From positions 1-34,147 of the IMG/VR virus record IMGVR_UViG_3300037585_003859: a stretch of DNA of 34,147 bases, one strand, 5' to 3'. Under the pieces are notes generated by a model. That model was given only the letters and a program-made list of their open reading frames with translations, had not been told where the DNA came from and made no database searches. Shown here in pieces: positions 1 through 34,147 of the stretch; the first letter of the stretch is position 1, and every line of letters starts with the position of its first letter. A program made the position numbers and the translations under genes. This DNA comes from a virus.

Positions 1-448
1 CAACTATTGTTATCAACATTCGCAAGTGGGTTATAGTTAAACATTATTGAATCAGTACAGCCATATAATACTTCTATACAACTACCATCATTCGTATTAC
101 AAGTATCACAGTAATTAAACATTACTGGATTTATACATCCATATATAGTAGGAATACAGCTACCATCATCAGCGTTAGCTAATGGAGCAAAATTAAAAGC
201 TAATGTATCCATACATCCATATATAACGCCAATACAAGATCCATCATCTGTATTAGCCAACGAATCGTAATTTAAAGCAATTGAACTCATACATCCATAA
301 ATATAAGGTATACAAGTATCAGGTGTGTTTGCTTGTGGATTATAATTAAAAGCAATACTAGACATACAGCCTGTTACAACTTCTATACAACCACCATTAT
401 CAATATTAGCTGACGGATCGTAATTAAATGCGTGTTCATCAGTACATC
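1..448 (-). repeat. Tandem GCxD...DDGSC repeats, about 78-bp period
   Basis: About six consecutive coding repeats lie in this end of the secreted protein. Each begins GC[TMI]xx, has a central NY or NF, and ends near (D/N)DGSC followed by a five-residue linker such as IPTIY. The regular period is 26 residues (78 bp). Two cysteines per unit, with conserved Asp and Asn, suggest a small disulfide-closed and possibly cation-binding module. The array continues past the window edge. Confidence 0.85.
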
Positions 449-1481
449 CCCAAACAGCGGGAGTATTACAACTACCATCACTAGTATCAGCTACAAAACC
501 TTGAGTGTAATACTCTAAATAAGCTGAGTTAGTGCAGCCAAGAACGTAAAAACATTGCGTAGATGTATTTGCTGTATCTACATAGTTTAATGCTAATGGA
601 TCCATACACCCAAATACCTTGTCAATACAGTAATTGCCACAATAAGTTGGTACTGTTCTCGTGAACAATGGCTGTATAAAAGGTGGTATAACTTCTATTA
701 TAGTCATACCTAATGGGTTTGTTAGTTTAAACCCACAATGAGCGGCTGATTGAAACGCTTGTTGTGATATTGAAAACTTAAACGAAACCGGTTGAGGTGC
801 TTTTAAGTTTATAATATACTCTTGTGAGTAAGCAGCTGTATCTAATGTAAAGTTCCAAACACTATCACCTTGTGTTACTTCTAAGTTTGATGCTGCCCAA
901 CCATCTCCAACTAAATCTGTTAATGTTAATATGTAATCACATGCTGGAACTAAAGACATTGTATTAGCTGTAGAATCGTAGTTGTACATAGTAGAATCAA
1001 TACAACCAAACACTACTAAAGTAGAACACGAGCCATCGCTTGTATCGGCTCTAGGATTAAATTCTACGTAAGAAGAATCCATACAACCAAATATTGGCGG
1101 ACATGGAGCGGACAATAACACGTGTGCAGTATCATAACCAAAATTAGGATTTGTACCTGATATTAAAGTATCATAACATTGTACTACATAATAAGAACCA
1201 TCTAAACCACCCCACATTGATCCATTTAACCCATCTCCATAAGAATCGTATATCGTAAAGGTTAATTGACCAGGAGGTAAACACCTTTGCTCTATAATAG
1301 AAGCATAGTCAGGCTGTGAACCATAGTTAGAACCATAGGTAAGCATGTTACCACTAGTATCCTCTATAGTCCAATAGGTCTCACTTTGATATTGATCAAG
1401 GTTAATAATAATAGTAGTAGGTACACAGTTCTGTCCTAATAATGTTAAGGGTAATAATAATAATAATAATAATTTTTTCAT
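1..1481 (-). CDS. Secreted Cys-rich repeat protein, C-terminus cut by window edge
   Basis: The frame is open from an ATG at 1481 down to base 1, so the product is at least 493 residues and its end lies outside the window. The N-terminus is a textbook Sec signal peptide (MKKLLLLLLLPLTLLGQ). Two modules with motifs DSYGDGL and DLVGDGW follow (about residues 20-135 and 190-270); this type of module is familiar in secreted Bacteroidetes proteins. About ten GCxD...NY...DDGSC repeats fill the rest, the last ones at a 26-residue period. Its start overlaps the stop of the holin-like gene (ATGA), so it ends a membrane/export cassette. Seen: signal peptide and repeats. Inferred: an exported surface or periplasmic protein acquired from a host-like source, perhaps altering the infected cell surface. 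It could instead be a lysis-stage or virion-associated factor. Confidence 0.85.
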   Translation of the reverse strand, partial: MKKLLLLLLLPLTLLGQNCVPTTIIINLDQYQSETYWTIEDTSGNMLTYGSNYGSQPDYASIIEQRCLPPGQLTFTIYDSYGDGLNGSMWGGLDGSYYVVQCYDTLISGTNPNFGYDTAHVLLSAPCPPIFGCMDSSYVEFNPRADTSDGSCSTLVVFGCIDSTMYNYDSTANTMSLVPACDYILTLTDLVGDGWAASNLEVTQGDSVWNFTLDTAAYSQEYIINLKAPQPVSFKFSISQQAFQSAAHCGFKLTNPLGMTIIEVIPPFIQPLFTRTVPTYCGNYCIDKVFGCMDPLALNYVDTANTSTQCFYVLGCTNSAYLEYYTQGFVADTSDGSCNTPAVWGCTDEHAFNYDPSANIDNGGCIEVVTGCMSSIAFNYNPQANTPDTCIPYIYGCMSSIALNYDSLANTDDGSCIGVIYGCMDTLAFNFAPLANADDGSCIPTIYGCINPVMFNYCDTCNTNDGSCIEVLYGCTDSIMFNYNPLANVDNNS

Positions 1482-1705
1482 TTTCCTTTTACTTTTTCAA
1501 ATGAACTAATACCAAAACATCCTAATGTTACCCATACAAATGAATTATATATTACTTCGTTAATTACTAAATAAGCTTCTTCACCTACAAATATAAAACT
1601 AGTTACAAGGTCTGCTATAGCGAACAATACCATTACTATAAATGATATAAATCCAACTACATTCTTTTCGTTAATTTCGTTCTTATCTTTAAATAGACTC
1701 CACAT
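1478..1705 (-). CDS. Holin-like small protein with two membrane segments
   Basis: A 75-residue protein starting MWSLFKDKNEIN. It has a charged N-terminus and two hydrophobic stretches, about residues 17-40 (GFISFIVMVLFAIADL) and 47-69 (INEVIYNSFVWVTLGCFG), and a short basic tail. I chose the ATG at 1705, one base after the upstream stop, over an in-frame GTG at 1717. Two TM segments, small size and position in an exported/membrane cassette fit a class II holin, which would form the inner-membrane lesion at lysis. No lysozyme gene lies beside it here, so the role is inferred. It could also be another small phage membrane protein. Confidence 0.6.
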   Translation of the reverse strand: MWSLFKDKNEINEKNVVGFISFIVMVLFAIADLVTSFIFVGEEAYLVINEVIYNSFVWVTLGCFGISSFEKVKGK

Positions 1706-1706
1706 A

Positions 1707-2069
1707 TTAAAAGTCACTCATTAATTGATTATTTATTTCTTCCTGTACTTCTTCTCTTGTTGCTACCATCTTAAAGCTTAAATCAGCTTGAAACCTTGCT
1801 ACTTCTTCATCATCTTTAAATATTATAATAGTAGGTATAACTGCTATCTTATGTCTTGCCTGTAACTCTTTATCATCTGTTATATCTACATATGCAAGAG
1901 TAGTAACTTCATCTAAATCACTAATCCACTCTACTTTATTAGCAGCGTTCCATCCAGCATTAAAATATAAAATTTGCACCTGAGCAAATGCTCCACTACA
2001 AGCGAGCATAAAAAATATTATTAACATATACATACTAAATACTCTCCAAGTAACATCAGACTTTTCCAT
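1707..2069 (-). CDS. Exported thioredoxin-fold protein without active-site cysteines
   Basis: A 120-residue protein. Residues 11-30 are a hydrophobic segment ending SGAFAQ, consistent with a signal peptide or membrane anchor. The remainder follows the thioredoxin pattern: beta strand ILYFNAGW, then WNAANK (residues 40-45) where thioredoxins have WCGPCK, then VDITDD, then IPTIIIFKDDEEV with the cis-proline at 79. Both catalytic cysteines are therefore Asn, so ordinary disulfide exchange is not expected. It abuts both neighbours (TAATG overlap upstream; next ATG one base after its stop). Inferred: a periplasmic binding or chaperone-like role, possibly linked to the Cys-rich proteins nearby. The fold call is fairly sure; the function is not. 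Confidence 0.65.
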   Translation of the reverse strand: MEKSDVTWRVFSMYMLIIFFMLACSGAFAQVQILYFNAGWNAANKVEWISDLDEVTTLAYVDITDDKELQARHKIAVIPTIIIFKDDEEVARFQADLSFKMVATREEVQEEINNQLMSDF

Positions 2070-2350
2070 TATCTATTATATAATTTATCTTCTATCTTTT
2101 CAAGGCTCTCTTTAATTTCCTCGACATCTGATTGAGTTGTCATAATAGTATTACGTATCATCTGATCTTTCATATCAAACTCCATCCTAGTAACATCTTG
2201 AGGTGGAGGTTCTGGTAATTCTCTTGCCTCTGCAATATCAGCCTGCAACATAAACCACATGCTGATTACTGTTGCCATTGCAGCTCCAATACCTATAAGT
2301 GTTTTAATACTAATTTGAAAGCCAGTATCTTCATTAAGCTCTTTAACCAT
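2069..2350 (-). CDS. Single-pass membrane protein with C-terminal coiled coil
   Basis: A 93-residue protein with one hydrophobic segment at about residues 16-36 (TLIGIGAAMATVISMWFML), a Pro-rich hinge (LPEPPP) and a charged helical tail (residues 55-93) with heptad-like spacing, typical of a coiled coil. Its stop overlaps the start of the thioredoxin-like gene (TAATG), so the two are probably translationally coupled. The layout resembles inner-membrane spanin or holin-accessory proteins of phages, but no diagnostic motif is present and many phages carry unassigned proteins of this shape. Confidence 0.5.
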   Translation of the reverse strand: MVKELNEDTGFQISIKTLIGIGAAMATVISMWFMLQADIAEARELPEPPPQDVTRMEFDMKDQMIRNTIMTTQSDVEEIKESLEKIEDKLYNR

Positions 2351-2369
2351 AATTTATATTCTACTCTTT

Positions 2370-3293
2370 TTAAGCTTCTGTACCAATAACCATAAATTCA
2401 ACAATAGTAGTATTTGTTGAAGTATAAGCCATTAAATCATATGCTCCAGTTGCTGGAATATACGCAAATTGTTGTCCACGTATTTCCATAAAATTACTAC
2501 TACTGCTTACTGCAGATGAAAACGCATTAGCGTTACTATCATTCCAGTATAAGAATATCCTACCATTAACATCATGTGCGGCCGCTGTGTTCCTAATATA
2601 AATAATTGACGGATCAGCATATTCACCTTTTTTAGCAATAGTTACGTGGTTAGCTATACTGTTTGTTCCGTGACCACCATCAGTTGAAGGCGGAGTAGTT
2701 AGTATCAACGCTGCCAACGTCGTGGAGATATTCGCACTGTCTATATGAAATAATGCATTTTCCCCTGCTGTAGGGTTAGTCAATACTAAAGATTGATTAC
2801 CATCACCGCCAGAACCTGTTATAGCGGCTACAGTTATAGAAGCGTTGTGACCGTTAGCATGTTCTATAGCAGCTTTTAATGCTGTCATAATCATAGCTTG
2901 AGATACGTTCGTGTGATCCCCAGTATCTACAGCTACACCACCTATTAAGTGTGTAAGCCCTAAACCATCTGGAGTACCACTACCAATATCAGTACCTCCA
3001 GCGATTACATCTCCTGTACCTACCGTAGTTTCACTTCCGTCTACGATCACATATCGTTTTTTTAATCCGTGATTATCTGTAATATCTAAGTATTGTCCTT
3101 GATATGCTCCTGTTGTTGAATTTAAATCCCCATCTACACAAGAGATTTGCATTACTTTACTACAAGATTTTATTAATGCTCTATTTAAACCAGTAGTATG
3201 ACTACCGGTAAAAGCAGCTGTAGCAGTAAATGACATTGCATCAGTTGCTAGGTCAGTACTACTTAGTGTTAATTTTGCTGTTGTTGTTGCCAT
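2370..3293 (-). CDS. Beta-rich virion decoration or fibre-like protein
   Basis: A 307-residue, Thr/Ser/Ala/Gly-rich protein without signal peptide or TM segment. A central block (about residues 65-190) has a strand-rich GQYLDITD...YVIVDG part, a helix of the type ALKAAIEHANGH, and a SLVLTNPTAGE-type strand. The same plan (strand, A-rich helix, FILTQ/LVLTN strand) is seen in the 280-aa protein at 32655-33497. From memory, such modules are common in head-decoration and tail/fibre proteins of uncultured marine phages. Its position downstream of the giant Cys-rich gene suggests a tail or fibre accessory component. It is probably translated from the same message as its neighbours, from which it is separated by only 10-20 bases. 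Confidence 0.5.
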   Translation of the reverse strand: MATTTAKLTLSSTDLATDAMSFTATAAFTGSHTTGLNRALIKSCSKVMQISCVDGDLNSTTGAYQGQYLDITDNHGLKKRYVIVDGSETTVGTGDVIAGGTDIGSGTPDGLGLTHLIGGVAVDTGDHTNVSQAMIMTALKAAIEHANGHNASITVAAITGSGGDGNQSLVLTNPTAGENALFHIDSANISTTLAALILTTPPSTDGGHGTNSIANHVTIAKKGEYADPSIIYIRNTAAAHDVNGRIFLYWNDSNANAFSSAVSSSSNFMEIRGQQFAYIPATGAYDLMAYTSTNTTIVEFMVIGTEA

Positions 3294-3303
3294 TTTTTAT
3301 TTT

Positions 3304-3744
3304 TTAATCAATTAATAATTTTGTTAATAAACCTACTTGATGAGATTTAATTTCCTCTGGTAAGATACTTGTAGAGATTCCGATAAGTTCAAGTTCAGTT
3401 TCATCAAGAAGCATCTCTTGTACGGCTGCTAATTGAGCTTTTCTTGCCTCAACTAATTCTGGCTCTTCCGCTTCTAAAGCATCTATTTTCTTTTGAGAGT
3501 CCTCATCTTGTTGAATAGCTTTCACTTTCTCAGCAAGTTTAAGAAAAGCTTCAGACGGTTTAGCTAATTCCTCTATATCCTCTAACTCAGCTTTGATTAT
3601 GTTAATATTCTTACTAGAAATAATTGCAAACTCCTTACCTGAGAGTTCTCCTGTAGAATATAAACCGTTTAAGATTTCTACTAATTCATTTTTTGTTCCT
3701 TTAAATTTCATCTGTGTTACTGTTGTTTTTGTTTTTGTTTCCAT
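3304..3744 (-). CDS. Helical coiled-coil protein of unknown function
   Basis: A 146-residue, acidic, largely helical protein. The N-terminus (METKTKTTVTQMKFKGT) is a short strand-like segment. Residues 55-115 are Glu/Lys/Ala-rich with coiled-coil spacing, and the C-terminus (SILPEEIKSHQVGLLTKLLID) looks like a compact helix pair. There is no signal peptide and there are no cysteines. It lies between a small Cys-containing gene and a decoration-like gene. Assembly chaperones for long fibres are often small, acidic and helical and encoded next to the fibre gene; that is only a positional suggestion. Confidence 0.45.
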   Translation of the reverse strand: METKTKTTVTQMKFKGTKNELVEILNGLYSTGELSGKEFAIISSKNINIIKAELEDIEELAKPSEAFLKLAEKVKAIQQDEDSQKKIDALEAEEPELVEARKAQLAAVQEMLLDETELELIGISTSILPEEIKSHQVGLLTKLLID

Positions 3745-3780
3745 TTTTATATATTGATTTTAATTAAAATATGCCTGATA

Positions 3781-4077
3781 CTATCGACAGTTTCGGCAAT
3801 GTTGATTTGCAAAGTTAAGAAATTTATTTAAATAATCATGTGTTGCAGTACCCATATTATTTGAATACTCTAAATCACAGGGTATTAGACACGTTAAAGG
3901 TAAAGGTTTCACCTTCTTTAATATGTGTTCTATTAGCATAAACGTTACTTGCTTTAATAGAGAACAATCATCTATACGACCTGTTTCTATTTTATTTAGG
4001 AGAGCATCTCCATCGCTGGATATACATTTTCTCATTAACATATAGTTCTCTGAGTTTATATTTAAATTTGATGGCAT
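3781..4077 (-). CDS. Small Cys-containing protein of unknown function
   Basis: A 98-residue protein directly downstream of the giant gene (20 bases apart). It is mostly helical in character, has six cysteines, and ends in a CxxC pair (HCRNCR). It has no signal peptide and no TM segment. I do not recognise a family. The CxxC tail and position next to the Cys-rich giant protein make an accessory role (metal binding, folding or attachment) conceivable but unproven. Confidence 0.45.
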   Translation of the reverse strand: MPSNLNINSENYMLMRKCISSDGDALLNKIETGRIDDCSLLKQVTFMLIEHILKKVKPLPLTCLIPCDLEYSNNMGTATHDYLNKFLNFANQHCRNCR

Positions 4078-4097
4078 AGTTTTATTTTTTATTTAAG

Positions 4098-7000
4098 TTA
4101 ACCGTCTAATAAAGATTCATTACAATATTCACAGCACGATCTACATTTTAGTGTAGCTGCAGAATTATAGTTAGTAGCATTAGGATCTTTACACCCTTCT
4201 CCAGGAAGTATACAAGTACTATCATCACATGTAGCTAATTTATTATAATTGTTAGCAGCTGGATCTGTACAACCATATATACAAGGTAAACAGCATGGAG
4301 ATGAATTCCATCCTGGACTTTGATCTGGCACTGGATTTCCAAGACAATTATATAATGCATTAGCATTATAATTTACAGCAGAATCGTCTGTACATGCACA
4401 GTCAATTATCGTACTAACTGCTAATGATGTAGTAGTTGTAGGACAAGTTAAATAAGGAGTACTCGTCTCAGTATACTCAAATGAATATGTTTCATTTGCT
4501 GTAATAGGTAGTGTACTCACTATCTGTGCTGTATTAACTCCAAGAGAAGTACCAGAGATAATAACTGATCCAGTACTATCTAACCAGCTCCATGTAATAT
4601 CCGTATCAGTATTACATTCTACGGTTCCATATAATGTTGCACTATTACTACAAGCTGCTCCAGTAGTTACGGTTACTGTCTCGGTACAAGCACAGTAACC
4701 CGGATACACACATAAACTACTATCTGGCTGTTGTAAAGACGGATGTATCGTGGTGTAATTGGCTGCTGTTGAATCTGCACATACTTTCGCTTTTATAGTA
4801 GCACAGGTATCAACCCAACATTGAGTAGATTCAATGAAAGAGGTATTATTATCTATAGTTAATCTTGCTGTATAATATCCATAACTTAATCCTGTAAAGT
4901 TATGAACGATTGTTGTAGAAGTTGCAGCCGGGAATGATATTCCTGTAGATACTAAAGTTCCTGTGGAAGATGCTGCACATGCGGTAGATACTGAATATAA
5001 GGTAATAACAAAGTCATTATTTCCATTTTGAAATTCAGAAGTTTGTTGCATTAATAATCCTGTCGCACTAAGAGCAAATGAAACAGAAACTTGTCCATCT
5101 GTAGCTGTAACACTTGAAGCCGCTATTTGATTAGATCCACCAGTAGCCCATGGTGCTTGATCAACTCCGGCAGAGTTTTCATAATTACCTGTAGCTACAT
5201 CACAATACATACATGATGCATCATCTATCGTAGCTAATGCTGTAGGATTTAACGAAAGTGGATCCGTACACCCTATAACAGGGTAAATACAACAACTATG
5301 ATCTGTTCCTCCTACTACTCCAGCACAATCTCCTGTAAAAGCATCACCAAAATTACTTGCTGATAATTGTAATGTAGGATACGTAGCAGTAGAGAGTGAC
5401 CCATCATCCATACATCCATTATATGTACAAGAACCATCCTCACATGTTGCTGTTGAATCATAATTATTTGCACCACCAGAATTAATTCCAACCCCATATA
5501 AAGACAATCCTGTTACAGTAGCATAATCATAATTTACTAAATTACCCCCAATCCACCACGCTTGAGTTTTATTTCCACCATCAGTACACCCATTAATACA
5601 ATTTGTACAGCAACAATCAGTTCCAGTAAGAGCTAAAGTACTAGAGTTACAAGGCTCTGTTCCTACTAGATCTGTACAAGGACAAGTTGCATTTGAATTA
5701 TAGTTATTCCAAAACACTGAAGTATCCATACATCCGTAAACACAATCTAAACAACAAGTATTCCAAGTTCCCGATGTTAGATTATTTGTATAGTTACCGG
5801 TCCACACTCCCGCTGTAAATGTAGCTGACCCTCCACTACATGAAGACCCATTCCAAGTTCCACCATTATTAATACAACAGTCTGACTCTGTATACCAAAG
5901 TCCAATAGAACATGTTCCATGAGCAGTACAGGAAACCTCATCAAACCAATTAATAGCACTACATGTTCCTTTCTCTAGCCATTTACCATCACAATCGCAA
6001 GTAGCTGGGGGCGTTTCAGGATAATTAGAATAAGGTCCTCCTACAGCATCTGTACATCCTACATTACAATAAATACAAGAACCATCATCAATAGTTGCAA
6101 CACTATTATAATTTACAGCTAATGGATCTGTACACGCACTAATAGGAGGAATACATCCTCCATCATCACATGTAGCTAAAGGATCAAAGTTAGATGATAA
6201 TGAATTCGTACACCCAAAGACAGGAAGTATAACAGATAGTTGTGGAGAAGTAACACTACAAGAAGGTACAGTAGTTCCTCCAAATTCATGCAGAATAGTA
6301 ACGTACCAATGTCCATCTCCTTGACCAATTAAAACGGCATTAGGTATTGTATATACAGTTCCGTCTACAGGACTGTTATCAATCACCGTACTTACTCCTG
6401 TAGCAGTTGTACCATCAGTGTAATACCAAGTTATACTCAATTGAGTAGGAGGAGTAGGACATACACTAATATCAGAAGTATATGTTAGAGTAGGATAACA
6501 AGATAGTGTATAATCTAATGCTAAAGTTCCAATATCACAACAATCGTAAGTACAGGTTACTGTATTACATGTAGTAGATGCTAAATAGTTATTAGCTAAA
6601 GCATCACTACATCCGTCTATACAACAAGTCCCGTTATCACATTGCGCTGTTAGGTCATAATTTGAAGCAGTAATACCATCTCCTGCGGTACCAAATCCTG
6701 TACCTCCAGGCCCTACAGTATATTCAGTTACACCCCCGTCCATACATCCTAATACAGGTGCTACTACTGTTAATATATTAGAGTATACTGTACAGTCAGC
6801 AGTAGGAGCTGTATAATCACTTGTAAGTACCAATCTATAATTCTCTGATGTTCCACTTGTGGTATGTAAGAAACTATTAGCTAAAGTTAGTGTTGTTGCA
6901 CTTGTAGGTCCTGCACTAGTTTGAGTATCTAAAGTAACCCATGAACCAGTTGCAAAACTTTGCCATAAAGCTGTATAACCATCATCAGCGGCAGGAGTAC

Positions 7001-10000
7001 ATGATATAGCAGCTACTAAAGATTGATTACAAATTCCATTTGATAAATCTAAAGTTATTACTGGAGTATCACAACAATATGTATATGTACAAGCTACACA
7101 TTGACAAAGAGCACTTGCATCATAATTATTTGCGGTTGGATCTGTACACCCTCCTGAATCTATTATAATATTTGTTGATGCTGAGTATTGATGGCAAACA
7201 TAACCAGATAGATATGTTATTCTTGAATATGTTCTATATAATCCTGTTCCATATCCTCCAAAATTATCTGTAGAACAATTATAATGATAATTATAACTAT
7301 GAGAATCTATAGAATTAGCTGATGGATTTGGTTGGTATGTAGATGTGTGAGCTACTTGCCACACTGAACCGTCCCAATATTGTAATTCTGTTACTATCTT
7401 ATTACAATGATCAGTTGCAATCGCATTACAATCAATAAACATTCTATATTCTACATCACAACTATCTACATGGCCTGAAGCCTGTAAAAGAGTTGGAGTA
7501 CTACAACAAGGATATGTACATGAACCGTCATCTAAAGTAGCTGCTGAATTAAAGTTTAAAGCAAGATCATCCGTACATCCAGGAATTGGTATACATAATG
7601 TACAAGTAGAATAAGATACAGGAATATTTGTAAATACCCATTGTGATGGTTGACCCGTAGTATTTAAAGGATGAGTATAATACTCAGCCGTTGCTTGTGG
7701 TCCTATATACTTCCAGCAGGCTGTATTATTATTCCACGCTGTTCCATCGTACCATGACCAAAGGAATGCTTGTCCAATTGTTTCCGTTGGGTTAATATAT
7801 GTAAGACCTAATTGATTAGCAGCTAAACTTACAGGTCCTACAAAACTTCCCCCTCCAAAAGATGTTCTATCTCCACTTGTACATTCTTCCCATACATGCC
7901 ACCATAAACAACTACCATCATCAATATGAGTTGCATCTGCTAGGAAATCAAAATTAGCAGCTGTTGCATCAGTACATCCATAATATAAACAAGAACCATC
8001 ATCAATAACTGATCCTGCATCATAATTTCCAGCTGTTGCATCTGTACACCCAGTACAAGATCCATCGTCACATGTAGCGGATGCATTATAGTTACTACAA
8101 CTTGTACAATTTAGACAATCACATGATACTAAAGATGATATAGAAAAATTAATAGTAGGAAGATTTATAATACAAGCAGAAAGTCCATTAGGATATGGTA
8201 CCCATACTTCGAGTCTATATGTACCTATACCCTTAGTAGTAAAGAAGCTAGTTGCACAGGCATCTATAAAATCTAGGGTCTTTATATTAGAAGTTGCAGC
8301 AGAGATAGTAGTAGAACCAACAACTGAGTCCCAAGCTGATGTTACCGTATTCCAAAAAGTTACTTCATAAGTAATAGCGGTAAAGCCCCATGATTGTCCA
8401 GTATTACCTACATCTTCAATTACAAAACTAAATGTTTGATTACATCCTGTTAGTGATGTAGTTGCTACCATTGTTGGATTAGGGAGAATACATGAACCAT
8501 CATCAACATTAGCATTACTGTCATAATTCGTTGCACATGGATCTGTACACCCCTCAAAGAGACAGCAGCTATAATCTGAAGGTATAACGTTTCCAGAGCA
8601 ATCATTTGTGAATGCTGCATCATAATTTGAAGCATTTGCATCAGTACACCCCCAATATTCACAACTCCCATCATCTCTCGCATTTAATGGGTCCAAACTA
8701 CCGTATATATTATTTCCGTAATTATCTGCAGCAACTCCAGGTATAGGTGAAGTATATGGAGCTACCCCAACAGTAGTATACATAGTAGCAGCTGTCTGAA
8801 ATCCGTTATCTGTACATCCACATTGAGATGCAAGAATAATTGTAGGAGTAATTGTACCAGGATATGTATGTGGACTAGCTATAGATGGTAATAAACTATG
8901 AGGTTGAGGGAAGTGGCAATTTGTATCCATCCCTGGACTAGTATTAGGTACGTCAAGAGAATTCATTAACCACCCATGTGTAGTTACTGAAGCAGCTGCC
9001 GTCCTTGGATGCGCTATAATCCATGTTTCAGAATAATCTGAGAATGCAGTAGGTGAAGATGTGTATTGAGATTTAATTCTATATCTCATTAAGCAATCAA
9101 ATACTTCATCTGAACTAGTGACACCATCTGCGTGCATTTTAATGAATAGGTCTAATACTTCTTCTGATGCAATATTATTATTTATATCTCCAGTGTCATA
9201 GATCAAACTAGCCATATTTGCTGGCGTAGTTGGAGTTGCTGCTGCACTACCATAAGGACTAAAAGGAAAACCTACCGTATCTTCTATCCAAGTAGTCCCA
9301 TTATCTGTACTAAAACTTACAAAAATTAGAATCGAAGTAGCATCTTCAATAATATTTCCATTTTTATCAAGATTACAATCTGCCCAAGGAATATTCAATT
9401 GCATTAGACAAGAAGCTGCCTGACCAGACACAATAGTCCCACATCCAGCTTTCAACCAATAAGGTGTAAGTCCAAGTACTACTTGTCCAGAGTTTACTGG
9501 ACTACAGACAGGTACAAATAAACAACTACCATCATCTAAAGTAGCTGCTGAATTATAATTTGTAGCTGTAGAATCAGTACATCCCGGATATATACAGGAA
9601 CCGTCATTACAAGTAGCTGAGCCATTATAATTAGTTGCTGTTATACCTCCAGATACTGCTACTGTACATCCACAGATCACAGGATAATGCGTTGTTCCTG
9701 AAGGATTCGTTCCAGTCCCTATAGTAAATATTGTACTAAATGTTTCAATAGAGTATCCTGTTGCCCAATTCTGTACTTGTCTTATTATATAACTAGACGT
9801 ACCTCCAAGAGCAGTAAGTTCTGACAATGTACAAGATTCTTCAAGTTCAAAACCTTGACTCCCTACAACACTAGCGCCTGGTATAAGATGAGTATATGCA
9901 AGTGTAGATGTGCTAGCATTATAAGCGCCACTACTTGTACTTAAATCATATATATAAAGTGCAATAGCAGTAGTAGGATGATCTGGAGGAGTAGTTAAAG

Positions 10001-13000
10001 TACATGAAGCAGCTACTGTTAACCTCACATTACACGTTGTACTAGTTAACACAGCAGTAGGAGCACTGCAAGATGTAGGTAAATTACAACAAGTATAATC
10101 TACTCCCCCTATAACACCTACACAATCTGCATTTCCATTTGGATATACTTGTAGATAATTAGATGCATATACGTTTTGACAATCACATGTTGGTACAGGT
10201 GGTACAACAAGTCCTACACCAGTAAGATCAGGACAAGGATCTAAACCTGATCCAGAAGCTGTTTGATCATTCGTATAAGTAGACTTAATAGCATACGTTC
10301 CCCCATATAATGCAGCATTCCCAGAAATAGTACTTCCGAACGCTACAGACCCAGTAGTAACATAAGCTCCAGTTATAAGAGGAAACTGTCCTACTAATAC
10401 TTGAATTCCTTGACCAGGCCCGTCAGCAGGAGTAAAATAAAGCTCACACTCTATATCAGTCACTTCATCCGTAGCAGCACAATCATAAGAGGCACTAATG
10501 GTATGAGTTACCGAGCATCCTGATCCTGTTACAGTAAGAATAGGTATTACTGGAGCACAACAGTCACATTTAATCGCTGGATTAACAAATCTGTTATTTG
10601 CATCTGATACAACAACTGAGTCCCTTGTTTGATGTGTATCACATGTTTGAACCCTATAATTAAAGTGTAGGTCTTGAAAACATATAGATATATTATTTTT
10701 GATTGTCTCATTACCAGCATTAGAAGCGCTCCGTCCCATAATTTGAGAAGTATCTAAACCTAGCTTATTTACAGCTAAATCTACAGCTCTAACTCTCAGT
10801 TTATAATGTCCGTATGTAAGATCATTTCCATTAGCGTCTGTATAAATTGACATATAACTATTAAACAGATTAATTCCCGGTTGAACACCGCTTTGAAAAG
10901 AATTGGTTTGGGTTTTCCATTCACCGCCTTCAAAACCTCCCATTATTATTACACCTTTCTCTAAACCAGTTGATCCAGGTAATTGAACCTCATCCCAACC
11001 TCCAGCGTAGGTCCAGCCATTCGTGCCCCAGTACCCGCATGGGGCTTGCCAATGTGGATAACCATTCGTCGTAGTGGGGTCACAAGCCCAATTTCCATTA
11101 CCATTATACTTATAAAGTTGTAGATGTATTTGTAGATCATCTATACGAGAACTACTTATACTAGAAGTATCCCCAGCTAAGAAAGCTGATAGGACCTCCT
11201 CATACCATTGAAATCTAATATTTATTACACCAGGCCATAGACTACTAATAGCATATCCTTGGAAATGGTCTGGCGATAACTTCGAAGGATGATTAATCAT
11301 AAGAGCTTCCATTTTGTACCAAGTAAGTCCTCCAAGAGTTGAAGGGTCTAATACATTAGGAGCATGAGTATAGTTTCCTATAGTCCTTGCTCCATTTGCC
11401 TCTAGTATATCACCTGTTCCCTCAACTATCTCAGAATGATCTACGTCTGGATCAATAGGCCCCGCACTAGAGACAGGACGTGGATTCGTCTTGTAAAACT
11501 TATATGCTATCTTATAAGGATTGGTAGTGTAATTACCTGAATCGGCAGCTGATACTCCAAAATGTTCAGGATCCTCATCTCCTTTATCCCACATATCAAT
11601 TTCTAATTTACCTGTTGATCTATTACATACAACACAAGATCCATCATCAAACATACGATGTGGAGTTACACCAGCTAATTGCCAGTATGCACCTAGATTC
11701 ATCCATTCACCAAGGTGATTATAAGTAAGTGCACCTGGAATTGGTACCTCTTGTCTATTAATTGCGTGCATCTGCCACCTATCAGGACCGTACAGAGGAA
11801 TAGTAGTTTTCCATCTACATGCTTTTGGAACTTCAGGAGGTAAACATACAGGACAATCTTTGTGATAATAAATAGCATCTTCAAAGACTAGTCCTGACTC
11901 TGCAGCCTCTGTTAATTCTCCTGCTTCCCCTATTCCAACTGGAAGTGCTGGTGTTGTATGTATATTAGTCCCTGGTGCACCTGTTGTTTTCCGTATTGAT
12001 GTAATTAAATCATCGTAGTGATTAGAAGTCCCTAAAGTAGACCTTGTACCAGTAATTACATTTATCACTTTTGAAGAATTTGCATTAGCCCAAGTCTCAG
12101 TTATATTTGTAATAGCACTTCTATATATTAATTCTCCAGTAAATCCTCCCAGAACCATTCCACAAGTCAAGATACCATCAGGAGCATACTCTATAATAGA
12201 TAATGCACGTGAGAAATTTACCATGCTCGTTGTCGAATGATCATGCCTAGTCCCTTCATAAAGATTAATAGCTATGGGAAAAGGTGCAGTTACTCCTTCA
12301 TATACTGGATAAGGATAAGTAGGAGATTGGGTAGGCATAGCTTCTACCTTCCAATAGTGTTGTGACTGATGAAAATTATCAAGTACAGAATGTGATGGCT
12401 TAGGTGGGCAATTTACATTGCTAGGGTTACACCAGGTCACTAAATGCAAATTCCTTTCCGAATAAGGATTTGCTCCTCCATAATATTGGTTGTCAGCGTC
12501 AAGAGTTATGGCTATAGGATTGAAGGGAGTTTGGTGATGTCCTCCAGCATGATATAAACTATTAGTAGGTGGCCACATCTCCTTCATACAAGGTGTATTC
12601 ATTGCGAGTCCCCACCATCCCCAGGCGGAACCATTCATGAATGGATACCCACTTACTATTGGGGTATTTATATCAAAAGTTTTTGTAAATCCTGACTCCC
12701 AAGTTACTTTAATATTCATTACTTCGCTAGGCCATAAATAATTAGGTGAGTCTGGATTTGAATTATAATAATTCCACCCATCCCCATTTGGATCTGTAAT
12801 ATTTGGACTTATAAATGTACTTCTCCATATATTCCAATCTGGTCTCCCAATAGGATCGTTTTGAGGTACAGGAGTATTAGGTAATACAGGAGCCTGTCTA
12901 GCAAAAGTTGTATTAGCTACGTTATTCCCATAAGGAATTGCTGTAACATCCTCTATAGTAGCAATTGGATCAAAACCTTCCCAAGTATGAATTCCCGTAC

Positions 13001-16000
13001 TATTAGCACCATAAGTATTTATACATCCATCTTCTGTACTATAAGCAGGAGCATCAACTGTTGTAATATCGGTTCCTGCAACATTTGTTACTTGACCATT
13101 GTCAAGACATCGTCCATGATTACAGTTATCAAATGTATATGTATGAGGTACAAAAGGAGGAGTAGTATTATTAGGGTTATGGCCACCTACGCCACCAGTC
13201 GCGCCAAATCCACGATGCGGAACGGCAGCTCGTCTAGTATCTACAACTTGAACCTGGAATCTACCCATAATTGATTGCATATTCATAACCATAGCTATCG
13301 GCCTTGCAGGAATTGGATTTGTAGCACTTACGCTTATAGGATATTCGAACCAACATTGCTCAACTTCGTGTGTTCCTCCCGGAGCTATTACATTAATAGA
13401 CCATTTAATACTATAGTCCCCTTTAGGTACTAATAAAGGTACTGGATATGTAGTACTACTAAATGTAACTGTTGGAGTCTCTAATTCATCTTGGATTCCT
13501 CCTGCTACGATATATGAATCAGGATCTTGCCATCCATTTACTGCTCCCATAGTATTATCAGGTGTAGCTTTAAGAGGATCATATGTTACGCCTCCATATA
13601 TTGGAACTCTGTATAATACGGCTTTATATTTATAAGTTACACTAGAAAAATCAAAAGCTAATTCAAAGAGTAAACTTTTAACTACAGTCATTGTTATAAC
13701 TCCATCCCCCCAATTTGCATATGTAGCAGGTGTAACAGAAGAAGATACATACTCAAAAGCCTGTCCTGCATCACCCTGTAGAGTAGCATCTTCTAAGTAA
13801 CTTTCAATGTTTCCAGTCATCTTATCACAGAATAAACATGTTGAATCCTCTGCTTTCCGAACGAGATAAGTTGATGGTGTAATGGGTAATGCAGTAGGGA
13901 TATAATTTAAAGCAAGTGGCATAGTACAAGTACTAAGACCTGATTTATCCTCATTATGTACATCACTTATTTGGAACTTAGATAAACCTGCCTCATCAAC
14001 TTCATGAGGTACACCTCCTAATTGTAGGCCACAAGAAAATGGACTATATTCATACATCCAAGTCTGTCCATCCACTCCGCCATGATTTACATCATTTGCA
14101 AAATATATATTATGAGATTGTGCCATGAATAGTGAAGAGGGTATATTTCTGAACGTTATAATGCTACTATTACCCCAATATAATCGACGAGTTATTGTTA
14201 GTCCTCCACCATCATCCGAAGCCCAATGTTGTTTAGAACTACTGTCTAATGCAGGAGTAAAAGCATTAGATGAGTTCCACCCATTATAGATTTCTGTATT
14301 CCAATCTCTAACGGCAATATGATACCATCCTTCTCCACTAACGCAGTCATTATCTACACATGTACCGTCTGCATTTCTTAATTTTTGATGTACTGAACTA
14401 CTAGGAAATTGATCATACGTACCAATATTATATGATGGTACAGCTCCCGTATCGAGAATCGTAGGATCAAAATTAGATACATATTCTATTCTATTTAAAA
14501 GTTGTAGTCTTCCTTCAGTAGCATGTGGCGCATAGTCATCTGTGGAGTGATAAAATGGAGGACAATCTGCCCCTTCTCCTGAACATGGATGATTAGAAGT
14601 TCCAGTTACAAAAGCAGTAGATGCTTTATTAAAAGTATATATATTAAGATGATCACTTATACGTAATGAGTCTAAACCTTGTGCAGCCTCCAGTCTATAT
14701 GTAAATCCAGTAGAGGCTATTCCTACTGTTGTATTAATTTGAGAAAGTAACCCAGGATTAGAAAAGTTACTCTGATTATATGTAAGCCATTCAGGGTACA
14801 GGAACATTGGTTTAAAATCAGGAAGTGTTATATCTACATCTCCTTGTAATACAGGCCAACTACCACTCCCTATAGTACCGTCCCATTGACTCATATTATA
14901 TGGTTCTAAATTAACTAGAACTGTTCCGTTTAGATCTCCAGCAGAATCTCCTGCATCATAATCTGATGCAATTATAAATCCAAAATCTAACTGCTCCCCC
15001 CTATTAACCCAAAAGTCGTTTGCTATATCATGCGCAGCGTATTTATCCTCAATATCAAATAGTCCGTAATACATCGGACTCTCAGGAGTCGCAATTCCGG
15101 AAATAACCTGGTTCGCCGCAGCTATGTCAGTAAACCTACTAAGTTCGCCCGGGTTTAAACGATGTATACTACTAGAATTAGTTGCTGAACTCCCTAATGT
15201 CCAATTCGCAGAAGATACACCAGATGGATTTAAATTGATATGTCTTTGTCTATAAGTAGGAGAAAGATCATTATTTCCAGGATGTTCATAAAACTTACCA
15301 GTAATAAATTGTCGATATGTAGCCCACTGATTGGCCCAATCGTATTCTTTTACACCAACTTTAAATGTTTCAGAGTAGGGACTATTATAGTAGAAAAGGC
15401 CCGCTCCAGTATCCCAGTCTAAAATGCGGCCAGGCCAAGTATATGAAACTTCTGCTATTTTACCAGCATCTCCATCAAAGTACATACGTTCCCTAGTCGC
15501 AACGAAAGATTTTGACGGATTCTTTACACCCGCAGTACCAATATTGTATAACTTAACACTCCTATCAAACATTTTTGGTAAAGTGTAAATTACATCTCCA
15601 GCATTTGTAATAGCTAAAACTGGCTGAGTTTCAAAAAAACATTTAGCAGAACATCTTGGAGCAGAGTCAACCCAATTTAGTGCTAATTCTGCACTTGCTC
15701 CGTGAACAGGATCAGAAGATTGACATCCACAAGCACCAGCAGCTTCTAGATCAACTTTTTCTCCTGCAGAGGTCCCAATAGTTATAAGTAAAGCATTAGA
15801 AAATTGTTCGCAAATATCACTAGAATATATATCCCATATTTCTGCCCTTATTCTATAATATCCAGTTCCATTTTTTTGGAAAGGACTTCCGGAATTAGGG
15901 GAAAAGCCCTGTATCCCCTCGGTGGTCAGATCTCCTATCTGGAACTCATAACGAGTCGGATCACATCTGTGAGTTAAATTCCAATCTCTTTCAGGATTAG

Positions 16001-16442
16001 TAGACATGAATCCGTCATTAGGTTCAACATCAGCATACTTGTACCACTTGTACATGGGATAAGAAGATTCATTAAACTGGCGAGTTTGTGGATTATAAGT
16101 TACATTGGTATCAACATAAGAATTTGGAGATCCATCTACAGAATATTGTAAATACCCAAAGAATCTATCATGGCCTGTTTGGGTAACGGCATCAACAGGA
16201 CAGTCTAATATAACTGAATAATTAGTTATACAATCTGTATTTGCAACAGGTGTAAATATACCAATGGAGTCTGTACAAGTTCCTGTTACTGGATTCCAGT
16301 TTCCATGAGTGACAGCTGGTGAAATTGCAGGATCTGGATTATTATAACAACATGATCCTTCAGTAACCCAAGGACCAATATCACATGTACCATGTGTAGT
16401 AGACTCTGAAAATGTTATAGAAGTACATAGAGGACATGCCAT
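4098..16442 (-). CDS. Giant 4114-aa Cys-rich modular protein, putative fibre/adhesin
   Basis: One uninterrupted frame of 12.3 kb, more than a third of the window. There is no signal peptide (it begins MACPLCTSITF), which argues for incorporation into the virion rather than Sec export. Residues 1 to ~1955 are Trp-, Tyr-, Pro- and Gly-rich and mostly non-repetitive, apart from two CxxC[DN]xxTG insertions near residues 868 and 1600. From ~1957 to the end, beta-rich domains of roughly 90-130 residues, often opening with CC or CxC and a TP or AP pair, alternate with about twenty GCxD...NY...DDGSC Cys repeats. An HGTCxIGxWxTExxCC module occurs near residue 18 and again near 3510. Upstream are a Cys-rich 169-aa gene and a strong terminator. 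Family knowledge: such repeats occur in secreted Bacteroidetes adhesin-like proteins. Inferred: receptor-binding tail fibre or capsid adhesin. No enzymatic motif was seen. Confidence 0.8.
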   Translation of the reverse strand: MACPLCTSITFSESTTHGTCDIGPWVTEGSCCYNNPDPAISPAVTHGNWNPVTGTCTDSIGIFTPVANTDCITNYSVILDCPVDAVTQTGHDRFFGYLQYSVDGSPNSYVDTNVTYNPQTRQFNESSYPMYKWYKYADVEPNDGFMSTNPERDWNLTHRCDPTRYEFQIGDLTTEGIQGFSPNSGSPFQKNGTGYYRIRAEIWDIYSSDICEQFSNALLITIGTSAGEKVDLEAAGACGCQSSDPVHGASAELALNWVDSAPRCSAKCFFETQPVLAITNAGDVIYTLPKMFDRSVKLYNIGTAGVKNPSKSFVATRERMYFDGDAGKIAEVSYTWPGRILDWDTGAGLFYYNSPYSETFKVGVKEYDWANQWATYRQFITGKFYEHPGNNDLSPTYRQRHINLNPSGVSSANWTLGSSATNSSSIHRLNPGELSRFTDIAAANQVISGIATPESPMYYGLFDIEDKYAAHDIANDFWVNRGEQLDFGFIIASDYDAGDSAGDLNGTVLVNLEPYNMSQWDGTIGSGSWPVLQGDVDITLPDFKPMFLYPEWLTYNQSNFSNPGLLSQINTTVGIASTGFTYRLEAAQGLDSLRISDHLNIYTFNKASTAFVTGTSNHPCSGEGADCPPFYHSTDDYAPHATEGRLQLLNRIEYVSNFDPTILDTGAVPSYNIGTYDQFPSSSVHQKLRNADGTCVDNDCVSGEGWYHIAVRDWNTEIYNGWNSSNAFTPALDSSSKQHWASDDGGGLTITRRLYWGNSSIITFRNIPSSLFMAQSHNIYFANDVNHGGVDGQTWMYEYSPFSCGLQLGGVPHEVDEAGLSKFQISDVHNEDKSGLSTCTMPLALNYIPTALPITPSTYLVRKAEDSTCLFCDKMTGNIESYLEDATLQGDAGQAFEYVSSSVTPATYANWGDGVITMTVVKSLLFELAFDFSSVTYKYKAVLYRVPIYGGVTYDPLKATPDNTMGAVNGWQDPDSYIVAGGIQDELETPTVTFSSTTYPVPLLVPKGDYSIKWSINVIAPGGTHEVEQCWFEYPISVSATNPIPARPIAMVMNMQSIMGRFQVQVVDTRRAAVPHRGFGATGGVGGHNPNNTTPPFVPHTYTFDNCNHGRCLDNGQVTNVAGTDITTVDAPAYSTEDGCINTYGANSTGIHTWEGFDPIATIEDVTAIPYGNNVANTTFARQAPVLPNTPVPQNDPIGRPDWNIWRSTFISPNITDPNGDGWNYYNSNPDSPNYLWPSEVMNIKVTWESGFTKTFDINTPIVSGYPFMNGSAWGWWGLAMNTPCMKEMWPPTNSLYHAGGHHQTPFNPIAITLDADNQYYGGANPYSERNLHLVTWCNPSNVNCPPKPSHSVLDNFHQSQHYWKVEAMPTQSPTYPYPVYEGVTAPFPIAINLYEGTRHDHSTTSMVNFSRALSIIEYAPDGILTCGMVLGGFTGELIYRSAITNITETWANANSSKVINVITGTRSTLGTSNHYDDLITSIRKTTGAPGTNIHTTPALPVGIGEAGELTEAAESGLVFEDAIYYHKDCPVCLPPEVPKACRWKTTIPLYGPDRWQMHAINRQEVPIPGALTYNHLGEWMNLGAYWQLAGVTPHRMFDDGSCVVCNRSTGKLEIDMWDKGDEDPEHFGVSAADSGNYTTNPYKIAYKFYKTNPRPVSSAGPIDPDVDHSEIVEGTGDILEANGARTIGNYTHAPNVLDPSTLGGLTWYKMEALMINHPSKLSPDHFQGYAISSLWPGVINIRFQWYEEVLSAFLAGDTSSISSSRIDDLQIHLQLYKYNGNGNWACDPTTTNGYPHWQAPCGYWGTNGWTYAGGWDEVQLPGSTGLEKGVIIMGGFEGGEWKTQTNSFQSGVQPGINLFNSYMSIYTDANGNDLTYGHYKLRVRAVDLAVNKLGLDTSQIMGRSASNAGNETIKNNISICFQDLHFNYRVQTCDTHQTRDSVVVSDANNRFVNPAIKCDCCAPVIPILTVTGSGCSVTHTISASYDCAATDEVTDIECELYFTPADGPGQGIQVLVGQFPLITGAYVTTGSVAFGSTISGNAALYGGTYAIKSTYTNDQTASGSGLDPCPDLTGVGLVVPPVPTCDCQNVYASNYLQVYPNGNADCVGVIGGVDYTCCNLPTSCSAPTAVLTSTTCNVRLTVAASCTLTTPPDHPTTAIALYIYDLSTSSGAYNASTSTLAYTHLIPGASVVGSQGFELEESCTLSELTALGGTSSYIIRQVQNWATGYSIETFSTIFTIGTGTNPSGTTHYPVICGCTVAVSGGITATNYNGSATCNDGSCIYPGCTDSTATNYNSAATLDDGSCLFVPVCSPVNSGQVVLGLTPYWLKAGCGTIVSGQAASCLMQLNIPWADCNLDKNGNIIEDATSILIFVSFSTDNGTTWIEDTVGFPFSPYGSAAATPTTPANMASLIYDTGDINNNIASEEVLDLFIKMHADGVTSSDEVFDCLMRYRIKSQYTSSPTAFSDYSETWIIAHPRTAAASVTTHGWLMNSLDVPNTSPGMDTNCHFPQPHSLLPSIASPHTYPGTITPTIILASQCGCTDNGFQTAATMYTTVGVAPYTSPIPGVAADNYGNNIYGSLDPLNARDDGSCEYWGCTDANASNYDAAFTNDCSGNVIPSDYSCCLFEGCTDPCATNYDSNANVDDGSCILPNPTMVATTSLTGCNQTFSFVIEDVGNTGQSWGFTAITYEVTFWNTVTSAWDSVVGSTTISAATSNIKTLDFIDACATSFFTTKGIGTYRLEVWVPYPNGLSACIINLPTINFSISSLVSCDCLNCTSCSNYNASATCDDGSCTGCTDATAGNYDAGSVIDDGSCLYYGCTDATAANFDFLADATHIDDGSCLWWHVWEECTSGDRTSFGGGSFVGPVSLAANQLGLTYINPTETIGQAFLWSWYDGTAWNNNTACWKYIGPQATAEYYTHPLNTTGQPSQWVFTNIPVSYSTCTLCIPIPGCTDDLALNFNSAATLDDGSCTYPCCSTPTLLQASGHVDSCDVEYRMFIDCNAIATDHCNKIVTELQYWDGSVWQVAHTSTYQPNPSANSIDSHSYNYHYNCSTDNFGGYGTGLYRTYSRITYLSGYVCHQYSASTNIIIDSGGCTDPTANNYDASALCQCVACTYTYCCDTPVITLDLSNGICNQSLVAAISCTPAADDGYTALWQSFATGSWVTLDTQTSAGPTSATTLTLANSFLHTTSGTSENYRLVLTSDYTAPTADCTVYSNILTVVAPVLGCMDGGVTEYTVGPGGTGFGTAGDGITASNYDLTAQCDNGTCCIDGCSDALANNYLASTTCNTVTCTYDCCDIGTLALDYTLSCYPTLTYTSDISVCPTPPTQLSITWYYTDGTTATGVSTVIDNSPVDGTVYTIPNAVLIGQGDGHWYVTILHEFGGTTVPSCSVTSPQLSVILPVFGCTNSLSSNFDPLATCDDGGCIPPISACTDPLAVNYNSVATIDDGSCIYCNVGCTDAVGGPYSNYPETPPATCDCDGKWLEKGTCSAINWFDEVSCTAHGTCSIGLWYTESDCCINNGGTWNGSSCSGGSATFTAGVWTGNYTNNLTSGTWNTCCLDCVYGCMDTSVFWNNYNSNATCPCTDLVGTEPCNSSTLALTGTDCCCTNCINGCTDGGNKTQAWWIGGNLVNYDYATVTGLSLYGVGINSGGANNYDSTATCEDGSCTYNGCMDDGSLSTATYPTLQLSASNFGDAFTGDCAGVVGGTDHSCCIYPVIGCTDPLSLNPTALATIDDASCMYCDVATGNYENSAGVDQAPWATGGSNQIAASSVTATDGQVSVSFALSATGLLMQQTSEFQNGNNDFVITLYSVSTACAASSTGTLVSTGISFPAATSTTIVHNFTGLSYGYYTARLTIDNNTSFIESTQCWVDTCATIKAKVCADSTAANYTTIHPSLQQPDSSLCVYPGYCACTETVTVTTGAACSNSATLYGTVECNTDTDITWSWLDSTGSVIISGTSLGVNTAQIVSTLPITANETYSFEYTETSTPYLTCPTTTTSLAVSTIIDCACTDDSAVNYNANALYNCLGNPVPDQSPGWNSSPCCLPCIYGCTDPAANNYNKLATCDDSTCILPGEGCKDPNATNYNSAATLKCRSCCEYCNESLLDG
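4120..9700 (-). repeat. Dispersed GCxD...DDGSC repeats in the giant gene
   Basis: About twenty diverged copies encode a ~21-residue unit (GC[TM]D, then NY or NF, then DDGSC or CDDGSC). On the plus strand they are marked by GTACATCC or GTACACCC and, nearer the unit's C-terminal end, by a Cys/Ser/Asp-rich ACAACTACCATCATC-like stretch. Examples lie near 4200, 4270, 5260, 6125, 6205, 7570, 7965, 8035, 8540 and 9565. Spacing varies because beta-rich domains are inserted between copies. The copies differ at many codons, so they are not a recent amplification. Confidence 0.8.
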
Positions 16443-16455
16443 AAATTATAAGCTT

Positions 16456-16965
16456 TTAACAATCACATCCACAGGTACTATCACACATTTCTTTTGCTTT
16501 AAGGTATTTATCATATGCTCCTTTAATGTATCCAACATTAGCTAGATCATACAATCCAGCGTCTGTACTTGCAGAGTTCAAAAGTAATAAAATTTTAGTA
16601 GCTCTAGCCATAGTTGCTGAACATTTTGGACAATCACACGAACATCCCATTAATTCTTCTGCCATTGCTGCTAAACAACAATCTATATCACAACCCGCTA
16701 CTACTCCAACAGCGTCTACTGCTGTTGCTCCCGAGCCTGCGTTTTGTAGAAATTCAATAGTATATACCCCGTTCCCTGGAATTGTCATAACTACATTCAT
16801 ATAACCTCCTACTGGAACCCCAGTTACTGTTTGTGTTACTGTAGAATATGTACCACTATAGTCTATTAATCGTATAGTATCTCCAGTAGAGGCTCCAAGC
16901 ATTGTGTCAGTAACTTTTACTGTAACACTGCTACAATTAGAAATAAGATTTGTTTGTAAAGCCAT
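16456..16965 (-). CDS. Cys-rich virion-associated protein, putative adaptor to giant fibre
   Basis: A 169-residue protein in two parts. Residues 1-90 are beta-rich (VTVKVTDTMLGASTGDTIRL and GNGVYTIEFLQNA). Residues 91-169 are helical with clustered cysteines at 92, 96, 97, 108, 110, 112 and 115 and a C-terminal CDSTCGCDC. The Cys clusters bracket two helices and look like metal sites or disulfide staples. The gene ends 13 bases before the giant gene and is the first gene after the terminator at 16979-17021, so the pair probably shares a message. I recall similar CC...CxCxCPxC proteins in marine phage structural regions but cannot name a family. An adaptor or chaperone for the giant protein is an inference from position and shared Cys richness. 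Confidence 0.55.
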   Translation of the reverse strand: MALQTNLISNCSSVTVKVTDTMLGASTGDTIRLIDYSGTYSTVTQTVTGVPVGGYMNVVMTIPGNGVYTIEFLQNAGSGATAVDAVGVVAGCDIDCCLAAMAEELMGCSCDCPKCSATMARATKILLLLNSASTDAGLYDLANVGYIKGAYDKYLKAKEMCDSTCGCDC

Positions 16966-16978
16966 TATATAAAGGTTT

Positions 16979-17021
16979 AAAAAAAGGTTATAGAAAACAC
17001 GAATGCTCTCTATAACCTTTT
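16979..17021 (-). terminator. Intrinsic terminator between structural and giant-fibre genes
   Basis: Perfect 13-bp inverted repeat AAAAGGTTATAGA / TCTATAACCTTTT with a ~14-nt loop. On the minus strand it is followed by a run of seven T (RNA: seven U). It follows the stop of the 305-aa gene by about 15 bases and lies only 13 bases before the ATG at 16965. No -7 box is visible in between, so downstream genes probably depend on read-through. Confidence 0.8.
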
Positions 17022-17035
17022 ATGTTAATTAATTA

Positions 17036-17953
17036 TTAAGAAAGTGTAACTAGTGGTCCTGCTCCTAAAGTGGACGCTAAGTATCCTCCCATTACATCTT
17101 CAAATCCTGTACCACCTGCACTAGGCCAAGTTGATGCACCATTTGGAACTGCTACATATAATTCATGCATATTATCTACTTTATTAATTTGTCCATCCTT
17201 ATGACGAGATTTCCAAGTTATATTATATATATCCATTCTTGTTCCAGCTACTGCATATGTTGTAGTTGCATCTGGCTGTTGTACTCTATAATAATCTCCT
17301 TTACCACTTCCTAATAAACTTTTTTCAAAGTCTGCAAATAGAAAACTATCTCCTAAATTAGACGTTGCTGCAGTATATGTAGGAGTTGCAGTTAAAGTTG
17401 CATCACTATCATTGTCAAAAGCTATAACGATATTAGATTGTTTATTATATCCTGTTGCTGAAGGTCCTGCATAAGTGTGCGTTGTTAAAACACAATTAGC
17501 ATTTGAACCACTAACTGACGCTATCATACCTTTGTATCCTGTTGCTGCTATATGTGCTGCTGCTGCAGTTCTTGCGTTAGCTCCATTAGTATTAGCTACA
17601 GTACTACTTGTGAATTCAAAACTCTCTCTTACATAAGGCTCAGATCCTGTAGCTTGATCAATTACTTTAACAGTTACTGTTTTACCTGCTGTTGTACCCG
17701 TACTAAATGCAATTGATACCGAATTAGCAGTTTGTGCTATTCCTGCTGCCCCTGTATACTTTACTATATCTGCTCCTGGAATCCAAGGTGAACATATAGA
17801 ACCATTTCTACAAATTTTAAGCTCTGGTGCTGTTATTAAAGTGTCCGTTTTTAACAACAATGCTGGTGCACCGGTTGCTGCTGTTTTTTTATAGATAATT
17901 ATGCCGGTAGCTGTTGCTGCAGCTACATCTGCTCCAATTATTAATTGTCTCAT
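17036..17953 (-). CDS. Beta-rich virion structural protein
   Basis: A 305-residue, Ala/Thr/Gly-rich protein with alternating strand-forming segments. These include VSIAFSTGTTAGKTVTVKV, an Ala-rich helix near RTAAAAHIAATGYKG, and a less repetitive C-terminal part with ITWKSRHKDGQINKVDNMHE. There is no signal peptide and there are no TM segments. It is the last gene before the terminator at 16979-17021 and follows the connector/ring-like gene by 24 bases. Placement after capsid and connector genes suggests a tail or head-tail junction protein, or a decoration protein. I cannot assign it to tube, hub or decoration from sequence alone. Confidence 0.55.
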   Translation of the reverse strand: MRQLIIGADVAAATATGIIIYKKTAATGAPALLLKTDTLITAPELKICRNGSICSPWIPGADIVKYTGAAGIAQTANSVSIAFSTGTTAGKTVTVKVIDQATGSEPYVRESFEFTSSTVANTNGANARTAAAAHIAATGYKGMIASVSGSNANCVLTTHTYAGPSATGYNKQSNIVIAFDNDSDATLTATPTYTAATSNLGDSFLFADFEKSLLGSGKGDYYRVQQPDATTTYAVAGTRMDIYNITWKSRHKDGQINKVDNMHELYVAVPNGASTWPSAGGTGFEDVMGGYLASTLGAGPLVTLS

Positions 17954-17977
17954 TTTTTTAAATTTTTAATTTATTAC

Positions 17978-19099
17978 TTACTCGTTTTTATTTGCCTCAG
18001 TTTCATGAGATGCATATCTCGGGTCTGCAATAGACTCTAAAATGCTACTCACGGCCATGTCCACAATCTCTCTATGAGAATGGTCGGGCAGTTCACAACT
18101 AATCCCCAAAGATAGTGAAATTTGGAGAGGGTTTCTTAAATATGTTAATTTTACACTATCTATTATAAATATATCATTAGTGTATATGTCCATTAAATTT
18201 TGACGCATTGTATAAATAGGTGCGGTATATTTTGTTGTATTAAAAGGATCTTTTAACATGCTAAAAATATCATCTTGTTGTACAAACTTTGAAGCATGTG
18301 ATTCTAATTTTAAACTTATGGATGTAGCTGGAACTCTCTTTTCTGAATATGCTACATTTGTTTTTCTTAGAGGAGATGTAGATATGTGTACACCATTTGC
18401 ATCTTCTCCAACTATCATTGCAGTTGATAAAGCATTAGTGATTAAAGGATATTGTGCAGAATCAATTATAATAATAATTTCATCTGGATAACTTAGATGT
18501 CCTATTGCCTCCCAATTAAAAATTGCTCCTGTAGTTCCTGATGCTAGTATCTCTCCTTGTGCCGCCACTACTCCTGTAGGATATGTATGTGAATTTGAAT
18601 TTGTCCATAAAGTATAACTTGTAGATGAAGGATCCGTAGGATCAACTATCATTTTTAAATTTTGAATAAGTGATGTGTTTTCATTAGTTACAAATCCATT
18701 CATACTTACTCGGAAATAAAAGTAATCAGAAGGATAACTATTTGTCCAAGACATAGGTTCACACTTATCTATATAAACACGTGACACACTATTAATTAAA
18801 TACATATAATCGTCAGGAAGTCTGAAACTATCTACATGTATATTATTAAATAATTGTTCTTTATAAGTTGTTATATCCTCATATTCTGATACAAGTATTC
18901 TTAAATCGTCTATACGTTTCTGATTTCCTTCAAATCCTAATTGATACTTATTATTAAGTCCGTATTTAAGATTAATAAATTTAGCTTGTGCTTTATTTAA
19001 TTCTAAGTCTATTTCTTCAGGTAAAAGCAAATCGGCTTGGAGTGAATTTATTTTATCCACTCCTTGCCCAATTGCTAAATGCATTTCAGTTACATTCAT
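17978..19099 (-). CDS. Head-tail connector/ring-like structural protein
   Basis: A 373-residue protein beginning MNVTEMHLAIGQGVDKIN, then LLPEEIDLELNKAQAKFIN, an amphipathic helical opening followed by RLPDDYMYLINSVSRVYID and a strand-rich middle. From family memory, an N-terminal helix pair of this kind followed by a LPDDY or LP.dYl element is typical of ring or connector proteins in crAss-like and other Bacteroidetes podoviruses, where they stack below the portal. The C-terminal part returns to helix (REIVDMAVSSILESIADPRY), also usual for connectors. It is two bases from the preceding coiled-coil gene. A connector or tail-ring role is likely; the exact ring is not assignable. Confidence 0.6.
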   Translation of the reverse strand: MNVTEMHLAIGQGVDKINSLQADLLLPEEIDLELNKAQAKFINLKYGLNNKYQLGFEGNQKRIDDLRILVSEYEDITTYKEQLFNNIHVDSFRLPDDYMYLINSVSRVYIDKCEPMSWTNSYPSDYFYFRVSMNGFVTNENTSLIQNLKMIVDPTDPSSTSYTLWTNSNSHTYPTGVVAAQGEILASGTTGAIFNWEAIGHLSYPDEIIIIIDSAQYPLITNALSTAMIVGEDANGVHISTSPLRKTNVAYSEKRVPATSISLKLESHASKFVQQDDIFSMLKDPFNTTKYTAPIYTMRQNLMDIYTNDIFIIDSVKLTYLRNPLQISLSLGISCELPDHSHREIVDMAVSSILESIADPRYASHETEANKNE

Positions 19100-19101
19100 T
19101 A

Positions 19102-19581
19102 TTATGCTGGATTACCTTTATACAAAGTATAGAGTCCTGAAGCATCTCCTGTAATAGCTCTTATATCTCCATAAAGCCATGTGCCTGCTGGATATGTTAC
19201 ACCAGTTACAGTAGTAGAAGCATCTATATCAAGTTGTGTTGGAGTAGTAGCACTTATAAAATAAACTGCCCAGTAAGTTCCTGCAGACCCAGATTGAGCA
19301 GCAGCCCCCGAAATAGTTACAGACCCACTATTACCCATTTCTAACACGGCATTAGTATGCATCTTATCTATGGAACCGGATTGGGTAGTAAGTAATGATT
19401 CTACAGCTGCTATATCTGTTTCAATAGCAGTTAAAGTTGCTTCTATTATATCAAGTTTAGCATTAGTTGATGTTTGTAGTGCTTCTAAACCATCAACACT
19501 TGCTGTAATATCAATATTTGTTGCAGCAGTATTTTCTCTAATAGCATCTAATAAGACTTCTTCGTTAGTTTTGTATCCCAT
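19102..19581 (-). CDS. Coiled-coil plus beta-domain protein, possible head fibre
   Basis: A 159-residue protein. Residues 1-75 form a helical, heptad-rich segment (ALQTSTNAKLDIIEATLTAI) without cysteines. Residues 85-159 are a Gly/Thr/Ser-rich beta domain (GSVTISGAAAQSGSAGTYWAVYF, TVTGVTYPAGTWLYGDI). This stalk-then-knob layout is usual for trimeric head fibres and short tail spikes. It lies between an unknown gene and the connector/ring-like gene in the structural operon. The trimer is inferred from architecture only. Confidence 0.5.
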   Translation of the reverse strand: MGYKTNEEVLLDAIRENTAATNIDITASVDGLEALQTSTNAKLDIIEATLTAIETDIAAVESLLTTQSGSIDKMHTNAVLEMGNSGSVTISGAAAQSGSAGTYWAVYFISATTPTQLDIDASTTVTGVTYPAGTWLYGDIRAITGDASGLYTLYKGNPA

Positions 19582-19613
19582 TCTTTTATTATTTTATAAA
19601 ATTATTAATTTAC

Positions 19614-20423
19614 TTATAGAGCTAATTCCTTTAATTTTGCTCTCATTACTGTTAATTGACCTGAGTTCTTTTTATCTTTTAGATAAACTACTGCGTCTTC
19701 TGTAGTCTCCCCAATAACTTCATCTATAAAAATCACTTGGTTTCCAATTTTTCTTAACACTCCAGCTGTTACTAATTCTGAAATCTCAGCTTTTACTGTT
19801 AAGTTTTTATCTCTAGCAACCTTAGTAAACGTTAAAGGTTTGCTATTCTTTAATTCATATAAAGAATTTTCAACTTGTTCTTCTGACATTCTATCTGGAT
19901 TTACATCTGATAAAACACGTAGAACTCGTTTCATGTCTTTTAAACTTGATGAGATTTTAATAAATTCTTTATCTGCATCTTTTCTTACATGAATTTGACT
20001 ATTCTTAATTTTTACATCTCTAGTTACATCATGAATATAAAATCTTTTAGTAGATACTTTATCCATTTCTTCCTTATTCAATCCAACATGCGGGTGTCTA
20101 ACTGCAAAATGATATTTGATAAAATCCATAATACTTATTGGATCTCCATCTTCAGTTTTCCCAATTTCTAATTCAACTCCAGTAAATCCTACTGGTATTG
20201 TTAGATTAGTCCAAAATTCTTTTGTATGTTTTGGCCAATCTTGATGTTCTGGACTTACATCCAAAATTCCATCTAAATACTTTTTTTCGTCTGCACGATC
20301 AAAAGCTTTTAATGGTTGTCTATTAACAAAAACACTACTTAATTTAGTAACTGCTTCTGCTCTTACTTCTTTAGGCAGATGATTTAAAATCTCTTTTCGC
20401 CTTAAAAACACTTTTTTACTCAT
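19614..20423 (-). CDS. Conserved-looking structural-region protein of unknown function
   Basis: A 269-residue, Lys-rich soluble protein with mixed helix and strand content, directly after the major capsid gene. Notable segments are FWTNLTIPVGFTGVELEIG and FIKYHFAVRHPHVGLNKEE. The C-terminal third (about 205-245) looks like a small winged-helix unit: helix, KAEISELVTAGVLRKIG, then strand pair NQVIFIDEVIG. No enzymatic motif was found. The gene is separated from the capsid gene by ~140 bases with a GC-rich hairpin, so its expression is probably lower than that of capsid. I do not recognise the family. Confidence 0.5.
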   Translation of the reverse strand: MSKKVFLRRKEILNHLPKEVRAEAVTKLSSVFVNRQPLKAFDRADEKKYLDGILDVSPEHQDWPKHTKEFWTNLTIPVGFTGVELEIGKTEDGDPISIMDFIKYHFAVRHPHVGLNKEEMDKVSTKRFYIHDVTRDVKIKNSQIHVRKDADKEFIKISSSLKDMKRVLRVLSDVNPDRMSEEQVENSLYELKNSKPLTFTKVARDKNLTVKAEISELVTAGVLRKIGNQVIFIDEVIGETTEDAVVYLKDKKNSGQLTVMRAKLKELAL

Positions 20424-20498
20424 AATAATAGTTCTTTTAAAGTTTTAGTTAAGTGGGTGTAAAGAATAACTCCCCGATTATTTTTAATAATTAAAGAC

Positions 20499-20517
20499 GT
20501 GGGGGTTTTCCCCCCAC
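20499..20517 (-). terminator. GC-rich hairpin after the capsid gene, weak terminator or mRNA stabiliser
   Basis: On the minus strand, GTGGGGG and CCCCCAC arms enclose a GAAAA loop, about 47 bases after the capsid stop. In AT-rich DNA this is a conspicuous stem. Only CTTTAATTATT follows it, not a good U-run, so full termination is doubtful. Partial termination or protection of the capsid mRNA 3' end is plausible. Confidence 0.5.
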
Positions 20518-20563
20518 ATCCTCAATCAAAAACCAATATATATAAAACGCAAATTAATGCCTA

Positions 20564-22003
20564 CTACGAAGCTGTACAAGTTATATCAAGCGAAGTATCA
20601 AATCTTTTTAAGATAATACCTGCTGTTTTTAACATATGTACAGACGCCCCATCTACATCAGATGCTCTAGAAGAACTTGAATCAAATCCTCTAGGAACTA
20701 CTGAACCAGCTACACACCATCTCATAGACTCACGACCTTTTTTATTGATCATTTGTAAGTTATTTTGACCGTCATAATTTGACTGATCAACAAATACCAT
20801 TCTATAAGACTCTAGTGAATAACCTGTAACAGGGTGTTTTGCACGAGCTTGTGCAACTGGACCATGATCAAATAATGGTAATTTTACCACATTCACTGTA
20901 TGTCCATCTACATGCTCGTAAGATGTAAAGTAACCACTCATACCTAATGATCTACCAGATCCAGTGATGAAACGATTCTCTCCTCCAATTTTCCAGTTAC
21001 CTGCACCACCACTAGCGAAATGAGATTTAAGAGCCTCATCAAATTCTCTAGCACCACCAGTACCAGTATAAAGAGTTACTTGTTTTTGTGAAGCATCAGT
21101 CATACCATAGAATAAGTCACCAATAATATTTTTGATTTTATTCTCTGTTAAAGTAGAATAAGTATCTTTATTGATAATTTGCTCGAAAAGACCAGGACCA
21201 ACAACTACTGGCTGTCCGTTCTCATCATTCATTAAAGTTTGACCTGCTGAATCATAAGTTTTTTGTCCGTACCAGTAATACATTTCACACTCTTCTTTAA
21301 AGTTAAGCATGTGTGTGTATTCCTCATAGTCCATCCAAAGTTTTGTAGTTTTACCACCTTTAGTAGGTAAAGTAAATTCTGCTACAAAATCTTTAGCATT
21401 TCCAGACATATGGTAAGATTTTCTGATTGTTCCAATCTTGTTTCTTACTTTTCCTGGAGTTTCCCAATTTGAAGCATTACCTCTAGAGAAGTCTACTCCT
21501 ACTGGTGCATATAAGGAAGCCCAAAGATCTCCTACATCTACACCGTTGGTTAAAGTTGCTGTTAAATCAGGATTAACAAGTCTACATGTATATTCATAAT
21601 TTCCACCAACTAATACTGGCTCATTCATGATTCTAACTTGTTCTCCCGCTGAATTAATTAATACATAAGGAAATACGAAGTGTTTATCTGGAAAGGTCAA
21701 CGTAAATGTTGCTCCTCCAGCACCTGCTCCTGATGCTGCTCCTGCTATTGCAATTGGACGCGTCTTCAACGTATGAGTTTTCACACGATACTCATACTCT
21801 AGTCTGTCAATAGACTTAGTGTTCCCTACACCTTCTGTTAAGAAAGATAATGGAAAACGCTTATCGTCTTTTCCTGCCAAGTGAGTGATTATCGGTGATA
21901 ATTCTGTTGGACGAGCCAATAGCGCGTTTGACAAACTGTTCATGTCTGTCATTTGTGCATCATTATAATATGTTTTCTGCACGCTAATGTTTGTTCCGCT
22001 CAT
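20564..22003 (-). CDS. Major capsid protein (putative)
   Basis: A 479-residue soluble protein immediately downstream of the scaffold, the usual place of the HK97-fold major capsid protein. It begins MSGTNISVQKTYYNDAQM, then has a FPLSFLTEGVGNTKSID segment and long alternating helix/strand regions without low complexity. Codons are comparatively rich in common forms, and an A-rich sequence (AATAATAAAAAA) precedes the ATG, which suits high expression. Length fits capsid proteins of crAss-like phages as I remember them. The assignment rests on order (portal, 605-aa protein, scaffold, this gene), size and composition, not on a recognised motif. Confidence 0.7.
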   Translation of the reverse strand: MSGTNISVQKTYYNDAQMTDMNSLSNALLARPTELSPIITHLAGKDDKRFPLSFLTEGVGNTKSIDRLEYEYRVKTHTLKTRPIAIAGAASGAGAGGATFTLTFPDKHFVFPYVLINSAGEQVRIMNEPVLVGGNYEYTCRLVNPDLTATLTNGVDVGDLWASLYAPVGVDFSRGNASNWETPGKVRNKIGTIRKSYHMSGNAKDFVAEFTLPTKGGKTTKLWMDYEEYTHMLNFKEECEMYYWYGQKTYDSAGQTLMNDENGQPVVVGPGLFEQIINKDTYSTLTENKIKNIIGDLFYGMTDASQKQVTLYTGTGGAREFDEALKSHFASGGAGNWKIGGENRFITGSGRSLGMSGYFTSYEHVDGHTVNVVKLPLFDHGPVAQARAKHPVTGYSLESYRMVFVDQSNYDGQNNLQMINKKGRESMRWCVAGSVVPRGFDSSSSRASDVDGASVHMLKTAGIILKRFDTSLDITCTAS

Positions 22004-22026
22004 TTTTTTATTATTTTAAGGTTAAT

Positions 22027-22043
22027 ACAATTTATTAAATTGT
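22027..22043. other. AT palindrome in the scaffold-capsid spacer
   Basis: ACAATTTATTAAATTGT is a perfect 8-bp inverted repeat with one central base. It lies just after the scaffold stop, 24 bases before the capsid ATG. It could fold as a small weak hairpin or act as an RNA processing site. Chance is possible in DNA this AT-rich. Confidence 0.3.
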
Positions 22044-23153
22044 CTAAATATTACTAAGATCGAGATCTCCAAAATCTACATTCTCTGTTCTCTTTCTAGA
22101 TTTAGCACGAGAACTCTTAACTTTCTCTTCATTTCTAGAAATCTTATCTCTCAGGGATTTAGTCGCTTTAGTCTTTGCTTTGGTATTTATAATTTGCTCT
22201 AGATTAAATCCTTTATACATTAAATAATCTATAGCTAATTTTTGCTCCATCTGCGCATTACTATGATCTAAATCACGTTGGGTGTAGCCCTCCTTATTAA
22301 CAGGAGCAGAAAGATAAGAATAAAATTTACCCTTTTCTCTCTGTGGGATGTTCAACCCTGCAAAATCTTTAGATTTTTCTAGAGTGTCTGCTACACCTTC
22401 CCAATAGTTTCTTATTTCCTTTTGTTGAGTTGCCACTTGTTCTTCTTGGGTCTTCAACATTGCTTCTCTTTGCTGTACTTGTACTTTCGCTAATGCTTCT
22501 TTTGCTTGAACAGCTTTATTATGTAACTTACCAGTATCTTCATAATCTTCTAATAATTCTTTAATGAAGTCTTGGTCATGTCCTTTTACTGTAAAGTAGT
22601 CTCCTAAAATTGCTTTCTGACTTCTTACATCTTCTTCTCCTACTTCTATTTTACTATAATCCAAACTAGGATCATATGCTTGCATAAAACTTTGAGATTC
22701 CCCACCATTTATAACATATTCTAAATGTTGTTTTACTAATGGGAATTGTTTTAATGTCTCTTCCATTTTCTCATCAGCTAATTGAGTAGCAACATCTGAA
22801 GTTAAATTAGCTAATCCTTCTGGAGTATCATCATAATCCATTCCCTCTGTATCGAATCCAAGTTTCTCTAAAACTTCATGGACAACACTTACTTCTATGT
22901 CTTCCTTTTGAGAATCGTCTTCAATTATTTCTTCTTCTTCCTTCTCTTCTTCCTTAATAACCTCTTTGACTTCAGGTTCCTTTATTTCTTCTTCCTTCTC
23001 TTCCTTTTTATCTTCGATGTCTTGTTCAAGTTCATCTGATATTTCTTCTTTAGGCTTTTCGATTTCCTCGATAGGAGCTACATTTACTCCTTCACCTGAG
23101 ATAACATCATCAAATGTGATGTCATCTAGTTGTATTTTTTCATTTGGGTTCAT
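22044..23153 (-). CDS. Capsid scaffolding protein (putative)
   Basis: A 369-residue protein. Residues 30-85 are extremely acidic (runs of Glu/Lys such as EEKEEEIKEPEVKEV). A helical middle with long coiled-coil potential follows (about 215-265, AKVQVQQREAMLKTQEEQV). The C-terminal ~50 residues are strongly basic (KTKATKSLRDKISRNEEK), ending GDLDLSNI. Acidic start, helical rod and basic tail that contacts capsid protein is the usual scaffold plan, and the gene sits right before the capsid gene. A possible -7 box (23178-23185) lies just upstream. No protease domain was seen. Confidence 0.7.
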   Translation of the reverse strand: MNPNEKIQLDDITFDDVISGEGVNVAPIEEIEKPKEEISDELEQDIEDKKEEKEEEIKEPEVKEVIKEEEKEEEEIIEDDSQKEDIEVSVVHEVLEKLGFDTEGMDYDDTPEGLANLTSDVATQLADEKMEETLKQFPLVKQHLEYVINGGESQSFMQAYDPSLDYSKIEVGEEDVRSQKAILGDYFTVKGHDQDFIKELLEDYEDTGKLHNKAVQAKEALAKVQVQQREAMLKTQEEQVATQQKEIRNYWEGVADTLEKSKDFAGLNIPQREKGKFYSYLSAPVNKEGYTQRDLDHSNAQMEQKLAIDYLMYKGFNLEQIINTKAKTKATKSLRDKISRNEEKVKSSRAKSRKRTENVDFGDLDLSNI

Positions 23154-23177
23154 ATATATATTTATTGGTTTAGGTTA

Positions 23178-23185
23178 CAAAATTA
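23178..23185 (-). promoter_or_regulatory. Possible -7 box upstream of scaffold and capsid genes
   Basis: TAATTTTG on the minus strand matches the Bacteroidetes -7 pattern TAnnTTTG, 25 bases before the scaffold ATG, in one of the few real gaps of the operon. There is no TTTG at the expected -33 distance, so this is a weak candidate. An extra promoter here would raise scaffold and capsid output. Confidence 0.3.
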
Positions 23186-23247
23186 CGAAATATATCTATA
23201 TTTTTTATACTTTCTTAATTTTTGCAATTTCTTTTATTATATAACAC

Positions 23248-25065
23248 TTACCATCCATATTTAGATCTATATCCACCTTTTTGTTTAGTATCTGTCTTTG
23301 ATAATGCGCCAAGTCCAACTGGTACTGATGCCCAAGCTTTTGATACTACATTTCTAAGTTTACTATAGGTTGTATTAGAACTATTTTCTAATAATACTCT
23401 AAAATCATCTGGAAGTGGTGTTTTACCTCCAAGGTTTTTTGAATTTTTCATTTGATTAAAAATATTTTCTAACATATCATCTGACATACCAGACTTAGTT
23501 CCATCCCAGTTAAAATTTGATTTTAACCACTGAGCGCCTCTCAAAAGTCTTGGTTGTTGTTCTCTAGCGTTTGATAAATATTCAGTAAATTTTTTCTGAC
23601 CACTGTTTACCTTAAGTGTAGGATAATTTTTATAAACTTTGTCCATATTAGGTATTTTACTAGTGTAGGTACCATCAAATATTTCTCTGTTAGGAACTTT
23701 ATTATACATATCTAGAATCCTATCCGCTTCTTCTTTTGAAGTAGCTTTCGTAAATTTATCATTTATATCGTCTAGAGCTTGTCTATACTCTTTTCTACCC
23801 GCTTTAAATTTAGGACTAGTAAAAAGTTTATACGTAGATGAAGTTTTATCAAGTTTTTGAGTAGGACTTATTAAATGTTTTATCTCGTGATCAATAGTTC
23901 CTGCAACGTGCGAATCAAGTTTAGGTTTTACTCCTTTATTAACCAAAGACATATTATTTGTTGGTGCAGGATTTAATATATTTATCCGGCTAGGTGTACC
24001 GTCAAGAATATCCCCACCTTTGTAAGATCCTAATACATTTTCCCCCATATCTGCTTTAGTTTTAAAAGTAATAGGAGTCTCATCTAGCTCTTTTATATAA
24101 TCATCAATTTGACTCATAATACTTTCTTTAGACTCACCTGTATTAGCCATTCTTTTAGATACATACTCATCACTTTGTAACCACTTTACATTTTTATCTT
24201 TTATTTTGGTTATTTCATCTAATTCAGTAGAACTAGGTTTGAAAACTCTAGTTTTTATATCTTTTGTCTTTACTCCTTTAAGATATTCGTCATATAAAAG
24301 TTTTTCTGTCTTACTATTTTTTACTCTGTTTAATGCCTTAAGATTTTTAACACCTTTAATTCCTTTAATTCCTGCGGGTACTACTGGTAAAGCACCGAGA
24401 GTATTTAACGCTCCAGACACATAATTTCCTTCTTTAAAATCTGAAACTGCATATTGACCACTTTCTATCCATGATGCTGGATTAATCATTCCAAGCGCAA
24501 ACGTATCAAACGCATTTTCTCCTCTTTCTATGTAACCAGGATTAACATCTTCACCTCTAACAGATCTTCCAAAAGCAGCTACAGGATTAGCCGCTACATT
24601 AAGGACTTTATCCCACCAACTTTTTTTTTCAGTTGGATATATTTTAGCATTATTTTCTGGAACTGGTGGAGCATGTGGGCCTCCATGTGGATATTTCTGT
24701 TTATATCCTCCATCTTTATGTTGAATCATATCAGATACTCTGTAAAAACCCCCATCTTTATAATCACCTGCATCTGAAACTACCCCTTTAACATCTGCAC
24801 CTGTAGGATTATTTTCAATTCCCGGAGGGGCTTCTTGGTAAGATTGTACTAAATCTCCAGTAGTTTGTTGAGGCATTTCTATTCCTCCTGGCATCGGTTG
24901 TTGTGGAGGTTGCTGTATCTGTTCTTCAGGTTGTTGAGATTGTTGAGGATTTTGTTGTTGTTGTAAAGCCTGTTCTTCTTGAATAAAAAGATCAGTAAAA
25001 TTTCCTTTGTATCCTTGAGCTGTAGCTTCCTTTATAATTTCAAATCTCCTTTCTTTACTTAACAT
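23248..25065 (-). CDS. Large virion protein with HEIKH zincin motif, possible cargo protease
   Basis: A 605-residue protein between portal and scaffold. Residues 33-70 are Gln/Pro-rich. Gly-Gly motifs recur (DGGFYRV, KDGGYKQKYPHGG, and near the end QKGGYRSKYGW). Residues 150-240 are Ala/Gly/Pro-rich and amphipathic (NPVAAFGRSV, FALGMINPASW, GALNTLGALPVVPAGI), like ejection or cargo proteins. DHEIKHLIS at 392-400 fits HExxH (393-397). YLSNAREQQPRL at 496-507 offers Glu502 as a possible third ligand, the gluzincin plan. The portal stop and this ATG overlap at 25065. Inferred: an internal virion protein delivered into the host, perhaps proteolytic. An HExxH can arise by chance; the nearby GTIDHEIKH context makes it better than random. 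Confidence 0.6.
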   Translation of the reverse strand: MLSKERRFEIIKEATAQGYKGNFTDLFIQEEQALQQQQNPQQSQQPEEQIQQPPQQPMPGGIEMPQQTTGDLVQSYQEAPPGIENNPTGADVKGVVSDAGDYKDGGFYRVSDMIQHKDGGYKQKYPHGGPHAPPVPENNAKIYPTEKKSWWDKVLNVAANPVAAFGRSVRGEDVNPGYIERGENAFDTFALGMINPASWIESGQYAVSDFKEGNYVSGALNTLGALPVVPAGIKGIKGVKNLKALNRVKNSKTEKLLYDEYLKGVKTKDIKTRVFKPSSTELDEITKIKDKNVKWLQSDEYVSKRMANTGESKESIMSQIDDYIKELDETPITFKTKADMGENVLGSYKGGDILDGTPSRINILNPAPTNNMSLVNKGVKPKLDSHVAGTIDHEIKHLISPTQKLDKTSSTYKLFTSPKFKAGRKEYRQALDDINDKFTKATSKEEADRILDMYNKVPNREIFDGTYTSKIPNMDKVYKNYPTLKVNSGQKKFTEYLSNAREQQPRLLRGAQWLKSNFNWDGTKSGMSDDMLENIFNQMKNSKNLGGKTPLPDDFRVLLENSSNTTYSKLRNVVSKAWASVPVGLGALSKTDTKQKGGYRSKYGW

Positions 25066-27377
25066 TAAGAAGCAGGTTTATTTTTACTAGCTTGAATTTT
25101 CTTATTTTCTGTTGTAGCTTTGAGTCTATCTCCTTGAGCTTTTAATTTTAATTCATCTCTTTTAATAGCTTCATCTGCTTTATTTGATCTAACTACTTCT
25201 TGTTGAGCTAAACTCTTAATATCAAGATCTTGTAGTTTAGTAGAGAAATCCCTCATACTCTTACTTTGATTAACACTTTGTGCATTGTCAGCTCCTTCAG
25301 ATTGAATTAAAGCTATTTTAATAGCATTATCTCTATCTTTCTGTTTTTCTGAAAGTTCGAGTTGTATTTTTTCTCCTTCTGCTTTTAATTTCTGTTGCTC
25401 CATTTGTTGTTGAGCTTGTTGCTGCTGTTGATCTAATTCTTGTTGAGCTCTTTCTGCTTTTTTAATTTTACTCTTAATAATAGGGAAACTATCGGACTCA
25501 AATATTTCCATCGCAGCTGATGCTGGTAATCCATTTTGAATCATAGCTTGAGACATTCCTTTTATCATATCTAATTTCTCTTGATCTTTCCCTGAATTAG
25601 ATACAAATACTCCAAAATTAGATTCCATATAACCAATAGTATCTATGTCTAAAAACTCTTGTGTTCCATCAGGCATTACATACATACCTTTCTTACCCGT
25701 ATGCCAAGCTTCTTTTGAATAATCAAGTAATGCTTGCATATCTCTCTTTTCCATTCCTTCAAACTTTTTAAAGAGATCTTCTGTAATGTGTGAAGATTGT
25801 ACAATAGCCTGTTGAGATGAAGACTTTCCTTCATATTGTCCTATTTCTCCTTGTCTTTGTCTTGTAACTCCTGATAATTTTTCCCATTCTTCCATTATAG
25901 CATTAAGTAGAATAATATATTGTTCTATTGTTTTAATAGACATATCAAGAACAGATTGATGTTGAGGAGATAATTGAATCCCTTCTTTATTATAATCTAC
26001 CCAAGCTATACCAGTGGCTTCAACATAGTACATAAATTTATCCATATCCCATTTCTTAGGGATCATATTAATATCAAACTGAGCTATTATATCTTTACTC
26101 CTAGCAATTGCTAATTCTAATCTATATTTATAGATATTATAATTTAATTGATAAGGTATTCCTAATTGTACTAATGAAATATTAGTTGTATTTACATCAG
26201 AATATCTTCTACCATTAATAGGGAGTTTACATGTAGAAGCATCATCTATTGATTGTCTTTGATTAGGGATAGGACGCATATTAATAAAGAACCTACCATC
26301 TATTCTAGTTCCTTCCCATACTTCGTTTACCCAAAGCCATTCTATTTTTGCCCCTGCTTCCTTCATCTCTGCAGGCATTCTAAATCCATCTTCTACTTCT
26401 TTTTCTTCTATACTACCAGTAACTGGATCCATATAAGCCATAAATCCAATACGTTTTCTAGACTTCCAATATACATTTACAACTTCTACTAATCTATTTC
26501 TATATGAATTAGGATTTTTACTAGCAGCACTAGTATATAAGAAATAATTATCTGTTTCAGAATGAGTAGGTTTTTCTAATTCTAATGTTTGATCATCTGT
26601 TAAATAATCATAATAATTATCTATGACAGTTGAAGCATGTACCCATTTTCTAGTTAAAGCCCAATCCCCATCTTCTACATAATCTAAATCTGGATCTAAA
26701 TCATAATCTACATCTACTGGATTTAGTACTTCATAGAATGTTTCACCATTCCTAACTCCTCTATGTGTATATGTTTGTCCTGATACTAAAAAATGAAACC
26801 AAGCTTTATTAAATTTCTCTCTAAGATCTTGACTATACATAATATAGTTCAAACCTTTCTGCCCCATTATAGCTCTATTATCTACATAAGAATCTTCGAA
26901 TAATGCTAAAATATGTTCTGGAACTTGAATATCCATAGGATCCATTCCTGTATCTACCCCTCTTTCTCCTAACTCATTAACGAATTGCTTTTTAAAGTTC
27001 TCCATAAGCATATCGTTCTTAGCTTGTTCTTTTAAAGTAACAGTATCTGAATTTTGTACTGTAACGGTATAATTGAGAGGTCTTTTAGATTTTTCTCCAA
27101 GTAAGAGATCAATTATAGGTTTAATTATGGGATAATTACGCATTTGAGATGGGAAATTCTTTCGAGACTTTCCATAAGGCTGTAGTACGTATCTATAATC
27201 GCCTTCATCAATTATACCGTTATAGTAATCATAATATCTTCGTAGGTCTTCCTTACTAGATGTATATCCAGTACCTTGATTAGACAGGTCTATATAAGCT
27301 TCTACACATTCCCGTCTCCATTTGTCCCCTTTCTTAGACAAAGGAAGTTTTTGCCTAGGTATTTTTTCGTATCCCAT
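25065..27377 (-). CDS. Portal protein
   Basis: A 770-residue protein directly after the large terminase. The N-terminal region has YYDYYNGIIDEGDYRYV and MRNYPIIKPIIDLLLGEK followed by KRP, a pattern I associate with portals of crAss-like and related Bacteroidetes phages. A long helical stem/wing region follows. The last ~120 residues are Gln-rich coiled coil (ELDQQQQQAQQQMEQQKL) suited to a C-terminal barrel. The dodecamer would form the DNA channel at the capsid vertex and dock the terminase and ring proteins. Its stop overlaps the start of the 605-aa gene. A TAAATTTG box lies only 6 bases before the ATG, too close to be a convincing promoter. Confidence 0.8.
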   Translation of the reverse strand: MGYEKIPRQKLPLSKKGDKWRRECVEAYIDLSNQGTGYTSSKEDLRRYYDYYNGIIDEGDYRYVLQPYGKSRKNFPSQMRNYPIIKPIIDLLLGEKSKRPLNYTVTVQNSDTVTLKEQAKNDMLMENFKKQFVNELGERGVDTGMDPMDIQVPEHILALFEDSYVDNRAIMGQKGLNYIMYSQDLREKFNKAWFHFLVSGQTYTHRGVRNGETFYEVLNPVDVDYDLDPDLDYVEDGDWALTRKWVHASTVIDNYYDYLTDDQTLELEKPTHSETDNYFLYTSAASKNPNSYRNRLVEVVNVYWKSRKRIGFMAYMDPVTGSIEEKEVEDGFRMPAEMKEAGAKIEWLWVNEVWEGTRIDGRFFINMRPIPNQRQSIDDASTCKLPINGRRYSDVNTTNISLVQLGIPYQLNYNIYKYRLELAIARSKDIIAQFDINMIPKKWDMDKFMYYVEATGIAWVDYNKEGIQLSPQHQSVLDMSIKTIEQYIILLNAIMEEWEKLSGVTRQRQGEIGQYEGKSSSQQAIVQSSHITEDLFKKFEGMEKRDMQALLDYSKEAWHTGKKGMYVMPDGTQEFLDIDTIGYMESNFGVFVSNSGKDQEKLDMIKGMSQAMIQNGLPASAAMEIFESDSFPIIKSKIKKAERAQQELDQQQQQAQQQMEQQKLKAEGEKIQLELSEKQKDRDNAIKIALIQSEGADNAQSVNQSKSMRDFSTKLQDLDIKSLAQQEVVRSNKADEAIKRDELKLKAQGDRLKATTENKKIQASKNKPAS

Positions 27378-27453
27378 AATCTACAAATTTAATTAATTTT
27401 ATCTTTGTTTTTATACTTACTATAATTATTCTTATTCTTTTATATATATATCA

Positions 27454-29460
27454 CTAGAATAGATTTCTATCAAACCATTCATTAGAAGAATTATCTTCTA
27501 ATACTTCTTTAATCTCTGCATTATATAACTCTCTAGTATGAAACATCCCAATCATAAACGCCATAACACGGTCAAAGTTACCTTTATGATTAAACTTTAT
27601 TAATTCCATTAAAAATGCAGGATCATATATTTTATGCAAATTTAAGGTATATTTACCATCTTCTGCTTTAGATCTTGGGGAATTTAACCAATCTCTTATA
27701 TATATTTCACCTTGCCTCTTTCTTGCTTCTGTCATATGCATTCCAAATTGACGTTTTACTGTTTTACTCCGTAGTTCTTTTTTATCTAACATCTCAAATT
27801 CTTCTTGTAACCTGTGTAACTTCCTATGCCTTTTAGCGTATGCTATAACTTCTCCCCTATCATTCTCAAATCCTATTTTACACCCATAATAATCCGCAAG
27901 CATAAATAGGTTTCTATTATATTCATCCTGAGTTGGAGGCCTCCCTACATAAGATGCTACAATAATATCATCAGGTTGAGATATATTATTAGGTCTTTTT
28001 ATTACATATGCAGCTCCTAAAGACATAGAGTCTGCAGATTGATTCTGTCCATATGGGTCATGACAAATTATATACATATTTACAGGAACTTGTTGCTTCT
28101 CGTTTTTATATGGAGATTCATATATAACTATTCCCCCTGTAGTATCATCATCTTTTCTATGGGGATATTTTATAATTTGTCTAAGATCTCCATCTAGTCT
28201 AAATTTGATCTCCTCATTTTTATCATAATATAAACGCCCTATAGTTCCAATAGATTGTAGTTTTTTAGATTTTACTTTATTATACTGTTCTTGTAAAGAT
28301 GCTACATCAAATAGATTAGCTGTTACTTGTAATGTTGCTTCTTGAGGAGAGAAAGGGTGCTCCGCTATATATTGGTCTAATGATTTTGCGTCTGCAGCAC
28401 CCTTTTTCTTTTCCCTCATGTCTGTTTCATATTCTACAGCTCTCCCTGTTATTGAGTTTCCTTGATCGTCTATAAATCCATCTAAATTAGTTTGTATAGG
28501 AATAAAATACCCACATTTAGTACCCATAGATCCTTCATCCCATATATTCTCATATTCCATACAATCATATGCTTCTGGATTGTAGAATATTTCTTCCATC
28601 GCTTCAAAGTCAGCTCCTTCAGTACCCCCAGTTCCAAATGCTACCATAAGACCCAAGGTTTTACTCCCTTGCCTCATTGTAGGCATTGTAACTTCCCAAG
28701 CTTTAAGGAGTCCAGGGAATGATCCAGCTTCTTCAAAGAATACTAGTTCACCCGCCTTTCCCCTCACTTTATCTGGGGCATCTTTTAGTGATACCCCCAT
28801 AATTTGAGATTTTAATCCCATTTCAATTTCTAATCCATTTACTTTCTTTTTATATCCGGACATTTTATGCATTTCTCTATCCTTTAATCTAGGTTGAGCC
28901 CATGCTGTATGATCATCTATAAATGATAAGAACTCCCAAGCTTTAGAAAGTAGCCCATCTCCAATTAAATATTCTTTTTGTGATGCAAATACAAAGTTCT
29001 TTGAATTTTTTATAAAGAAATAATTACGTGCTAACATAGATCCGGCCTTATAAGAGTACCCCTTACGTCTAGCTTTTAATACAATCATATGTTTATTTTG
29101 GGATCTAGCCCTATCTATTTCATGGAAGTATTGATAATCTCCATCATAGAAGCTTGGAAAACTTCTCTCACGTTTAGATTGAATAGTACCATCTGGCATC
29201 TCCTCATCTATAGCTCTATCAATAGGACAATAATTTAAATAAAAATAATGAAAACCAGTTATTTTAAAGTCATCTATAGTATACCCATAGATACAACGTC
29301 TTTTTTCTTCATCCCAATAATCATAGTAATCTTTAGTTCCTGGGAGAGCATGTGTATAAACACCGTCTTTTAAGAATTTAAGAGCTGCTGGTCTCGCTCT
29401 ATTAGTGTTCTTTAGCATCTGTGTTCTTCTTACATTCAAGGAGTTCTTGGCATTTTTCAT
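27454..29460 (-). CDS. terL: Terminase large subunit (ATPase and nuclease)
   Basis: About 668 residues; numbers here count from an in-frame TTG at 29475. ATPase part: Walker A-like KARRKGYSYK (134-143), Walker B ELVFFEEA (243-250) and coupling motif MVAFGTGG (about 278-285). RNase H-type nuclease part: Asp in IICHDPYGQ (~470), acidic cluster in IGFENDRGE (~537) and Asp in DRVMAFMIG (~635). The segment TGFHYFYLNYCPI before the ATPase is typical of Bacteroidetes phage terminases. The protein packages DNA through the portal encoded next. I prefer the ATG at 29460. An ATG at 29418 would cut the overlap with the upstream gene to 17 bases, so the true start is unsettled. Confidence 0.92.
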   Translation of the reverse strand: MKNAKNSLNVRRTQMLKNTNRARPAALKFLKDGVYTHALPGTKDYYDYWDEEKRRCIYGYTIDDFKITGFHYFYLNYCPIDRAIDEEMPDGTIQSKRERSFPSFYDGDYQYFHEIDRARSQNKHMIVLKARRKGYSYKAGSMLARNYFFIKNSKNFVFASQKEYLIGDGLLSKAWEFLSFIDDHTAWAQPRLKDREMHKMSGYKKKVNGLEIEMGLKSQIMGVSLKDAPDKVRGKAGELVFFEEAGSFPGLLKAWEVTMPTMRQGSKTLGLMVAFGTGGTEGADFEAMEEIFYNPEAYDCMEYENIWDEGSMGTKCGYFIPIQTNLDGFIDDQGNSITGRAVEYETDMREKKKGAADAKSLDQYIAEHPFSPQEATLQVTANLFDVASLQEQYNKVKSKKLQSIGTIGRLYYDKNEEIKFRLDGDLRQIIKYPHRKDDDTTGGIVIYESPYKNEKQQVPVNMYIICHDPYGQNQSADSMSLGAAYVIKRPNNISQPDDIIVASYVGRPPTQDEYNRNLFMLADYYGCKIGFENDRGEVIAYAKRHRKLHRLQEEFEMLDKKELRSKTVKRQFGMHMTEARKRQGEIYIRDWLNSPRSKAEDGKYTLNLHKIYDPAFLMELIKFNHKGNFDRVMAFMIGMFHTRELYNAEIKEVLEDNSSNEWFDRNLF

Positions 29461-29677
29461 ATTCCTCCAACTCAATGAAATGGTCTATTATATGATCTAC
29501 TTCCTCATCGCTTATATTTTCATGTAAAAAAGGATTAAAAGGTAAAGGGAAGTCTAAGTCTTCATCACTTTCCTCCATTTCAATATAAACATCATCCAAT
29601 GATATTTTACCTGTTATAACATTATAAGCATTTTCCATCGCTGTATTATATAATTCTAAATCCTCTAAGAAATCCAT
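29402..29677 (-). CDS. Small acidic protein upstream of terminase
   Basis: A 91-residue, very acidic helical protein (YIEMEESDEDLDFPLPFNP, then helices ending KCQELLECKKN). Its ATG overlaps the stop of the preceding gene (TAATG), and its 3' end overlaps the start of terL. No family is recognised. Being acidic, small and adjacent to terL, it could be a packaging accessory, but nothing in the sequence shows DNA binding. Confidence 0.5.
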   Translation of the reverse strand: MDFLEDLELYNTAMENAYNVITGKISLDDVYIEMEESDEDLDFPLPFNPFLHENISDEEVDHIIDHFIELEEYEKCQELLECKKNTDAKEH

Positions 29678-30198
29678 TACATACTATATTTATTTACTTC
29701 AATTCCTCCTCTATTTGTATTAGCAGCTTGCTCTTCCTTCTTAACTATTTCCTCTAATCTTGCTAATCCATCTACTACCTTCCCCATATTTGATAAATTA
29801 GCTATTAGATCTTTTGCATGAAATATAGGTTTACCGTTATCATCCATCATTTGTAAATCTATACTTCTAAAATACTTTTCTAGTTTTACTATTGATTCTT
29901 TAGCTGCTTTTAATAATCTAACAGCTGATGTCTCAATTAATCCTTCATATTTTGTACATGCAGCTAATATTTTACTTGAAGGAACAAATTTACTTTTCTC
30001 GCCAAATATACTATTTTTTACTTCAATACAACGTTGTTCCCATTCATATACAGCAAACGGAGAACGATGATCTACCATAAAGTATATATATGCTAATTCT
30101 TTTCCTTCTAAAGTCTTAAATTCAGGGATAGTCTTAGCATATACTGAACTTACGGCTTTATTATCAACTATAGTTATTAAATCTTGCATTAAACTCAT
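29677..30198 (-). CDS. Conserved-looking helical protein, possible packaging accessory
   Basis: A 173-residue, mostly helical soluble protein. The stretch ELAYIYFMVDHRSPFAVYEWEQR followed by long helices (LLKAAKESIVKLEKYFRSID) resembles small proteins I recall two genes upstream of terL in other Bacteroidetes phages. The gene overlaps its neighbours on both sides (ATGA with the ParB-like gene; TAATG with the 91-aa gene). Size and location would suit a small terminase subunit, but no helix-turn-helix is evident, so I leave it as unknown. Confidence 0.5.
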   Translation of the reverse strand: MSLMQDLITIVDNKAVSSVYAKTIPEFKTLEGKELAYIYFMVDHRSPFAVYEWEQRCIEVKNSIFGEKSKFVPSSKILAACTKYEGLIETSAVRLLKAAKESIVKLEKYFRSIDLQMMDDNGKPIFHAKDLIANLSNMGKVVDGLARLEEIVKKEEQAANTNRGGIEVNKYSM

Positions 30199-30500
30199 TT
30201 TATAATAGATTTTTTATATTCATCTTCAGAAAGTTTACAATATACTGGAACAAGATAGTCTCCTTCATATAATTCTTTTAAAACCTTTAATCTATGGTTT
30301 CCATCTGCTATATAAGGACGAGTATCTCCTTCTCGTTTATATATCCGTATAGCATGTAATAATCCATCCTTTTTAATATCCTCTTTTAATCTGTCCCATT
30401 GATAACCTTTATCATCTGTAGAATCTACAGGAATTAATTCATCAATACGTATAAAGTCAGTTATTTGTCTATATATATTATATTTTATTGTTTTTTTCAT
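30195..30500 (-). CDS. ParB-like N-terminal domain protein
   Basis: A 101-residue protein made of one ParB/sulfiredoxin-type domain: IRIDELIP, then a helix WDRLKEDIKKDGLLHAI, strand IRIYK, the signature YIADGNHRLKVLKEL (DGNHR at 66-70) and strand VPVYCKL. ParB-like domains use the G(E/N)(R/H)R loop to bind nucleotide, and stand-alone phage versions act as DNA-binding or nuclease proteins. There is no helix-turn-helix part, so chromosome-type partitioning is unlikely. It overlaps the end of the HU-like gene and couples (ATGA) to the next gene. Role in packaging or DNA processing is inferred from location before terL. Confidence 0.75.
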   Translation of the reverse strand: MKKTIKYNIYRQITDFIRIDELIPVDSTDDKGYQWDRLKEDIKKDGLLHAIRIYKREGDTRPYIADGNHRLKVLKELYEGDYLVPVYCKLSEDEYKKSIIK

Positions 30501-30699
30501 TTTTAAGTTTTGTAATATATTTTATTCTTCCTTTTTTTACACTAAACTTACCAAAATAAGGGAGACGTATACTTTCAAATTCCCCCTTTTTCATTATAAG
30601 AGCAACATACTTAAATTGATAATCTACAATTTCTTTGATTTTACTTAAAGGTAAATTATATTTATTTGCTAATTTATATATAATTAATTTCTTAGACAT
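30478..30699 (-). CDS. HU/IHF-like DNA-binding protein
   Basis: A 73-residue protein. MSKKLIIYKLANKYN, then KIKEIVDYQFKYVALIMKKGE and IRLPYFGKFSVKKGR match the HU/IHF plan: two dimerising helices, a strand with GEFESIRLPYFGKF, then basic positions. The DNA-clasping beta arm typical of HU (~90 residues) is short or missing, as in phage IHF-like proteins I remember from crAss-like genomes. I chose the ATG at 30699, which matches the family's N-terminus, over an in-frame TTG at 30723. Inferred role: bending or compacting phage DNA, or assisting terminase at the packaging site. Confidence 0.7.
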   Translation of the reverse strand: MSKKLIIYKLANKYNLPLSKIKEIVDYQFKYVALIMKKGEFESIRLPYFGKFSVKKGRIKYITKLKNEKNNKI

Positions 30700-31201
30700 T
30701 CTTAGAGTTAGGAACCTCTTCAAACTTAGTATATTCTGTTTCTTTCTCTTTTTTATATGCAGCTATTTCTTCCTTAGATATAGTAACTGCATTATCCCCA
30801 GTTTCGTGACGTTTCTTTGTTAGAAGTTCTCTTTCTATTGCAGCGTCAGCTTCAGCTTTTAAGTGTTCATCACGATGCTTTCTTTCCGCATTTGTTTTAG
30901 GTTTTAAATCTTGAGGCTTCCATCTTTGAGGATCATCTGGACAAGTAGTTGTTCTCCACTTTGCTTTATGCTCTACCATGCACCCACATTTACCGCATCT
31001 CATATGTTTCTTTATTATATGTGGGCAATTGTTACATGCAGTTAATCTCTCTATATAATCGGCAGGACTTGTAGCGGGAGCTCCTTCTGCAACCCATTTA
31101 CTTAAGTCTTTCCCAAAACTTTTTATCATACTCATCATTGAGGGTGGTTTCACCTCTTCTGCTCCTTTTGGAGCTTCTGGTTGTTGTTTATTTTCTTCCA
31201 T
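30692..31201 (-). CDS. Zinc-ribbon protein with flanking helical regions
   Basis: A 169-residue protein. A Pro/Glu-rich start is followed by MIKSFGKDLSKWVAEGAP. The metal site then has cysteines at 56 and 59 (CNNCP), 69, 72 and 74 (RCGKCGC) and 87 (CPDD), followed by RW. A long Lys/Glu helix fills the C-terminus. Phage and flavobacterial proteins with a CxxC...CxxCGC...CP...W arrangement are common but mostly uncharacterised. The zinc site could bind nucleic acid or protein. Its ATG overlaps the stop of the 39-codon gene. Confidence 0.7.
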   Translation of the reverse strand: MEENKQQPEAPKGAEEVKPPSMMSMIKSFGKDLSKWVAEGAPATSPADYIERLTACNNCPHIIKKHMRCGKCGCMVEHKAKWRTTTCPDDPQRWKPQDLKPKTNAERKHRDEHLKAEADAAIERELLTKKRHETGDNAVTISKEEIAAYKKEKETEYTKFEEVPNSKNV

Positions 31202-31320
31202 TATACTATAAAATCTATGTTCATTGTTAAATAAGTTCCTTCTATATCTTGAAATATTACTATTTTATAAATATCTATTTCAAATTCTGTTATTACTAAA
31301 TGTTTAATTCTATCAGACAT
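31201..31320 (-). CDS. 39-residue protein, overlapping both neighbours
   Basis: A short frame starting MSDRIKHLVITEFEID and ending NIDFIV. Its ATG lies 8 bases inside the end of the winged-helix gene, and its TAA overlaps the ATG of the zinc-ribbon gene (TAATG). It exactly fills what would otherwise be the only gap in this operon. Predicted content is two or three strands. The tight coupling on both sides supports a real translated gene; its function is unknown. Confidence 0.6.
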   Translation of the reverse strand: MSDRIKHLVITEFEIDIYKIVIFQDIEGTYLTMNIDFIV

Positions 31321-31648
31321 CTCTAGCTATAGTTATTTCTACTACTTCCGTGTCTGGAGTTAGCATAGGGTTTAACTTGTAAATACCTCCTGTTTTAGTT
31401 ACCGCTCCTTTATCTTTATACTTCTTAATATAATTATTTAAAGTATTAGGATCTTTTATCCCCAATATACGTGCAACGTCTTTCTTATTTCCAACACTAC
31501 ACAGATTATTCTCCTCTTTTATAATTTGTACATCTATAAATTGAGCTAGAATACTTAGTTCTTTATTAGTTAGATCAAATATACCATTCCATATTTGTAA
31601 GTATTTATAAGTACTATCTATACTAACTGTTATTTTACGTTTTATCAT
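31313..31648 (-). CDS. Winged-helix DNA-binding protein
   Basis: A 111-residue protein. The segment FDLTNKELSILAQFIDV is followed by KKDVARILGIKDPNTLNNYIKKYKDKGAV and GGIYKLNPML. This is a helix-turn-helix whose recognition helix is near NTLNNYIKKYK, followed by a wing. Such small wHTH proteins in phages act as transcription or replication regulators. It is embedded in an overlapping cluster headed by the GroES-like gene, so it should be made at the same time as packaging genes. A late-gene regulator is possible; the target is unknown. Confidence 0.6.
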   Translation of the reverse strand: MIKRKITVSIDSTYKYLQIWNGIFDLTNKELSILAQFIDVQIIKEENNLCSVGNKKDVARILGIKDPNTLNNYIKKYKDKGAVTKTGGIYKLNPMLTPDTEVVEITIARDV

Positions 31649-31844
31649 TTTCTAATATTTTTATCAAAGCATTTCTATTATGTAAAGGTCTTGCGTTCTT
31701 ACCTCTATGTAAATTATCAGCATAATACTCTGATGGTTTATAAATTTGTTTTACTTCCCTAACCTTACCGTTCTTAGTATATTTCACAATCCATCGTGTA
31801 TCAGAAGATATATCGGCTCTCTTAAGGTGTGTTAAATAGCTCAT
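31635..31844 (-). CDS. Small basic protein of unknown function
   Basis: A 69-residue basic protein (WIVKYTKNGKVREVKQIYKP, then NLHRGKNARPLHNRNALIK). It overlaps its upstream neighbour by 4 bases (ATGA) and its downstream one by 14. The strand-turn-strand with many Lys/Arg suggests nucleic-acid contact, but no family is recognised. Confidence 0.5.
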   Translation of the reverse strand: MSYLTHLKRADISSDTRWIVKYTKNGKVREVKQIYKPSEYYADNLHRGKNARPLHNRNALIKILENDKT

Positions 31845-32035
31845 AGTGTGAATTTTTTATGGGTGTTCCCCGTTATTAAACAAATGTAACTATCTTCTGT
31901 AGTAAATAATCTTCTTCTACATTTACTATTATGAAATCCTAATCTATGTCTTATATATCTGAATAGACGTTGATAAACCAATGCCTTATAATAATGTTTA
32001 TTCTTCATTAAATTGTATTTTGATTCTATTATCAT
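31841..32035 (-). CDS. Small basic protein of unknown function
   Basis: Up to 64 residues, very basic (YRLFRYIRHRLGFHNSKCRRRLF in part). Starting at 32035 it overlaps the previous gene by 38 bases. An internal ATG at 32008 (MKNKHYYKALVYQ) would reduce this to 11 bases and is equally likely. It has Arg-rich helices and two cysteines. No function is assigned. The coupled overlap with the next gene (ATGA) supports expression. Confidence 0.45.
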   Translation of the reverse strand: MIIESKYNLMKNKHYYKALVYQRLFRYIRHRLGFHNSKCRRRLFTTEDSYICLITGNTHKKFTL

Positions 32036-32243
32036 CTTCTATTACGATCTTAGATCGTGAAGATTGTCTATTAAACGATTCTATATGCTCAGTTAGATCT
32101 AATTGATTGTGAATAAAAGATAGGAATACTTGAATCTCTTTAGAAGCCTTATTAGTACTATTTTTAATTGCAGCAGCACTTATAGAGGAGTCTAATAAAG
32201 CTTGAAAGTCTTCTATAGATATAGAGACAGTTCCTTTTACCAC
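31998..32243 (-). CDS. Small helical protein, GTG start
   Basis: An 81-residue protein whose only plausible start is a GTG at 32243, overlapping the end of the GroES-like gene by 7 bases. It begins with a strand (VKGTVSISIEDFQALLD), continues with an Ala/Ser-rich helix and a second helix (IQVFLSFIHNQLDLTEHIES), and ends in a charged strand (SKIVIEDDNRIKIQF). No family is recognised. The GTG start and overlap suggest translation coupled to the chaperonin gene. Confidence 0.45.
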   Translation of the reverse strand: MVKGTVSISIEDFQALLDSSISAAAIKNSTNKASKEIQVFLSFIHNQLDLTEHIESFNRQSSRSKIVIEDDNRIKIQFNEE

Positions 32244-32506
32244 TTCCCTAAAACTTGGTGTTCTCCTACTAATAAGTAATCTTTCTCCTCAATCCTAGCT
32301 TTGATAGCTTCAGATCTAGGATCTACCATTACAGTGTCTCCCTTTTTAACGAAGATAGTGGTAGGACCTACTTCTAGTACGTCTAGTACATTAGACTTTT
32401 TAGCGTTTTCTGCAGCCGTAGTCTCATCTAAGATAATACCTGATTCTGTTTTGTCTATTGTTGGGTCTGGAAGGACTATCCAGTTTCCATTGGGTTTGAA
32501 TTGCAT
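32237..32506 (-). CDS. GroES-like co-chaperonin
   Basis: An 89-residue cpn10-fold protein. NWIVLPDP opens the barrel. TESGIILDETT (20-30) is the mobile loop, with GIIL in place of the host GIVL/GIVI that contacts GroEL. VLDVLEVGP, VKKGDTVMVDP and KDYLLVGEHQVLG complete the strands; the last matches the conserved C-terminal GroES pattern. Phage versions (T4 gp31 is the classic) replace host GroES so that GroEL can enclose a large capsid protein. No groEL is nearby, so it must use the host chamber. It heads an operon with its own near-consensus promoter 23 bases upstream. Confidence 0.85.
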   Translation of the reverse strand: MQFKPNGNWIVLPDPTIDKTESGIILDETTAAENAKKSNVLDVLEVGPTTIFVKKGDTVMVDPRSEAIKARIEEKDYLLVGEHQVLGKW

Positions 32507-32528
32507 AATTTATATATTTTAGTTTGTG

Positions 32529-32561
32529 CAAATATATAAATTATTTCTTTATACTCCCAAA
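32529..32561 (-). promoter_or_regulatory. Bacteroidetes-type promoter of the GroES operon
   Basis: On the minus strand, TTTG (32558-32561) and TATATTTG (32529-32536) are separated by 21 bases, matching the -33 TTTG and -7 TAnnTTTG consensus exactly. Predicted transcription begins near 32522, giving a leader of about 15 bases. It lies just past the terminator of the preceding unit, so the operon starts afresh here. Confidence 0.8.
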
Positions 32562-32585
32562 TGTTTTTAAATGTTTTTTTTAATT

Positions 32586-32622
32586 TAAATAAAAATGGGT
32601 AGTAAATTACTTTACCACCCAT
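32586..32622 (-). terminator. Intrinsic terminator of the 280-aa structural gene
   Basis: On the minus strand, ATGGGTGGTAAA and TTTACTACCCAT form a 12-bp stem (one G-U pair) around a GTAA tetraloop, followed by TTTTTATTT. It lies about 33 bases after the stop of the 280-aa gene and before the promoter at 32529-32561. It closes a single-gene transcription unit. Confidence 0.88.
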
Positions 32623-32624
32623 CT

Positions 32625-32654
32625 TATATTAATCTTTATTAATCTTTATTAATC
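32625..32654 (-). repeat. Three tandem 10-bp units after a stop codon
   Basis: GATTAATAAA occurs twice exactly and once as GATTAATATA, directly after the stop of the 280-aa gene. Each unit carries extra stop codons in several frames. Probably slippage-derived spacer, possibly insulating against read-through translation. Confidence 0.7.
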
Positions 32655-33497
32655 TTATCCATTCATACTTACTGCAGTTGTATCACTCTTAGTTACTCTA
32701 GCGTACCAGTAATTAGAATCAGATACAAAGTCTATCCATTCACCTCCTAAAGAAGAAGCTTCTATTGTAACATTATCAGCACCAATATTATCAGCACCCA
32801 AACTACCTCCGGTGAACGTTCCGTCAGCGGCTAATGTGCCGTCATTAACACTCATTCCGGCCGAGACAACAACGGCTGTATTACCCACGCCACCGTCAGT
32901 GTTTTGAGTCAGTATAAAGCTGGACTCAGAAGTATAAGATGCAGGAGTGAGTGTCATCTTCAACGCACCGTCAGCTCGGGCTGCTTCTAGTGCAATATGC
33001 AGTGCTTGCGTAGCTTTCGCAGCTGTATCGGCCCCTACGGTACCAAAAGTCCATGCATAAGTAGAAACTTTCGTTGGAGCTTGGTTATAGTTGGCACCTG
33101 AATTCGTAGTGAATGTTATTGTTTGCCCATCTGCAGCATTAATCACAGAAAATACTGTTCCGTTTTCATCCTCTAGAGCAGCGGTGCCTTCTATTTTGGC
33201 GGTGGCTGCACTATTTGTTCCACCAACTGCATGTGTTACTATAGTATCATTTCCCCCAGCACTAGTAATAACTGCATCACCAGTTCCTGAAGGTGACTTT
33301 GTATTAATAAACTGAAAGTTCAATCCTAACTGTGGTGCTGGTAATGTAATAGCTATGTCTGTACTCCCTGTTATAGCTAAAAATATTGTCTCACCTGACA
33401 TATGTGGTTCTAAAACTATGTCTTCGTTAATTATAGATCTTGTGTAAGGTACATTACTACCTCTCTCTATAACGTTTAAATCTTTATAAATTCCCAT
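32655..33497 (-). CDS. Decoration or head-fibre-like virion protein
   Basis: A 280-residue, Thr/Ala/Gly-rich beta protein. Residues 25-65 (LEPHMSGETIFLAITG, then ITLPAPQLGLNFQFIN) and the end (GGEWIDFVSDSNYWYARVTKS) are patterns common in decoration proteins of uncultured marine phages. The middle (about 105-215) has TITFTT, an Ala-rich helix ATQALHIALEAARADGAL and FILTQNTDGGVGNTAV, the same plan as in the 307-aa protein at 2370-3293. It is transcribed alone, with its own promoter, long leader and terminator, which suggests strong or separately timed expression. Its base composition is visibly richer in G and C than neighbouring genes. Location in the virion is inferred. Confidence 0.6.
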   Translation of the reverse strand: MGIYKDLNVIERGSNVPYTRSIINEDIVLEPHMSGETIFLAITGSTDIAITLPAPQLGLNFQFINTKSPSGTGDAVITSAGGNDTIVTHAVGGTNSAATAKIEGTAALEDENGTVFSVINAADGQTITFTTNSGANYNQAPTKVSTYAWTFGTVGADTAAKATQALHIALEAARADGALKMTLTPASYTSESSFILTQNTDGGVGNTAVVVSAGMSVNDGTLAADGTFTGGSLGADNIGADNVTIEASSLGGEWIDFVSDSNYWYARVTKSDTTAVSMNG

Positions 33498-33784
33498 TGT
33501 ATTTTATTCTTTTAAATTAATATCTCCCAAGAAGGCATAACTTTCCCCCTTATGGTTTATTTTTCAAGTTTGGATTTCACTCTAGCAGTTCTCCCATTTT
33601 ACTCTGGGGACCCAAGGATACTAAAACTGGTGTTACTTCACCGCACTTACCTGTGTGCTTATTGTACCCTAACTATAGCTTATACACTACTCTTTCGCAA
33701 CTACCGGAGAAAACTCTATCTCTATTTAAGACTACAATCCGATGTCTTTTCCCTTTTTTGGTTACCGAGGGATGAATATTGTTG
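33498..33784 (-). ncRNA. Long structured mRNA leader of the 280-aa gene
   Basis: About 285 non-coding bases lie between the predicted start (~33784) and the ATG at 33497, richer in G+C than the surrounding DNA. Short stems on the minus strand include AAGAC/GTCTT, GCAC/GTGC, GGTG/CACC, CCCA/TGGG and an outer CAGTT/AACTG enclosing the last. An eight-codon frame (MPSWEILI, 33512-33538) ends 14 bases before the gene start. No tRNA, tmRNA, known riboswitch or ribozyme core was recognised. The plus-strand frame across it is probably chance. It may be a cis-acting regulatory RNA. Confidence 0.45.
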
Positions 33785-33789
33785 CGGTG

Positions 33790-33822
33790 CAAAGATAAAA
33801 CAAAATAATTGACATAAAAAAA
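33790..33822 (-). promoter_or_regulatory. Promoter of the decoration-like gene
   Basis: TATCTTTG (33790-33797, minus strand) is a full match to the TAnnTTTG -7 box and is followed by CACCGC, a context frequent at Bacteroidetes starts. At the 21-base spacing the -33 position reads TTTT rather than TTTG, inside a T-rich run. Predicted start is near 33784. Confidence 0.65.
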
Positions 33823-33896
33823 TAAATTGGGAAAAAAATTTTTTAGGGGTTTTTGTGAGAGTGAGAAGGTATTTGGAAAGTCACCCTACCTACTTC

Positions 33897-33934
33897 TTTC
33901 ATCTCAACCACCCCCGGGTGTGATATTTGAGATG
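33897..33934 (+). promoter_or_regulatory. Rightward promoter overlapped by a nested palindrome (putative operator)
   Basis: TTTC (33897-33900) and GATATTTG (33922-33929) are one mismatch each from the -33 and -7 boxes, with the same 21-base spacer as the GroES promoter. An 8-bp inverted repeat CATCTCAA (33900-33907) / TTGAGATG (33927-33934) covers both boxes, and a second one, CACCC/GGGTG (33909-33920), lies in the spacer. The start would fall near 33936, about 33 bases before the ATG at 33969. The layout is that of a repressor-controlled early promoter; alternatively the repeat folds as an RNA hairpin. Confidence 0.5.
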
Positions 33935-33968
33935 TTTAATAAATTTATTAATTAATACCTACACAACA

Positions 33969-34147
33969 ATGGACAGAGAAACAACAACAATCGATGAGAA
34001 CCTAGACACTACACCAGCAGTACTGATAGATGAGTCATCACTACACGAGAGATTTCCAGAAGGAGAACTACTCAATTTAAAAGAGTTCACAGACTTTAGC
34101 AACGTTGGCAAACGCAGGCCTCTTTACAATGAAGACGGTAAACGTAA
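33969..34147 (+). CDS. N-terminal part of a rightward gene, cut by window edge
   Basis: An open frame of 59 codons runs from an ATG at 33969 to the edge, starting MDRETTTIDENLDTTP and continuing with LNLKEFTDFSNVGKRRPLY. It is acidic and polar with no signal peptide. It is the only rightward gene, diverging from the virion block, so it probably opens the early/replication arm. The upstream region has no Shine-Dalgarno sequence, as elsewhere here. Too little is present to name a family. Confidence 0.6.
   Translation, partial: MDRETTTIDENLDTTPAVLIDESSLHERFPEGELLNLKEFTDFSNVGKRRPLYNEDGKR

Follow-up and report, generated by a model that had tools for sequence, protein, structure and literature searches.

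The window analysed here is the whole of record IMGVR_UViG_3300037585_003859, a virus contig of 34,147 bases from IMG/VR. The record is a fragment of a marine crassvirus, a relative of the gut crAss phages, and carries the following genes of the structural block and its surroundings.

27454..29475, minus strand: terminase large subunit (TerL; PHROG 6681, E 4e-138)
25065..27377, minus strand: portal protein (PHROG 6547, E 2e-128)
20564..22003, minus strand: major capsid protein (MCP) of crassvirus type (PHROG 11589, E 1e-85; hhalign 98.1 to crAss001 gp32)
17978..19099, minus strand: 373-aa homologue of the tail ring protein gp34/g089 (hhalign probability 96.4 to g089 and 90.1 to gp34)
17036..17953, minus strand: 305-aa protein, probable auxiliary capsid protein (gp36-like; weak hhalign match and same position)
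16456..16965, minus strand: 169-aa Cys protein, first gene of a cassette (homologues, and position as for phi14:2 g087)
4098..16442, minus strand: 4,114-aa Cys-rich modular protein, proposed virion fibre or adhesin (intact frame and relatives)
3781..4077, minus strand: 98-aa anchor protein (in most relatives its domain forms part of the large protein, close to the C-terminus)
3304..3744, minus strand: conserved 146-aa protein encoded next to the cassette on its downstream side (41 homologues among the ORFs of the fetched loci)

Membership of the Crassvirales is indicated by TerL, portal protein and MCP of crassvirus type and by a ring protein gene, that of the 373-aa protein, beside the capsid genes. 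The portal protein shares no more than 33 % identity with those of human-gut crassviruses and 28 % with that of Cellulophaga phage phi14:2. Profile comparison equated a 369-aa protein with crAss001 gp31, the MCP with gp32/g091 and a 269-aa protein with gp33/g090, while the best hhalign matches of the 305-aa protein were crAss001 gp36 and phi14:2 g088, both weak. The order MCP, gp33, ring protein, auxiliary capsid protein, 169-aa protein and giant protein is that of a crassvirus structural block, the location that had been proposed in a sequence-only reading of this DNA. For comparison, 80 related contigs were retrieved via the terminase, the large ones being 73–89 kb in length.

Two further genes of the window were recorded. 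Between the portal gene and the scaffold-like gene, a 605-aa protein (23248-25065, minus strand) contains a metalloprotease-like DHEIKHL motif; it was without a PHROG match, and no counterpart was found in crAss001 or phi14:2. At 1707-2069 (minus strand) lies a gene for a thioredoxin-fold-like protein of 120 aa. Its N-terminus is hydrophobic, it has no CxxC, and its match to TIGR01068 had an E of 1.8e-5, well under the cut-off. Look-alikes of this protein, with a hydrophobic start and a 'WASWN/NAGWN' stretch, are found in the same region of three related loci (L106, L110 and L111).

The giant gene and its three-gene cassette

The giant protein is encoded by a single ATG-started frame of 4,114 codons. 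A stop-free run of this length would arise by chance with a probability of ~1e-124 given the base composition of the frame, none of the other five frames stays open for more than 129 codons, and the GC content by codon position (45/51/17 %) is coding-like. The frame is a real gene and not an assembly fusion, because collinear genes are present in two related sequences and an intact frame of similar kind in a third. In the nearest relative (G001), collinearity spans the entire giant at 35–50 % protein identity, with the homologue interrupted in that record by two 10-N gaps, and L118 is collinear over approximately the first 1,640 aa. In G024 (locus L283, G024:C1:38500-52500), a second intact giant of 3,971 aa occupies the same slot and is followed by a separate anchor gene. 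The protein in the window has 184 Cys residues (4.5 %), 45 of them before the midpoint of the chain and 139 after it, as against a Cys content of 0.3–0.9 % for TerL, portal protein and MCP. It contains 16 DDGSC-type motifs, 14 of them within aa 2086-4114. Neither a signal peptide nor a membrane segment was found by hydropathy, and no T9SS C-terminal signal (Por_Secre_tail) was found. The claim of a single intact, Cys-rich frame lacking a signal peptide is therefore borne out by stop statistics, Cys count and hydropathy.

A conserved cassette consists of the 169-aa Cys protein, a large Cys-rich protein in the following position (the slot) and a small Cys anchor. Homologues of the 169-aa protein were found in at least 138 IMG/VR stretches, with nine invariant Cys residues (C96, C97, C108, C110, C115, C161, C165, C167 and C169); a match of its profile to gingipain (PDB, E 6) was taken as chance. 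In each of the 75 loci that extended far enough downstream, the slot ORF came directly after the 169-aa homologue. Complete slot proteins (n=45) had a median length of 1,523 aa (range 171–4,114) and a Cys content of 2.8–6.8 %. In 39 of these the anchor domain was fused to the slot protein, in five it was separate and adjacent, and in one it was not found. The domain comprises ~50 residues, and a further conserved stretch comes after it: LxxCIAxxGxxYYNKLxTGxxDDCSIMNxWKxILIxYLLxxxGLDCIYNCAD ... NYLDKFINFANKFCADC. Separate anchor genes of ~98–110 aa lie directly downstream of the slot in the window, G001, G024, G026 and G021. The occurrence of the same domain in fused and in separate form suggests that slot protein and anchor act as one complex. 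No homology was found between the 169-aa protein and the anchor domain.

The window carries the cassette in full, with a 169-aa homologue upstream of the giant gene and an anchor gene adjacent to it. Co-occurrence with the 169-aa gene, which the sequence-only reading had singled out for study, was thus seen in 75 of 75 loci; the notion of a two-gene unit did not hold, since the 98-aa downstream gene belongs to it as well. In a tree built from the 169-aa protein, the long slot proteins with a separate anchor form one group, which is weakly supported (89/58). Homologues of the 146-aa neighbour occur close downstream of the cassette in many of the fetched loci.

Variant arrangements of the cassette were also observed. 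In L171 and L179 the anchor domain is part of a separate protein of ~392 aa after a slot protein of 1,729–1,927 aa, a separation that is apparently independent of the giant group. At L107:18053-19003 (G008; also L138/L139) the slot holds only a 316-aa protein with one DDGSC motif and the anchor domain; the middle part of this protein resembles a carbohydrate-binding beta-sandwich by eye and had no Pfam match.

In phi14:2, two genes come after the auxiliary capsid gene g088: first g087, coding for 186 aa, and then g086, coding for a pectate lyase of 1,275 aa. The annotation of both products as virion proteins is based on MS/MS. In the window, the place of g087 is taken by the 169-aa protein and that of g086 by the giant, so that the giant gene, lying after the auxiliary capsid gene and the 169-aa/g087 gene, has the position of the g086 tailspike. 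The equivalence is positional: g086 is a pectate-lyase tailspike, no sequence homology between it and the slot protein was found, and no pectate-lyase beta-helix domain was found in the giant with Pfam, NCBIfam or PHROGs. For the first cassette gene, comparison of the 169-aa family with g087 gave an hhalign P of ~0.02, with Cys and A-x-x-KY positions in register and the Cys-containing C-terminus of g087 roughly so; this weak match is no more than suggestive of a relationship between the two.

The position of the cassette directly after the probable auxiliary capsid gene would also suit a decoration fibre of the head, seated on the capsomers beside the auxiliary capsid protein and binding surfaces or particles in the manner of crAss001 gp21 and gp29. 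The gp29 head fibres do have an Ig-like C-terminal domain (PMC10172136), and gp21/gp29 and the tail fibre gp22 show that crassvirus virions bear appendages, in this case of 97–832 aa. However, phi14:2 has its pectate-lyase tailspike in the equivalent slot, gp21 and gp29 are only ~100–120 aa long, and no homology of the 169-aa and 98-aa proteins to gp21, gp29, gp38 or gp39 was found. A head fibre is accordingly considered unlikely, though it is the foremost of the alternatives.

Domain anatomy and divergence of the giant protein

The giant protein was divided into the following parts.

13863..16442, minus strand: N-terminal part, aa 1-860, present only in the nearest relatives G001 and L117/L118
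13323..13850, minus strand: copy of an Ig-like module, aa 865-1040, homologous to aa 3740-3870
11835..12992, minus strand: aa 1151-1536, matching the variable N-terminal domain of relatives of ~1,500 aa
4101..10187, minus strand: C-terminal repeat region, aa 2086-4114, with Ig/FN3-like domains and Cys motifs in alternation
4101..5300, minus strand: modelled part, aa 3715-4114, with two predicted beta-sandwich domains and with Cys motifs between them and on either side

The first 860 aa had only two relatives in the IMG/VR scan, and BLAST of chunks agreed with this restriction to the nearest relatives. The Ig-like module at aa 865-1040 aligned with aa 3740-3870 over 140 columns (hhalign probability 90.5) and was also hit by a profile of the slot family of ~1,500 aa (iE 3e-7). 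The match of aa 1151-1536 reached an iE of 1.4e-7 in hmmsearch and was weak in reverse searches. Repeat families were delimited by hhalign in aa 2086-4114, where the Cys motif takes the form GCTDxxAxNYxxxAxxDDGSC. The division into a unique N-terminal half and a repeat-rich C-terminal half made by the sequence-only reading thus stands for the repeats, and the N-terminal half proved only partly unique, given the matches at aa 865-1040 and 1151-1536.

Structure prediction in pieces, the course proposed with that reading, succeeded for one end of the protein and not for the other. AlphaFold2 modelled aa 3715-4114 with a pLDDT of 84.9 from 38 sequences, i.e. 37 relatives, and aa 228-865 with a pLDDT of 28.5 from four sequences. 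With the C-terminal model, Foldseek retrieved proteins with FN3/Ig domains in tandem. Among them were FN3 pairs of netrin receptors, the tail tip of phage lambda and part of a large bacterial adhesion protein, namely a region of tandem repeats. Among viruses, the matches were fibronectin-type and tail/fibre proteins, several of them from Virus NIOZ-UU157, which also codes for a crassvirus-type muzzle protein. Whole-query TM-scores were low and rmsd values high, as would result from multi-domain chains with differing inter-domain angles, so that the domain class is supported but no specific relative. The C-terminal 400 aa are therefore predicted to form tandem Ig/FN3-like sandwiches, the fold class of phage fibres and adhesins, which was found in this part of the protein only.

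In sequence searches the giant had no match in Pfam, PHROGs, NCBIfam or PDB sequences, and neither its C-terminal 400 aa nor the 169-aa protein matched named phage records. Matches of the C-terminal profile to perforin-2 (PDB, E 0.03) and of the N-terminal profile to a capsid protein (PDB, E 1.1) were taken as chance. An N-terminal half belonging to an enzyme family would have spoken against the structural role claimed by the sequence-only reading, and no such family was found in Pfam, NCBIfam, PHROGs or PDB sequences. These results bear on a further explanation, that the giant is an ejected or enzymatic protein comparable to the virion RNA polymerase and cargo proteins of crassviruses. Large cargo proteins are packaged by these phages (crAss001, PMC10172136), and the N-terminal fold, with the low pLDDT of aa 228-865, is without a confident model. 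The absence of matches in all four collections, the Cys-rich Ig-like repeat architecture of the C-terminal half and the location of other tail-type genes elsewhere in the relatives argue against this explanation, which is very improbable.

Cys columns were 78 % conserved as against a mean column identity of 29 %, and many Cys residues were present in every sequence covering them. Covariation of Cys residues was dropped as proof of disulfides, as ancestry confounds it. The slot protein may nevertheless contain disulfides, judging only from this conservation of Cys. Disulfide-rich modules had been called unexpected in a protein assembled in the cytoplasm, a view at odds with the crAss001 virion, in which cryo-EM located disulfides between tail-hub and ring proteins and in the portal-vertex protein gp57 (PMC10172136).

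Between the window and G001, protein identity was 91 % for TerL (compared by identity only), 88 % for MCP, 68 % for the 169-aa protein, 66 % for the anchor and 35–50 % for the giant. The dN/dS ratio was ~0.4–0.7 for the giant and ~0.15–0.26 for the MCP and the 269-aa, 373-aa and 169-aa proteins. The giant is constrained yet fast-diverging, as expected for a receptor-binding appendage. Long slot proteins of separate lineages have C-terminal modules in common but not their N-terminal halves. No reverse transcriptase (PF00078) was found in 14 related records, possibly fragments; a diversity-generating retroelement is thus not indicated, and variability driven by such an element was set aside as unsupported.

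Modules common to bacterial surface proteins and the proposed fibre

The motif GCTDxxAxNYxxxAxxDDGSC was found at more than 559 places in bacterial and archaeal genomes, mostly in Flavobacteriales. A signal-like N-terminus was present in 45 of 59 motif-bearing proteins with a complete start, and among seven such proteins scanned, the C-terminal domain was a T9SS type A sorting domain in five cases and CHU_C in one. The secreted proteins of Flavobacteriales thus carry the same Cys motif as the phage giant, whereas the giant is without signal peptide or T9SS tail. Its lack of both export signals fits assembly on cytoplasmic particles rather than export. The motif was also seen in contigs labelled as marine archaea (Poseidoniaceae and marine group III; L225, L241, L243, L259 and L273), possibly as a result of exchange or mis-binning.

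A second type of module links the slot family with surface proteins. SprB is a giant gliding adhesin of Flavobacterium, exported by the T9SS, and the SprB repeat (PF13573) is its defining repeat. Of 17 related records, six had slot proteins in which these repeats scored above the Pfam cut-off, and the 3,971-aa protein of G024 contained seven copies; none was found in the giant of the window, including its Ig-like domains. SprB and the slot protein are alike in their giant modular, adhesin-like architecture. No paper linking the DDGSC motif, or SprB repeats as a phage part, with phages was found in the open-licence literature.

At the other end of the window, 3-1481 (minus strand) codes for a secreted-looking protein that starts with MKKLLLLLLLPLTLLGQ and runs off the contig. 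It contains a CUB-like 'TFTIYDSYGDGLNG' stretch and many DDGSC motifs, and has relatives of 697 and 832 aa in L105 and L106. The motif is thus used by two kinds of protein in this phage, one that looks exported and one that does not.

Modules typical of bacterial secreted and surface proteins, together with this signal-peptide DDGSC protein of the same virus, would be in keeping with a slot protein that is not part of the virion but is expressed late and freed at lysis, coating cells or debris or excluding other phages. The slot protein itself lacks a signal peptide and a T9SS tail, however, and it has a conserved place within the structural block and two small partner genes. Such a role outside the virion is judged improbable, less so than an ejected or enzymatic protein and more so than a head fibre.

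The giant is most likely, on the features of its sequence and locus, a very long, fast-evolving virion attachment fibre. This is the best-supported explanation because the slot has the position of the phi14:2 virion tailspike, the C-terminal fold is predicted to be tandem Ig/FN3-like, divergence is fast and the modules are common to bacterial surface and secreted proteins. On these four grounds the fibre or adhesin proposed in the sequence-only reading is upheld, though not the accompanying points on a unique N-terminal half, unexpected disulfides and a two-gene unit.

We infer the virion location, orientation, receptor binding and host of the slot protein as follows. Slot proteins would be virion appendages, and the giant in the window the largest member found here. 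The protein would be synthesised in the cytoplasm, its chain consisting of Ig/FN3-like domains with short Cys motifs interspersed between them. Its C-terminal end would be attached to the particle, at the tail collar or capsid, via the small Cys anchor (98 aa here), and the 169-aa protein probably shares in this attachment. The variable N-terminal half would point outward and bind the surface of a host of Flavobacteriales type, while oxidation of the Cys motifs, either as the particle matures or once the cell has lysed, may staple the chain. Taken as a whole, this picture of a disulfide-stapled modular appendage of marine crassviruses, attached by its C-terminus and binding the host with its N-terminal half, is considered probable, with substantial room for error.

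Ig-like domains are common in phage appendages. Among crassviruses, the BACON tandem-repeat protein of crAssphage was already known to carry tandem Ig-like domains common to Bacteroidota surface proteins (PMC6949934). Both it and the slot protein are tandem Ig-like proteins of crassviruses, but the slot family belongs to another family of Ig-like domains and differs in its Cys motifs and dedicated cassette, and a BACON domain was not matched in the giant with Pfam at E values of up to 1. Judging from the searches made here, what is new is the slot family with its cassette and its Cys motif, the link of relatives to SprB, and how long the protein is. The three-gene cassette, found at no fewer than 138 IMG/VR places, allows a hypervariable appendage in marine crassviruses, one outside the coverage of PHROGs, Pfam and NCBIfam, to be defined across its whole family, and it connects the attachment of phages with modules from surface proteins of gliding Flavobacteriia. 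It also makes testable the idea that giant disulfide-stapled fibres are assembled in the reducing cytoplasm and oxidised later. A marine crassvirus fibre with a chain of up to ~4,100 residues, built from modules of host secreted proteins and gliding adhesins (DDGSC, SprB), stapled by disulfides after release and anchored through Cys, is a tentative proposal, rated as less likely than not. If true, attachment would work by mimicking or engaging the moving surface adhesins of the host.
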